Of a stretch of DNA of 44,058 nucleotides, positions 1 through 44,058 are shown piece by piece. The stretch lies in IMG/VR virus record IMGVR_UViG_3300034064_001058, positions 1 to 44,058 of that record; one strand, written 5' to 3'. How positions within the stretch are numbered: the first letter of the stretch is position 1; each line of letters begins with the position of its first letter. The DNA is from a virus. Under the pieces are notes generated by a model that was not told where the DNA came from, did no database searches, and saw nothing but the letters and a program-made list of their open reading frames with translations. Position numbers and translations under genes: made by a program.

Positions 1-467
1 CTGTGTCCCCGACGTACAGCGAGTTCGCTTCTGGTACTTCGTGGGCATTCTATCAAGCAACATCTCCGGCAGGATGGACGAATATCCAGGTAGGCGGGAC
101 TACTCCGTATATGTTCGTTGTAAATAACAATCTTGCGGCAGGCCAAGGCTACGGGTCGGACAATCCTATCAACGTGACAGCTTATCCGAACCACTCGCAT
201 ACAATAAGCGATCCAGGCCACGTACATGGCGTAAGCGATCCTGGTCATAACCATCTGGCAGGTGCTATCGTTTATAACATACCTAGTATAGGTGGCTCAC
301 AAACGGTGTCTTCGCCTAGAGCTTATCCTTCTACTCAAAACCCTACAACAAGCTCTTCTGGAACCGGCATTGGTATTAACTTAAATGGAACTAACATTCA
401 GGTTAACCAGTCTGGCGGCGGCTTTAACCCACTGTACTTGAACTTCATAGTATGTCGCAAGAACTAA
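1..467 (+). CDS. Phage tail fibre / tail collar-like protein, C-terminal part
   Basis: The frame is open at the left edge, so this is the C-terminal end of a longer protein. Visible residues include three His-x-His motifs (about residues 64-66, 73-75 and 82-84) inside repeated DPGH segments, followed by a Gly/Ser/Asn-rich stretch and a hydrophobic end (FNPLYLNFIVCRKN). His-x-His clusters of this kind bind iron in the needle-like tips of T4-type fibres, and such ends are typical of receptor-binding fibre or collar proteins. It would act at the virion tail in host recognition. A strong terminator follows directly. The family assignment is by motif only; the exact fibre class is not resolved. 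Confidence 0.75.
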   Translation, partial: VSPTYSEFASGTSWAFYQATSPAGWTNIQVGGTTPYMFVVNNNLAAGQGYGSDNPINVTAYPNHSHTISDPGHVHGVSDPGHNHLAGAIVYNIPSIGGSQTVSSPRAYPSTQNPTTSSSGTGIGINLNGTNIQVNQSGGGFNPLYLNFIVCRKN

Positions 468-483
468 GATAACCTCAATATAA

Positions 484-515
484 TGCCACGATAATGTTAT
501 TATCGTGGCATTTCT
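484..515 (+). terminator. Rho-independent terminator after the tail-fibre gene
   Basis: A perfect 12-bp stem (484-495 with 499-510) closes on a GTT loop and is followed by TTTCTT. It lies 17 nt after the fibre stop codon. Confidence 0.9.
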
Positions 516-517
516 TC

Positions 518-525
518 GATAAATA
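518..525 (+). promoter_or_regulatory. GATAAATA, possible T4-type late promoter
   Basis: GATAAATA lies 6 nt before the ATG at 532. T4 late promoters have TATAAATA as their only core element. At this spacing a transcript would be almost leaderless, so the assignment is tentative. The same 8-mer precedes the holin and endolysin genes. Confidence 0.35.
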
Positions 526-531
526 TCCACT

Positions 532-957
532 ATGAATACTAACTATCCCACTGATTACGACGCCTGGTTATCAGGTTTTCAATATGGCACAAAAGCCTGT
601 TTGAATAACGATACTCGTTATACTATGGACGAGTTTAAGGAAAAACTATTGAACTACGAGTTGGATGATCTAACTATATGGATGAATGTAGGTCGAGATA
701 CCAATAATGGTACATGGGCTATAGCCGGAGTTCGTATGGGGGTCTATATGGTTATGTTGACAGAATGGGACTATTCCACTTTGGACAATGATACTGTATT
801 GGCAGATATTTGGAATACCATTAAGCTCGATAATCCAGAAATGGTATGTGGTAGAGTGAGCGAGGAACTATCGGAAGTATTGAACCTACCGATAGTAATG
901 TTGGATGGCGAGGCCAGCAAGTTCTTCAAGTTACATTGCCAGCCTCGCCTATTTTAG
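532..957 (+). CDS. Hypothetical phage protein (141 aa)
   Basis: This acidic soluble protein has no motif I recognise. It is one of the few plus-strand genes and sits just after the fibre terminator. There is no Shine-Dalgarno sequence before its ATG, but a GATAAATA motif lies just upstream. Its stop overlaps the convergent gene end by 4 nt. Confidence 0.65.
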   Translation: MNTNYPTDYDAWLSGFQYGTKACLNNDTRYTMDEFKEKLLNYELDDLTIWMNVGRDTNNGTWAIAGVRMGVYMVMLTEWDYSTLDNDTVLADIWNTIKLDNPEMVCGRVSEELSEVLNLPIVMLDGEASKFFKLHCQPRLF

Positions 958-1265
958 AGATTCTTCGGAGGTAGCATCTGGACGGTAGGAGGATTCATCA
1001 GGATCGGTAAGATCGTCTGATGAGTCTTGTACGTCTCGTTACGCAACGATTCGATCTCAGCTGCTGTTCTTCTTTGCTGGGCAGAGTTTTCAATGGTAAG
1101 AATCGGTAGCCATGTCATGGCACACGCAAACTCATCCATCTTTTCACCATTCTGAGGATTCGTACCCTCTAGCTTGGTGTACCATGCACAACGATGGATA
1201 GCACCATCCTTTGCTTCCTCGCACTTGTGTCCCAATGGACAGGTATACACTACTTTAAGCGACAT
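954..1265 (-). CDS. Conserved hypothetical protein with Cys residues (103 aa)
   Basis: The N-terminal half holds four cysteines (CPLGHKC, then HRC and AC) that could bind a metal, and the C-terminal half looks helical. The ATG overlaps the end of thyX by 11 nt, so it is probably translated by coupling. I do not recognise a function. Confidence 0.6.
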   Translation of the reverse strand: MSLKVVYTCPLGHKCEEAKDGAIHRCAWYTKLEGTNPQNGEKMDEFACAMTWLPILTIENSAQQRRTAAEIESLRNETYKTHQTILPILMNPPTVQMLPPKNL

Positions 1266-1950
1266 TTTTAGTCCTCACAAAGTCCATAGCCATCGGAAAT
1301 ATCCTTGCGATGGCTTTAGCACACGCGATCGCTATTTCACGATTTTCTTTCTGTGTGCTTTCATCGGTGCGAACCGATATAAAATGTATCCATGAACGAA
1401 TCGAACCATTCATGTACATTCGACTACCAATAAGACCCTCAGGTAAAACAGCTCTTGCAACTTCCTTTGCGATGTTATTGTTCACGGCCCATTCATATGT
1501 ACTTTTGGACAGACGAATGACATCCTGCTGTTTTTCTAACCACAGTTTAGCCAGCTCTCTGTGTTCGGCATTGGACAAATCTAGTTCGATCGAGTTCTGC
1601 CTGTTCGCTGGATCTTGTAATCTAGCTTCACGATATTCGTACTTGAGATCCTTAACTGGATCAGCATATCGTTGACTGAACTCTTGAAAGGCAAAAGAAC
1701 GATGTCGTAAAATTTGTCTTGCAATATCTCTAGTCGTGTCGATTTCCAAACAGGCATTTATCATCTCAAGGGGGGACCAATGGAGATGTTTGATCAAATA
1801 TTGTATAAGTTTCTCGCTGGTCAGAGTATTGAATTGATTCGATGGGTTACTGACGCGGGCGCAAAAGGCGATCAGCTCTTGAGCATCGTCTATCCCCTCA
1901 ACAGCCAGCTCCTCTACTGGCTGTTGGTAGCTAATAAGACGTATTGTCAT
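1255..1950 (-). CDS. thyX: Flavin-dependent thymidylate synthase ThyX
   Basis: ThyX makes dTMP from dUMP using FAD, NADPH and methylene-tetrahydrofolate, and supplies thymidylate for phage DNA synthesis. The signature RHR-x7-S is present (R82-H83-R84 to S92, then QR-Y). The 231-aa length is normal for the family. An AGGAAAA ribosome site precedes the ATG, which follows immediately on the stop of the upstream gene, so it is part of a minus-strand operon. The gene is apparently intact. Confidence 0.96.
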   Translation of the reverse strand: MTIRLISYQQPVEELAVEGIDDAQELIAFCARVSNPSNQFNTLTSEKLIQYLIKHLHWSPLEMINACLEIDTTRDIARQILRHRSFAFQEFSQRYADPVKDLKYEYREARLQDPANRQNSIELDLSNAEHRELAKLWLEKQQDVIRLSKSTYEWAVNNNIAKEVARAVLPEGLIGSRMYMNGSIRSWIHFISVRTDESTQKENREIAIACAKAIARIFPMAMDFVRTKNVA

Positions 1951-2256
1951 TTATAATTTTCCTAATAGTTTGTCGGTTTCTGGCTGAACGATACGGGCAA
2001 CAGCAGAGATGTCAACAACAAAGTCAACATCTCTTAGCTGATCATCGAGATCTGCAAACATGCGTGTTAGCATGGATTCTATCTCTTCAATCTCCATACC
2101 CTGTTTTACCAGAGTATGGATGTTGACCGTTTTCTGTCTGCCACCTTGAAGTTTGAAAACCATCTTTTTGACACATTCCAGAGGAATATCCGTTTTGTGG
2201 ACGTCTGCCACGATGGTTTCCCACTGAGTCATAAAATTGTCGTCATTTAGTTCCAT
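1951..2256 (-). CDS. Conserved hypothetical protein (101 aa)
   Basis: This small acidic helical protein has no recognised domain. It overlaps the upstream gene by 14 nt and abuts thyX, so it is co-transcribed with both. Confidence 0.6.
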   Translation of the reverse strand: MELNDDNFMTQWETIVADVHKTDIPLECVKKMVFKLQGGRQKTVNIHTLVKQGMEIEEIESMLTRMFADLDDQLRDVDFVVDISAVARIVQPETDKLLGKL

Positions 2257-2998
2257 CCGCTACCTTACTTGCCTTTGGCTTATTTGGGCCTCTGCCGCGT
2301 CTGACCTTTGGCACGTCTTGTCCAGATACGACAGTCTCGGTTACTTCCTTAGAAGAAGTCTTAGACGATGATACGTTAGGGAAAAGTTTCTCTGCTTCTT
2401 TCTTCATTCGTGCGGCTTCTGCCACCATTCCCTTGGCTTCTGCTTCCATGCGCTGTGCTTGAGACAGCATATTGGCAGCAATATCACGATCACTCAGGGC
2501 GCCATCTGCCGCAGCAGTTATAGGTTGAACCTGCGCGGTTTGTTCACGGCCTTTCTTGTATTCTGCTTCGGCTGCGCGTTTGACAAACGGATCAACCAGG
2601 CCGCGACTTGCGTCGTTTTTCGCCATCTTTTCGATGGCCTCATTTCCCTTCTTCATCTCGTTCAGCATCTTATTCAACTCGTCCAGACGAATAGATGAAC
2701 CAGGCACAGGGGTAATGAGTACATCTGCTGTGCGAATTTTCTTAATCATCCTTTCGTGGTGCAGGGTCTCAAGAATGAGGCGACCATCTGGCAGCAAACT
2801 ACGATGAAGTGCAGTAGAGAATTCCTCTGCCTGTTGTCCAACGTCGCTCTCCAGCACACGCATGATGGAGTCATGCCAATGTGCAGGGAGAACTTCCGGA
2901 TATATCACCAGGCACATGTGGTCCTCTTGTGGAACTTCCCTGAATAGAATACATACTTTTCTATCGCCGTGTTTGCCAATATGTTTTATAAAACTCAT
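2243..2998 (-). CDS. Conserved hypothetical protein with coiled coil and basic tail (251 aa)
   Basis: The N-terminal half is a compact domain. Residues of roughly 150-205 are Ala/Glu/Lys/Met-rich and likely form a coiled coil. The tail is Lys/Arg-rich (VRRGRGPNKPKASK), which could bind nucleic acid or membrane. No function is recognised. It belongs to the thyX operon. Confidence 0.6.
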   Translation of the reverse strand: MSFIKHIGKHGDRKVCILFREVPQEDHMCLVIYPEVLPAHWHDSIMRVLESDVGQQAEEFSTALHRSLLPDGRLILETLHHERMIKKIRTADVLITPVPGSSIRLDELNKMLNEMKKGNEAIEKMAKNDASRGLVDPFVKRAAEAEYKKGREQTAQVQPITAAADGALSDRDIAANMLSQAQRMEAEAKGMVAEAARMKKEAEKLFPNVSSSKTSSKEVTETVVSGQDVPKVRRGRGPNKPKASKVADGTK

Positions 2999-3006
2999 AA
3001 TTTCCT

Positions 3007-3207
3007 CTAGTTGGTAGGAGATTCCTCGGAATCTCCAATTTCTTCACCCACTTGGTCGTTGAACGCGTCAATGAATGAAGTTAGCTTGTCGTAAACCTCG
3101 CCTACTGTTTTCAGCTCGGAGCCTCGAAAGGCTCCTCTGCCTGCTGATAGGTCGATGATGTCCTTGATAATGATCAGATCTGCAATAGTTATGTCGGTAT
3201 TTTCCAT
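3007..3207 (-). CDS. Small conserved hypothetical protein (66 aa)
   Basis: I chose the ATG at 3207 (MENTDITIADL) because the longer frame runs into the upstream gene. The core pattern IDLSAGRGAFRGSELKTVGE resembles a small protein common in T4-like phages whose function is unknown. Confidence 0.6.
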   Translation of the reverse strand: MENTDITIADLIIIKDIIDLSAGRGAFRGSELKTVGEVYDKLTSFIDAFNDQVGEEIGDSEESPTN

Positions 3208-3242
3208 GATGATATTTACTCTAAATTCACAAGTGAATAAAA

Positions 3243-4508
3243 TTAATTGGAATAGTAGGCCCAAGTGCCGTACGGTGGTACGACAGTGTTGTTGCCGTGG
3301 ATAATCCATAGAGTGTCAGCGTAATTTTCATCACCCCATGTGCCACAAGGGTACCCGTCAGTGAACACAACCAGTCGTTTGGGCTCGATGTCGTTGTTTT
3401 TCATGTAGTTAAACATACAACCAAAGTCTGTGCCGCCACCACCATGGACTTCATAGTCGGTGATATCGACGATGTTATCGCTGTTGAATTCTTGCACGTT
3501 ATACACTTCAGTATCAAACGTACCAAGAATGATTCGGAAGTTGGGAAATTGTTCCATGATACCTTGTATTTCGCCAAGCTGGTCGCGTGTCATCTTGTTG
3601 TTGATGGAGCCAGATTGGTCCATGAACACCACGATGTCGACCATTTTGTCTCTGTCCGAACCAGGTAATATTGCATCCAAGTGCCAACCACGCCGGCTAC
3701 TTCTCATCCAGGTGTAATCTGATTTTACAGCAGATTCGAGCTGCTGCTGAATCAGCTCTCGCCAGTCGAGCGTAGGTGCAGTTATATCTTTTATGAGCTT
3801 TTTGACACCTGCTGGTAGATTTCCAGCGTTGTCGCATGATTGAGCAGCTGTTATGATAGCTTCTCGTAGCTCGTCGCGTATTGCTTGACGTTCTTCTGCA
3901 GTCAGCGAAGGACGTTTGGATTTTCCATCACCATTGCCATCGCCATCACCATCTGCGTCACCATCGCCGTCCATATGCTCGTCCAGCATTTGCTCAATAA
4001 GATCTTCGAGACTTATTTTTTCCATATTTTGGAATAGATCATCGTACACTTGCTCGGCTGACCAACCTTCGTACTTTGCATCGTACAAGCAGTCGACCGT
4101 GGTAATAAATTCACCAATACGATGTTTTTTGAGATCTGCGTTTACACAGTAGTCGGCAGCAATGTTGAACAGTTGAGCATCTCGAGACCCGCGTCGGCCA
4201 AAGTGATCGTATACGCAGTGCAGCACTTCGTGTCCAAACAGGAACTGAACTTCTTTTTGACGAAGGGAGTTGATGAACCGCGAGTTGTAGTAAAAACTTC
4301 TACCATCGGTTGCCGCTGTCTCGCACCACTCATCGGCGTTTACCAGCTTCAAGCGAGTGGCAAGATTGCCAAAGAAGCTGTTCTTGATCAGAAGAGTCAC
4401 CCGAGACTGGACGAGCGCATCTTTAGCCTTCAGATCCTCGGCAGGTACGGTAGCACCGAGACGTGATTTGAAGGGCGCTTTTTGCTTTTTGGTGGCAGGT
4501 TTAACCAT
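3243..4508 (-). CDS. VWA-like / putative metallopeptidase protein
   Basis: The N-terminal domain has HEVLHCVYDH at residues 93-102, the zinc motif of the DUF2201 putative metallopeptidases. An Asp/Gly-rich linker (about 180-195) follows. The C-terminal half has a von Willebrand A fold with the metal-binding D-x-S-x-S motif at 297-301. This family usually works with a MoxR-type AAA+ ATPase, and one is encoded at 14271-15356. Together they probably remodel a protein target. It is the first gene after the promoter at 4540-4568. The target is unknown. Confidence 0.85.
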   Translation of the reverse strand: MVKPATKKQKAPFKSRLGATVPAEDLKAKDALVQSRVTLLIKNSFFGNLATRLKLVNADEWCETAATDGRSFYYNSRFINSLRQKEVQFLFGHEVLHCVYDHFGRRGSRDAQLFNIAADYCVNADLKKHRIGEFITTVDCLYDAKYEGWSAEQVYDDLFQNMEKISLEDLIEQMLDEHMDGDGDADGDGDGNGDGKSKRPSLTAEERQAIRDELREAIITAAQSCDNAGNLPAGVKKLIKDITAPTLDWRELIQQQLESAVKSDYTWMRSSRRGWHLDAILPGSDRDKMVDIVVFMDQSGSINNKMTRDQLGEIQGIMEQFPNFRIILGTFDTEVYNVQEFNSDNIVDITDYEVHGGGGTDFGCMFNYMKNNDIEPKRLVVFTDGYPCGTWGDENYADTLWIIHGNNTVVPPYGTWAYYSN

Positions 4509-4539
4509 CTTGTCTACTCCATATATGTATTATGAAACC

Positions 4540-4568
4540 AGTATACGACACCACTGCCATCTTGTCAA
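4540..4568 (-). promoter_or_regulatory. Sigma70-type promoter (VWA operon)
   Basis: On the minus strand, TTGACA is followed after 17 nt by TATACT. It lies 32 nt before the VWA-protein start. Confidence 0.85.
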
Positions 4569-4574
4569 GCACTT

Positions 4575-4796
4575 TTATGCCCATCGAAGCAGAAATATCG
4601 TGGCCTTCTCCTCGCTGTCGAACACCGCGTTGAACACATAGACGTCACCGACATACTCTCTGTTGACTTGTCCGCCGTACCTCGCAATCTCATCCACGCA
4701 TGCCTTGTACCAATTGTCTACCTCCAGAGTGGTAAAATGCCTGTATATGTTTATCCACCACGAACTTCCTGGTGCATTCAGGGTGACCTTTTCCAT
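4575..4796 (-). CDS. Small protein, FLLRW-tail family (73 aa)
   Basis: The C-terminus reads FDSEEKATIFLLRWA, the same closing motif seen in four neighbours. Function is unknown. The start overlaps the preceding stop as TAATG, which implies translational coupling. Confidence 0.65.
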   Translation of the reverse strand: MEKVTLNAPGSSWWINIYRHFTTLEVDNWYKACVDEIARYGGQVNREYVGDVYVFNAVFDSEEKATIFLLRWA

Positions 4797-5161
4797 TATC
4801 CTCTCCGCATCTTCGAGATAGACTCTGCATCCTCCTGTGAAAAAACAGGCACTGCGTTGGATTTGTGAAGCGTGGCGATACCCAATAGTGTGCGTTCACC
4901 AGCGTACACCCTAGCCTCTTTTGCTGGCGTTTGTCCAATACCAGTGTCGACACTTGGATAGTAAGGAGTCTCCCGAACAAATGAATAGTCGGGTTTATAC
5001 GTCTCGCGCTTCTTAGGCGCCGGTGCTGTGCTTTTCTTCAGCTCTTCCTTCCATTCTTGATATGCCATATACTGCCGTTTTTCTTCCGCCGAGGCGAACT
5101 TCTGCTTACGTTTGCGAGTCTGCGTGGTAGTGTACTCTGGTCCAAGCAAGTGCATTGTCAT
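4796..5161 (-). CDS. Conserved phage hypothetical protein (121 aa)
   Basis: The N-terminus (MHLLGPEYTTTQTRKRKQKF) is highly basic and resembles a short conserved start found in many T4-like phage proteins of unknown function. A Lys/Glu-rich helix and a low-complexity middle follow. Its own promoter lies at 5188-5216, and an AGGAGG site precedes the start. Confidence 0.65.
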   Translation of the reverse strand: MTMHLLGPEYTTTQTRKRKQKFASAEEKRQYMAYQEWKEELKKSTAPAPKKRETYKPDYSFVRETPYYPSVDTGIGQTPAKEARVYAGERTLLGIATLHKSNAVPVFSQEDAESISKMRRG

Positions 5162-5187
5162 GGGACTAAACCTCCTAAAATGAAAAC

Positions 5188-5216
5188 AGTGTAAATGATT
5201 TTGACGACGACGTCAA
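5188..5216 (-). promoter_or_regulatory. Sigma70-type promoter
   Basis: On the minus strand, TTGACG is followed after 17 nt by TACACT, 27 nt upstream of the gene that starts at 5161. Confidence 0.7.
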
Positions 5217-5479
5217 GAGAATTTTAGGACAAATATACCAAAAGCATCGTCGCGCATGTACCCTCTGATGCAACAACGTAATTGATCCGTACTAATACAA
5301 AATTCTGAATACAACGTGATTTCTTTCCCGTTCTCGGCGCAATAAATTCCTTGAGGAGTACGCAGCCAATTCTCGAATACTCGATCCTTGCCGTCAGTAG
5401 TAAAAGAAGGGATAGCAAATCGAGCGAATTCGCGCAGTATATACAAGTCATTGTCGAATATTTTATGCGTCATCATCAT
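5213..5479 (-). CDS. Small protein, divergent FLLRW-tail family (88 aa)
   Basis: Three ATG codons in a row (5479, 5476, 5473) are possible starts; all lie inside the end of the small membrane-protein gene upstream. The C-terminus DDAFGIFVLKFS looks like a drifted form of the neighbours' FLLRW(S/T) ending. Function is unknown. Confidence 0.55.
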   Translation of the reverse strand: MMMTHKIFDNDLYILREFARFAIPSFTTDGKDRVFENWLRTPQGIYCAENGKEITLYSEFCISTDQLRCCIRGYMRDDAFGIFVLKFS

Positions 5480-5567
5480 TGCACAATACCAAATAAAGCA
5501 CCACAAAAAAACCCAGTCCTACTATCATTTCCAGCAACAGCAATAAACCCAACGTCAAGTGTGTCAT
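5463..5567 (-). CDS. Small single-pass membrane protein (34 aa)
   Basis: This short frame is nearly all one hydrophobic helix (about residues 4-28) ending in an acidic NDDDA tail. The start is locked in by an ATGA overlap with the previous gene's stop at 5564-5567. Function is unknown. Confidence 0.5.
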   Translation of the reverse strand: MTHLTLGLLLLLEMIVGLGFFVVLYLVLCNDDDA

Positions 5568-5941
5568 GACCACCTCAGTAGAAACAAACCATACTCTATT
5601 TCATTCATGAACGCAACTGAAAAAACGTCATGATCTCCGAAATGACTCTCGACCCACCCTGAACACTCGGTCCATGATGCCCTATGCCAACTAATTAAAT
5701 ATCGTTCTTTGCAATTTGCTATACACCAGCTTCGCATTTCAAAAAGATTCTGCCATCCAGTATTTTGGTATGTAAGAAAAGCTATATGGTTATACCCAGG
5801 GTAGTAGTCGTTTATCACGGATGTTTTATAATTAACACGTCCGCTATGCAGTCTTTCATAGTCTTCATAACTTAAGACATCATACCGCCAAAGGAAATAC
5901 TCTCTGCGAATTAACCTTAGAAACGCACGAATTCTTCTCAC
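5564..5941 (-). CDS. Small protein, FLLRW-tail family (125 aa)
   Basis: It ends FMNEIEYGLFLLRWS. A GTG start at 5941 forms a GTGA overlap with the preceding stop, matching the ATGA couplings around it; a GTG at 5947 is also possible. The N-terminus is Arg-rich. Function is unknown. Confidence 0.6.
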   Translation of the reverse strand: MRRIRAFLRLIRREYFLWRYDVLSYEDYERLHSGRVNYKTSVINDYYPGYNHIAFLTYQNTGWQNLFEMRSWCIANCKERYLISWHRASWTECSGWVESHFGDHDVFSVAFMNEIEYGLFLLRWS

Positions 5942-6177
5942 GTCCACCTCATTAGAAACCAGGCCAATGCGTCCTCATCATTAAACTTAACGATAGGAAA
6001 TATATCATCGTTGAATATAACCTTGCATCTAAACTCCTGCTCAAAATGATCAACTATAGGACAGTCTCGATCAATTTTATATTTTTCTCGTACCCAATCA
6101 GCCGCACGTGCTACAATGTTAAACAGTTCCATTTTTGGATCGACATATAACTCCAACGGATTATCTTCTATCTCCAT
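5938..6177 (-). CDS. Small protein, FLLRW-tail family (79 aa)
   Basis: It ends FNDEDALAWFLMRWT. The ATG at 6177 is favoured, and the one at 6189 is the alternative. It overlaps both neighbours. Function is unknown. Confidence 0.6.
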   Translation of the reverse strand: MEIEDNPLELYVDPKMELFNIVARAADWVREKYKIDRDCPIVDHFEQEFRCKVIFNDDIFPIVKFNDEDALAWFLMRWT

Positions 6178-6458
6178 CGCAGTAACCATAAAAAGATGTC
6201 GTCATACTCGACAAATCCCCACCATTCTTCTTCCGGTGAACTAGAAAAACATCTCGGAGCAAACCTCAGATTCTTGCGGCACCACCTGTGATATTCAAGT
6301 CTAGGATGGCCCAAAGAACGATCTAAGCAAATGAACCAATTGCATTTATTCTCATCCTGATCTTCGGGATACCATAACACTGAATATGGTGGTTCCGAAA
6401 CTCCAGGCATTATGCTTTCAAAATACTCTGTAAATTCACCACGACTTACTATATTCAT
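6168..6458 (-). CDS. Small protein, FLLRW-tail family (96 aa)
   Basis: It ends EYDDIFLWLLRWR and is rich in Trp, Tyr and Cys. The ATG at 6458 forms an ATGA overlap with the upstream stop, so I prefer it to the GTG two codons earlier. Function is unknown. Confidence 0.6.
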   Translation of the reverse strand: MNIVSRGEFTEYFESIMPGVSEPPYSVLWYPEDQDENKCNWFICLDRSLGHPRLEYHRWCRKNLRFAPRCFSSSPEEEWWGFVEYDDIFLWLLRWR

Positions 6459-6664
6459 GACCACCTCAAAAGAAACATGGTCATATCTTCCTCAGTCTCA
6501 AAGTATATGAAACCATTCTCGTAGCGAGCATTGTAATTCATAAGTTCGTTGGCAATTTGCTGCCACCATTGGTTGTACGAGCCTTGTGACCAAGAAGTCA
6601 AATTCTTCCAGAACGAGGGAATGTCGTCATATAATTTAGCTGTTAGTGAAAGACGAGGCGTCAT
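6455..6664 (-). CDS. Small protein, FLLRW-tail family (69 aa)
   Basis: It ends FETEEDMTMFLLRWS and has an aromatic-rich middle. The start overlaps the upstream stop as ATGA. Function is unknown. Confidence 0.6.
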   Translation of the reverse strand: MTPRLSLTAKLYDDIPSFWKNLTSWSQGSYNQWWQQIANELMNYNARYENGFIYFETEEDMTMFLLRWS

Positions 6665-6846
6665 AGCATGTTTCTAAGCCGTTTAATCTCGTTGGCCAGA
6701 ATAACAAGGTCCCAGTCTTCCGCGTAGGGTGAGACTCTGTTCTGTAATTCCTGCTCGAGTCGTTCCGCCTTTGCAATGACGTCGTTTGCTGAACGAACGT
6801 TCTTGGGAGGAGTTTTGTTCCATACTTTGTTGATTGTGTCGCCCAT
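6661..6846 (-). CDS. Small helical hypothetical protein (61 aa)
   Basis: The sequence has heptad-like Leu/Ile spacing (KAERLEQELQ, ANEIKRLRN) that suggests a short coiled coil. It heads the ATGA-coupled run of FLLRW-family genes but lacks the motif. Confidence 0.5.
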   Translation of the reverse strand: MGDTINKVWNKTPPKNVRSANDVIAKAERLEQELQNRVSPYAEDWDLVILANEIKRLRNML

Positions 6847-6856
6847 ACATCACCTA

Positions 6857-7018
6857 TCAATCAAGACCATCAAACGGGCCCTTAGGGTAGGCCCATGCGC
6901 CATTTTTTTCATGTAGCCACTTAGCCCATCGACGAGGTAAGAAGGGCAATATTGGATGGACTACGACATTGTGAAACACCGATCTAAAAAAATCCCATGA
7001 AGTTCTAACAATTTTCAT
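6857..7018 (-). CDS. Small conserved phage protein (53 aa)
   Basis: The start at 7018 is set by AAAGGAG seven bases upstream. The pattern HNVVVHPILPFLPRRWAKWL followed by a Trp/Tyr-rich end resembles a short protein found in many phages, function unknown. It is first after the promoter at 7072-7099. Confidence 0.6.
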   Translation of the reverse strand: MKIVRTSWDFFRSVFHNVVVHPILPFLPRRWAKWLHEKNGAWAYPKGPFDGLD

Positions 7019-7071
7019 TTTTTCTCCTTTTGTAGTTTCAACGACATCCCAACGGATGTATCCTGACATAC

Positions 7072-7099
7072 AGTGTAACACGTTGGTGCCACTTGTCAA
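7072..7099 (-). promoter_or_regulatory. Sigma70-type promoter (FLLRW gene run)
   Basis: On the minus strand, TTGACA is followed after 16 nt by TACACT. It drives the minus-strand run from 7018 downward and is back to back with the plus-strand holin leader. Confidence 0.75.
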
Positions 7100-7118
7100 G
7101 TATTTTTAACACAGTTTC

Positions 7119-7126
7119 GATAAATA
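7119..7126 (+). promoter_or_regulatory. GATAAATA, possible T4-type late promoter (holin)
   Basis: The 8-mer lies 27 nt before the holin-like ATG, leaving room for a short leader that contains the AAGGAAG ribosome site. No sigma70 promoter is visible on this strand here. Confidence 0.45.
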
Positions 7127-7153
7127 ACAGTATGAATATTACAAGGAAGTATC

Positions 7154-7459
7154 ATGACTCATACCCCACCGGATTTATTAGAGGCTTTAAGACATAACCA
7201 AGGAATCAGTCTTTCGTTCGTTATTGCTGTTATAGTCGTAACCTTGCGAGCAATAAAGGAGAAATCTGGGTTCATTGGAGCATTGCTTGATATCACGATC
7301 TCTGGTTTAGGTGCACCGACTCTCGTGTGGCTAGTCTGGCAAGATGCGCCCTTCTTTGTGTACGGGTTTATTGCGGCCGTGGTCGCAAGATGGCCTGATC
7401 TAGTTGATGCTGCCATCAACGGTTACCTAAAGAGAAAATCCCCACATGACGCTAAATGA
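7154..7459 (+). CDS. Holin-like membrane protein (101 aa)
   Basis: It has three hydrophobic segments (about 18-33, 42-62 and 66-80) and a charged C-terminal tail (NGYLKRKSPHDAK). This layout and size fit a class I holin, which forms the inner-membrane hole that lets endolysin reach the cell wall. It is on the same strand as the endolysin at 13087 but about 6 kb away. It overlaps the next membrane protein by 14 nt. The holin role is inferred from topology and context. Confidence 0.6.
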   Translation: MTHTPPDLLEALRHNQGISLSFVIAVIVVTLRAIKEKSGFIGALLDITISGLGAPTLVWLVWQDAPFFVYGFIAAVVARWPDLVDAAINGYLKRKSPHDAK

Positions 7460-7778
7460 AATTCATTACTGGATCGACGTAATAACCTGTTTCCCTCTGG
7501 CATGCGGAGGGCTACAGCTACTGAGGAACAATGAAAGTTTGCATGAATTATCCATTGTTTCAGTTATTGGAATAAAGATCATCATAGTGTCTGCTATGTT
7601 AGGTGTATCTAGCTTCATGTTTTCATGGATTATTCCTGAAAGTCGAGATATCATCACATTAGCCAGTGGTCCAGGCATCAACACTGGAATGATTCTGATG
7701 ATGGCTGGATTTACCACTTCATTGAAGCTCAAGTGTCCTCTTCTATGCGTCTTCAATGTAAAGAGAAGAAAGAAGTAA
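7446..7778 (+). CDS. Membrane protein, possible second holin or antiholin (110 aa)
   Basis: Three hydrophobic segments (about 33-53, 54-66 and 73-88) end in a basic tail (FNVKRRKK). Overlap with the holin-like gene suggests the two are translated together. A holin-antiholin pair is plausible but unproved. Confidence 0.55.
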   Translation: MTLNEIHYWIDVITCFPLACGGLQLLRNNESLHELSIVSVIGIKIIIVSAMLGVSSFMFSWIIPESRDIITLASGPGINTGMILMMAGFTTSLKLKCPLLCVFNVKRRKK

Positions 7779-7782
7779 ACTT

Positions 7783-8037
7783 TTAGCTATTCTCGTCAAT
7801 GAAAACGTGCCACACGAAGAGGTTGTCGTCAATGAGTGTGGCTAGATGCGTCCATTGTTCAGCGTCGATGTCTCTGCCGGTTCCGATGATCTTGAACTGC
7901 ACCGTGACCGTTTGGGTCTCATGTGGGTCTACTAGCGCCCACACAAAGATCGTATGATCTAGTTCTTGACAAGACAATATTTTGTAGCCCAACGGAAGGT
8001 TGACGACGTCGTCAACCTTGAATTTGTGAACTCTCAT
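7783..8037 (-). CDS. DUF7352-like small protein (84 aa)
   Basis: The pattern FKVDDVVNLPLGYKILSCQ, then FVWALVDP, IIGTGRDI and FVWHVF matches the layout of the DUF7352 proteins common in phages; function is unknown. AAAGGAG precedes the start, and a promoter lies at 8064-8092. Confidence 0.65.
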   Translation of the reverse strand: MRVHKFKVDDVVNLPLGYKILSCQELDHTIFVWALVDPHETQTVTVQFKIIGTGRDIDAEQWTHLATLIDDNLFVWHVFIDENS

Positions 8038-8063
8038 TTTTATCTCCTTTGTGATATGTGCCC

Positions 8064-8092
8064 ATTCTACGATATTTAGCGTCCTGAGTCAA
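8064..8092 (-). promoter_or_regulatory. Sigma70-type promoter
   Basis: On the minus strand, TTGACT is followed after 17 nt by TAGAAT, 27 nt before the gene at 8037. Confidence 0.7.
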
Positions 8093-8131
8093 CCATCACA
8101 GAAGTTTGCTGAATCTTTTTGAAAGCTGAAA

Positions 8132-10240
8132 TCAATTTTTCAAGGATCTCTGTACTTCGTCTCGTAAATTTTTTGGCACAGACCGCAACGCTTCCCCATT
8201 TTTGGCAACGGCGAGTTTGCATAGCTCCAGTGTTCTCAATTCCTCCGGCACATATCTCAATGCAACACCATCTTGACTAATCGCATTTTTGCATATTTCC
8301 GGTGTTTTTAGATTTGTCGGCACATGTTCCAATGCCCTCCAGTTTTGTCTAACTGCAAGGGTACATAGCTCAGGTGTTCTCAGTCCTCTCGGCACATAGT
8401 ACAACGCATTCCAATTTTGTCTAATCGCGATTTTGCATAGCTCTGTATATTCCGGTAGGGTCTCTGGCACATAGTTCAACGCATCCTCATCTTCGGTAAC
8501 GGCGATTTTGCATAGCTCCGCTGTTCTCAATTCCTTCGGCACATAGTTCAATGCAACCCCATCTTCGGTAACGGCGATTTTGCATAGCTCTGGTGTTCTC
8601 AATTTCTCTGGCACATATTCCAACGCCATACCTTCTCGGCTAACCGCTAGTTTACATAGCTCAGGTGTTCTCATTTTCTCCGGTACATAGTTCAACGCAT
8701 TCTCATCTTCGGTAACCGCGAGTGTACATAGCTCAGGTGTTCTCAATTCCTTCGGCACATGTTCCAGTGCCTTCCAGTTTTGTCTAACCGCGAGTGTACA
8801 TAGCTCAGGTGTTCTCAATTCCTTCGGCACATGTTCCAGTGCCTTCCAGTTTTGTCTAACAGCAATTTTACTTAGCTCTGGATATCCAGGTAAAGTCTCT
8901 GGTACAATCATCAACGCATTACCATTTTGGGTAACCGCGATTTTACATAGCTCCGGTGTTCTTAATTTCTTCGGCACATTGCCTAACGCCATCCCATCTC
9001 GACTAACAGCAATTTTACATAGTTCCGGTGTTCTCAATCTCTCTGGCACATTCTTCAACTCATCACCATTTTGAGTAACTACTAATTTATATATCTCCGG
9101 TGTTCTCATTTTCTCCGGCACAAGCCTTAACGCATCACCATTTTGAGTAACGGCGATTTCGCATAACTCTGGGGTTCTCATTTCCAACGGCATATAGTAC
9201 AACGCCATCCCATTTTGAGTAACTGCTAATTTATATATCTCCGGTGTTCTCATTTTCTCCGGCACATATTCCAACGCCTTTCCATTTTTAGTAACCGCGA
9301 TTTTACATACCTCAGGTGTTCTTAATTCCTCCGGTATATCGGACAGAGACAAATCTCCTTGTGCGATAGCATTGGCAATATCTTCAGTGCTTGCACTTGA
9401 CGTAATTGCCTTTTTGATTCTGCTGTCATTGTAGACGTTTGGATTTATATTATAGGCTGGACTACCGGTATGCGGTTGTGATAATTCGCCTTCCAGTTGT
9501 TTCAGGTATTTCTTGAATTGAGCGTTGTTTTCACCATAATACGAGTCCAATCTATACATGTGATTGCCCTCTTTGTTCGTGTATGGTTGAAATGTTCCTC
9601 TTGCTATTTCTGCACCTGATTCCTTGTCCGTAAGGTAAGCAACCACTGTTCCGTGTTCTACTTCGTGGCATAAATAATGCCGATGTGATCCATCATTGAA
9701 ATTCTTACAAGAATGTTCTTCCCACGATTGTCCATGCGATGTTTGTCCTGCTACTCCAGTAGGGCTTCTGGTGATTCTCACCTGCCTCGATGCCGCTTTC
9801 GAAGATTGACCCTTCCTGAATGGATCAACCTTGAAAGCTGCTCGTAATTTTGGATCACTGATCGCACTACCTATTCTAATTTGCTTTCCTGACTTATCTT
9901 TTACCATTCCTTTCTTGTAATCATCTGGTGAAATAGGTATGCCGATATCTTGCTCAATCGCAGCGAGGACTTCCGACTTGCCATCCAAATCCACCAATGG
10001 ACGATAGATGTCCTCAATGTCATCACTGCCAAAGAAATGTTTGGTTGCCTGTGTGGCCTGAGGTGTTCTCTTTTTCCATTTAGCAACCTGTTCTTGTTCG
10101 GCAGGAGTGAGGTATTCATCCAATTGGCTCTCTTCATAGATTGCTTTACTGGTTTCCACGATGAATTCATGAAACAACCGATAAGCGGTTGTTTCATCGT
10201 TGTTCATCAGCGATTCGAAAATTTTGACAAAGTGTGACAT
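8132..10240 (-). CDS. DUF4116-repeat protein (702 aa)
   Basis: The first 300 residues are a unique domain with a Cys/His patch near 175-192 and a basic segment around 140-165. From about residue 300 there are 16 repeats of 24 residues on the plan LRTPELCKIAVTQNGxALxxVP plus a capping unit, as in the DUF4116 repeats of giant viruses, protists and intracellular bacteria. The solenoid probably binds other proteins. No sigma70 promoter precedes it; two overlapping TATTTATA elements (late type on this strand) lie 24 nt upstream, suggesting late expression, perhaps as a virion-associated or injected protein. The role is inference. Confidence 0.8.
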   Translation of the reverse strand: MSHFVKIFESLMNNDETTAYRLFHEFIVETSKAIYEESQLDEYLTPAEQEQVAKWKKRTPQATQATKHFFGSDDIEDIYRPLVDLDGKSEVLAAIEQDIGIPISPDDYKKGMVKDKSGKQIRIGSAISDPKLRAAFKVDPFRKGQSSKAASRQVRITRSPTGVAGQTSHGQSWEEHSCKNFNDGSHRHYLCHEVEHGTVVAYLTDKESGAEIARGTFQPYTNKEGNHMYRLDSYYGENNAQFKKYLKQLEGELSQPHTGSPAYNINPNVYNDSRIKKAITSSASTEDIANAIAQGDLSLSDIPEELRTPEVCKIAVTKNGKALEYVPEKMRTPEIYKLAVTQNGMALYYMPLEMRTPELCEIAVTQNGDALRLVPEKMRTPEIYKLVVTQNGDELKNVPERLRTPELCKIAVSRDGMALGNVPKKLRTPELCKIAVTQNGNALMIVPETLPGYPELSKIAVRQNWKALEHVPKELRTPELCTLAVRQNWKALEHVPKELRTPELCTLAVTEDENALNYVPEKMRTPELCKLAVSREGMALEYVPEKLRTPELCKIAVTEDGVALNYVPKELRTAELCKIAVTEDEDALNYVPETLPEYTELCKIAIRQNWNALYYVPRGLRTPELCTLAVRQNWRALEHVPTNLKTPEICKNAISQDGVALRYVPEELRTLELCKLAVAKNGEALRSVPKNLRDEVQRSLKN

Positions 10241-10263
10241 AGCGATCTCTTTTTATATGAGTG

Positions 10264-10277
10264 TATTTATATTTATA
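10264..10277 (-). promoter_or_regulatory. Double TATAAATA, possible T4-type late promoter
   Basis: Two overlapping TATAAATA copies are read on the minus strand (10264-10271 and 10270-10277), 24 nt before the DUF4116 gene. This is the exact T4 late core sequence. Confidence 0.5.
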
Positions 10278-10352
10278 TTTAGGATTCACCTTTACTGTCA
10301 GAGATCGCCGAGTCTTCTTCTGAATCTTTTTTGGAACAAGAGAAAATCAAAT

Positions 10353-10381
10353 TTGACACGATTCCTACAATATAGTATAAA
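10353..10381 (+). promoter_or_regulatory. Sigma70-type promoter of pmoC
   Basis: TTGACA at 10353-10358 and TATAAA at 10376-10381 are separated by 17 nt, a near-consensus host promoter. It gives a leader of roughly 70 nt before the pmoC ATG. It is the only clear promoter of this class found on the plus strand. Confidence 0.85.
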
Positions 10382-10459
10382 TATAACTGTACATGGAATT
10401 GTACCGAGTTGGCTGGATGCCATTGATCTTTAACAAAGTAAAAACAAGAGGAAATGATA

Positions 10460-11737
10460 ATGGCTACTATAGCAAACAAAGCAGTTGCAGCAGATGCTCC
10501 GTTGTTGGATAAGGTCTGGTTGACCTTTGCATTTGGTATTTACACCGTATTCTACATTTGGGTACGTTGGTATGAAGGCGTTTACGGCTGGTCAGCGGGT
10601 CTTGACTCGTTCGCACCTGAGTTCGAAACCTACTGGATGAACTTCCTGTACACCGAAATCGTACTGGAAGTAACGACCGCCTCCATTCTGTGGGGCTACA
10701 TCTGGAAGAGCCGTGACCGCAACATGGCGGCAATGGCGCCACGTGAAGAACTGCGTCGCAACATGACCCACCTGATTTGGCTGTTCGCCTATGCAAACGC
10801 CATTTATTGGGGTGCTTCATATTTCACTGAGCAGGACGGCACCTGGCATCAGACGATCGTGCGTGACACCGACTTCACCCCGTCACACATCATCGAGTTC
10901 TACCTGACCTACCCGATCTACATCATCACCGGCTTTGCAGCGTTCCTGTATGCCAAGACCCGTCTGCCGCACTTCGCGGAAGGCCTGTCCTTGCCCTACC
11001 TGGTAACCGTTGTTGGTCCGTTCATGATTCTGCCTAACGTAGGTCTGAACGAGTGGGGTCACACTTTCTGGTTTCATCGTAAGCCACTTTAAACAGCAAT
11101 GTTTATCGAAAATCACTTTAATTGCTGGGATATCCCTCTGGGACAATCAGCAGCCAAGCTCAGAAATGAGAAGGTTCAACGACTAGCCGTAAGGCGTACT
11201 CCTAAGCAGGAGGAAATGGGTGAGATCCTAATGGGATCAAGATATAGTCTGATCTGCATGGTAACATGCAGCAGTCCGAATAGGACGGATAAGGAAGTAG
11301 CGAGCCTTGTTGAACATAATGTTATGGAAGAACTTTTTGTAGCACCGCTGCACTATGGATTTGTATTTTTCGGTCAACAATAATCGGCCGCTTCTTGCAG
11401 TAATGTGAGTCGAAAAACTCCTTTAATTGCTGGGACACCCCAATGGGGCAATCAGCAGCCAAGCTCAGAAATGAGAAGGTTCAACGACCAGAGCGAAAGC
11501 TCGTAGGATCAAGTGATCCGAAATGGGGAGCAACCAGAAATGGTTGAAGATATGGTCTGATCTACATGGCAACATGTAGCAGTCGAATCGACGATACAAG
11601 ATTAACGATCTTGTGTGAACATAATGTGGTTAGCACTAGCAATCGCTGGGGTATTGCTCCAAGTGTTTGCGAGTTTCGGTAACCTGATTGGTAATCAGAT
11701 CACTGAAGCAGTAGATAAAGGGCTGATTGCGAAGTAA
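10460..11737 (+). CDS. pmoC: Particulate methane monooxygenase subunit C, interrupted by two group I introns
   Basis: Coding sequence is join(10460..11072, 11322..11374, 11627..11737), 258 residues, the full PmoC core length. PmoC is a membrane subunit of the copper enzyme that oxidises methane to methanol. The spliced protein keeps D126, H130 and H143 (Cu-C site) and N197, H201 and H215 (Cu-D site), matching D156/H160/H173 and N227/H231/H245 of Methylococcus capsulatus. The ATG at 10460 is chosen over 10454 because AGAGGA stands at proper spacing. Without splicing, translation stops at 11092 after W204-F-H-R-K-P-L and loses H215 and the last helix. Exon 1 is richer in G+C and in CTG/CGT codons than its neighbours, as expected for a host-derived gene. 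No pmoA or pmoB is in the window. Confidence 0.96.
11073..11321 (+). ncRNA. Group I intron 1 in pmoC (249 nt)
   Basis: The exon ends in U (TGGT) and the intron in G (CATAATG). GCCA at 11083-11086 is the internal guide and pairs with exon UGGU, placing the diagnostic U-G wobble at the splice site. Core: P element around 11119-11130, Q around 11143-11155, R GTTCAACGACTA at 11174-11185 and S AAGATATAGTC at 11239-11249. P7 forms from GACTA and TAGTC. A GTAA-loop hairpin follows at 11254-11271. There is no open frame for an endonuclease inside. The insertion is within codon F205, between the Cu-D ligands H201 and H215. Confidence 0.93.
11375..11626 (+). ncRNA. Group I intron 2 in pmoC (252 nt)
   Basis: This is a homologue of intron 1 with the same ends. 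Exon CGGU pairs with guide GCCG at 11387-11390, again with U-G at the splice site. The core is at P 11423-11435, Q 11449-11460, R ending GACCA (11486-11490) and S AAGATATGGTC (11547-11557). Relative to intron 1, P7 has changed from a T-A to a C-G pair on both sides. The P9-region hairpin has changed a G-C pair to A-T and keeps a GNRA loop (GCAA). These paired changes show that both RNAs are under structural selection. The insertion is exactly between Gly and Trp codons. Confidence 0.93.
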
Positions 11738-11756
11738 TTCGTAGTCAACTTAAATG

Positions 11757-11780
11757 AAAAGGGCCTTCGGGCCCTTTTCT
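11757..11780 (+). terminator. Rho-independent terminator of pmoC
   Basis: A 9-bp stem (AAAAGGGCC with GGCCCTTTT) is capped by a TTCG tetraloop and followed by CTT, 19 nt after the pmoC stop. Confidence 0.92.
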
Positions 11781-12577
11781 TATGACGTTTTCTTTTGCTT
11801 CTTACATTGTTTACTGTTGTAGTGTTGACGTAAGTTTTGCTCGCCCTTCATTTCTCGTCTACACTCAATGCAGCAGAAAGACAGAAGAGTATTGCTTATT
11901 TTCTGCTTGACGTCTGCGTTTTTTGACACGTTATCTACTCCATATTTTTCAACGCAGGTCTTCATCGATTTTCTGCGAACCTCTGCAGATTGCATCGGAT
12001 AATCTACTCCAAGATTGATATTATTTGTGTCTCTTAACTTTGCTAGAATATCATCACACTTTAAATGATGATCTACGCCGTACTTTTTCACGCAGGTATC
12101 CTTTGCTTGTTTTCGATTATTGAAGGTTTCATCACCGTGATTTTTCAACCTGGTTGATTTCTGCCTTTTCTTCGCTAAGTCTGAGTTAACTGATTCTCTG
12201 TGTTTCTTTTTGATATCTGGTCTATGGATGATGTTATTCTCGCCATGGCCCCAACCCTGGCCCTCTTCGTCTTTTTCATTGGCCCATTGTTTGCTGTCGA
12301 CGATGTTCCAGAGTCGAGAATACAATCGGCCCCATGCTACAAGGGCATTGGTAGAATAGCACTTCTGCAAGATGTAAGTCTCGTGTTCAAACCCGTGCTT
12401 CCTTAAGTGCCTAGTCCAATGCACTCCTGAGCCATTGTATTTGAATGGATCACGGACAGTCTGTCCTAAATATTTTAGTCCTGTTTTCTTGTGAGTTTTG
12501 ACGTAAAGATAAATAATCACGCTGATGACCTCCGAAGTCGTTAGAGCCATTGGATGTTCTCGCATCGTGAATGGCAT
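11780..12577 (-). CDS. GIY-YIG homing endonuclease, free-standing (265 aa)
   Basis: The N-terminal catalytic fold shows YLYVKTHKKTGLKYLGQT, a GIY-YIG variant. Three repeats of the form TCVKKYGVDH / TCVEKYGVDN (DNA-binding modules of phage HNH/GIY nucleases) follow, then a C-terminal Cys2-His-Cys zinc finger (CCIEC...H...C). It sits convergent to pmoC within 50 nt, so it may once have mobilised the introns or the locus. The first 20 or so residues are read from the complement of a 64-bp pmoC-tail repeat (12521-12584). The start is uncertain: ATG 12577 lacks a ribosome site, though TATAAATA lies upstream. Confidence 0.85.
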   Translation of the reverse strand: MPFTMREHPMALTTSEVISVIIYLYVKTHKKTGLKYLGQTVRDPFKYNGSGVHWTRHLRKHGFEHETYILQKCYSTNALVAWGRLYSRLWNIVDSKQWANEKDEEGQGWGHGENNIIHRPDIKKKHRESVNSDLAKKRQKSTRLKNHGDETFNNRKQAKDTCVKKYGVDHHLKCDDILAKLRDTNNINLGVDYPMQSAEVRRKSMKTCVEKYGVDNVSKNADVKQKISNTLLSFCCIECRREMKGEQNLRQHYNSKQCKKQKKTS

Positions 12578-12584
12578 TTTTATT
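12521..12584. repeat. 64-bp direct repeat, copy 1
   Basis: It matches 12943-13006 with one mismatch. On the plus strand it reads as a tail following the broken pmoC copy; on the minus strand it encodes the N-terminus of the endonuclease. Confidence 0.95.
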
Positions 12585-12592
12585 GACTTTAT

Positions 12593-12600
12593 TATTTATA
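12593..12600 (-). promoter_or_regulatory. TATAAATA, possible late promoter of the endonuclease
   Basis: An exact T4-type late core is read on the minus strand, 16 nt before the endonuclease ATG at 12577. Confidence 0.35.
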
Positions 12601-12626
12601 TTAATTAAAATTCCGAGGTGTATATA

Positions 12627-12863
12627 ATGAATAATTTAATTGAACAACTATGTGAAAAAGCAACTATACAATCAGTATCTGAAAATTTTAACGGCGAGGA
12701 TAGTTTAACCATACAGACTCCTTCAAAAGAATGGGCAGAAAAGTTTGCTGAACTAATTATTAATCATTGTATTGAACTCGTTGAACCCGAAGATCAGGAA
12801 TACATGAATTCTTTACTCAAATTTAAAGTATGGTGTATTAAAACAGATTTTGGTATTAAATAA
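12627..12863 (+). CDS. Small protein of the MNExI...HFG family (78 aa)
   Basis: The ATG at 12627 follows a GAGGTG ribosome site; a GTG at 12618 is the alternative. The pattern MNNLIEQLCEKA ... WAEKFAELIINHCIEL ... DFGIK matches the minus-strand family at 16.9-18.7 kb, but this member lies on the plus strand between the two 64-bp repeats. Its A+T content is very high. Function is unknown. Confidence 0.65.
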   Translation: MNNLIEQLCEKATIQSVSENFNGEDSLTIQTPSKEWAEKFAELIINHCIELVEPEDQEYMNSLLKFKVWCIKTDFGIK

Positions 12864-12865
12864 AA

Positions 12866-13009
12866 TATGATTTTGTGGTGTTCGGGTGGATGGCACCAGC
12901 TATTGTCAGCGTTCTACTCCAGGTGTTTGATAGTTTTGGCAAGCTGATGACCTCCGAAGTCGTTAGAGCCATCGGATGTTCTCGCATCGTGAATGGCATT
13001 TTTATTTAG
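12866..13009 (+). pseudogene. Broken second pmoC copy (C-terminal 47 codons)
   Basis: The frame reads YDFVVFGWMAPAIVSVLLQ then VFDSFGKLM, aligning with YGFVFFGWLALAIAGVLLQ then VFASFGNLI of the intact gene. It begins where the middle exon would carry its last residues, has no start codon, and runs across the Gly-Trp junction that holds intron 2 in the intact copy. After about 34 codons it continues into the 64-bp repeat sequence with an unrelated end (IVNGIFI). Confidence 0.85.
12943..13006. repeat. 64-bp direct repeat, copy 2
   Basis: It matches 12521-12584 at 63 of 64 positions and forms the 3' end of the broken pmoC copy. Confidence 0.95.
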
Positions 13010-13059
13010 CAAAATAACACGCTTTCGTAACTTAGTCAAGTTTTCCGCTCAACCTATCA

Positions 13060-13067
13060 GATAAATA
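13060..13067 (+). promoter_or_regulatory. GATAAATA, possible T4-type late promoter (endolysin)
   Basis: The 8-mer lies 19 nt before the endolysin start, and the AGAGGA ribosome site falls between them. Confidence 0.45.
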
Positions 13068-13086
13068 AACAAACCACAGAGGACTT

Positions 13087-13764
13087 ATGAAAATCACGAA
13101 GCATATTTTGGACGTTTTGTGTCCACAAGGCAAAGATTCAATCACTGGGTCAGTAGCAGAATATTTCAATACCTATGCCGAGAAGTATGGAATAACCACA
13201 CCTTCGCGTATAGCGCACTTTTTCGCCCAAGCTGCACACGAGTCAGCACACTTCGCCACCCTCGAGGAGTACGCGTCTGGTGCAGCCTATGAAGGTAGAA
13301 AAGACCTAGGCAATACGCAATCTGGGGATGGCAAAAGGTACAAGGGACGAGGTATATTCCAGCTGACGGGCAGAGCTAACTATCGTGTGTTTGGAAATCG
13401 TATCGGACAAGATCTTGAAGATAACCCAGAACTTGCCAGCACAGGTGAGATATCAGTTCAAACCGCGCTGGAGTATTGGAAGGATAGAAAGTTAAATGGT
13501 TACGCAGATGTCGACGACGTTGTTGCTGTGACCAAACGAATCAATGGTGGAACCAATGGTCTCGACGATCGCAGGAGCATCTTGGTCAAAATGAAAAATA
13601 TTCTGACGCAGGTTATCCTCAATGAGGCGCTGAACTTATCTTTGAAAGTAGATGGAGATATTGGCCCATCGTCGGTGGAAGCAATCAAGAAGTTTCAAAC
13701 ATCAAAGGGATTGACATCAGATGGCAAGTTAGGTCCAAAGACCTTGAAGGCCCTGGGCTTTTGA
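13087..13764 (+). CDS. Endolysin: GH19 muramidase/chitinase-like with peptidoglycan-binding domain
   Basis: Residues 1-170 form a glycoside hydrolase family 19 domain: AAHESAHFATLEE (catalytic Glu at 52, second Glu near 60) and GRGIFQLTGRANYR. Residues of about 175-225 form a PG_binding_1 domain (VDGDIGPSSVEAIKKFQ, GLTSDGKLGPKT). It would cut peptidoglycan at lysis, after holin action. It is a globular modular endolysin without a signal peptide, so it needs a holin. A lipoprotein gene follows at once. Confidence 0.93.
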   Translation: MKITKHILDVLCPQGKDSITGSVAEYFNTYAEKYGITTPSRIAHFFAQAAHESAHFATLEEYASGAAYEGRKDLGNTQSGDGKRYKGRGIFQLTGRANYRVFGNRIGQDLEDNPELASTGEISVQTALEYWKDRKLNGYADVDDVVAVTKRINGGTNGLDDRRSILVKMKNILTQVILNEALNLSLKVDGDIGPSSVEAIKKFQTSKGLTSDGKLGPKTLKALGF

Positions 13765-13765
13765 G

Positions 13766-13891
13766 ATGAGAGCGTTGGTACTGATACTGACATCCATCTT
13801 GTTAGTTGGATGCTATGGTCTACGGGACCCAGTGAAGAAAGACGTCACGCGCCCTAAAGGACACCAGCGTGACGTCTATTTGTTTGGCTAG
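13766..13891 (+). CDS. Small lipoprotein, likely o-spanin (Rz1-like, 41 aa)
   Basis: The ATG begins 1 nt after the endolysin stop. Residues 1-16 are a signal peptide ending in a lipobox (LLVGC), so Cys16 would be lipidated and the 25-residue remainder would face the periplasm. Position and form match an outer-membrane spanin subunit, which fuses the membranes in the last step of lysis. No inner-membrane partner of Rz type is seen next to it. Confidence 0.75.
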   Translation: MRALVLILTSILLVGCYGLRDPVKKDVTRPKGHQRDVYLFG

Positions 13892-14220
13892 TAATGACTC
13901 TGCGAAAGCTGAAAGAATACAAGCTCCTCGTCGTTGGTGAAGATCCGATACTTGTCGTATCCAAGTTCATACGCCCAGTGTGGGTTAAGTTTGTAATGCG
14001 AGGTATCTGATTCTTCTATAGGAGATTCCTTGAGAACTTCTCTTGTTGATTTGTTGTGACTCCATCCAAACTTGGAAATAAACCATCTTACGCTAGAGTG
14101 ATACGCGACCACGCCAGAGGTTTCGAGATCTTGATCAACTGCTCTGGTAAAGGTTATGGAATACCGGAAGTCCTCAGCCATCTGGTCATCCTCATCTAAA
14201 CGATCAACTTTGTAATACAT
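13888..14220 (-). CDS. Hypothetical protein (110 aa)
   Basis: The start at 14220 is the first ATG; a TTG lies upstream. The C-terminal portion IFTNDEELVFFQLSQSHY recalls the acidic-then-aromatic ending of the FLLRW family at 4.6-6.7 kb, but the Arg-Trp is missing. It converges with the lipoprotein gene by 4 nt. Function is unknown. Confidence 0.55.
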   Translation of the reverse strand: MYYKVDRLDEDDQMAEDFRYSITFTRAVDQDLETSGVVAYHSSVRWFISKFGWSHNKSTREVLKESPIEESDTSHYKLNPHWAYELGYDKYRIFTNDEELVFFQLSQSHY

Positions 14221-14233
14221 AATACTGGATACC

Positions 14234-14258
14234 AAAAAGGGGCTGGTTTCCCAGCCCC
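14234..14258 (-). terminator. Rho-independent terminator after the MoxR gene
   Basis: On the minus strand, an 8-bp G/C-rich stem (GGGGCTGG with CCAGCCCC) with a GAAA loop is followed by five T residues. Confidence 0.92.
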
Positions 14259-14270
14259 GTGTGTTGTTGG

Positions 14271-15356
14271 TTAGTCGTTGCTGCTGATCACATACTTGCC
14301 AAACTTCTTCATGAATTCTGGCATGGACTTCAGTTTGGGAGGCATCAGCGGAAGTTCGTAGGTTTTCAGCGCCGTTCTGGCACCCATTACCGTCAACTCA
14401 GTCTCGAAGTTTGCCATCATGAAAGTGAAGAAGTTATCTGCCATTTCGTGTAGCTGGTCCGAGGACACTTTTTTGTTTACCGCTTCTTTCAGCTCGTAGC
14501 ACATGCTAGTCACTAGCGTGTACATTGCCGAGATCTCTTTCACATTCAGCTCGGTCTCTTTGCCACTCAGAATGTCTTCGGGGCGAGGTAGCTTGCTCGA
14601 AATCTTGCGGTGAGCCATGAACTTCGCTGCCAAACCTTCGCCGATAGTACCAGAGATCAGATTCATCAGCGTGTCTGCGTCAGTGTCGTTGTCTTCGACC
14701 AACTCACTCACGAATGACCAAGAGCGAGGCGTTGGGAAAGCTCTGCTCTTTGAGCGTGGATCAAATTCGTGCAGATCTTGCTTTGCGAAGCTCAGGTAAC
14801 CTACCACGTCAGCGTGAATCTTATTCTTGACCGCCCATTCGTGCCAAGAAGCAAAGTCTACCGCGATTTCCAAGTGGATGAACCGGTTGGCCAAAGGAGT
14901 GGGCATTGAGTAGGTAACACCCTTGTCGCTCTCGCGGTTACCTGCTGCAACCATTACCACGTTGTCTGGCAAGGTATATTTACCACAGCGGCGGTTTAGA
15001 ATCAGCTGGAATGTTGCACCCTGTACGCTCGCAGTACCAGAGTTAAGCTCGTCGAAGAAGAGGACGATCAGTGGATACTGGTCAGCCAGTTCTTGGCTAG
15101 GCAGCTCGATCGGAGGAGCCCAGTCCATCACACCCTTGTCTTTGTTGTAGAATGGAATACCGCGAATGTCGGTAGGGTCCATCTGACCAACGCGAAGGTC
15201 GATCATAAAACCACCCAGCTCTTCCGTTACCTGAGATACGATGTCAGACTTACCGATGCCGGGAGGGCCCCAGAGGAACAGTGGACGCTTCTTTTGGAAA
15301 GCTTTTAGAATACCTTTGCGAGCCTGTGCTATGGTAACCGTTCTTGAATCGCTCAT
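14271..15356 (-). CDS. MoxR-type AAA+ ATPase (361 aa)
   Basis: Walker A is GPPGIGKS at 30-37 and Walker B ends FFDEL with D102-E103. Sensor motifs AAGNRES and the PLANRF arginine region follow. MoxR ATPases act as chaperones with VWA-domain partners; the matching partner is at 3243-4508, 10 kb away. It has its own promoter (15393-15421) and terminator, so it is a single-gene unit. The substrate is unknown. Confidence 0.9.
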   Translation of the reverse strand: MSDSRTVTIAQARKGILKAFQKKRPLFLWGPPGIGKSDIVSQVTEELGGFMIDLRVGQMDPTDIRGIPFYNKDKGVMDWAPPIELPSQELADQYPLIVLFFDELNSGTASVQGATFQLILNRRCGKYTLPDNVVMVAAGNRESDKGVTYSMPTPLANRFIHLEIAVDFASWHEWAVKNKIHADVVGYLSFAKQDLHEFDPRSKSRAFPTPRSWSFVSELVEDNDTDADTLMNLISGTIGEGLAAKFMAHRKISSKLPRPEDILSGKETELNVKEISAMYTLVTSMCYELKEAVNKKVSSDQLHEMADNFFTFMMANFETELTVMGARTALKTYELPLMPPKLKSMPEFMKKFGKYVISSND

Positions 15357-15392
15357 ACTTTTTGCCTCTTGTGTTGTTTAGCTATTGTGGGT

Positions 15393-15421
15393 AGTTTACT
15401 TGGTTGGTAGGATGTTGTCAA
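15393..15421 (-). promoter_or_regulatory. Sigma70-type promoter (MoxR)
   Basis: On the minus strand, TTGACA is followed after 17 nt by TAAACT. Confidence 0.8.
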
Positions 15422-15463
15422 GCTTTTTTCGTAGGTATTTTCAAAAATGTTTGGTCAGGAGTT

Positions 15464-16105
15464 CTACCAAACGAGGAGCTCCGAAGAATCTTTCAGGACG
15501 CTGTTTTTACCGTCTCCGAACTTCGCAGTGATCCTTACGATATCAGGATGAGTAACCAGGCCGGTGGTGTTGGCGAAGAGTGTCATCAGATCTTCGTTAT
15601 CGAATGACTTACTCCATGTATGATCGTTCTTGAAAGTCCAATACAAGGTAACAGGCTCCAGCTTTGCTTCAATCTCTGCCCTGAATAATGTGTACTTCTC
15701 AAGGCGCTTCTTTGCCTCGTCGTCGATTGTTTTCAACCGACTCGTGTCCATATTGTGCGTGAGATCTGCCCACTTTACCTTCATGCTATCTGAATTTGCA
15801 AACACTCGCTCCTTGTAGTTTTTATACAGATCTGTTTTTTCTGTTTTCAGCTTAGTGATACCTACGATACCGTCTATCACTCGCTGGGAAAAACCCATAT
15901 CTTTCAGCGTATCAGCAGTAACCCAAGTATCTTCCAACAGGTCGTGTCCAAGGGCGATCATTTCAAGTTCTGGGTCGTAACCAAAACGTTCTTCTACTAT
16001 TCGAGCAACATGTAGAGGATGCAGGTAGTATTCAACTCCGCCCTTGTCCACCTGACCTTCGTGGGCCTGGTAAACCAATAGTGTCATTTGTGTAGTTTTT
16101 GACAT
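15464..16105 (-). CDS. SpoT/RelA-type HD hydrolase, probable (p)ppGpp hydrolase (213 aa)
   Basis: The HD-domain landmarks of alarmone hydrolases are in order: LHPLHVA (H29), GHDLLED (H54-D55, E58-D59), VVDGVTKL-like IDGIVGITKL, and VKWADLTHNMD (D114, N118). There is no synthetase domain, so it resembles small alarmone hydrolases (Mesh1 type). It would lower (p)ppGpp in the starved host cell and keep transcription and nucleotide supply favourable to the phage. The enzyme fold is clear; substrate use is inferred. Confidence 0.85.
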   Translation of the reverse strand: MSKTTQMTLLVYQAHEGQVDKGGVEYYLHPLHVARIVEERFGYDPELEMIALGHDLLEDTWVTADTLKDMGFSQRVIDGIVGITKLKTEKTDLYKNYKERVFANSDSMKVKWADLTHNMDTSRLKTIDDEAKKRLEKYTLFRAEIEAKLEPVTLYWTFKNDHTWSKSFDNEDLMTLFANTTGLVTHPDIVRITAKFGDGKNSVLKDSSELLVW

Positions 16106-16134
16106 GTTTTTCTCTTTCTATCTAAGTTGTGATC

Positions 16135-16162
16135 AGTATATCAGATTGTGCGGAGTTGTCAA
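16135..16162 (-). promoter_or_regulatory. Sigma70-type promoter (alarmone hydrolase)
   Basis: On the minus strand, TTGACA is followed after 16 nt by TATACT. Confidence 0.85.
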
Positions 16163-16815
16163 ACTTTATTCTGAAGAATCTTGACCCGCGAGAGCTTGGT
16201 GAGAGGAAAACTGTCATCGTTCTTTGTCCAAGCTTTCACAGTACCGGCGATTGCGATCTCGCTATCTGCCTCAAGAGCCTTTTTGAAGCTGAACATCACC
16301 AGCTGACCCTTGTCAGTAATACCGTTCACGAAGAAAACATTGTAATTGACGCTATACCCAACTCTCAGTACTCGTATGTTCGTCTGAACTCTTTTACCTA
16401 TTTCTGCTAGATAGCCAGCTTCGGGTTTGATATTGTTAGCTTCTTCGTGTCTTTTGTTGATCGAAAAGTAATTTTTTATCTGACATGCAATCACGCCGAT
16501 GCCAGAGCCTTTTGTGGTGATCTCAGTCATATCTAGAACCTGAGATATTGTGATATGGAAACCTGAGATTGAATCTTTGAGCGTCCTGGTCATGATATCA
16601 ATCGAGACTGTCTCCCTCGCCTTTTTGCCTAGTTCAACATCTTCCTCGGTGAATGGAGGAGTAGAACTCCCAAGAGCTTCTTTCATTATAGATGAGTTAG
16701 ACGGTATAGTTTTCATCGTCTCATAGTCAAATTTCCCACCTCTTGGTACAAATTCACCATTGATCCGATGGGCATATGCTGCTGCCGTCCATACTTGCTC
16801 TTGGGTCCAGCTCAT
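16159..16815 (-). CDS. Conserved phage protein with possible OB-fold (218 aa)
   Basis: The C-terminal 80 residues (AEIGKRVQTNIRVLRVG ... FSFKKALEADSEIAIAGTV ... LTKLSRVKI) have the strand layout of an OB-fold nucleic-acid-binding domain found near the C-terminus of many phage proteins. The N-terminal part is unassigned. A role in DNA replication or repair is possible but not shown. Confidence 0.6.
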   Translation of the reverse strand: MSWTQEQVWTAAAYAHRINGEFVPRGGKFDYETMKTIPSNSSIMKEALGSSTPPFTEEDVELGKKARETVSIDIMTRTLKDSISGFHITISQVLDMTEITTKGSGIGVIACQIKNYFSINKRHEEANNIKPEAGYLAEIGKRVQTNIRVLRVGYSVNYNVFFVNGITDKGQLVMFSFKKALEADSEIAIAGTVKAWTKNDDSFPLTKLSRVKILQNKV

Positions 16816-16845
16816 GTCGTTCTCCGTTGTTTACTCTATGAGGCA

Positions 16846-16874
16846 ATCATATCAAAACAACGAACAGATGTCAA
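16846..16874 (-). promoter_or_regulatory. Sigma70-type promoter
   Basis: On the minus strand, TTGACA is followed after 17 nt by TATGAT, 30 nt before the gene at 16815. Confidence 0.8.
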
Positions 16875-17116
16875 ACTTTTTCTTCTGAAAGTTCAAAGCC
16901 AAAATGAGCCAGAGCCTTGCGAGCAAACTGCAATCTGTCTACCGGAGCAAGTTCCTCTGGCATCAATGTTAAAATCTCCAGTATTACTGATTCTGTATAT
17001 TTCTCGACCTCCTCTTGATCTGCCCAGTGTGCAACAAAGTAGTGCCTGGGCGTTTCGTGATCGATGTAGTTCAGCAACAACGCGTTTGCTCCCAATCTCT
17101 CAATGTTCTCGTTCAT
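16871..17116 (-). CDS. Small protein of the MNExI...HFG family (81 aa)
   Basis: It opens MNENIERLGANA, has a middle helix (VEKYTESVILEILTL) and closes ALAHFGFELSEEKV, the plan shared with the genes at 17602, 18025, 18491 and 12627. Function is unknown. The start overlaps the upstream stop as ATGA. Confidence 0.65.
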   Translation of the reverse strand: MNENIERLGANALLLNYIDHETPRHYFVAHWADQEEVEKYTESVILEILTLMPEELAPVDRLQFARKALAHFGFELSEEKV

Positions 17117-17274
17117 TCCTTTCTCTCAGCTTGTTTCTGTCCTGCAACCTTTAGTAATTGTTCCAACACGTTATCGTCGATCTTCTTACGCATGTCCTCT
17201 GCCAGCAGCTTGCTAATTTCTTCCACGCTTACCGGTTTAACATTACCATGATCTTTCCTACATATACAAGTCAT
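17113..17274 (-). CDS. Small conserved hypothetical protein (53 aa)
   Basis: It opens MTCICRKDHGNVKPVSVEEI and continues as a charged helix. It ends in an ATGA overlap with the next gene. It was placed by coding context and coupling; function is unknown. Confidence 0.55.
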   Translation of the reverse strand: MTCICRKDHGNVKPVSVEEISKLLAEDMRKKIDDNVLEQLLKVAGQKQAERKE

Positions 17275-17284
17275 TTTTGCTCCC

Positions 17285-17605
17285 TCATGCGCTCAGTGTA
17301 GCCCAAACCGCGGTCTGCTGTAAATCATTCTCGAACCCTGGGTATACTTCGTCTAGCTTGGATAAGTCAACCATTTCGTAACCCCTATTCTTTTTCTCTC
17401 TGATCTTGCCTACTACTTTAGCCTCCCAATCCTCGAATATTTTAGTCTGAAGCTTTTTGCCTCTGCCACCCCAAAACGTGCAATATTTGACTTGATTTCC
17501 GCTCCAGAATTTCTCCCCATAATCGTGAGGTTCAGACAGCATAATGACTCCCCAAATCTTGTCCGACGAGCCTTCCTGCTTCCAGCCTATGAATTTGTAG
17601 TTCAT
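17285..17605 (-). CDS. Conserved phage protein, WGR-like (106 aa)
   Basis: FIGWKQEGSSDKIWGVIML, then YCTFWGGRGKKLQTKI and KKNRGYEMVD follow the layout of WGR-type domains. WGR domains bind nucleic acids in PARPs and some bacterial proteins, but that is only a family parallel here. Such proteins recur in T4-like phages. Confidence 0.6.
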   Translation of the reverse strand: MNYKFIGWKQEGSSDKIWGVIMLSEPHDYGEKFWSGNQVKYCTFWGGRGKKLQTKIFEDWEAKVVGKIREKKNRGYEMVDLSKLDEVYPGFENDLQQTAVWATLSA

Positions 17606-17823
17606 TCTTCAACTCCGAAATGCTTTTTGATAATATCTGCTCCTGATATATCCTGGTCATATTCATTCTTAAAGGATTTATACGGGAATAATGACATACA
17701 TTCTCGGATAATCAACAGAGCAAACCTTTCTTCAAACTGAAAGTGTGTTCTATACACTTCATCTGTCTTGGAATTAGTATGCCACATTGCCTGTTCAGCG
17801 AGTTCTTTAATTTTTTCGTTCAT
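17602..17823 (-). CDS. Small protein of the MNExI...HFG family (73 aa)
   Basis: It opens MNEKIKELAEQA, has a middle LLIIRECMSLFP and closes IIKKHFGVEE. It overlaps both neighbours. Function is unknown. Confidence 0.7.
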   Translation of the reverse strand: MNEKIKELAEQAMWHTNSKTDEVYRTHFQFEERFALLIIRECMSLFPYKSFKNEYDQDISGADIIKKHFGVEE

Positions 17824-18028
17824 TTCTTATTTCCAAAATTTCTTGTTCCAATGACCACTGAGTCCAAAACCACAGGTAAATCATGCTGTTGAATATCGTG
17901 GCACCGCTAAATGTTATCACATAAACAATGTCTTGCTTATGTGGATTTGGGATCAGATAAGCAGTAGTGAAGCTGATGAGATACACAACGAATGACAACC
18001 TAGCTGTTTTTCGAGCTACTTCTTTCAT
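17807..18028 (-). CDS. Small two-helix membrane protein (73 aa)
   Basis: Hydrophobic segments at about 10-27 and 36-56 are followed by a charged tail (SLEQEILEIRNERKN). The end overlaps the next start by 17 nt. Function is unknown. Confidence 0.6.
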   Translation of the reverse strand: MKEVARKTARLSFVVYLISFTTAYLIPNPHKQDIVYVITFSGATIFNSMIYLWFWTQWSLEQEILEIRNERKN

Positions 18029-18324
18029 TCTTCAATACCAAAATGTTGTTTAATCTCTTGTATCATCTGAAGATAACACAAATCTCTAGTAATAGTCCAT
18101 GAGTCTGTGTTTTCACCACTCGATCGTTTGCTTTCGATCTTGTCGAGACATTCTTGAATAATCATCTCGGCTAACTTCTGCGTGGTAACGTCGTCGACTA
18201 CACATACTCGACGGTCCGTCCTACCGAGTATATCATTAAGTGTTACCCCTTTGGCTATTTCAGGATGTTCCTCTCTGGACAGCCTGGCTGCCTGGGCTGC
18301 AAGTTCCCTAATTCTTTCGTTCAT
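18025..18324 (-). CDS. Small protein of the MNExI...HFG family, long form (99 aa)
   Basis: It opens MNERIRELAAQAARLS, has a middle KLAEMIIQECLDKIE and closes EIKQHFGIEE. A 20-residue insert follows the first helix. Starts by ATGA overlap. Function is unknown. Confidence 0.7.
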   Translation of the reverse strand: MNERIRELAAQAARLSREEHPEIAKGVTLNDILGRTDRRVCVVDDVTTQKLAEMIIQECLDKIESKRSSGENTDSWTITRDLCYLQMIQEIKQHFGIEE

Positions 18325-18494
18325 TGATAACTCTCACTGAAGTAATCATCCAGTTTAACCTCCAACTCCACGGGAAGTTTCACGTTCCCTACACACACTT
18401 CCTTGTAAATGTCCTGTAGTAAATCGTGAGCAGAGAGACCGACGTTGAGTGCGTCGACCAACTTTTCAATCTTGTGGCGTTGTTTGCAGTTCAT
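18321..18494 (-). CDS. Small hypothetical protein (57 aa)
   Basis: It reads MNCKQRHKIEKLVDALNVGL and continues with acidic residues. Both ends are ATGA overlaps with family members, so it is translated in the same chain. Function is unknown. Confidence 0.55.
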   Translation of the reverse strand: MNCKQRHKIEKLVDALNVGLSAHDLLQDIYKEVCVGNVKLPVELEVKLDDYFSESYQ

Positions 18495-18700
18495 TTTTCA
18501 ACTCCGAAATGTTCCTTAATCTTTTCTCCTAACCATTCAGCATGATAGTCGTGTTCTGCCATTACGCCAATACTTTCTTTGACGACCAGCTCGACTAATT
18601 TCTGCAAATCTGATGGATATACACTCAGTGGATTCATAGGATGACCTCCGAAGGATATACCGATTTCTTGAGCCAGTTTCTTTACTTTAGCGTTAATCAT
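18491..18700 (-). CDS. Small protein of the MNExI...HFG family (69 aa)
   Basis: It opens MINAKVKKLAQEIG, has a middle LQKLVELVVKESIGV and closes KIKEHFGVEK. Function is unknown. Confidence 0.7.
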   Translation of the reverse strand: MINAKVKKLAQEIGISFGGHPMNPLSVYPSDLQKLVELVVKESIGVMAEHDYHAEWLGEKIKEHFGVEK

Positions 18701-18701
18701 A

Positions 18702-19328
18702 TTAATCCCAAAAGGTTCGCCAGTAGGTTCCCATCAAGCGTAGGCCGTTATCTATTCTGGCACTATACGCTTTGTAACCCTCGACGTCAAATTGATGTGT
18801 GTGGTTTGGACCATGTTTCATCTCCGAGTACTCAGTTCCATCGATCTTTTCATAGAAAAAGTCAATGTTACCAGTGTGAAATTGTTCTTCCCAGTCGTCT
18901 CCAGATTGCAATTGTTCCAGGGCCCAAATGACTTCATCCAGCATCCATTCATAACGTCTGAAATGATTGGCGTCGATATCCCATTCGTTCTCCCTAGGAG
19001 GAGCGTCGGTGGAGCGGAATCCAACAGGAACGTCCTCATCTGCTACACTGCCTGCTCCATGTTTATTCAAGCGGAGGTTCTTCAGAATAGGAAGAATAAG
19101 CATCGACATGGTTTCGTGGGCGCCCCAGTGATCCCAATAATCAGGCTTGACTGAGATGTGCCGCTTTCTCTTGCTATGTACCCACGCACAGAAATCATTG
19201 ACCCGAGTTCTGGCCAACCAATCACCTATTCTATCCCTGTCCCTTTCTTGAACACAAAGGTGTTCAAGCCAGCCTGCAATTTGATAGGGTCCTATGTAAT
19301 TGACGTATTTTCCAATCCTCGCTCTCAC
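18702..19328 (-). CDS. Conserved large-phage hypothetical protein (208 aa)
   Basis: A GTG start at 19328 is chosen: GGGAGG stands upstream, and GTGA overlaps the preceding stop. The start VRARIGKYVNYIGPYQIA and the downstream DEDVPVGFRSTDAPPRENEW, FHTGNIDFF and GYKAYSARIDNGLRLMG are shared with a protein common in large myophages. It is Trp/His/Asp-rich and possibly enzymatic. Function is unknown. Confidence 0.75.
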   Translation of the reverse strand: MRARIGKYVNYIGPYQIAGWLEHLCVQERDRDRIGDWLARTRVNDFCAWVHSKRKRHISVKPDYWDHWGAHETMSMLILPILKNLRLNKHGAGSVADEDVPVGFRSTDAPPRENEWDIDANHFRRYEWMLDEVIWALEQLQSGDDWEEQFHTGNIDFFYEKIDGTEYSEMKHGPNHTHQFDVEGYKAYSARIDNGLRLMGTYWRTFWD

Positions 19329-19591
19329 TGTTCCTCCCACGTGCCCTTGTTATGAGCCCAATGCCGGTCATCACTCAGCTCTACTCCCACAGAGTATCCA
19401 AATAACCCAATATCGAGGAGTATTCCAGCATGACTTTCTCGTATCGCCCATCTGAAAAATATAGATATTATACAACTATTTTCGGATAATTCCAATTCTA
19501 GAGTCTTGTGCTTCGATACCCTTATTGTTTTAGTGTAGCATCTAAAACGCCTTGAGAAAGGATTTGTTAGGTTGATGCTAAGGTTTATCAT
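19325..19591 (-). CDS. Conserved phage hypothetical protein (88 aa)
   Basis: The pattern LTNPFSRRFRC, FRWAIRESHAG and LDIGLFGYSVGVEL DDRHW is shared by a small protein family of large phages. Coupled to neighbours at both ends. Function is unknown. Confidence 0.7.
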   Translation of the reverse strand: MINLSINLTNPFSRRFRCYTKTIRVSKHKTLELELSENSCIISIFFRWAIRESHAGILLDIGLFGYSVGVELSDDRHWAHNKGTWEEQ

Positions 19592-19929
19592 TCTGCCTCG
19601 ATCTCTCCAAGTAACACAAAGCCAACCAGGTAGGGCAGACCCTGTGGAATACCGTACTGTTTGCTAGTACATTTGTTGATGGTCCATCCCATCCACCTCT
19701 TGGTAGCGACGGTGATGGCAGCATTCAAGGACTTCCCATCGAAGAGTTCGAGATGAACGTCGTCAGCAAAGTGACGACCCTGGCGACTATCCAGGAAGAT
19801 TCTAACTAACTCAAGAGGCTCCTTGACCTCTTTTGCTATTGCTTTCATTGCCAGGGGCCACGCCTTAGGCGCATGTTCACCCATGGCATTCCAAAATCCC
19901 CAAGCGTCGTTCTGTGTTGCTGGTATCAT
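19588..19929 (-). CDS. Conserved phage hypothetical protein (113 aa)
   Basis: DSRQGRHFADDV, ATKRWMGWTI and YGIPQGLPYLVGF resemble a conserved protein of phages and some bacteria with unknown function. It is first after the promoter at 19962-19990. Confidence 0.7.
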   Translation of the reverse strand: MIPATQNDAWGFWNAMGEHAPKAWPLAMKAIAKEVKEPLELVRIFLDSRQGRHFADDVHLELFDGKSLNAAITVATKRWMGWTINKCTSKQYGIPQGLPYLVGFVLLGEIEAE

Positions 19930-19961
19930 TTTTTCTCTCCAGTTGTCTACATCTTGGGTAC

Positions 19962-19990
19962 AGTATACCCAATATGTCAGACGTTGTCAA
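19962..19990 (-). promoter_or_regulatory. Sigma70-type promoter
   Basis: On the minus strand, TTGACA is followed after 17 nt by TATACT. It heads the gene chain that runs down to about 16.9 kb. Confidence 0.88.
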
Positions 19991-19992
19991 CT

Positions 19993-20880
19993 TTATTTGA
20001 GATTCAGCATTGGTATGGATGCTGCGCCCATTGTGGTGGTAGGCAATTGCCCATTCCAGTTTCGAGCTATCTCATACTGCACCAGCTGAGGGTTGGTGTT
20101 GAGTGCCTTGGACTTTGCTTCGATCGCACTCGCCTCTGCTTCGCCTCGTATCTTTACAGCCTCAGCTTCGGCCTTTGCCACAGCAAGTTTGCTTTCAGCT
20201 TCACCTCTTGCTGCCTCGATTTGCTTCTGGGCCTCGGCCTTCGATTGCTGGATCTCGTTCTCGCGTTGTGCCGTTTTCTGTGTTGCTCCAATTTTCGCGT
20301 TGATAGCCTCTACCACAGATGGCGGTAACCTAAGGTTGCCTACCCAATACACATGTTCGATCACGATACCAATCGGTTCAACCTCTTTCCTCACATAGGA
20401 TTCTACGCTGGTGATAAGTTCCGACTTGCCCTGTCCGTAGATGGTTTCAACATCCTTAGTGGATGCAGCCTTCACGATGGCATCCTGAACCATATTTCTG
20501 AGGTAGATATCTGATATCTCCTCGATGCCCTTGCGATATTTCTGGAAGACGGTGGATACCAACTTAGGATCAATATGGTAGCTAATACCAATATCGGCAT
20601 TTACGTTCAACCCCTCCTTGGTTTGGAAGGTAATGGACTCGTCTTTTCGTGCATTGGCGGAATTATCCTTCCAAGTATCGTTCTGGGTATAGGTAGGGAA
20701 CAAATATAGCTCGTCATTCAGTCCTAGCCAATATCGTCCAACACCCACTTCCTCAGAGTCCACGCCTTTCGAGCCACCTAGCAGATGTACGATGATACCT
20801 ACGTTACCCGCTGGTACCTTGCTGCATCCAGTAAGCGACAGCAGTACTACTAGACCCACCACAATTTTAAGCATTTTCAT
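19993..20880 (-). CDS. SPFH/prohibitin-like membrane lipoprotein (295 aa)
   Basis: A signal peptide with lipobox (LSLTGC at about residues 14-19) is followed by an SPFH (band 7) domain through about residue 190 (TKEGLNVNADIGISYHI, KDVETIYGQGKSELI, VEPIGIVIEHVYW). A long Ala/Glu/Lys coiled coil then spans about 200-265. SPFH proteins make membrane rings and often bind FtsH; a phage FtsH is encoded at 36513-38291. A role in guarding membrane proteases or blocking superinfection is plausible. The family call is firm; the role is inferred. Confidence 0.88.
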   Translation of the reverse strand: MKMLKIVVGLVVLLSLTGCSKVPAGNVGIIVHLLGGSKGVDSEEVGVGRYWLGLNDELYLFPTYTQNDTWKDNSANARKDESITFQTKEGLNVNADIGISYHIDPKLVSTVFQKYRKGIEEISDIYLRNMVQDAIVKAASTKDVETIYGQGKSELITSVESYVRKEVEPIGIVIEHVYWVGNLRLPPSVVEAINAKIGATQKTAQRENEIQQSKAEAQKQIEAARGEAESKLAVAKAEAEAVKIRGEAEASAIEAKSKALNTNPQLVQYEIARNWNGQLPTTTMGAASIPMLNLK

Positions 20881-21079
20881 CAGTCTTTTTCCTCTTAACG
20901 TTAGAAATCATATCTACGACGGTCGTGTATGCAAACGCGACAAACCCTAGTCCCACGACTACTCCTACCAACATCTTCTCGGTGTTGGCCTCCGAGATCA
21001 ACGTAGGGACAACTTGCAGCAGTACGAAACCTGCTGCGACTACTAATATCAGCCTTATCAAAACGTAAACAGTGTTCAT
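20867..21079 (-). CDS. Small two-helix membrane protein (70 aa)
   Basis: Hydrophobic segments at about 4-24 and 36-58 are followed by a basic tail (NVKRKKTDENA). It overlaps the SPFH gene start by 14 nt, so the two may form one membrane complex. Confidence 0.6.
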   Translation of the reverse strand: MNTVYVLIRLILVVAAGFVLLQVVPTLISEANTEKMLVGVVVGLGFVAFAYTTVVDMISNVKRKKTDENA

Positions 21080-21088
21080 TTTATCCTC

Positions 21089-21406
21089 CTATTCTGAATC
21101 ATTTTTATAACCCATGGGCATATTTGCAAACCCAGCATAAGTGACTAACCCCTTGGATATTTCCGAACCGAACTTGGCAGCAGTGTCGGCTATTTTGTTC
21201 TTGAGCGTGACGTTTCGAGGAACAGGAACATACAACCAAATCTCAACTCGACACCGTTCAGTGACACTCCTGGCCCAATTCTCCCAATCAAAATTCAATC
21301 CTTGATTTTTAGGATTTACAAATCTTGCAAATTCTCCAGATACCATCGCGTAACATGCGTTTGCGACTTGCATTTCTCTGGCTTGCTCTGCTGTAATTCT
21401 AGTCAT
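21089..21406 (-). CDS. Small protein, ITAEQAREM family (105 aa)
   Basis: The ATG at 21406 has AAAAGGTG upstream. It opens MTRITAEQAREMQVANACY, the same start motif as the gene at 21462. This short N-terminal helix recurs in phage proteins whose function is unknown. Confidence 0.65.
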   Translation of the reverse strand: MTRITAEQAREMQVANACYAMVSGEFARFVNPKNQGLNFDWENWARSVTERCRVEIWLYVPVPRNVTLKNKIADTAAKFGSEISKGLVTYAGFANMPMGYKNDSE

Positions 21407-21409
21407 TAC

Positions 21410-21460
21410 CACACCTTTTCAATATCTAACTCCTCAATCTGATAAGATCTCATCCATTCA
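21410..21460 (-). pseudogene. Remnant of a third zinc-ribbon paralogue
   Basis: The minus strand reads MRSYQIEELDIEKV, matching the C-terminus QFEELDIEKV of the intact zinc-ribbon gene at 21836-22066. It is too short to be a gene and is taken as a duplication scar. Confidence 0.65.
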
Positions 21461-21461
21461 T

Positions 21462-21833
21462 TTAGTATTCCAAAATTTTCGTTCTTGGTGATTCAGGTGG
21501 TTCTTCTTGCTTATCCCATAGCACACTAAGCGTCATATTATCCCTACGACTTGCTAAATATACCATATAACCGTTTTCTTCCAGTAGATTAATGATTTGT
21601 TTCATCTGCGGCTCTGATAACTCTGACATAACTAGATCAAGGGGAGCCTGAGCATATGGTGTTATAGGGTGATAAGTACACCCTAAATCAACTCTAGACA
21701 TTCCTTTCCTTGTTGCTTCTCTAATCCGTTCGTTAATATACTTGATATATTTTTCTATACCAATATTAAGAAAATGATTCATATTCGTTGATTGCATTTC
21801 TCTTGCCTGTTCTGCTGTTATTAGTTTACCCAT
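21462..21833 (-). CDS. Small protein, ITAEQAREM family (123 aa)
   Basis: It opens MGKLITAEQAREMQSTNMNH, continues with a helical, basic middle, and ends Pro-rich. It is a paralogue of 21089-21406 at the N-terminus only. Function is unknown. Confidence 0.65.
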   Translation of the reverse strand: MGKLITAEQAREMQSTNMNHFLNIGIEKYIKYINERIREATRKGMSRVDLGCTYHPITPYAQAPLDLVMSELSEPQMKQIINLLEENGYMVYLASRRDNMTLSVLWDKQEEPPESPRTKILEY

Positions 21834-21835
21834 TA

Positions 21836-22066
21836 TTACACCTTTTCAATATCTAATTCCTCAAATTGATAATTACCTAGTTGACAAGATCCCATCCAAT
21901 GTTTTCCACAAACTGAACAAGATACCCTAAAACTCGATATATTACCGTCTGGATTCAGATTATTACCATGTTTGTCGTATACCGGCTTGTAATACATAAC
22001 CGTAGTCATAGTTGGCCCATGACTGAATCTACATTCCCGTTCACAGTTTGGATTGGGATTACTCAT
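21836..22066 (-). CDS. Small zinc-ribbon protein, paralogue A (76 aa)
   Basis: Cysteines are paired as C-x3-C (CERECRF) and C-x2-C (CSVCGKHWMG), a plan for one zinc ion. It is paralogous to 22122-22364 (NPxCExxCRF, CxxCGKxWxG). Function is unknown. Confidence 0.65.
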   Translation of the reverse strand: MSNPNPNCERECRFSHGPTMTTVMYYKPVYDKHGNNLNPDGNISSFRVSCSVCGKHWMGSCQLGNYQFEELDIEKV

Positions 22067-22109
22067 TAAGTTTCTCCATTATTCCTGTAATAGTGCAATG
22101 CTGATTTCG
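22059..22109 (-). pseudogene. Remnant of a membrane-protein C-terminus
   Basis: The minus strand reads RNQHCTITGIMEKLNE, matching RNQHCTITGIVEKE at the end of the gene at 22455-22640. The shared DNA (26 bp exact at 22081-22106 and 22471-22496) shows a local duplication. Confidence 0.7.
22081..22106. repeat. 26-bp direct repeat, copy 1
   Basis: It is identical to 22471-22496, 390 bp away. Confidence 0.9.
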
Positions 22110-22121
22110 AGTGACCTAACT

Positions 22122-22364
22122 TCAATTTTGAATTTCAGAGATCTTAGCATAAAATGCCTCTTGATCCTCGTCAACCATCTCGATGAATTCAGTTTTATCA
22201 TATTGAGTGGTTCCTACCCAACTCTTCCCACAAATCATACAACTTAGTGGAAAAGTTGTTATAGTGCTGTCCTGATTATCATCCACCGGTTCACACTGAG
22301 TAGTACTGGCTGAACCATAATGGAATCTGCAATCTTCTTCACAATCGGGGTTAGGTTTATTCAT
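22122..22364 (-). CDS. Small zinc-ribbon protein, paralogue B (80 aa)
   Basis: The ATG at 22364 (MNKPNPDCEEDCRF) is favoured. C-x3-C and C-x2-C pairs match paralogue A, and the tail is acidic. Function is unknown. Confidence 0.65.
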   Translation of the reverse strand: MNKPNPDCEEDCRFHYGSASTTQCEPVDDNQDSTITTFPLSCMICGKSWVGTTQYDKTEFIEMVDEDQEAFYAKISEIQN

Positions 22365-22454
22365 ATCTTCCTCCAAAACTTATACCTAATTTTATTTACT
22401 ATTTCAATAGGTTCTGGTTGTTCTACTTCCTCATTCCATCTCACACCAGGTACC

Positions 22455-22640
22455 TTATTCCTTTTCCACTATTCCTGTAATAGTGCAATGCTGATTCCTG
22501 GGTAAGTCCTTTTCACACTGTTCAATAACCTTTTCGATCCTATTCTCCGCTGAATGTGGAGAAATTGCTCGGAGACCCGCTCCAATCATCATTCCAAAAA
22601 CAATCCCTAACAACATTGATACAAAAATTTCACTTGTCAT
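22455..22640 (-). CDS. Small membrane-anchored protein (61 aa)
   Basis: A hydrophobic helix with Gly/Met (about residues 5-24) precedes a charged segment and ends RNQHCTITGIVEKE. The last part is duplicated as a remnant at 22059-22109. The start overlaps the upstream stop by 4 nt. Confidence 0.6.
   Translation of the reverse strand: MTSEIFVSMLLGIVFGMMIGAGLRAISPHSAENRIEKVIEQCEKDLPRNQHCTITGIVEKE
22471..22496. repeat. 26-bp direct repeat, copy 2
   Basis: It is identical to 22081-22106 and lies inside the end of the small membrane-protein gene. Confidence 0.9.
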
Positions 22641-22837
22641 TTATCCCCCAACATTTTTTTGAGTTTGTTTATCGCTCTCTCCTCAGGAGAGGTAAAAGCA
22701 AAATACAAACACGCAGAAATCACGACAATCGAAATGGAGATGAGCGCGGGCGATAATACCCACCACCAACTCCAATCAATGTAGTGTGTCAGCTTCAAAG
22801 CGATAAAAATCAACGTCAGTGCTTCAAAAAATCCCAT
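22637..22837 (-). CDS. Small conserved phage membrane protein (66 aa)
   Basis: Two hydrophobic helices flank LTHYIDWSWWWVLSPALISI, and the tail is charged. This Asp-Trp-Ser-Trp-Trp hairpin is shared by many short phage membrane proteins of unknown function. Confidence 0.65.
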   Translation of the reverse strand: MGFFEALTLIFIALKLTHYIDWSWWWVLSPALISISIVVISACLYFAFTSPEERAINKLKKMLGDK

Positions 22838-22854
22838 ATCTTACCTCAATAAAT

Positions 22855-23268
22855 TTATTCCCAAGTTCTACCAATTTCAGAAATCCATTCTCTGCCATCA
22901 TCCTGATTCAATTCCCAATTCACATCGTCTGGTATTTCTACAACCTTTAATTTTGCCCCATACTTTACCGCTTTATCGCCTAGTTCTTCTACCACTTGAA
23001 TTAATACTGGATCAGTTCTTTCTATCTCATAAGGACGAAAGATTTGTTCCAGATACTTTCTACCATATTCGTTACGATCTTCTTTACTCATACTATAGTA
23101 ATCTTGATTTATAGTAAATGACACCCTATCTTCCGGTGGAAGCAACCAATATGACCATTCACTTTTATCTTCAATCCATATCTGGATTCCTTTAATTTCT
23201 GCATATCTAAGGATGGCTTCGTCACTCAATACAAAACCGCATTGACATGTATTAATTACTATCTTCAT
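22855..23268 (-). CDS. Hypothetical protein (137 aa)
   Basis: An acidic, aromatic-rich protein that opens MKIVINTCQCGFVLSDEA, with one CxC pair. No domain is recognised. It is in the early operon that starts at 24490. Confidence 0.55.
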   Translation of the reverse strand: MKIVINTCQCGFVLSDEAILRYAEIKGIQIWIEDKSEWSYWLLPPEDRVSFTINQDYYSMSKEDRNEYGRKYLEQIFRPYEIERTDPVLIQVVEELGDKAVKYGAKLKVVEIPDDVNWELNQDDGREWISEIGRTWE

Positions 23269-23269
23269 A

Positions 23270-23467
23270 TTACACCCTATAATCCGTATCTATTATTTGA
23301 GGTTCATCACAAATCCATTGGTAAGTTCTTTTTATTACCTTAACCTTGCCCACATTTACTATTCCGCTTTCATATAGTTCTGAAACAACTTCTGGCCAGG
23401 TAGTCGCTGATAAAATGGTATCTCCGAACGATTTACTGACATACACAAATTCAACTTTCTGTTCCAT
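23270..23467 (-). CDS. Hypothetical protein (65 aa)
   Basis: A small protein that ends 1 nt before the next start. The sequence offers no motif. Confidence 0.5.
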   Translation of the reverse strand: MEQKVEFVYVSKSFGDTILSATTWPEVVSELYESGIVNVGKVKVIKRTYQWICDEPQIIDTDYRV

Positions 23468-23506
23468 TATTCAACCTCACTGATAACGTATATTCCCGTC
23501 CATTGG

Positions 23507-23716
23507 TTAACGCACCCCAGAACACAGGTTATGATCAGAAGCATCCTCATACCCGTCTGAATACCCACTACGTTCTCCTTTTTGGTATGCAACATACATT
23601 ATCCAATATTCAAAACTATCTGCTGAAGATACCATTTGACCTTTTACTTTACTATTATGTGCCCGAAACAATTTAGCGGCTTCTTCATATATTTCATGGT
23701 ATAATTCATCATTCAT
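23507..23716 (-). CDS. Hypothetical protein (69 aa)
   Basis: Helical with a Tyr/Gly-rich end (GERSGYSDGYEDASDH). No family is recognised. The start follows TAA-T-ATG from the previous gene. Confidence 0.5.
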   Translation of the reverse strand: MNDELYHEIYEEAAKLFRAHNSKVKGQMVSSADSFEYWIMYVAYQKGERSGYSDGYEDASDHNLCSGVR

Positions 23717-23718
23717 TA

Positions 23719-23898
23719 TTATTTCCTCACCATTGCTTGATATAATCTAGGAGGATAGTGTCTGTTATCAATACCAATACCGCCTTGTGGTTCCCAGCCC
23801 TCTTCCATATACTCACTAACATGTATTCCCAATTTAAAAGGGTCATCATTACGAAGTATTGCATAGGATAGATTATCCGTTGAGTATTCATCATTCAT
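23719..23898 (-). CDS. DUF1737-like small protein (59 aa)
   Basis: The block VSEYMEEGWEPQGGIGI followed by YYQAM-like LYQAMVRK is the core pattern of DUF1737 proteins (an effector-like fold of unknown role). An AGGAG site precedes the start. Confidence 0.65.
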   Translation of the reverse strand: MNDEYSTDNLSYAILRNDDPFKLGIHVSEYMEEGWEPQGGIGIDNRHYPPRLYQAMVRK

Positions 23899-23900
23899 TA

Positions 23901-24455
23901 TTAATGATCTCCTGAATTATATTCTTCGACCCATGAATCATTCCAACAACTGTAATGTTTGTAATTTGATATTGCAAACTCAAGACTATGCCTTGCTGCA
24001 TCGAACAAGAAACACTTTTTAGTTCGTTGTGCGATATACTCATCATATACTCTACCAAATTCGTTTGGAGTTATATCCAGCACTTCTACTTTGTCATGAT
24101 AATTCAAATCCTTTTCGGAACTATCTAATACTATAGACATAAAATTATCATCATAACAACTGAAGGGAGCAAATACTATTCTAGGTTGACCCTTCACCGT
24201 TACGAATGTGATCTCACCATCATCCTCTACTGCATGATGAATTGCGTGAAGTAATTGGGCAAGTGATTCTGCCGACGAAGTCATACCTCTACAATCTTCT
24301 GTTAGATAACCATAAGGACTAGCATCGGTGGTCAATAACCATTTGACCAATTCATTCATCGAGCTAGGTTCATCCATGAATCGTTTGATGGTTTCAATCG
24401 CCTCGTCGTGCGTATTTTTGAAGGCTTCCAATTTACGTTGCGCTTTGGGGATCAT
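23901..24455 (-). CDS. Hypothetical protein (184 aa)
   Basis: Three ATGs follow one another; the third at 24455 has the best spacing from GGAG. The protein is acidic, with several Cys and Trp, and matches nothing I know. It is first in a long early operon. Confidence 0.6.
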   Translation of the reverse strand: MIPKAQRKLEAFKNTHDEAIETIKRFMDEPSSMNELVKWLLTTDASPYGYLTEDCRGMTSSAESLAQLLHAIHHAVEDDGEITFVTVKGQPRIVFAPFSCYDDNFMSIVLDSSEKDLNYHDKVEVLDITPNEFGRVYDEYIAQRTKKCFLFDAARHSLEFAISNYKHYSCWNDSWVEEYNSGDH

Positions 24456-24489
24456 CATCATTCTCCAAGTTGTTTGCGTCTATTGGTGT

Positions 24490-24517
24490 AGTATAGCAGA
24501 TTTTGAGGAAGTGTCAA
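24490..24517 (-). promoter_or_regulatory. Sigma70-type promoter (24.5 to 20.0 kb operon)
   Basis: On the minus strand, TTGACA is followed after 16 nt by TATACT. The next promoter downstream is at 19962-19990, so this one serves about 4.5 kb of genes. Confidence 0.87.
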
Positions 24518-24522
24518 GTGGG

Positions 24523-24825
24523 TTAAACCACTTCCAGGCCATAGAAGCAGCGTACCAGCCCAACGACGTCTTGTACGTTGATCTTACTGTGCTGTTCCTC
24601 GACCACTTTGGCGGTTACGCGCTTGGAGTCGGATGTGATCAGCGTACGGTTGTAGTCCTGAAACATTACATAGCTTATCATGTTACCTTGCTTCCGATAG
24701 GCTTGTGCGCTAGTAACCAGCTTGCCATTGCTGCGCTTCATTGTGGTAAAGCGGACGATCAGATCGCCCTCTACTGGTACGTCAGTGGTCGCTGTCCAAC
24801 CGCGAAGCTCTTTTGCTACCTTCAT
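24523..24825 (-). CDS. Hypothetical protein (100 aa)
   Basis: A beta-rich small protein with no recognised motif. CAGGAGAGAGAC precedes the start, and the gene has its own promoter. Confidence 0.6.
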   Translation of the reverse strand: MKVAKELRGWTATTDVPVEGDLIVRFTTMKRSNGKLVTSAQAYRKQGNMISYVMFQDYNRTLITSDSKRVTAKVVEEQHSKINVQDVVGLVRCFYGLEVV

Positions 24826-24852
24826 GTCTCTCTCCTGTTGTGTTATGGGGCT

Positions 24853-24881
24853 AGTATACAGTCAATCCAGATATCTGTCAA
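24853..24881 (-). promoter_or_regulatory. Sigma70-type promoter
   Basis: On the minus strand, TTGACA is followed after 17 nt by TATACT. Confidence 0.88.
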
Positions 24882-24904
24882 CTTAATTTAAACTCTTGAA
24901 TCTT

Positions 24905-25258
24905 TTAGCCTCGGTCGCTATCGTAGCCTTCGTCGCCTAAGCTCTTGAACCATTCATCATTGGTCATCCACAGAATGTTATCCGAATCTTTCTTACCGTC
25001 GCCTATGACATAACCGTCGACCATGGCCTTGAGTTCCCACCCTTCGTCTGCTGTGTCTCCTGGAGTGTAACATGCTTGATTGCCTGTCCATTCCCCGTCC
25101 TCATCCAATTCAAACCAGCAATATTCCACGGTGCCATCTCGCAGATCAAACCCATAGGAATCGAATGAGGTACGTTTTACCAGGTAAACGATCTCCTCAA
25201 AATGTTCAGGGAGGACATCTTTGGACGATTTGAAGGTGATTGTCTTGGAATTTGTCAT
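24905..25258 (-). CDS. Hypothetical acidic protein (117 aa)
   Basis: The ATG at 25258 has CAGGAG upstream; the longer frame reads through the promoter. It is rich in Asp, Glu and Trp. Function is unknown. Confidence 0.6.
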   Translation of the reverse strand: MTNSKTITFKSSKDVLPEHFEEIVYLVKRTSFDSYGFDLRDGTVEYCWFELDEDGEWTGNQACYTPGDTADEGWELKAMVDGYVIGDGKKDSDNILWMTNDEWFKSLGDEGYDSDRG

Positions 25259-25285
25259 CGTTCGCTCCTGTTGTGTTAAGTCGCT

Positions 25286-25314
25286 ATTATAAGCCCAGCT
25301 GTGGTCTGTGTCAA
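25286..25314 (-). promoter_or_regulatory. Sigma70-type promoter
   Basis: On the minus strand, TTGACA is followed after 17 nt by TATAAT, a perfect consensus at both boxes. Confidence 0.92.
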
Positions 25315-25320
25315 CCAATT

Positions 25321-25527
25321 TCATTTGAAATACGCAACATAGAAGCGCTCGCCTACTACTGCCTCAGCCCAGCCATTCTTCTCGTCGACGACGATGTTAG
25401 GCTGTGTTAAGAAGGTATTTACAACACGTTTGAAACTGCGATGAGTTGGATCGTAGTATTTGCCACCACAGCCGCACATACAGAAACAGCTCGCCTTACC
25501 AGAGTAAATCCGATTAATCGCTTGCAT
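25321..25527 (-). CDS. Small Cys-rich protein (68 aa)
   Basis: A C-x-C-x-C-x-C run (CFCMCGCGGKYYDPTHRSF) may bind zinc. CAGGAG precedes the start. Such short proteins with CGCG-x-Y-x-P are seen in other phages; function is unknown. Confidence 0.65.
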   Translation of the reverse strand: MQAINRIYSGKASCFCMCGCGGKYYDPTHRSFKRVVNTFLTQPNIVVDEKNGWAEAVVGERFYVAYFK

Positions 25528-25576
25528 CTCTCGCTCCTGTGTTCGTGGTTATATCGTTGTCTTTCACTATGGAAAC

Positions 25577-25605
25577 AGTATACTACCAAGATAGGCGAAA
25601 GTCAA
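25577..25605 (-). promoter_or_regulatory. Sigma70-type promoter
   Basis: On the minus strand, TTGACT is followed after 17 nt by TATACT. Confidence 0.83.
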
Positions 25606-25609
25606 ACTT

Positions 25610-25810
25610 TTATCTACCATCAGACGGACCTGTTTGCACGTTTGCCCATTCATTTTGCATTCTGAACAGCACGTCCTTGTTCTCGTCAAGCAGCTCACCT
25701 AGTACCGAAAAACAGTAATCCTCCCATTCCTCCTCGGAGATGAGACCTTGCAGAACCCGTTGCCACATCATGTCATACTTGGCGCGGTTGAAGAATCTGT
25801 ATTCGGTCAT
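25610..25810 (-). CDS. Hypothetical protein (66 aa)
   Basis: Opens MTEYRFFNRAKYDMMWQRVL. It shares the segment (G)-L/M-IS-x-E-W/F with the gene upstream at 25822-26001, so the pair may be diverged paralogues. Function is unknown. Confidence 0.55.
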   Translation of the reverse strand: MTEYRFFNRAKYDMMWQRVLQGLISEEEWEDYCFSVLGELLDENKDVLFRMQNEWANVQTGPSDGR

Positions 25811-25821
25811 TGTAGTCTCGA

Positions 25822-26001
25822 TTATAGGTTGATTTGAATGGCGCCTCTGAACTCGTCCAGGCTGATCATACCAGCCTTCCAATGGTCGCATAGCCATTTG
25901 GTATAGGCTTGCTGTTTCTTGCTATCATCGGCATATATGCCCTGGTCCTCCCAGTAGCTATGGAAGGCGAGTAGGATGTAGTTAAAATCATTGTCTGGCA
26001 T
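25822..26001 (-). CDS. Hypothetical protein (59 aa)
   Basis: The ATG at 26001 has GGAG eight bases upstream; an ATG two codons earlier is too close. A helical, aromatic protein. Function is unknown. Confidence 0.55.
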   Translation of the reverse strand: MPDNDFNYILLAFHSYWEDQGIYADDSKKQQAYTKWLCDHWKAGMISLDEFRGAIQINL

Positions 26002-26034
26002 GTTCATTCTCCGGTTTGCTGTCTAAGTGTCGTT

Positions 26035-26062
26035 AGTATACAGTCTTTTGACAGGAAGTCAA
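26035..26062 (-). promoter_or_regulatory. Sigma70-type promoter
   Basis: On the minus strand, TTGACT is followed after 16 nt by TATACT. Confidence 0.83.
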
Positions 26063-26271
26063 TCTCTGTACCCTTGTGCAACATGAATATCGTAATTGTC
26101 TCTGAGGCAATCAGCAACGTCATTCATCCATTGAGTTTCAGTAACACCATATACTATATTGATAGTATAACCCATTTCATAAGGTGCATACATAATATCC
26201 CCACAACCAGTACATAATGATTGATTAACAACCTTTGCTGCAAGAGCAACCATTTCGTTATAAGTTTCCAT
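26059..26271 (-). CDS. Hypothetical protein (70 aa)
   Basis: Contains CTGCGD and a later Cys. No family is recognised. It follows the duplicated promoter at 26304-26331. Confidence 0.55.
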   Translation of the reverse strand: METYNEMVALAAKVVNQSLCTGCGDIMYAPYEMGYTINIVYGVTETQWMNDVADCLRDNYDIHVAQGYRD

Positions 26272-26291
26272 TGTTCATTCTCCGGTTTGCT

Positions 26292-26332
26292 GTCTATGGG
26301 TGTAGTATAGCACAAGATGAAGGAGTGTCAAC
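26292..26332. repeat. 41-bp identical promoter repeat, copy 1
   Basis: Identical to 27627-27667 and covering both promoter boxes and the spacer. Confidence 0.95.
26304..26331 (-). promoter_or_regulatory. Sigma70-type promoter (duplicated)
   Basis: On the minus strand, TTGACA is followed after 16 nt by TATACT; part of the 41-bp repeat. Confidence 0.88.
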
Positions 26333-27347
26333 CATTTTTCATAAGAAATTTATTGCTAATCGTCTTAAACGAGATCGTTGGTTCCTGATCGCATTTCCAA
26401 ACAAGCCCCTCTCGCTCAGTCTTGGGATTTAGCAAAGACTTGGCCTCGGCGATCTGCAGCATATCGTCAATGGTCCACTCGGTGGCGATTTCCCTGCTGG
26501 ATTCAATCACAGGAACATGCTTCAAGTTTAGCTCTAATACCAGTTTCATCCTGGATTGCGGGTCAAAGTAAGTGTCCTCTTTGATGTCAAAGACATCAAA
26601 AACAAAGAAGTCTTGTCCTTTAATCTTGTATGGATTACTTTGGATACCTTCGCCGATGACTTCTCCTTGGAAAGCGATATTATCTAGACCCAGTTCTCTC
26701 ATTCGTTCTTCGACTTGATATACTAGAGCCATTCTCCATAGAGCGTTAGTCTCGCTGAACCGTAACTCAAGATTTCTAGAGCATACGCCAAACGTACCGT
26801 CCTTTATGAACATGGTACAACTGGTACCGTCGAGCTTCTCGGTTACCTCAAAGGTCAATCTTCTAGATTTGTATTCTTTGATTTCAAATCTTAGATTCTG
26901 AATTCGTTCTTGATCAGTTTTACGAATAGCAGAGGGAAAGAGTCCTTTGAGTTCTCCGCCTATACACGCAGCAATAGGAGGTTCGTATTTTTGGATATTT
27001 AGGTATTCCGAGCAATCAAACCCTTCTTCGTATGCTACGTCGGATAGCATATCTATTGGTAAAATAAGTCCTTGGGAGATTTGTCCCCTCAACCTAACGG
27101 TTCTAAGACGTTCTCCTGGGACACCATTATACTCTCGGGGTTCTTTGGCCTTCGAGAGGAAGGGTGCAATGGTAAAGGGGATCCAACTATCGATCTCGCA
27201 GTATACTACAAGGTCGCCTATGCTGAATTCATCTTTTTTGACCACTACCTTCCATCCGTCTATGACTGCCACCTCAATAGCGTCTGCGCCTGGAATAGGT
27301 TTTATATCGAGAATTTTACGAACGGTTGCCATCTTACGCTCAGACAT
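26328..27347 (-). CDS. RNA ligase, DRB0094 (Rnl5) type (339 aa)
   Basis: Residues of about 1-120 form an OB-like N-terminal domain typical of Deinococcus DRB0094-type ligases. The adenylation motif E-K-L-D-G-T is at 170-175 with nucleophile K171. Downstream motifs include FGVCSRN, FQGEVIGEG (motif IV-like) and REGLVWK (motif IV/V). It would seal RNA nicks or broken tRNAs. This is the second RNA ligase in the window, with a different fold from 31084-32007. AGAGG precedes the start. Confidence 0.88.
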   Translation of the reverse strand: MSERKMATVRKILDIKPIPGADAIEVAVIDGWKVVVKKDEFSIGDLVVYCEIDSWIPFTIAPFLSKAKEPREYNGVPGERLRTVRLRGQISQGLILPIDMLSDVAYEEGFDCSEYLNIQKYEPPIAACIGGELKGLFPSAIRKTDQERIQNLRFEIKEYKSRRLTFEVTEKLDGTSCTMFIKDGTFGVCSRNLELRFSETNALWRMALVYQVEERMRELGLDNIAFQGEVIGEGIQSNPYKIKGQDFFVFDVFDIKEDTYFDPQSRMKLVLELNLKHVPVIESSREIATEWTIDDMLQIAEAKSLLNPKTEREGLVWKCDQEPTISFKTISNKFLMKNG

Positions 27348-27403
27348 TTAGTACCTCTACATAATAATTCATTATTTTCTCACCACAATCTGGGTGAACC
27401 TTC

Positions 27404-27598
27404 TCATTCCGTGTAGGATAATTCCATCGTTATTACATCCAACATAACAGTGTTAAGAGTCGTAACCTCATACCCTTTTGCTTCCATTACTTCCTGATAG
27501 TTACGAGCCTTGAACATATTCTTCAGCTCCTTTTTCTCTACCAACACAGTTTCATCGCCTGAATGATCCCACACGAAAGCTACATATTGATGTGTCAT
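27404..27598 (-). CDS. Hypothetical protein (64 aa)
   Basis: Reads MTHQYVAFVWDHSGDETVLV and then helical. It is placed between the duplicated promoter and the ligase. Function is unknown. Confidence 0.55.
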   Translation of the reverse strand: MTHQYVAFVWDHSGDETVLVEKKELKNMFKARNYQEVMEAKGYEVTTLNTVMLDVITMELSYTE

Positions 27599-27626
27599 AC
27601 TACTCTCCCTTTGTCCTGCTGTTTGC

Positions 27627-27667
27627 GTCTATGGGTGTAGTATAGCACAAGATGAAGGAGTGTCAAC
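27627..27667. repeat. 41-bp identical promoter repeat, copy 2
   Basis: Identical to 26292-26332. Confidence 0.95.
27639..27666 (-). promoter_or_regulatory. Sigma70-type promoter (duplicated)
   Basis: On the minus strand, TTGACA is followed after 16 nt by TATACT. It serves the 64-aa gene and the RNA ligase. Confidence 0.88.
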
Positions 27668-27851
27668 TCTTTGGTAGAGGATAATACCACGCGCCACAAA
27701 CGCACTCGGACTCGTCATAGGCATGGCAGATACAAATATGGTACGGTATCACTTCGCCGTTATCTGGGTCAGTCAGTGCCACACCATCCATGGCATGGTA
27801 CAATTTGCCGTCTATGTCAATTGGTTCATAGTCATTGTCTAATCCCTCCAT
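27663..27851 (-). CDS. Small Cys-rich protein (62 aa)
   Basis: HICICHAYDESECVCGAWY has C-x-C and C-x-C pairs with a His, suggesting metal binding. Function is unknown. Confidence 0.55.
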   Translation of the reverse strand: MEGLDNDYEPIDIDGKLYHAMDGVALTDPDNGEVIPYHICICHAYDESECVCGAWYYPLPKS

Positions 27852-27956
27852 TGTATCTTCAACCTATTTTTGACTGACCGTAATACCCACTGATTCCAAA
27901 ATTCACACCTGACATTCGAATAGGTGCGACTATGCCACTTCATCTGTATTTTTTTC

Positions 27957-28226
27957 TTATCCAATGCTGTTTACCTCCCTCGAATCCACTTCCCAGGCCC
28001 AATGTACTGTTTTCCAATCTTCCAGGCATTCTTCGAAGGAGTAGTTCGCGTCAACATGTTCCTTGCCAAATTTAGCACACATCTTGTCGTACCAGTAAGG
28101 ATAATAGGTTTCTCGTACTTCAACTTCTGAAACAGTAGAAACCCAACCAGTTTCACCATCGAATTCATCAAAACTAAAATATCTTACCTTATCCACTATT
28201 CTTCCTTCATCACTACTTAGTGTCAA
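27957..28226 (-). CDS. Conserved small phage protein (89 aa)
   Basis: The block YYPYWYDKMCAKFGKEHV followed by ECLEDWKTVHWAWEV recurs in small proteins of many phages; function is unknown. It overlaps the repeat-protein gene by 14 nt. Confidence 0.68.
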   Translation of the reverse strand: MTLSSDEGRIVDKVRYFSFDEFDGETGWVSTVSEVEVRETYYPYWYDKMCAKFGKEHVDANYSFEECLEDWKTVHWAWEVDSREVNSIG

Positions 28227-29967
28227 TATAGTCTCTTATGTGTTCCACATCATAACCGTTCTTGAAGGATTTGTCAATACATTCTTCAACAATCAGCTCG
28301 ACAAATTTTCGCAACTCATCCTCGTAAAATTGGTAAACTCCGAGGTTCTGCTTATGAGTACTACCGGCCTTCTCAGCAAGTTTCACGATTGTCGACTTTT
28401 TCCCTGTTGCTTCGTTGAACTGTTCTTCGGTTAGTTGTTTTCCGTTTAGATACCAAGACCATGTGCCATCTCCCCATTCGATCGCAGGTCCATCTACTCG
28501 GTGACGTTTGCCGTTTAGATACCACTCTTTCGTGCCAGCTGGCCATTCAACAGCAGGTCCATCTTCTCTGTGAAGTTTCCCGTCAAGTTTCCCGTCAAGA
28601 CGCCATTCTGTTCTGTTGTTGTTATTGACCACTACGGGATAACTCTTGCTATCGTCAGACGTCGACTTTTTCCCTGTTGCTTCGTTGAACTGTTCTTCGG
28701 TTATTTTTTCTCCGTTCAGAAACCACATATTCGGGCCGTCGATTCTTTCGACTGCGGGTCCATCTTCTCTGTGACGCTTACCTCTTAGGTACCACTCTTT
28801 GTTGCCAGATGCCCATTCAACGGCAGATCCATCTACTCTGTGACATTCGTCGTTTACCCACCATTCTTTGGAGCCATCTGCGTATTCAACAGCAGGTCCA
28901 TCTTCTCTGTGACGCTTACCTCTTAGATACCACTCTTTATGTTCATTTGTATATTCAACTGCAGGTCCATCTATTCTGTGGCGTTCGCCATTTATATACC
29001 ACTCCTTGTGTACATCGCCATATTCAACAGCTGGCCCGTCTTCTCTGTGAAGTTTCCCGTTCAGACGCCATTCTGTCCTTTTGTCCTCGACCGTTACGTT
29101 ATAACTTTTGCAATCGTCAGACGTCGACTTTTTCGGTGTTGCCTCGTTAAATTCTTCTTCGGTTAGTTGTTCTCCGTTTAGGTACCAAAACTTGGTGCCA
29201 TCTGCCCATTCAACGGCAGGTCCATCTACGCGATGAAGTTTGCCGTCTATATACCACCATCCTCTGTTTGACCATTCAACGGCAGGTCCATCTACTCGAT
29301 GAAGTTTGCCGACTATATACCATTCTTTGGTGCCATCTGCCCATTCAACCGCAGGTCCATCCTCGCGATGAAGTTTCCCATTTATATACCAAAATCTGGT
29401 GCCACCTGAACCTTCAACAGCAGGTCCATCCTCGCGATGAAGTTTGCCATTGAGGCGCCATTCTGTTCTTTTGTCATCTACCGTTAAGTTATAACTCTTG
29501 CTATCGTCAGACGTCGACTTTTTCGGTGTTGCCTCGTTAAACTGTTCTTCTGTTAGTTGTTTTCCGTAAAGATACCATTCTTTGGTGCCATCTGATCGCT
29601 CAATGGCAGGTCCATCTTCTCTGTGTTTTTTGCCGTTTAGGTGCCACCATTTAGTGCCATCTGCGTATTCAACAGCGGGTCCATCTTCTCGGTGAGGTTT
29701 GCCGTTTAGGTACCACACCTTGGTGCCATCTGCCCATTCAACAGCAGGGCCGTCTTCTCTGTGAGGTTCGCCGTTTCTATACCACGCTTTGTATACATCT
29801 GCCCTCTCGATCGCAGGTCCATCTTCTCGATGAAGTTTCCCGTTTAGATACCACTCCTTGTATACATCTGCCCATTCAACGGCAGGTCCATCTTCTCGAT
29901 GTAATTTCCCATCCAGAAGCCATTCTGTCCTATTGTTCTCGACCGTTACGGTATAACTCTTGCTCAT
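28213..29967 (-). CDS. YwqK/MORN-like repeat protein fused to an HFG-family-type tail (584 aa)
   Basis: More than 20 copies of a 22-residue repeat on the plan WYLNGKLHREDGPAVEWADG are arranged in four larger units. Each unit opens with a (S)Y-x-V-x-V-...-RTEW-x-L-x-GK segment and closes QLTEEQFNEAT-x-KKST. The repeats resemble YwqK antitoxin / MORN-type beta repeats. The last 60 residues (IVKLAEKAG ... LRKFVELIVEECID ... YIDTK) match the body of the small family at 16.9-18.7 kb. A binding or antitoxin-like role is possible; none is shown. AAAGGAG precedes the start. Confidence 0.82.
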   Translation of the reverse strand: MSKSYTVTVENNRTEWLLDGKLHREDGPAVEWADVYKEWYLNGKLHREDGPAIERADVYKAWYRNGEPHREDGPAVEWADGTKVWYLNGKPHREDGPAVEYADGTKWWHLNGKKHREDGPAIERSDGTKEWYLYGKQLTEEQFNEATPKKSTSDDSKSYNLTVDDKRTEWRLNGKLHREDGPAVEGSGGTRFWYINGKLHREDGPAVEWADGTKEWYIVGKLHRVDGPAVEWSNRGWWYIDGKLHRVDGPAVEWADGTKFWYLNGEQLTEEEFNEATPKKSTSDDCKSYNVTVEDKRTEWRLNGKLHREDGPAVEYGDVHKEWYINGERHRIDGPAVEYTNEHKEWYLRGKRHREDGPAVEYADGSKEWWVNDECHRVDGSAVEWASGNKEWYLRGKRHREDGPAVERIDGPNMWFLNGEKITEEQFNEATGKKSTSDDSKSYPVVVNNNNRTEWRLDGKLDGKLHREDGPAVEWPAGTKEWYLNGKRHRVDGPAIEWGDGTWSWYLNGKQLTEEQFNEATGKKSTIVKLAEKAGSTHKQNLGVYQFYEDELRKFVELIVEECIDKSFKNGYDVEHIRDYIDTK

Positions 29968-29968
29968 A

Positions 29969-30091
29969 TTATTCTCCTTTGCTTAATTCAATTCGTTCTG
30001 CTGCCATTAACAGTAGAAATTTAAGAGGGATATTATCACCAACTGATTCGCTGGCGCGTTTTAAGGTATCAATTAACTCTTGATCAGTCAT
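29969..30091 (-). CDS. Small helical protein (40 aa)
   Basis: Reads MTDQELIDTLKRASESVGDN followed by IPLKFLLLMAAERIEL. The start overlaps the previous stop as TAATG, and its own end carries the AAAGGAG of the repeat-protein gene. This short type is common in phages. Confidence 0.6.
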   Translation of the reverse strand: MTDQELIDTLKRASESVGDNIPLKFLLLMAAERIELSKGE

Positions 30092-30432
30092 TACCAAACC
30101 TCGACTTCGATTTCATAACCATCTTCTTTGCACATTTCAATCCATTCATTTAGTTCATTTACATGATTTTCTGAATAATTAACAGTAGTTTCTCCGATAG
30201 GTTCTCTTTCTTTAAAGAAATCGCCTTCTTCGTATACTAGAAATGTGCCAACATCGCCTCGAGCAATGGCCCATTCCTTATACCCTTCGAGGGGATTTTC
30301 CTTTTCCATGATCTCATAACTATCACTAGTTGGGGTTTGCCAACAATCAAACTGTACGGTTTGTGACGAAGTTTTACCAGTTTTATTGACTGTTACTTCC
30401 CTGGTAGCAGAAATGTGAATGTTCATACTCAT
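30091..30432 (-). CDS. Hypothetical protein (113 aa)
   Basis: An acidic protein with a beta-rich N-terminus (HISATREVTVNKTGKTSSQT). GGAG lies 8 nt upstream of the ATG. No family is recognised. Confidence 0.6.
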   Translation of the reverse strand: MSMNIHISATREVTVNKTGKTSSQTVQFDCWQTPTSDSYEIMEKENPLEGYKEWAIARGDVGTFLVYEEGDFFKEREPIGETTVNYSENHVNELNEWIEMCKEDGYEIEVEVW

Positions 30433-30464
30433 AAAATTTTCTCCATTGATGTTACAACCTAGAC

Positions 30465-30493
30465 ACTATAATGCAAGGCTCGGTAGATGTCAA
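30465..30493 (-). promoter_or_regulatory. Sigma70-type promoter
   Basis: On the minus strand, TTGACA is followed after 17 nt by TATAGT. It probably serves the chain down to 27.7 kb. Confidence 0.87.
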
Positions 30494-30496
30494 GTC

Positions 30497-31081
30497 TCAA
30501 ATGGTAGGTACCAACGGAGTAATGTTGTCTCCATATTTGCCATGGTGCGTCAAGATAGGTCGATCTTTCATGTATGCCTCGATGTCCTCAAAAGGCACCA
30601 GACCAAGATCTTTACTCAAAGGACCATCCACGCCCACGTCGACACAGCGACCAGGGTGAGTGAAGTTGCCATGTGTATGTCCATGTAGCTGGTACGACCC
30701 ATAGTGCATCGCATTCCACTCCCATATTGGGAAATGAAACATCACGATCTTCCTACCACCTATCTTGATTTCCTTGTATTCTGAGGCGCTGGCGAACATA
30801 TCCAGTAGATCATGATCGTCTCTGATCACTTTGTCATGATTGCCTAGGATGATGTGCTTTCGGCCTGGCAGACGTTTCATGATCGAGATAGACTTGGCTG
30901 CTTTGTGAAAGAACATGTCACCCAGTATGTAGACCGTGTCATTGCTGGCTACCTGCTCCTGCCACCTAGCAATTATCGCCTCGTCCATTTCTTCTATGGT
31001 GGAGAAGGGTCGAGTTTCAGGGTTGAACTTCAGGATATTGGCGTGTCCAAAATGCAAATCCGATAAAAACCATGTAGTCAT
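30497..31081 (-). CDS. Calcineurin-like metallophosphoesterase (194 aa)
   Basis: The metal-binding motifs appear in order: SDLHFGH (7-13), GDMFF (54-58), GNHDK (79-83), FHFP and HGHTHG. These define a two-metal phosphoesterase that hydrolyses phosphodiesters or phosphomonoesters. It abuts the RNA ligase gene by 2 nt, so a role in trimming 2',3'-cyclic phosphate or other RNA ends before ligation is plausible. Confidence 0.9.
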   Translation of the reverse strand: MTTWFLSDLHFGHANILKFNPETRPFSTIEEMDEAIIARWQEQVASNDTVYILGDMFFHKAAKSISIMKRLPGRKHIILGNHDKVIRDDHDLLDMFASASEYKEIKIGGRKIVMFHFPIWEWNAMHYGSYQLHGHTHGNFTHPGRCVDVGVDGPLSKDLGLVPFEDIEAYMKDRPILTHHGKYGDNITPLVPTI

Positions 31082-31083
31082 TG

Positions 31084-32007
31084 TTACTCCATCATTATTC
31101 GTTCAAAATACTGTCGAATGAATATCAATCTAGCTTGTTCACCGAGATTCAGGAACTCATCCTTGTTGGCAACCAAGAAGTCTACCAGTTGATAATGCTC
31201 TTCTTCGATTCGTTGCTTCATTATAGCAGGTTTTTCCAACATTGATGCAAGTTTTTCAGAATTCATTCTGGCTAAAAACTTGGAAACTAGGTAGTACGGG
31301 CTTTTGATCTTCAGCGAGGTATGCTTTCCATATACAACAAAGCCTTCGTGCTGACAATCTTTCACCTCCTTTACGATATCACCGAATCTGGCCTCTTTCC
31401 ATAGTGGACGCATTAGCCCAGCTGACAGAGCTACATTATCCAACCAGTCTTCACGAATAGCGTTGGACGAATAATCAGCTGAGTGCGTCACTACTCTAGC
31501 ACCTATCAGGTAAGCACCAGGCTTCTCTGGAATGATGTGCGGATCTGTTGGATCAACTATTTCAAATAGCCAAGTGATCTTCTTGTCTGGAATCCTTGAC
31601 CCTAGAACACGAAGAATGTCAGGTGTAATATATTTTTTAGCTATCTGAACAAAGTCTGAATCCAACGAACCAGTAGTAGAAACAACCCAGCCATGTCCGT
31701 TGACGTGCGTAGCTGCTGCCATGAATCCATTTACCTTGCCTACGGCAATCACTGGTTCATCGCGCTCGATGTCAGTGTTGTTTTCAAACCTGTTGAAAAT
31801 TTTAGTAAATGGTCGAATGACAGCTTCATAGTTTTCATCTACTACCAAGCCCCTGGCTTCTACCAGAAACTTGTCCCACCGATTGTCATAGAATACGCGC
31901 CTCTGGTATTTTATGACGTACAAGCCTGGATATCCAGTGGACTCTCGCATCTTGATCAGTGACGGGTTGGCTTCAACATAAGCCTTGAGTTCTTCAGATG
32001 AGATCAT
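31084..32007 (-). CDS. T4 Rnl1-like RNA ligase (307 aa)
   Basis: Features of the T4 RNA ligase 1 N-terminal family are in order: EARGLVVD (about 50-57), RPFTKIFNRFE, the nucleotidyl motif V-G-K-V-N-G with K91, then WLFEIVDP and EGFVVYG. It would seal RNA breaks, such as tRNAs cut by host anticodon nucleases. The ATG at 32007 has AGGAGG upstream. Two broken copies of its first codons lie at 32970-33032 and 33548-33583. The motif I Asp of the usual K-x-D-G is Asn here. Confidence 0.85.
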   Translation of the reverse strand: MISSEELKAYVEANPSLIKMRESTGYPGLYVIKYQRRVFYDNRWDKFLVEARGLVVDENYEAVIRPFTKIFNRFENNTDIERDEPVIAVGKVNGFMAAATHVNGHGWVVSTTGSLDSDFVQIAKKYITPDILRVLGSRIPDKKITWLFEIVDPTDPHIIPEKPGAYLIGARVVTHSADYSSNAIREDWLDNVALSAGLMRPLWKEARFGDIVKEVKDCQHEGFVVYGKHTSLKIKSPYYLVSKFLARMNSEKLASMLEKPAIMKQRIEEEHYQLVDFLVANKDEFLNLGEQARLIFIRQYFERIMME

Positions 32008-32029
32008 AAATCCTCCTAACTTTATGTGT

Positions 32030-32058
32030 ATGGTAACACAGAATTGAGATGCTGTCAA
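32030..32058 (-). promoter_or_regulatory. Sigma70-type promoter (RNA ligase and phosphoesterase)
   Basis: On the minus strand, TTGACA is followed after 17 nt by TACCAT. Confidence 0.72.
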
Positions 32059-32102
32059 GAACTTTTCGCGGAGGACAGAGAAAAATAAATAAGAATGACT
32101 CG

Positions 32103-32136
32103 CGGGACGGCAATCCCCAGTCAGCCTAACGTCCCG
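32103..32136 (+). promoter_or_regulatory. Hairpin abutting the ribosome site of a homing endonuclease
   Basis: CGGGACG (32103-32109) pairs with CGTCCCG (32130-32136). The 3' arm runs straight into GGGAGGAC, the ribosome site of the endonuclease at 32150. In T4, such hairpins hold down translation of homing endonucleases. Control here is inferred. Confidence 0.6.
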
Positions 32137-32149
32137 GGAGGACATCAGC

Positions 32150-32965
32150 ATGTTTATTTATTACGTCTACAGACTTGTTCACAAAACATCAGGACAAGAA
32201 TATTTTGGTTCACGAAAAACTGCCCAGGTTGATCCGTATGATGATCTGGGAGTCAAATACTTCTCATCCTCAAAGATCGTCAAGGAAATCGGATTCGCCG
32301 AATTCTACCACGAAGTAGTCGCAGTCTACGACTCATTCACCGAATGCTACTGGGAAGAACAGCGACTCATTGAGTCAATCTTCAATTCTGGCAAATGCCT
32401 TAATCGATCGTTCTATCGTCAAACGGACAACTCGCGAGTTTTCTCAATGACCGGCAGAACTCAAACTCGTGAACACATCGAAAAACGTGCCGCCAGGCAA
32501 CGAGGCAAAATAACCAAACGAAAAGGCTTGCCTGAAACCTTGAAACATATGAAACGAATGACGGAAGCTAGGCTCAAGAAATATCCAGCTGGCGTCTTCA
32601 AGCATTCCGAAGAATCAAAAGAAAAGAATCGTCAAGCTCATATCGGAAGAAGAGACTCCGATGAAACAAAGCGGAAGAAAAGCAAATCTGCATCAGGCAA
32701 GCCTAAGTTCTGGCTTAAGGGGCGAACCCTGACGCCTGAACACATCCAACGAGGGAACGAGTCTCGCGCAAAAAACCGAGAAACTTGGTCACAGGAGAAG
32801 AAGGATGAGGTGGCAAAACAAATTTCAGACAAGCTCAAAGGAAAACCAAAAACATATCAGACCAACTGCGCGAAGAAGTTCATGTGTCGCATCACTGATA
32901 AGAAGGAGATGAGTAAAGCGACAGCGGCGTTATGCTTCAAGGACAACAAGAATGACTTCTGGTAG
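32150..32965 (+). CDS. GIY-YIG homing endonuclease with NUMOD3 motifs (271 aa)
   Basis: The N-terminus IYYVYRLVHKTSGQEYFGSR is the GIY-YIG motif; R near 57-62 and E near 75 follow as in the family. The middle and C-terminal parts are Lys/Arg-rich with NUMOD3-like DNA-binding segments (HSEESKEKNRQAHIGR, SGKPKFWLKGRTLTPEH). It is inserted, in opposite orientation, between the intact RNA ligase gene and a broken copy of that gene's 5' end. Confidence 0.88.
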   Translation: MFIYYVYRLVHKTSGQEYFGSRKTAQVDPYDDLGVKYFSSSKIVKEIGFAEFYHEVVAVYDSFTECYWEEQRLIESIFNSGKCLNRSFYRQTDNSRVFSMTGRTQTREHIEKRAARQRGKITKRKGLPETLKHMKRMTEARLKKYPAGVFKHSEESKEKNRQAHIGRRDSDETKRKKSKSASGKPKFWLKGRTLTPEHIQRGNESRAKNRETWSQEKKDEVAKQISDKLKGKPKTYQTNCAKKFMCRITDKKEMSKATAALCFKDNKNDFW

Positions 32966-32969
32966 ATTC

Positions 32970-33070
32970 AGACCGACGTACCAACTTAGGGTTAGCCTCG
33001 ACAAACTCTTTCAAATCTTCTGAAAAAATCATACTATACTCGTTACTTCGATATCTAAGTCTTCAGGAGT
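32970..33070 (-). pseudogene. Joined remnant: kinase 3' end plus RNA ligase 5' end
   Basis: The minus strand reads TPEDLDIEVTSIV-stop, the end of the kinase at 33580, then by ATGA overlap MIFSEDLKEFVEANPKL and REST-like RSEST, the first 23 codons of the RNA ligase. The fragment ends at the endonuclease end. It shows that kinase and ligase were once directly coupled. Confidence 0.8.
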
Positions 33071-33225
33071 TGGGATCTTACTATTTCGAGGGTGTGAAAG
33101 AGTGTAGTCTTCAAACTACTATCTCTCCTCACAACATTCGAAATTATGTTAGATATAATCGATTACCAGCAAAAGGTAACGATATTGAAAAATTTGAAAA
33201 ATACTTAAAAGGGTTGCGGAATTAA
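33071..33225 (+). other. Short plus-strand open frame, possible gene remnant
   Basis: After the kinase-derived sequence ends, the plus strand stays open for about 50 codons (… TTISPHNIRNYVRYNRLPAK …) up to TAA at 33223. No clear start exists. The helix-turn-helix-like text recalls C-terminal modules of homing endonucleases, so it may be the tail of a lost one. Confidence 0.35.
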
Positions 33226-33477
33226 CAATCCCTTTGCTGCCAATCTATCATAACGTTGATATGTTCCAACAGCAGATTTTTCGCCGTATAACTTAAACAA
33301 CGCTTCTACAATTTGATAGTCTGTAGGATTTTCTACGTTAGGAAGCAACTTTTTAACGTGATTTGAAAACTTCTTTGCTGAATAAGTTTTCATTACCGAA
33401 AAATCATAATTAGCAAGTTCTTCGGTAATATCATCACCCGCACACTTCATACCGTTAAGTTTAATATAAGTAGACAT
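33205..33477 (-). CDS. Hypothetical protein (90 aa)
   Basis: The ATG at 33477 has GGAGATAAC upstream. The sequence includes KTYSAKKFSNHVKKLLPNVE and ends Pro-rich. It has its own perfect promoter at 33524-33552. Function is unknown. Confidence 0.6.
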   Translation of the reverse strand: MSTYIKLNGMKCAGDDITEELANYDFSVMKTYSAKKFSNHVKKLLPNVENPTDYQIVEALFKLYGEKSAVGTYQRYDRLAAKGLLIPQPF

Positions 33478-33523
33478 GTTATCTCCAAACTTTGTTAAAA
33501 CATTGTACCCAACTAACAAGCAT

Positions 33524-33552
33524 ATTATACGATATGCTAACGTTCTTGTCAA
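33524..33552 (-). promoter_or_regulatory. Sigma70-type promoter
   Basis: On the minus strand, TTGACA is followed after 17 nt by TATAAT, perfect at both boxes. The -35 lies inside an RNA ligase 5' remnant. Confidence 0.92.
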
Positions 33553-33583
33553 TAAAATCTTTCAAATCTTCTGCGAAAATCAT
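33548..33583 (-). pseudogene. Remnant of RNA ligase 5' end
   Basis: Directly after the kinase stop, by ATGA overlap, the minus strand reads MIFAEDLKDFID, matching MISSEELKAYVE of the ligase. It then merges into a promoter. Confidence 0.75.
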
Positions 33584-34008
33584 ACTATCCTCGTTACTTC
33601 GATATCTAGGTCTTCAGGAGTTGTCTCCCACCGCTGTTTCATCTCTTGTAGGGTTTTTTCTGGCACAGAGTGAATACTCTCATATTGGGTAAGAACTTCG
33701 ATGATCTTCACAGTAACGTCGGGCAGAGAAAGCCTGAAGTCAATATACTTGCTGTATTCCCAACTTCGCGTGAAAGTGTTGCTCACAACCACGTCATTCC
33801 CGTCACGAAGTTGCTTGTATGAACTTAGCTGGCACCATTGATGAGCATTAGAAATCAACGAGGCGTCGAAGTTATATTCACCAGTGGTTTCGTTTGTGAA
33901 GAATTTATCTGCCTCAAACCACTGAGCGCCTGTCTGCTCGGAGATCTTTTTCGCGATGGTGGACTTACCTGAACCAGGTAGTCCTCGTATGATAGTCAGT
34001 GTAGGCAT
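33580..34008 (-). CDS. P-loop kinase, likely polynucleotide kinase-like (142 aa)
   Basis: Walker A is GLPGSGKST at 9-17, followed by a lid region (LQEMKQRWE). The size and layout fit the AAA_33 / T4 Pnk-type kinase domain without the phosphatase half. Adjacency to RNA ligase sequence suggests 5'-OH phosphorylation of RNA ends before sealing. GGAG precedes the ATG at 34008. A different small-molecule kinase role cannot be excluded. Confidence 0.78.
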   Translation of the reverse strand: MPTLTIIRGLPGSGKSTIAKKISEQTGAQWFEADKFFTNETTGEYNFDASLISNAHQWCQLSSYKQLRDGNDVVVSNTFTRSWEYSKYIDFRLSLPDVTVKIIEVLTQYESIHSVPEKTLQEMKQRWETTPEDLDIEVTRIV

Positions 34009-34040
34009 GAAGTTCTCCGGTCGTTTCACAGTATAGCTGC

Positions 34041-34069
34041 ATGATACACGACCGGAGAAAAGTTGTCAA
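34041..34069 (-). promoter_or_regulatory. Sigma70-type promoter (kinase)
   Basis: On the minus strand, TTGACA is followed after 17 nt by TATCAT. Confidence 0.75.
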
Positions 34070-34263
34070 GAGTTTTTGCCTATGAATTTATATCGGCATC
34101 TGGTGTAGTCTCCAAATCTATTCTCAACAGTTCGACTAGCTTGACTAAGCGATTCTGCCTCGATGAAGATTTGAAGAGTCTGTTTCACGTTGTACGCCCA
34201 CATTGATGCTCCAGGCTTACCCGCGAAATCACCAATTTCAACGTGAAACAGATATTGTTCCAT
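34066..34263 (-). CDS. Hypothetical protein (65 aa)
   Basis: The ATG at 34263 lies 1 nt after the S-adenosylhomocysteine hydrolase stop, so it ends that operon. Contains GKPGASMWAYNVKQTLQIF. Function is unknown. Confidence 0.55.
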   Translation of the reverse strand: MEQYLFHVEIGDFAGKPGASMWAYNVKQTLQIFIEAESLSQASRTVENRFGDYTRCRYKFIGKNS

Positions 34264-34264
34264 A

Positions 34265-35551
34265 TCAGTACCGATAGGTTTCAGGTTTGAATGGTCCATC
34301 AACCGACACTCCAAGATAGTCAGCCTGTTTGTCACTCAATAGAGATAGCTGCGCTCCTACCTTCTCAAGGTGCAATCTCGCTACTTCCTCGTCGATATGC
34401 TTGGGCAGAAGATAGATGACACCATCTTCATAAGAATCTGTGTTGGTCCACAGTTCAATCTGCGCCAGTACCTGGTTGGTAAATGAGTTGGACATTACAA
34501 AGCTAGGATGACCAGTACCGCACCCAAGGTTGATAAGGCGTCCTTCTGCCAGCAGAATGATGCGCTTGCCGTCAGGGAAGATGACATGATCGACCTGTGG
34601 TTTGATATTCTCCCAGGTATAACCCGACAGGCTTGCAACCTCGATTTCGGTGTCGAAATGACCGATGTTGCAGACGATCGCGTTATTCTTCATAGCCCTC
34701 ATGTGTTCGTGTGTGATGACGTCTACGTTGCCAGTGGCAGTCACGAAGATGTCAGCCTTGTCTGCTGCATACTCCATCGTCACCACGCGGTAGCCTTCCA
34801 TCGCCGCCTGAAGGGCGCAGATAGGATCAATCTCGGTGACCCACACCTGGGCTGACAAAGCCCTTAAAGCCTGAGCCGAACCTTTGCCGACATCGCCGTA
34901 GCCGGCCACAACGGCAATCTTGCCGGCAATCATGACGTCGGTGGCGCGCTTGATGCCATCGACCAGTGATTCGCGGCAGCCATAGAGGTTGTCGAACTTG
35001 GATTTGGTGACGCTATCGTTCACGTTGATGGCAGGCAGCTTCAAAGTGCCAGCGTGAATCCTCTCAATCAACTTGTGAATACCCGTCGTGGTTTCCTCTG
35101 ACACGCCACGAATATCATCCAGCAAATCTGGTCGCTTGTCATGAACATATGCGGTCAAGTCATGTCCATCATCCAATAGCATATTTGGACGCCAGCCATC
35201 TGGTCCTTCGAGCGTTTGCTCAATACACCACCAATACTCATAATCGGTTTCGCCTTTCCACGCAAACACCGGAATACCTTTTGCTGCGATTGCTGCTGCA
35301 GCATGATCCTGTGTGCTGAAAATATTACATGAACTCCAGCGAACTTCAGCTCCTAACTCAATCAGTGTTTCAATCAACACCGCCGTCTGCACCGTGAGAT
35401 GCAAACTGCCAGAAATTCTGGCGCCGGACAATGGCTTACTGTCTCGGTACTTTTCTCGAACCGCCATCAGTCCAGGCATCTCCGTCTCTGCGATCGTGAT
35501 TTCTTTTCTACCCCAGTCAGCCAATTCGATGTTTTTAACTTTATAATCCAC
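34265..35551 (-). CDS. ahcY: S-adenosylhomocysteine hydrolase
   Basis: It hydrolyses S-adenosylhomocysteine to adenosine and homocysteine and so relieves product inhibition of SAM-dependent methyltransferases. Landmarks: [12 protein letters not shown] (76-87), [28 protein letters not shown] (188-205), the NAD-binding GYGDVGKG (217-224) and FDTEIEV. The 428-aa length is that of the bacterial enzyme. The GTG start sits inside the end of the QueF-like gene (11-nt overlap), so the two are coupled. A phage copy would support DNA or RNA methylation or methionine recycling. Its base composition is richer in G+C toward the middle, suggesting host origin. Confidence 0.95.
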
Positions 35552-35921
35552 TTACTTCTCCGTTAGTCCACTCGCTGTCGCGAGTCATTTTGCTTGAAAT
35601 ACCACCACGAGGTCTGAACTCAATTTCTATTCTCAACCTAGATGGCTGATAAACTTCCATGAGATGCGTGTACATTACATGGATACATCTCTCATAACTT
35701 ACGATAGTATCCCGATATTGGAAGATATATTCCTTGAGACTTTTGAGTTCAACCGTGTGATTTTTGCCGTAGAACCAGATATTTATATGCCCGAAGTCGG
35801 GTTGATTTTTGACTCCTAGGAAGGTAAACTCTGGAATTGATATTTGCTGCTCGTAGCCTTGAGCAGGGTTAGGGATAGTTTTTAGTGACGAACTATCAAT
35901 GTCGCTCCATAATTTTTTCAT
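35541..35921 (-). CDS. QueF-like protein lacking the catalytic cysteine (126 aa)
   Basis: The layout matches QueF (preQ0 to preQ1 reductase): [14 protein letters not shown] (31-43), [15 protein letters not shown] (57-71), YERC (76-79) and the closing FRPRGGIS. The nucleophile Cys of EFT-x-L-C-P is Gly36, and the His of FHE is Tyr76. The Asp of QPDF (D42) is kept. Without the Cys, the thioimide step cannot occur, so it is likely a binding protein or has a new activity on 7-deazaguanine. The ATG at 35921 is used because the longer frame enters tRNA-Thr. Confidence 0.75.
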
Positions 35922-35950
35922 ATTAAAATATTTTCCAACTATACCTATAA

Positions 35951-35973
35951 TAAAGGCATCCGAAGATGCCTTT
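35951..35973 (-). terminator. Terminator after tRNA-Thr
   Basis: On the minus strand, AAAGGCATC and GATGCCTTT form a 9-bp stem with TTCG loop, followed by ATTATA. It lies just after the tRNA 3' end. Confidence 0.8.
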
Positions 35974-35978
35974 GAAAA

Positions 35979-36054
35979 TGGAGCTCCAGAAAGGAATTGA
36001 ACCCTCAACCTACTGATTACAAATCAGTTGCTCTACCGATTGAGCTACTGGAGC
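35979..36054 (-). tRNA. tRNA-Thr (TGT)
   Basis: A full 76-nt cloverleaf. The acceptor GCTCCAG pairs with CTGGAGC, CCA is encoded, and anticodon TGT sits in the loop TTTGTAA. Confidence 0.93.
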
Positions 36055-36069
36055 GTGAACTTGTAATGT

Positions 36070-36077
36070 TATTTATC
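36070..36077 (-). promoter_or_regulatory. GATAAATA upstream of tRNA-Thr
   Basis: The late-type 8-mer is read on the minus strand 15 nt before the tRNA 5' end. Confidence 0.35.
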
Positions 36078-36158
36078 GATCTCCATTTGTCACATAAATT
36101 TTCTTGGGTCATCCAATAATGATTTGAATCATAGAGCACCGACTCCAGCAGTGTAACC

Positions 36159-36506
36159 TCACAATTCTCCTCGCTTTTTCATGATCGCCATGCCGCATTC
36201 AGCAGAATCAATCTTGTTATCTATTAGGTTAACCAGAGCAGATTTATGAGTGACTATAAAATGTTGGATCTCCCTGATCTCTCGATCCAACAGGCCATCA
36301 TCAATATTTTTGACCTGTTTTGGATCAGAACCTACTAAGAATATCGCTGACCACTTGCCGTTCTTTTTAATCTTCGCTCTGTATCTAGAATGTCCATGTT
36401 CCAGTGGCTCTGCCCGAAGCCATATTTCGATATTACCAGGCAAACCTGTTGTTCGGGAATTAAATCCCGACATCTCGTACAAATGATCAATCTCGTCGAT
36501 TATCAT
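36159..36506 (-). CDS. Conserved phage hypothetical protein (115 aa)
   Basis: Contains GLPGNIEIWLRAEPLEHGHS, RYRAKIKKNGKW and a C-terminal helix with IDSAECGM. Proteins of this plan occur in other large phages with no known role. It abuts the FtsH stop by 6 nt. Confidence 0.6.
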   Translation of the reverse strand: MIIDEIDHLYEMSGFNSRTTGLPGNIEIWLRAEPLEHGHSRYRAKIKKNGKWSAIFLVGSDPKQVKNIDDGLLDREIREIQHFIVTHKSALVNLIDNKIDSAECGMAIMKKRGEL

Positions 36507-36512
36507 GGCTCA

Positions 36513-38291
36513 TTAAGCCTTCATGATTTCTTCTATCTGGTCGTTGTCGATAGTTTCATCACGCATGAGAGCTTCTACCATTGCTTCCATTTTGTCCCAG
36601 TTGTCCTGTACCAATTTGTAGGCTTTGTCGTAGTTGCGTTGGATAATATCCTCGATTTCCTTTTCGATCAGATTGTTGACTTCATCAAGTCCTACCTTTA
36701 GATGAGAGTGTCCTGCTCCAACGTATCCACCTTCTTCCTCGACGTACTTGATGGGCTTCAGATTTGGACTCATGCCCCACTCCGTAACCATTCGAGTGGC
36801 TATAACCGTTGCTCGTTCAATATCGTTACTCGCTCCCGTAGTAACACCGTCAGCACCTGCCACGATCTCCTCAGCTATGCGACCACCATATAGGCTGGCA
36901 ATCTGTCCCTCCAACTTGCGCTTGGACATACTGACCGAGTCTCTCTCAGGTAAAAACATGGTAATGCCCAAAGCTCTGCCTCTTGGTATGATCGATACTT
37001 TGTAGATAGGATCATGCTCAGGAGTTAGGTAACCAACGACCGCATGCCCTGCTTCATGATAAGCAGTCAAACGCTTTTCATCCTCACTCATCGCAAAGGT
37101 CTTGCGTTCAGCACCCATCAGAATCTTATCCTTAGCCTTTTCAAAATGCCTCATGTGAATTTCATCACGATCGCATTTACTAGCCAAAATACTTGCTTCG
37201 TTGACTAAGTTGGCCAACTCTGCTCCACTGAAGCCTGGTGTTCCTCTTGCTAAGTCATGAAGTTTGACGTCTGCTGCCAAAGGTACATCCTTGGTATGAA
37301 CTTCAAGTATCTGCTCTCTTCCAAGAATATCTGGCAATCCAACAGTAACCTGACGATCAAATCGACCTGGACGCAACAGAGCCTTGTCCAATATCTCTGG
37401 GCGATTGGTAGCAGCTACGATGATGATTCCCTGTGAAGCCTCGAACCCATCCATTTCTACCAGCAGGGCATTCAGTGTTTGATCTCGCTCGTCGTTGCCA
37501 ATCATGCTATTGGTTCTTGCCTTACCTATTGCGTCGATCTCGTCAATGAATATGATGCAAGGACTCTGTTTGCGAGCCTCTTCGAACATATCTCTTACTC
37601 GGCTTGCTCCTACGCCAACAAACATTTCGACAAAGTCTGAACCTGATATACTGAAGAATGACACCCCAGCTTCACCAGCTACGGCCTTTGCCAACATTGT
37701 TTTACCTGTTCCAGGTGGCCCAACAAGCAACACGCCTCTAGGTATCTTGCCCCCTAACTTGCTGAACTTCTTGGGATCCTTGAGGAAGTCAACGATCTCA
37801 ACAACTTCCGACTTTGCTTCATCACAACCAGCGACGTCAGCAAATGTGATTTTCGTGCTAGATTGACTAAGAAGTTTGTGCTTACTCTTTCCCATAAGCC
37901 CGCCGCCACTCTGTGATTGTCGCCTCATGAAGAATATCCAGACGCCGATGAACACAAACATAGGCAGCCAACTGATCAAGATTTCCAAAAACATATTTCG
38001 TTCAGGTGGTGGGGCGGCCCTGACTTCTACGTCATTTCCCAATAGGTCATTTATTAGCCCTGAATCGTGTGGTGCGTAGACAAAGAAGGCATCTCCACTA
38101 CGAGACTCGCCCTTGATGATTTTGTCGTCGATGATCACACGCTTGATGGTATGTGCTTTGATTTCTTTGATGAACGAGCTATACGGCAGCGGCAGCGCCT
38201 CAAATTTCGGCGTGAATGCTTGCTGCATCATGTACACTCCTAGCGCCAATACAGCAATGACTATAATGGCTGGAAGACGATTTTTGCTCAT
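36513..38291 (-). CDS. ftsH: FtsH-type AAA+ zinc metalloprotease (592 aa)
   Basis: FtsH is a membrane-anchored hexamer that extracts and degrades membrane proteins. Two transmembrane segments (about 5-22 and 105-122) flank a periplasmic domain. The AAA module has Walker A GPPGTGKT (191-198), Walker B IIFIDE (246-251) and the SRH with RPGRFDR. The protease has HEAGH at 412-416 and the third zinc ligand Asp in the later [10 protein letters not shown] region. All catalytic parts are kept. AAAGAGAA precedes the ATG. It is slightly shorter than host FtsH because the C-terminal tail is short. In this phage it could turn over methane monooxygenase or other membrane targets; an SPFH partner is at 19993. 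Confidence 0.96.
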
Positions 38292-38322
38292 GTTTTTCTC
38301 TTTGTATTTTTGTTATAGGTGT

Positions 38323-38349
38323 CGTGGCACGAGAATATCATGCCACGAA
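38323..38349. other. Inverted repeat between ftsH and a zinc-ribbon gene
   Basis: TCGTGGCA and TGCCACGA form an 8-bp hairpin with an 11-nt loop. No T-run follows on either strand, so it may be an RNA-processing or stability element rather than a terminator. Confidence 0.55.
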
Positions 38350-38358
38350 TATGAAATG

Positions 38359-38517
38359 CTAAGTTTTGGATTCCTTGCCACATACTGTGCATTTGGCTGC
38401 GGTCTTCTTCATATCCAAGTTATGAAGTCGCATCCCCTCGCCATATTTTTTATCTTGATAATCCGATGAATGACTCGGCTCTCCTTTGCATCCGCATTTT
38501 TTGACTACTGTTGCCAT
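38359..38517 (-). CDS. Small zinc-ribbon protein (52 aa)
   Basis: KKCGCKGE near the start and KCTVCGKES near the end give a C-x-C ... C-x2-C metal site. DYQDKKYGEGMRLHN between them is widespread in small phage proteins. AGGAGGAGC precedes the ATG. Function is unknown. Confidence 0.72.
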   Translation of the reverse strand: MATVVKKCGCKGEPSHSSDYQDKKYGEGMRLHNLDMKKTAAKCTVCGKESKT

Positions 38518-38536
38518 GATTGCTCCTCCTATAAAA

Positions 38537-38610
38537 TGGCTGAGGGACTAGGGCTCGAACCTAGATTAACGATGTCAAAGACCGTTGTCCTACCATTAGA
38601 CGATCCCTCA
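38537..38610 (-). tRNA. tRNA-Gln (TTG)
   Basis: 74 nt with encoded CCA; acceptor TGAGGGA pairs with TCCCTCA. The anticodon stem ACGGT/ATCGT closes on CTTTGAC, anticodon TTG. Confidence 0.92.
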
Positions 38611-38613
38611 ATG

Positions 38614-38684
38614 AGCGGGATAGCGGAATTGAACCGCTTTAGCCAGCTTGGAAGGCTGGAGCACAACCAATATGCCAATCCCGC
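38614..38684 (-). tRNA. tRNA-Gly (TCC)
   Basis: 71 nt without encoded CCA; acceptor GCGGGAT pairs with ATCCCGC. Anticodon stem CCAGC/GCTGG, anticodon TCC. Confidence 0.92.
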
Positions 38685-38774
38685 TTGATCTTTACTATCA
38701 CTCTGTTTCGTAGTTCAAGGAATAGAACACCTCTCTGACTAAGGGAAGGTTGTGGGTTCTATTTTTGCCCTAGT
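38685..38774 (+). other. Degenerate tRNA-like segment in the tRNA cluster
   Basis: This 90-nt gap, the size of a tRNA, lies between tRNA-Gly and tRNA-Leu. On the plus strand it has a D-arm (GTTC ... GAAC), an anticodon-like arm and GGGTTC in T-loop position, but the acceptor strands do not pair. It may be a decayed tRNA in opposite orientation. Confidence 0.4.
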
Positions 38775-38859
38775 TGGTGGGGTATGTCAGACTCGAACTG
38801 ACACGGAATTATCCATCGAGGCTTAAACTCGGTGCGGCTACCAATTACGCCAATACCCC
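38775..38859 (-). tRNA. tRNA-Leu (TAA)
   Basis: 85 nt with a long variable arm and encoded CCA; acceptor GGGGTAT pairs with ATACCCC. Anticodon TAA in loop TTTAAGC. Confidence 0.92.
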
Positions 38860-38864
38860 GTAAC

Positions 38865-39284
38865 CTATTTAGAATATTGATTATTTCCTTTTTTATTGTT
38901 TGATGGTTTACCTTTATTTGCTGTTCCGAGGGTATTACCGATCATCCTTCTACTATTCATTTTGCATGCTTCATCATATCCATACTTATCGATCATTCTA
39001 TCCCACGGACTTTTCCAAGTACCGTCATTTTTAGAGTCGAATATGTTTTCACTACGAGTACCCCAATATAGATGACGTGGGTTTGAGCATTTGTCATTGT
39101 GACAAGCATGACATAAATCGATGACTGGCTTAACACTCACTGGGATATTGGTATTGAGATACTCTGCCAATACGCCTTTATGCACAGTGCTATTACCTCC
39201 TCGTTCCACACATGACTCCGATAAGTCAAGATGCGCCTGTCTAACTGTTTTTTCTTCCTTGATCCATTCTTCTACTAACTTCAT
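38865..39284 (-). CDS. HNH endonuclease (139 aa)
   Basis: The HNH core is VIDLCHACHNDKCSNPRHLY (about 54-73) with cysteines for structural zinc. The tail has NUMOD3-like NKGKPSNNKKGNNQYS. It lies 5 nt from tRNA-Leu, a usual place for phage homing endonucleases. A DNA-cleaving role is likely; its site is unknown. Confidence 0.88.
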   Translation of the reverse strand: MKLVEEWIKEEKTVRQAHLDLSESCVERGGNSTVHKGVLAEYLNTNIPVSVKPVIDLCHACHNDKCSNPRHLYWGTRSENIFDSKNDGTWKSPWDRMIDKYGYDEACKMNSRRMIGNTLGTANKGKPSNNKKGNNQYSK

Positions 39285-39352
39285 AATCTTATTTAATAAG
39301 GTCTTCCTTTGCTAGGTACGATATTTATCAGTCTGTTAAAGAGCTTTGGAAT

Positions 39353-39370
39353 AACGCCGTCCTTGGCGTA
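39353..39370 (-). terminator. Possible weak terminator after the omega-like gene
   Basis: ACGCC and GGCGT form a 5-bp stem with a 6-nt loop, followed on the minus strand by TATT only. The short T-run makes this uncertain. Confidence 0.35.
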
Positions 39371-39381
39371 TGAAGTGCGGC

Positions 39382-39666
39382 CTACAGTGTCCAGCCCTCG
39401 TTGAATCTACCAGAGTAGAATTTTCGCTTCTCCTCTGGAGTCAGTCGAGTAATGTAGTCCAGTGGATTGATCTTACCCGCTTGAATTTCGATCAAGGCAT
39501 CGATCGGAGTGACGTATGGATCAACCTCGTTGCGTCTACGCGCAGCTAGAATCTCTCTAGTTCGTCTTGCCGCTACCAAAATCATCTCAGGACGACTACC
39601 ATCGAAGTTTTCCAGGCATTCCAGAATGTCGATACGGTCACTGCGGGATGGAGTTTTAATTTTCAT
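39382..39666 (-). CDS. RNA polymerase omega subunit-like protein (94 aa)
   Basis: The segment RPEMILVAARRTREI followed by TPIDALIEIQAGKI lines up with the RpoZ core (R-x-x-LVLVAARRAR ... VIALREI-x-x-G-x-I). Length 94 aa is close to the 91 of E. coli omega. Omega helps hold beta-prime in the polymerase. A phage version could join or redirect host RNA polymerase. The match is by motif only. Confidence 0.6.
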   Translation of the reverse strand: MKIKTPSRSDRIDILECLENFDGSRPEMILVAARRTREILAARRRNEVDPYVTPIDALIEIQAGKINPLDYITRLTPEEKRKFYSGRFNEGWTL

Positions 39667-39696
39667 CGTTTTACCTATCGCTGTTGATGTTCGTGT

Positions 39697-39725
39697 AGTA
39701 TGCTATGAATGTTGGACACTGTCAA
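39697..39725 (-). promoter_or_regulatory. Sigma70-type promoter (omega-like gene)
   Basis: On the minus strand, TTGACA is followed after 17 nt by CATACT. Confidence 0.78.
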
Positions 39726-39731
39726 GCGTTT

Positions 39732-40001
39732 TTAACCGGTTCTTTGAATTAAATGATACCCAAACTGCGTCTGCACCGGCGATGATACCTGATCAATGGC
39801 TAGAGAAAACGTCGCAACTTCAAATTCCGGTACCATGGCGCCTCTGGTAAATTCGCCAAGATCGCCACCACGTTGTCCACTAGGGCAACGACTGTGCTTC
39901 TTTGCTAGATCACCAAATGTCTGTCCTTGAGCCAGCTCGCCTAGCAGGGCGTTGGCTTGTTCTACAGTTTCGACTAGGATGTGACTTGCCCTTACTTTCA
40001 T
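39732..40001 (-). CDS. Parvulin-type peptidyl-prolyl isomerase (89 aa)
   Basis: A single PpiC-type rotamase domain: ASHILVETVEQANALL, FGDLAKKHSRCPSGQRGGDLG, FTRGAMVPEFE and QFGYHLIQ. Both His of the catalytic set (ASH, GYH) and the Cys are kept. It helps fold proteins with prolyl bonds. No signal peptide is present, so it acts in the cytoplasm. Start overlaps the upstream stop as ATGA. Confidence 0.92.
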   Translation of the reverse strand: MKVRASHILVETVEQANALLGELAQGQTFGDLAKKHSRCPSGQRGGDLGEFTRGAMVPEFEVATFSLAIDQVSSPVQTQFGYHLIQRTG

Positions 40002-40147
40002 GCTGAAACTCCCGAGCGAGCCTTCTTGGCCGCTATTGCTTGACGATAACGATGCTTGGCCTTTTTACTAGAAGTCTTGCCAATCATCTCTTCGAGTTGA
40101 GCTACGTTCAACGGTCCAACTCTAGGTTTGCCGTTTTTGGTTAGCAT
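39998..40147 (-). CDS. Small basic protein (49 aa)
   Basis: Reads MLTKNGKPRVGPLNVAQLEE and then a Lys/Arg/Ala helix. The start motif KPRVGPL is shared by short proteins of T4-like phages. It is coupled to the parvulin gene. Function is unknown. Confidence 0.65.
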   Translation of the reverse strand: MLTKNGKPRVGPLNVAQLEEMIGKTSSKKAKHRYRQAIAAKKARSGVSA

Positions 40148-40201
40148 TGGATTTCTATGTTTTGTATGTTTCAATTAAGTATCCTATTGGTATAGTTGTT
40201 A

Positions 40202-40414
40202 TTAATGGCCTTCTGGTACGAAGAAGAACAATTCCTCATGTGCATAAGCTGTCTTCAACTGATTCAGAACATACGATGAAATATAAAATTGCTCGTATTG
40301 TCCTTTTGGAATGGTACCAGAGGCACTTATTGCTCCCTTTTGACTGTCGAAAATACCAAGCAGCGTATTCTGCCCAGCTGATTGATTTACACCGAAAAGT
40401 GCGAATAGGTCCAT
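40202..40414 (-). CDS. Hypothetical protein (70 aa)
   Basis: The ATG at 40414 has AAGGAG seven bases upstream; the longer frame overlaps tRNA-Asn and is rejected. Function is unknown. Confidence 0.62.
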   Translation of the reverse strand: MDLFALFGVNQSAGQNTLLGIFDSQKGAISASGTIPKGQYEQFYISSYVLNQLKTAYAHEELFFFVPEGH

Positions 40415-40462
40415 TGTTTTCTCCTTTAGTGGTTGTGAACTGTCGTAGTTATTTACTGTTGT

Positions 40463-40491
40463 ATGGTAGCTTAGGGATATTTGTCTGTCAA
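40463..40491 (-). promoter_or_regulatory. Sigma70-type promoter
   Basis: On the minus strand, TTGACA is followed after 17 nt by TACCAT. Confidence 0.72.
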
Positions 40492-40497
40492 GCAAAG

Positions 40498-40521
40498 AAA
40501 ACCCCGATATGACTCGGGGTT
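40498..40521 (-). terminator. Terminator after tRNA-Asn
   Basis: On the minus strand, AACCCCGA pairs with TCGGGGTT (loop GTCATA) and is followed by TTCTTT. Confidence 0.85.
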
Positions 40522-40527
40522 TGGTAT

Positions 40528-40602
40528 TGGCTGGCAAGGAGGGGATCGAACCCCCGACCAGGTGATTAACAGTCACCGGCTCTGCCTCTGAGCTACTTGC
40601 CA
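40528..40602 (-). tRNA. tRNA-Asn (GTT)
   Basis: 75 nt with encoded CCA; acceptor TGGCAAG pairs with CTTGCCA. Anticodon stem GGTGA/TCACC, anticodon GTT. Confidence 0.93.
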
Positions 40603-40617
40603 TTTGAACTGTTATTT

Positions 40618-40625
40618 TATTTATA
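40618..40625 (-). promoter_or_regulatory. TATAAATA upstream of tRNA-Asn
   Basis: Exact T4 late core on the minus strand, 15 nt before the tRNA 5' end. Confidence 0.4.
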
Positions 40626-40666
40626 GATATTTTTGTATACGTCTAAATTTTTCCTTTCTTCATAAT

Positions 40667-40752
40667 TGGTGGGAGATATAGGATTCGAACCTATTCATCC
40701 AGAGGAAACAGATTTACAGTCTGCCCCGGCTCTCCAACTCCGGCGCTCTCCC
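40667..40752 (-). tRNA. tRNA-Tyr (GTA)
   Basis: 86 nt with a long variable arm and encoded CCA. The anticodon stem CAGA/TCTG holds GTA. The last acceptor pair (G-A) is mismatched. Confidence 0.9.
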
Positions 40753-40766
40753 AATATTCGTGAACT

Positions 40767-40943
40767 CTATTCTTCTCGCTGCTGTCTTGCCAATATAGCA
40801 ATATATTGTGCTGCGTTATTCAACGGTTTTGCCGCAGCTTGTAAAGTCTTTAAATCAATTTTCCCACGTTTGTAGTCATTCCTTACATTCGCAAGTTCCG
40901 TTTGGATAAACGCTATTATATCTTCAGCTTCAACCTGTGCCAT
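40767..40943 (-). CDS. Small helical protein (58 aa)
   Basis: The ATG at 40943 (MAQVEAEDIIAFIQTEL) is chosen because GAGAGAAG stands upstream; the longer frame runs into the promoter. Function is unknown. Confidence 0.6.
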   Translation of the reverse strand: MAQVEAEDIIAFIQTELANVRNDYKRGKIDLKTLQAAAKPLNNAAQYIAILARQQREE

Positions 40944-40972
40944 AATCTTCTCTCGTTTTCGACTATGAGTGT

Positions 40973-41000
40973 AGTATATATCACTCCAGGAGAATGTCAA
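40973..41000 (-). promoter_or_regulatory. Sigma70-type promoter
   Basis: On the minus strand, TTGACA is followed after 16 nt by TATACT. Confidence 0.87.
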
Positions 41001-41066
41001 GCATTTTATCAGAATCGCAAAGCCTTGTCCTATATGACTGGGAGGATGTCAAATGATTGTCAACTG

Positions 41067-41456
41067 TTACGGAGCCAAAAATCTGTTGAACAACTCAGGG
41101 TACAAATTAGCTACTTTTTCTAATTCATTCCAGTCACCCTGTTTTAGCTGGTTTGAATCGTAATATTGAAGTCTCCCGCCAATCGCCTTTGCGATTCCCA
41201 AAAATGCGTCCCGAATACTCGGATCATTTGATATCGGCAGTCCTAGATGCTTGATTGCTGTAGCATGCAACAATGCTCCACTAAAGGCGTACAATTTACC
41301 ATCATACATGATAAATCTTACCAAATTAGTATCTTCGCCTAGTTCTTTAATTTCAGAACTAGTTGGATTTACGAAAATTGGATATTTTTTTCTATTTATA
41401 GGAGAATCAACTAAGGAATGGTATTCCTCGTTAATCATCAACTCATGGATTTTCAT
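41067..41456 (-). CDS. Hypothetical protein (129 aa)
   Basis: The ATG at 41456 (MKIHELMINEEY) is favoured; 41465 is also possible. A mixed fold with a Gly-rich middle, no known domain. It lies between tRNA-Tyr and tRNA-Ser. Confidence 0.6.
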   Translation of the reverse strand: MKIHELMINEEYHSLVDSPINRKKYPIFVNPTSSEIKELGEDTNLVRFIMYDGKLYAFSGALLHATAIKHLGLPISNDPSIRDAFLGIAKAIGGRLQYYDSNQLKQGDWNELEKVANLYPELFNRFLAP

Positions 41457-41475
41457 TATTTGCATTCTCAAATAT

Positions 41476-41564
41476 TGGCGGAGGGATAGCAGAATCGAAC
41501 TCTTGGCCGTTAGGCTCCAGCTGCTTTCAAGGCAGCGGTGACATCCCAGGTCACATAACCCTCC
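41476..41564 (-). tRNA. tRNA-Ser (TGA)
   Basis: 89 nt with long variable arm and encoded CCA; anticodon stem GCTGC/GCAGC, anticodon TGA. Confidence 0.92.
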
Positions 41565-41574
41565 TGTTTAACAT

Positions 41575-41650
41575 TGGAGCGGGCAAAGAGATTCGAACTC
41601 TCGACATCGACCTTGGCAAGGTCGCGCTCTACCGACTGAGCTATGCCCGC
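41575..41650 (-). tRNA. tRNA-Gly (GCC)
   Basis: 76 nt with encoded CCA; acceptor GCGGGCA pairs with TGCCCGC. Anticodon GCC. Confidence 0.94.
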
Positions 41651-41655
41651 ATTAT

Positions 41656-41741
41656 TGGCGGAAAGTGTGGGATTCGAACCCACGCGACCTTTCGGTCGAC
41701 GGTTTAGCAAACCGTTCCATTAACCACTCTGGCAACTTTCC
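41656..41741 (-). tRNA. tRNA-Ser (GCT)
   Basis: 86 nt with long variable arm and encoded CCA; acceptor GGAAAGT pairs with ACTTTCC. Anticodon GCT. Confidence 0.94.
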
Positions 41742-41748
41742 AACATCC

Positions 41749-41756
41749 TATTTATC
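41749..41756 (-). promoter_or_regulatory. GATAAATA upstream of tRNA-Ser (GCT)
   Basis: The late-type 8-mer is read on the minus strand 7 nt before the tRNA 5' end, overlapping the stop codon of the gene before it. Confidence 0.35.
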
Positions 41757-41943
41757 GGACCAAGATGTCCAGTATAGATTTTTGTAAGTCTATCACCTCG
41801 TCTCTTGGAACATAAAAGTCCGTACGAGGATCCCAGTAATCTCCTTCTGTCGCATCATAATATAACACTCTTCCGTTTGGATATTCAAATGGTCCTTCAA
41901 GTCCAAGCCGAGGTCCATACTTCCCATCTCGTGAGCGTGTCAT
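41752..41943 (-). CDS. Hypothetical protein (63 aa)
   Basis: The ATG at 41943 (MTRSRDGKYGPRLGLEGPFE) has AGGAG upstream. Function is unknown. It closes a short operon of small membrane proteins. Confidence 0.6.
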   Translation of the reverse strand: MTRSRDGKYGPRLGLEGPFEYPNGRVLYYDATEGDYWDPRTDFYVPRDEVIDLQKSILDILVR

Positions 41944-41960
41944 ATTTATCTCCTGTGCTA

Positions 41961-42116
41961 TTAACCAAAAATATTCAATACTACTACAAATACAATACCG
42001 ACGATGAGAAAAATCTTTAGTGATGTAATGACGCAATCTGCGTCTATATTGCTTGGATCAAAATCCGCAATAATCCTATCTTTATCTTCCGGATCATCGT
42101 CTGGTGCTTTGAACAT
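41961..42116 (-). CDS. Small single-pass membrane protein (51 aa)
   Basis: An acidic N-terminus (MFKAPDDDPEDKDRIIADFD) precedes a C-terminal hydrophobic helix (about 32-49). AGAGG precedes the ATG. Function is unknown. Confidence 0.6.
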   Translation of the reverse strand: MFKAPDDDPEDKDRIIADFDPSNIDADCVITSLKIFLIVGIVFVVVLNIFG

Positions 42117-42126
42117 GGCAATACCT

Positions 42127-42336
42127 CTATATGATCAACAGTGCTATCAGAATCACGCTGATAACTGCACTTACGATTTTAACGTGCTTAGGATTTATGG
42201 TTTCCCTGTCGGTTACTACCGTGGTGCTTCTAGGCAATTTCACTCTATTGTCCGACTTTGGTTCAGTCGTAGATGGAGTATATATCACCTCAATTGAGGG
42301 CTTTACTCGGGTTTTATTTGTTTTCTTCAGAGCCAT
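42127..42336 (-). CDS. Small single-pass membrane protein, basic (69 aa)
   Basis: The ATG at 42336 (MALKKTNKTRVKPS) is favoured. A basic region precedes a C-terminal hydrophobic helix. It overlaps the upstream gene end by 23 nt in another frame. Function is unknown. Confidence 0.55.
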   Translation of the reverse strand: MALKKTNKTRVKPSIEVIYTPSTTEPKSDNRVKLPRSTTVVTDRETINPKHVKIVSAVISVILIALLII

Positions 42337-42511
42337 TTGCTGGGCACTCCTTGGACCATATTGCTTCTCTGGTGTCGGAATCAATTGCTACAATACATTG
42401 TTGCAGTCCCTGCTCGATGGCCCTATAAGTATTGTAATAGTTGGTGCCAGTGAGGCCGATTACCGTGAAGAATGAAAGCACTACTAGCACTAACATGAAG
42501 TTAATTTTCAT
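42314..42511 (-). CDS. Small exported or membrane protein (65 aa)
   Basis: Residues 1-20 are an uncleaved signal anchor (MKINFMLVLVVLSFFTVIGL), and the rest carries two Cys that could form a disulfide outside the cell membrane. AGGAAA precedes the ATG. Function is unknown. Confidence 0.6.
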   Translation of the reverse strand: MKINFMLVLVVLSFFTVIGLTGTNYYNTYRAIEQGLQQCIVAIDSDTREAIWSKECPANGSEENK

Positions 42512-42531
42512 TTGTTGATGTTTCCTGAAAT

Positions 42532-42566
42532 TGGTGGGCCCTCTCGGATTCGAACCGAGGACCATA
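42532..42566 (-). tRNA. Isolated 3' half of a tRNA
   Basis: On the minus strand this gives a T-arm (CTCGG/CCGAG, loop TTCGAAT), AGGGCCC and ACCA with no 5' half next to it. Its acceptor strand pairs with the 5' fragment at 43261-43297. Confidence 0.8.
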
Positions 42567-42569
42567 TAT

Positions 42570-42667
42570 AAATTGTTTTGGTGGGTCTTCTCCGATTCGA
42601 ACGGAGACTCTCAACCGTTATGAGCGGCGTGTTTTTACCCTTAAACTAAAGACCCCTAAAACAATTT
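42570..42667. repeat. 10-bp inverted repeat around tRNA-Met
   Basis: AAATTGTTTT at 42570-42579 and AAAACAATTT at 42658-42667 bracket the tRNA and would extend its acceptor helix in a precursor. Confidence 0.8.
42579..42655 (-). tRNA. tRNA-Met or tRNA-Ile2 (CAT)
   Basis: 77 nt with encoded CCA; acceptor GGGTCTT pairs with AAGACCC. Anticodon CAT in loop CTCATAA. The endonuclease stop codon TAG falls inside its first ten bases. Elongator Met or modified-C Ile cannot be told apart here. Confidence 0.88.
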
Positions 42668-43248
42668 TTTCTTATCTGCAATATTTCGTTTTCTTTAATT
42701 ATACGCAATTTCTTTGGAAATTGCAACCATTTTGCGCGATCTCTATCAGTCTCATATCCCTTCACCTCAATATACAAGTCCATTCCAGGAATGTAAAAGT
42801 CTGGATAATACGTTCGAATACCATTCCATTCATATTTAAATCCTTCTGTTGGCCTCTGTGGATTTAATCCATTTTCTTTTGCCCACAGGTAAAAGTCAAC
42901 TTCCCATTGGCCTTGTAACTTAATATTATCAATTATAATTTGCCTTGTTCTTCCTCTATTTCCTGAATTATATGCTTCCGGATATTCTACTACGGCACGT
43001 CTCATGGCAGCTCGATGATTATTTCTTCTTTCCTCGGTCCATATCTGTGCTGCGCTTGTAACACTAATTTTTTCTCTAGTTTCCTCGGACATTACTGCCC
43101 CATATGTGTATTGATTTGCGCCTTTTTTGCCAAGCATACCGTAGCTAGGTTTAACTATTATTCTGTCAGGATTACTCTTACACCTAATTTCGTGTTGCGT
43201 ATTTGCGTTTCTACTTTTAGTTTGTTTATCGCAATATTTACAATTCAT
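42646..43248 (-). CDS. Homing endonuclease with zinc finger and PD-(D/E)xK/Vsr-like nuclease domain (200 aa)
   Basis: The N-terminus has a C-x2-C ... H-x4-C finger (CKYC, HEIRC). NUMOD3-like segments follow (GKKGANQY, SEETREKIS). The C-terminal domain has WEVDFYLWAKENGL, then YYPDFYIPGMDLYIEVKGYE, a PD-(D/E)xK core. It begins next to a tRNA 5' fragment and ends inside tRNA-Met, so it is a tRNA-associated mobile gene. Confidence 0.88.
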   Translation of the reverse strand: MNCKYCDKQTKSRNANTQHEIRCKSNPDRIIVKPSYGMLGKKGANQYTYGAVMSEETREKISVTSAAQIWTEERRNNHRAAMRRAVVEYPEAYNSGNRGRTRQIIIDNIKLQGQWEVDFYLWAKENGLNPQRPTEGFKYEWNGIRTYYPDFYIPGMDLYIEVKGYETDRDRAKWLQFPKKLRIIKENEILQIRKNCFRGL

Positions 43249-43260
43249 ATGTTATAGCTC

Positions 43261-43297
43261 ATCAAATTCCCTGCTCTAACCAGCTGAGCTAAAGGCC
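43261..43297 (-). tRNA. Isolated 5' half of a tRNA
   Basis: On the minus strand it reads as acceptor strand GGGCCTT, a complete D-arm (GCTC ... GAGC) and the first side of an anticodon stem, then breaks off at the endonuclease leader. Confidence 0.82.
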
Positions 43298-43304
43298 CGT
43301 GTTG

Positions 43305-43312
43305 TTATTTAT
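43305..43312 (-). promoter_or_regulatory. GATAAATA upstream of the split tRNA
   Basis: The same late-type 8-mer is read on the minus strand 7 nt before the tRNA 5' fragment. Confidence 0.35.
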
Positions 43313-43315
43313 CGT

Positions 43316-43576
43316 CTAGCGAACTTCACCTTGAAAAGTGACTTCGCATCCATTGTCTTTACCGCCACACATTCCATAGGCTATCTGTATTGCCTGTCCA
43401 GGATTTTGTGCCTGAACTACTGTGCTATACCTATCGTCGGTGGTGCCCGTGTGAAATCTGGGCTGAATATACAAGCTATACGATTTGAGGTTGTTGTTTG
43501 GTGCTGTAAGATCTCCTGCATGTGCTACGTTGTGTAAGGCTATTGCGATCAAAAATATATTACCTAGCTTTTTCAT
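43316..43576 (-). CDS. Small secreted protein (86 aa)
   Basis: A cleavable signal peptide (residues 1-20, cut after AHA) is followed by a 66-residue domain with two Cys (C69 and C76) that could form a disulfide in the periplasm. Function is unknown. Confidence 0.7.
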   Translation of the reverse strand: MKKLGNIFLIAIALHNVAHAGDLTAPNNNLKSYSLYIQPRFHTGTTDDRYSTVVQAQNPGQAIQIAYGMCGGKDNGCEVTFQGEVR

Positions 43577-43607
43577 GTGTTACGCTCTTCGTTTACTGTA
43601 TGTTTGT

Positions 43608-43636
43608 AGTATATCCAATCACTCAATGCTTGTCAA
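43608..43636 (-). promoter_or_regulatory. Sigma70-type promoter (secreted protein)
   Basis: On the minus strand, TTGACA is followed after 17 nt by TATACT. Confidence 0.88.
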
Positions 43637-44058
43637 GCGTTTTTCTTCTTTTTGTAGAAGAAACTTCAGTCGGTCGGCGCAACTCGTGGCTGCCCATGCG
43701 TCTGGCTTTACAACCGGAGTCAGGTTGCATGTGCCTCTGATGTATCCAATTGCTTGATGAATAACACAGGATGAACCAAACTTTAGGTCGGGGTTAATGT
43801 CGAGATGAACCTCAACTTCCCTGTCCTCTAGTACCTCAGCAAGATCTTGAAAAACGGTTGCAACCTTTATGACCTCGTTCATCAGGCGCATGGCCGGCTT
43901 GTTCTTCTTCTGGTCATAGTCGCGCTCTCGTGTGACTTCGCCAAATACCTTGCCGCCGGAATTGCCACCGATGTGAATCACCACTGCTACAGTGTAGTCC
44001 GCGTACCATACTCCATTCATTTTAACACGCTCGGAGTCAGCACCTAAGTAGATTTTCG
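43619..44058 (-). CDS. YkuK-family RNase H-like protein (DUF458), N-terminus outside window
   Basis: The frame stays open to the right edge; reading past the first ATG gives YLGADSERVKMNGVWYADYTV, which holds the first acidic residue of the RNase H-like site (GADSE). TRERDYDQKKNKPAMRLMNE, VHLDINPD and GTCNLTPVVKPDAWAATSCAD follow, the layout of DUF458/YkuK proteins. Enzyme activity is not proved for the family. It continues beyond 44058. Confidence 0.85.
   Translation of the reverse strand, partial: KIYLGADSERVKMNGVWYADYTVAVVIHIGGNSGGKVFGEVTRERDYDQKKNKPAMRLMNEVIKVATVFQDLAEVLEDREVEVHLDINPDLKFGSSCVIHQAIGYIRGTCNLTPVVKPDAWAATSCADRLKFLLQKEEKRLTSIE

Follow-up and report, generated by a model that had tools for sequence, protein, structure and literature searches.

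The pmoC gene of the viral contig analysed here (the window, which is the entire 44,058-base IMG/VR viral contig) is very probably a working gene that holds two group I introns of the self-splicing kind. Collaborative homing is the most likely way in which they have spread; the splicing, the cleavage and the protection are all inferred. Each intron is predicted to fold as a subgroup IA-like ribozyme whose guide would base-pair with the last bases of the preceding exon (P1, with a U.G at the cut) and with the first bases of the following one (P10); the exons would then be joined as the PmoC mRNA in two transesterification steps. Upon co-infection, a neighbouring free-standing endonuclease would cut the other phage's intronless pmoC close to the point of insertion, and repair would copy the intron, the 3′ exon and the endonuclease gene together; the intron would subsequently shield its own gene against cutting. 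The type of system, group I introns with a neighbouring endonuclease, is a known one; this example is notable for its gene, its number of sites, its micro-exons and the existence of a before/after pair. On a broader scale, we find it reasonably likely that homing has made a recurrent battlefield of the pmoC gene in methanotroph phages, in which ORF-less group I introns occupy at least eight conserved, mostly copper-site codons and are moved between phages by various free-standing endonucleases (several GIY-YIG types and an HNH) encoded beside the gene, and that the published 'fragmented' pmoC genes are intact genes with a spliced message.

Exons and joined reading frame of the window pmoC

10460 to 11072, plus strand: pmoC exon 1, residues 1-204 and base 1 of codon 205; contains D126, H130 and H143 (CuC) and N197 and H201 (CuD)
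11322 to 11374, plus strand: pmoC exon 2, 53 nt; CuD ligand H215 (M. capsulatus H245)
11627 to 11737, plus strand: pmoC exon 3, including the stop codon

The first-pass annotation of this DNA had joined three exons, with a 53-nt middle exon, into a full 258-residue PmoC, and this holds: segments 10460-11072, 11322-11374 and 11627-11737 add up to a frame of 777 nt (258 codons and the stop), free of internal stops, whose product matches the solved PmoC chains over its full length (phmmer, 3.5e-147). The unspliced frame meets a stop after 210 residues, and with intron 1 alone removed a stop is met at residue 224. All six copper ligands are found in the joined PmoC when it is aligned to the solved chains (CuC D126, H130 and H143; CuD N197, H201 and H215). 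Their M. capsulatus equivalents, obtained by adding 30 to the window residue number, are the CuC ligands D156, H160 and H173 and the CuD ligands N227, H231 and H245 (PMC12576850). Against pmoC of L018, an intron-carrying phage contig that has two intron sites in common with the window, dN/dS is 0.085 over the full coding sequence; downstream of intron 1, with 26 synonymous against 7 non-synonymous changes, it is 0.03, so that the 3′ exons are under purifying selection as protein.

The gene could alternatively be decaying, with introns that do not splice and either only a truncated N-terminal PmoC of about 210 residues or two fragments acting separately. The C-terminal piece is indeed less expressed in phage LR_6 (PMC7674155), and one of the L018 introns (intron A) lacks its terminal G. 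However, low C-terminal coverage is also to be expected where spliced reads are mapped strictly across short exons, the frame is exactly restored in every carrier, including relatives with one or four introns, and exons 2-3 are conserved as protein between two intron carriers (omega 0.03). Moreover, exons of 13-53 nt are too short for separate genes and a truncated protein would be devoid of the CuD ligand H215, which leaves the decay hypothesis barely tenable. The exact spliced junction of exons 1 and 2 of the window pmoC was not found in the IMG/VR scan, and therefore no spliced or uninvaded copy of this allele is on hand.

Ribozyme features of the two introns

11073 to 11321, plus strand: group I intron 1 (249 nt), without an ORF and, having both P7.1 and P7.2, subgroup IA-like; RF00028 86.6 bits
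11077 to 11086, plus strand: intron 1 guide region, with the P10 segment at 11077-11082 and the P1 guide GCCA at 11083-11086
11375 to 11626, plus strand: group I intron 2, 252 nt, ORF-less; RF00028 90.6 bits
11381 to 11390, plus strand: intron 2 guide region, with the P10 segment at 11381-11386 and the P1 guide GCCG at 11387-11390

A covariance-model search had been proposed as a check on the introns, and both pass it: their RF00028 scores of 86.6 and 90.6 bits exceed the cut-off of 50 bits, and the matches (11065-11271, 7.7e-21; 11365-11579, 4.8e-22) both cover the full model length. Besides these two, the Rfam search of the window returned tRNAs only. As the first-pass annotation had noticed, both introns start after an exon U and end in G, a terminal G being required of group I introns. 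The P1 helices are of 4 bp each (GCCA:UGGU and GCCG:CGGU, with the U.G at position -1) and P10 with the next exon is of 6 bp in each intron. The guides, each matched to its own exon with the U-G wobble, were thus described correctly, with one refinement: by means of a second wobble, the intron 2 guide GCCG is also able to base-pair with UGGU, the last bases of exon 1; the guides are therefore not strictly exclusive and exon skipping is conceivable. The two introns are 72% identical over their alignment, and between them P7 and P5 each covary from U-A to C-G while the P9-region stems are capped by GUAA and GCAA, in agreement with the covariation and the GNRA caps that had been reported for this pair.

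We then scored helices P2, P3, P4, P5, P6, P6a, P7, P7.1, P7.2, P8 and the P9-region stem over an alignment of 12 introns from phage pmoC genes, which includes close same-site relatives, so that the counts are of sequences and not of events. Helix cells were paired in 98.9% of cases and both sides had changed at 42 of the 55 pairs, a pairing level and a both-side count that none of 500 shuffles reached; with helix partners shifted by 1-3 columns, pairing was only 32-43%. Covariation in P7 is found at one pair, and P7.1 and P7.2 (helices 8 and 9) covary and are paired in all 12 introns. These two hairpins, located between P7 and P3′, are the mark of subgroup IA, and on this structural evidence the window introns appear to be subgroup IA-like. 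A P1 of 4-5 bp with the U.G is present in 12/12 introns, and a P10 of at least 3 bp in 10 of them. The RF00028 matches, the joined frame, the guides and the covariation all support the reading that two group I introns split this phage pmoC, as far as can be judged from sequence; there is no RNA evidence for the contig, and splicing in the cell is inferred.

Introns in other phage pmoC genes and in bacterial hosts

At least 101 further pmoC contigs are present among the IMG/VR matches listed, in some of which pmoC is truncated by the contig end, and introns were found in 11 of these 102 phage contigs, the window included (the ten other carriers are L018, L017, L160, L031, L032, L036, L062, L067, L068 and L324). 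The INPHARED phage collection had no pmoC match. The introns occupy at least eight distinct sites, after residues 43, 127, 200, 212 and 222 and within codons 203, 205 and 218, and all eight lie in conserved stretches of pmoC. Site 127 falls between the CuC ligands D126 and H130, and six of the eight sites are within 66 nt around the CuD ligands H201 and H215 (random-site probability of about 0.0005). The pmoC of L018 contains four introns, the exons between them measuring 13, 23 and 30 nt, and it still joins into an intact PmoC; with a 13-nt exon serving the P10 of one intron and the P1 of the next, it represents an extreme natural test of group I splicing. The closest relatives of these introns are same-site introns of different phages (88% identity between window intron 1 and L018 intron B, 82% between window intron 2 and L018 intron D).

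Two side observations concern L018. Its intron A (1540-1790), the first of the four, has A and not G as its last base, though P1 and P10 indicate that junction, and it may be a poor splicer or an assembly error. The same contig also has a fifth group I intron outside pmoC (8670-8874, locus L096), with an endonuclease-like ORF immediately upstream.

Introns could be retained because splicing regulates PmoC output, for example via the GTP level or ribosome traffic during infection, and it is known that a ribosome on the upstream exon aids the splicing of T4 group I introns (review PMC3984707). Carriers do keep up to four introns, but their patchy presence (11/102 contigs among the matches listed), the sites that differ between phages and the existence of intronless near-isogenic phages are as expected of mobile passengers, and we hold a regulatory role to be very unlikely.

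In regards to the origin of the introns, the host genome was considered as a source and rejected. No interrupted pmoC was seen in the 80 best bacterial pmoC loci of the GTDB genomes, none of 20 methanotroph genomes had a group I intron above the cut-off, and the five genomes with one among 201 sampled from the order did not have it in pmoC. Given that these bacterial pmoC loci are uninterrupted and these methanotroph genomes free of group I introns, the introns belong to the phage side. Three stretched pmoC loci (L225, L226 and L228; 1050-1088 nt), which are Methylococcaceae MAG contigs, were also rejected as intron carriers: they are intron-free and hold tandem pmoC copies that differ slightly.

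Endonuclease genes beside pmoC and their probable joint transfer with the introns

11780 to 12577, minus strand: free-standing homing endonuclease-like gene, 42 bp beyond the pmoC stop; PHROG and Pfam matches
11755 to 11780, no strand assigned: intergenic hairpin AAAAGGGCCTTCGGGCCCTTTTC, resembling a terminator on either strand, where the pmoC and endonuclease genes converge; read off the sequence itself

No endonuclease is encoded inside the window pmoC introns, whose 249 and 252 nt leave no space outside the core; the pmoC introns of the other phages are likewise too small for one. The protein of the neighbouring gene has a GIY-YIG-type N-terminus, a DUF7487 and a C-terminal C2H2 zinc finger, matches two PHROG families annotated 'homing endonuclease' (phrog_3339, 5.9e-13; phrog_12131, 1.6e-09) and PF24308 (2e-15), and is related to the pmoC-adjacent protein of L017 (5e-18). 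It has no match to the Pfam GIY-YIG model, and the pattern scan found no relatives of it. Its strand and helix order is that expected for GIY-YIG, and the best structural match is the catalytic domain of I-TevI, without significance; the AlphaFold model is too poor (pLDDT 49) to settle the fold. The product is a candidate for the cleavage of intronless pmoC, an activity that we infer.

An endonuclease-like gene adjoins pmoC in six of the seven intron lineages (window, L018, L031, L062/L067, L160 and L017), L036 being the one without. The distance to pmoC is 29 bp in L018, 17 bp in L031 and 19 and 15 bp in L062 and L067. The L018 neighbour is a clear GIY-YIG (PF01541, 4.8e-05; TIGR01453 group I intron endonuclease, 6e-21), L160 has an HNH-type endonuclease downstream of pmoC, and the L017 endonuclease gene, a weak call, is upstream of a pmoC whose intron lies close to the 5′ end. 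In the 13 intronless lineages none was recognised among the neighbouring ORFs examined, a few of which are without any known family. Endonuclease genes therefore adjoin pmoC in intron carriers only (6/7 against 0/13; Fisher p = 1.8e-4, or 0.0014 without the weak L017 call).

Two near-identical phages, L062 and L021, document what the arrival of an intron would look like. They are 99.0% identical over the upstream 2 kb, 99.7% in the 5′ exon as far as the insertion point itself, and 99.2% over 2.7 kb beyond the endonuclease, and only L062 has the intron and the endonuclease gene. Their 3′ exons differ at 19 of 138 bases (86.2% identity; p = 1e-16 against the flanks). The intron, the diverged 3′ exon and the endonuclease gene of L062 thus make up one acquired tract that begins at the insertion site, the outcome to be expected from a cut there followed by repair from a donor with all three. 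The single 5′ exon difference near the site, at position -3, is a base that pairs with the guide in L062 and that would mismatch in L021. L031 and L067 compared with L050 show a like pattern at lower identity. A near-isogenic intronless partner of the window was not found, and the evidence of a co-transferred tract comes from these related phages. The first-pass annotation had not gone as far as the eight sites, the genes with up to four introns, the adjacent free-standing endonuclease, the joint arrival of intron and endonuclease seen in this phage pair, or the 'fragmented' phage pmoC genes already in print without introns as their explanation (PMC7674155).

These observations bear on a further hypothesis, that the introns, though real, reach look-alike sites through reverse splicing of their RNA, and that the endonucleases encoded next to pmoC are unrelated passengers. 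The L017 site-43 intron is closest to L018 intron D at site 222 (82.6% identity), with the common guide GCCG and the same target CGGT|TGGT; different-site introns of one gene are also closely related (72% for the window pair), and L036 carries an intron without an adjacent endonuclease. However, the hypothesis does not account for endonuclease adjacency limited to intron carriers (p = 2e-4), and reverse splicing would not explain why the intron of the L062/L021 tract is accompanied by the endonuclease gene and by a 3′ exon that has diverged. We consider it unlikely as an explanation of the spread, though it may explain how new intron sites are founded.

Comparison with known systems and published 'fragmented' pmoC genes

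Collaborative homing, the preferred explanation here, has been described for the psbA intron of cyanophage S-PM2 and its free-standing endonuclease F-CphI (PMC6083498). Both cases combine an ORF-less group I intron, a host-derived energy-metabolism gene in a phage and an adjoining free-standing endonuclease gene, but the decisive feature, cutting of the intronless gene where the intron inserts, has been proven by experiment for psbA and is inferred for pmoC. They also differ in the number of introns (two in the window pmoC and four in a relative) and in the endonucleases, which are of GIY-YIG and HNH types beside pmoC and of Endo VII type beside psbA.

Several group I introns in a single phage protein gene are on record: Staphylococcus phage Twort orf142 has three, according to Landthaler and Shub 1999 as cited in PMC11878797. 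From what that citation conveys, exon skipping, which is conceivable in pmoC, is known in Twort, and orf142 is a non-metabolic tail tube protein gene, whereas pmoC relatives reach four introns and a 13-nt exon. Bastillevirinae have up to three group I introns per gene, with a small exon between introns as in pmoC, and many such phage introns were earlier classed as IA2 (PMC11878797). Theirs lie in polymerase, terminase, thymidylate synthase and ribonucleotide reductase genes and average 802 nt, in contrast to the ORF-less introns of 249-261 nt in the metabolic gene pmoC.

Chen et al. 2020 described 'fragmented' pmoC genes in the large freshwater phages TP6_1, BML_3, BML_4 and LR_6, with a stretch of 'unknown function' separating the pieces (PMC7674155); the word 'intron' does not occur in the text of that paper. 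As in the window, the phage pmoC is in pieces, but no intron was proposed there for these four genes. Splicing likely explains these four genes as well, by inference, given that those genomes were outside the sequences searched. A full-text search of the open literature, subscription papers being outside its scope, gave no relevant paper on pmoC with an intron. The published oddity, a pmoC whose pieces are kept apart by a low-transcript stretch that had no explanation, is then probably an ordinary intact gene, which would affect both which phages are counted as carriers of a functional pmoC and how pmoC transcripts should be mapped. The set of phages also offers a comparative case, near-isogenic before/after pair included, of collaborative homing repeatedly hitting one metabolic gene.

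Other features around the window pmoC

12866 to 12973, plus strand: decayed remnant of a second pmoC C-terminus, some 36 codons long (YDFVVFGWMAPAIVSVLLQVFDSFGKLMTSEVVRAI); no pmoC seen is more than 61% identical to it

This remnant may be a former 3′ end that stayed in place as the present pmoC arrived. The two copies of a 67-bp direct repeat (97%; 12518-12584 and 12940-13006) cover, respectively, the point where the endonuclease gene begins and the point where the pmoC remnant ends, and suggest that the endonuclease gene may have been joined onto a pmoC 3′ end by recombination. Between the endonuclease gene and the remnant, an 81-aa ORF (12621-12863) is 97.5% identical to positions 9409-9651 of L003, located 3.6 kb downstream of the L003 pmoC, with no match in the remaining flanks. 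Further endonuclease-like genes of the window are found at 32150-32965, 38865-39284 and 42646-43248 (homing endonuclease of phrog_314, HNH and resolvase-like, respectively). Immediately upstream of pmoC, and divergent from it, 8132-10240 encodes a 702-aa protein with at least nine DUF4116 repeats.

Follow-up and report, generated by a model that had tools for sequence, protein, structure and literature searches.

Group I introns at several sites of a phage-borne pmoC gene and their probable transfer by collaborative homing

The window analyzed here, that is, the whole stretch of DNA under study, is a record of 44,058 bases from a virus of methanotrophs and harbors, at positions 10460-11737, an interrupted gene. 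The Pfam match of its first exon to AmoC (PF04896, E 5.4e-102) identifies it as phage pmoC, which encodes subunit C of methane monooxygenase. The gene and its two introns, here termed I1 and I2, present the following features, with insertion sites denoted by the letters used in the survey below:

10460-11072, plus strand: first exon of pmoC, for subunit C of particulate methane monooxygenase, covering codons 1-204 and one further base, from the PF04896 match and splicing
11073-11321, plus strand: group I intron I1, 249 nt, ORF-less, at site D (codon 205, phase 1), with an RF00028 match of 86.6 bits and a clean spliced frame
11077-11086, plus strand: I1 guide from a pairing scan, with the P10 strand at 11077-11082 and the P1 guide GCCA at 11083-11086, its G forming a G.U pair with the final base of the exon
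11109-11276, plus strand: I1 catalytic core, P3 to P9 (cmsearch R1, 184.4 bits; covariation of the set)
11322-11374, plus strand: pmoC exon 2, 53 nt, from splicing
11375-11626, plus strand: group I intron I2, 252 nt, ORF-less, at site F (after codon 222), with an RF00028 match of 90.6 bits and a clean spliced frame
11381-11390, plus strand: I2 guide from a pairing scan, with the P10 strand at 11381-11386 and the P1 guide GCCG at 11387-11390
11414-11584, plus strand: I2 catalytic core, P3 to P9 (cmsearch R1, 190.7 bits)
11627-11737, plus strand: pmoC exon 3, including the stop codon, from splicing

The Rfam search places the RF00028 matches at 11065-11271 for the I1 region (E 7.7e-21) and at 11365-11579 for the I2 region (E 4.8e-22), both exceeding the gathering cut-off of 50 bits. 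With both introns removed, the exons join as an unbroken PmoC of 258 amino acids, and retention of either one introduces stop codons. These matches and the clean spliced frame confirm what the initial annotation had described, namely two introns at these positions, separated by a 53-nt exon and sharing the 3' end GAACATAATG. The terminal base is G in both, and in both the U of the 5' exon pairs with a guide G. Their cores are 88% identical over 78 nt and 86% over 43 nt, and their full-length identity is 70%. Joining the 5' site of I1 to the 3' site of I2 would skip the 53-nt exon and shift the frame, yielding a truncated PmoC; exon skipping is known from other phage introns, as described in passages of PMC11878797.

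In an 11-row alignment of related introns, the core helices are paired in 99.6% of 462 cells, against 30-47% for slid versions of the structure. Compensatory changes are likewise abundant, with 30 of the 42 pairs changed on both sides (shuffled mean 17.8, and none of 500 shuffles as high), although the structure was derived from the same 11-row alignment that was used for covariation, so that the result leans that way. The guides of I1 and I2 each fit their junction with 4+6 bp (P1 plus P10), and for each guide its own site ranks first among the 18 admissible sites in the window pmoC. The presence of related introns with changed guides within one gene, as initially annotated, is borne out by the GCCA and GCCG guides and by the drop in score from 17 to 7 when the guides are swapped. 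The fit is looser in relatives, the own site ranking second in L084_E, L023_C and L030_C, fourth in L018_E and eighteenth in L121_G. Read from the sequence, I1 and I2 are ORF-less group I ribozymes, each fitted to its own site, and they should splice themselves out in vivo to restore PmoC.

The comparison was extended to other viral pmoC loci, for which a scan with exon 1 kept 80 of 136 and three scans with part of the gene or other PmoC types supplied the rest. These loci were collapsed to 73 non-identical groups, all of which were searched for introns through tblastn interruptions and covariance models. Eight of the 73 groups bear introns of this kind, 12 in all, at eight sites located, in window numbering, at codons 43 (A), 127 (G), 200 (B), 203 (C), 205 (D), 212 (E), 218 (H) and 222 (F). 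Besides the window (D and F), locus L084 presents four introns in one gene (B, D, E and F), and the remaining loci carry a single intron each: L027 at A, L121 at G, L018 at E, L023/L036 and L030/L032 at C, and L024/L029 at H. Six of the eight sites are packed into 66 nt of near-invariant coding sequence, a proximity reached in 0.06% of draws under uniform placement if sites are taken as independent; in codons 196-222, 26 of 27 residues are invariant across 26 PmoC rows, against 119 of 231 elsewhere. Bacterial pmoC genes, in turn, are uninterrupted in 80 of 80 cases (the best 80 of the 548 relatives found).

PmoC was not found in the INPHARED phage collection, and the intron DNA of the window yielded, among known phages, 546 records in which the core is similar; no match reached 80% coverage of the query. 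An exact-pattern search for the I1 lineage retrieved only L084, L574 (nearly a copy of it) and, in L573, a distantly related intron. As to a bacterial source of the introns, a cmsearch gave no hits in four methanotroph genomes or in 38 genomes of one family (three shared), an empty result that, lacking a positive control, is uninformative. Several observations accompany the survey. The site-B intron of L084 (L084:1543-1793) ends in A instead of the near-universal G, and no reading that restores PmoC yields a terminal G. The same genome holds a fifth intron of this class at codon 4 of another gene, from about position 8650 onward, directly downstream of a gene for a 293-aa zinc-finger protein (L084:7720-8601) whose start looks GIY-YIG-like by eye; the two might constitute another intron-endonuclease pair within this one genome. 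In L083 (3369-4627), an intron of the same class adjoins a 336-aa ORF inside what appears by eye to be a tail-sheath-like gene, and in L502 (3411-4003) the pmoC frames are split near codons 63-67, where a frameshift or a sequencing error is possible.

Because the window is a metagenomic contig, known here from DNA alone, and the related L084_B lacks a terminal G, an assembly artefact or decayed, non-splicing insertions might be invoked. We regard this as very improbable indeed, given that both sites are also filled in an independent, diverged contig (L084), that three further intron alleles were each found in two contigs, that covariation is strong among the related introns, that the spliced frame is intact and that I1 and I2 both end in G.

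The kinship of the two introns was addressed with two trees. A core tree of 95 introns brought together the 12 from pmoC, three more that the locus searches had turned up and matches from two sampled sets (the best 30 out of 143 and the best 60 out of 131), less identical rows; the other was a full-length tree of 14 rows. I1 is closest to L084_D, which occupies the same site in L084 (87% identity over the full length), and the two pair at 100/93 in the core tree and at 50/50 in the full-length tree, the inner branches of which are mostly weak. Similarly, the nearest relative of I2 is the same-site intron L084_F (79%), followed by the introns at codon 43 (L027_A, 77%) and codon 127 (76%). The initial annotation had read I1 and I2 as sisters arising from intron spread inside one gene. 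An exclusive pairing of the two is rejected with the full-length introns (AU p=0.005) and marginally disfavored, without formal rejection, in the core tree (p=0.068). Hence, the reading of I1 and I2 as recent sisters is not supported, and recent local duplication as their closest relationship was discarded on the same-site identities and the full-length AU result, to be kept only as an old possibility. What does stand of that proposal is that the intron class has colonized several sites of pmoC. A clade uniting site-D and site-F introns is not rejected (p=0.247 full-length, p=0.466 core tree), and an older jump between these sites would therefore be possible.

The view that I2 derives from I1, or I1 from I2, by reverse splicing or by transposition into a different position of the gene is nonetheless unlikely. 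It would draw on that tolerated clade and on target sequences: the 5' exon ends in GGT at all six type-1 pmoC sites (intron types are defined below), including D and F, whereas GGT accounts for 6-9% of T-ending positions, and the 8-base target CGGT|TGGT occurs at both codon 43 (site A) and codon 222 (site F). A case in its favor is also provided by L084_B, which in the core tree pairs at 91/94 with an intron in another L084 gene. However, I1 and I2 resemble their same-site counterparts more than each other, their exclusive pairing is rejected at full length, and type-1 pmoC introns are intermixed in the core tree with introns of other phage genes, the pmoC label changing eight times, at least five of them forced, when all 12 pmoC introns are counted. 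Moreover, the two delimited type-1 introns outside pmoC follow 5' exons that do not end in GGT, and the motif may thus also denote pmoC-specific recruitment.

Beyond the gene, the window presents an endonuclease gene and traces of rearrangement:

11780-12577, minus strand: free-standing homing endonuclease P0002, 265 aa, with a predicted GIY-YIG domain (residues 20-107) and a C-terminal zinc finger (PHROG homing endonuclease, E 5.9e-13; fold match)
12518-12584, no strand assigned: copy 1 of a 67-bp direct repeat, over the endonuclease start, 97% identical to 12940-13006
12860-12973, plus strand: relic of a second pmoC 3' end, with similarity that sets in near codon 216 (55% over 38 codons by tblastn, E 6e-10)
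12940-13006, no strand assigned: copy 2 of the repeat, over the end of the pmoC relic, 97% identical to copy 1

P0002 is predicted to be a GIY-YIG endonuclease. The best fold match of its predicted model is the catalytic domain of I-TevI (Z 10.2, 2.4 A over 85 residues), with a Foldseek E of 0.09 and a probability of 0.99; mean pLDDT is 52.8 and reaches about 80 in the GIY-YIG domain. Residues Y25, Y36 and G38 are invariant in a seven-row alignment. The Pfam search produced no match of P0002 to PF01541 at E up to 1, and a PDB sequence search with P0002 returned nothing useful.

An endonuclease gene lies immediately beside pmoC in seven of eight intron-bearing groups and in six of 58 intronless ones (Fisher p=1.6e-5), as counted over the 66 groups with adequate flanks (seven of the 73 were dropped) and with calls made by PHROG scans, or by Pfam GIY-YIG for L084. 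The association holds with one vote per 95% identity cluster (6/7 against 6/45, p=2.8e-4) and per 90% cluster (6/7 against 6/44), and is weaker at 85% (4/5 against 5/21, p=0.034). Different endonuclease families occur at different sites, with GIY-YIG predicted in P0002 and L084 and HNH in L121. In favor of intron transfer with a neighboring endonuclease, loci L030 and L024, near relatives at about 90% identity in the pmoC region and 95% in the downstream gene, differ in both intron site and endonuclease, and the site-C endonucleases from two phage lineages have 68% identity. Against it, the site-E intron of L018 has no endonuclease gene in its immediate flank, and the window and L084 have sites D and F in common while their endonucleases are dissimilar (no mutual blastp match at E 1e-3). 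Endonuclease turnover, as put forward for loci of this sort in sections of PMC10448857, could explain L018, the mismatch between the window and L084, and the six intronless groups that carry an endonuclease.

A footprint of transfer is seen in L036 and L021, which match at about 99% identity along 4.59 kb on the upstream side and 2.85 kb on the downstream side. The site-C intron, at its exact site, and the endonuclease gene are confined to L036. In the 134-nt exon segment that separates them there are 16 mismatches, against two in 500 nt of the upstream flank (one lying close to the splice site) and two in 500 nt downstream. To judge from these alignments, the difference is the footprint of homing with co-conversion, in which intron, altered 3' exon and endonuclease were gained as one unit. 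The initial annotation had held that the pattern was not one of homing at one site; this claim is at odds with the data, in which each site is common to different phages and a homing-like transfer is apparent at site C. No such joint-gain pair was found among viral pmoC loci for the window sites D and F.

A displaced pmoC 3' end beyond the endonuclease is found in two loci, the window and L440. In the latter, an intact intronless pmoC is followed by a homing endonuclease gene, beyond which comes another pmoC 3' end (4182-4859, 5512-5655). This relic is 99.3% identical over 136 bp to L005, from another phage, and its first matching codon, Pro213, is the first after site E; on this near-identity, it is a fresh recombination scar. 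The displaced ends in both loci place recombination breakpoints inside the intron cluster. A host-phage mosaic of pmoC was also considered. In the window, GC3 falls from 0.63-0.85 over codons 44-180 to 0.28-0.44 in exons 2-3, and the best matches of codons 44-185 after L084 are bacterial. The argument was not rested on the GC3 split, since for codons 186-258, too, a bacterial MAG contig (L328, 80.4%) surpasses every viral row except L084. Elsewhere in the window, a chitinase-class (GH19) protein with peptidoglycan-binding domains, likely an endolysin, is encoded just past the pmoC relic (13087-13764); two RNA ligase genes lie at 26328-27347 and 31084-32151, and eight tRNA genes (Rfam) at 35982-42655 on the minus strand.

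The introns, their splice frame and fitted guides, the neighboring endonuclease, the same-site relatives and one joint gain are read from the DNA, and they suggest that collaborative homing, acting at several sites of the gene, is probably the main route by which these introns move from phage to phage. A free-standing endonuclease beside pmoC (here P0002, predicted GIY-YIG) would cut an intronless pmoC; repair from the donor would bring in the endonuclease gene together with the intron or introns and some of the 3' exon, and the arrived intron would destroy the cut site. P0002 would thus be the enzyme cleaving pmoC and the introns its protection, I1 and I2 being residents of two separate sites in the most conserved stretch of the gene.

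An alternative origin, in which pmoC was invaded independently by introns from distinct phage lineages and the near-invariant stretch served as a common endonuclease target, must be weighed here. It is congruent with the deep split of pmoC introns into two types (100/100 in the 95-row tree), type 2 at sites C and E and type 1 at the rest; with the affinity, in the core tree, of the site C and E introns for those of other phage contigs (L248 and L277); and with the invariance of codons 196-222 and the different endonuclease families found with different sites. Nevertheless, the D and F data do not separate such independent acquisitions from an old jump (p=0.247), the common GGT targets are left unexplained, and we consider this origin quite improbable. 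Within the preferred reading of collaborative homing, a more far-reaching possibility can be offered tentatively: the near-invariant end of pmoC might be a battleground of successive, unrelated endonucleases, and the stacked introns a cumulative record of immunity, each blocking the site of one enzyme while splicing keeps the gene functional. Phages might thereby exclude the alleles of rivals and exchange pmoC as a homing cassette.

Collaborative homing between an intron and a free-standing endonuclease has been described for the psbA intron of cyanophage S-PM2 and F-CphI, according to passages of PMC6083498 and PMC3984707. The pmoC loci resemble that system, as far as those passages describe it, in combining an ORF-less group I intron within a phage-borne, host-derived metabolic gene with an adjacent free-standing homing endonuclease gene, but differ from it in having several introns over eight sites and predicted GIY-YIG or HNH enzymes, which would cleave pmoC, instead of the Endo VII-type F-CphI. 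Multiple introns per gene, up to three of group I, have been reported for the polymerase and terminase genes of the Bastillevirinae (sections of PMC11878797). With these, in the portions consulted, pmoC has in common that a single phage gene contains several group I introns, with small internal exons; unlike those core nucleotide, DNA-metabolism and terminase genes, it is metabolic and holds up to four ORF-less introns at sites spanning 66 coding nt. The orf142 gene of phage Twort is likewise said to contain three introns. Group I introns of rDNA reportedly spread by reverse splicing, and the pmoC introns recall them in that relatives occupy different sites of a single gene and their short targets match; in contrast to that spread, same-site relatives are closer in pmoC, and endonuclease-linked, DNA-based transfer is visible at one site.

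Methanotroph phages carrying pmoC have been described in portions of PMC7674155 and PMC10904782, in the main text of which the words "intron" and "endonuclease" do not occur. Literature searches combining "group I intron" with pmoC retrieved no paper, and those combining pmoC, phage and intron retrieved, judged by titles, none concerning pmoC introns. Within the literature searched, the novelty seems to lie in the gene, in the density of its introns (four in one gene, eight sites overall) and in the exchange of intron-endonuclease cassettes that can be seen.

These findings bear on how phage pmoC is annotated and understood. ORF-based annotation will label intron-bearing pmoC as truncated. The gene becomes the second metabolic gene, after psbA, in which the pairing of introns with free-standing endonucleases can be studied, and natural empty and filled alleles exist in phages that are about 99% identical. 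A role in boosting methane oxidation has been discussed for phage pmoC; should the gene indeed depend on ribozyme splicing at as many as four places and be passed on as a cassette driven by an endonuclease, its expression and spread would follow the rules of selfish elements as well as metabolic benefit.
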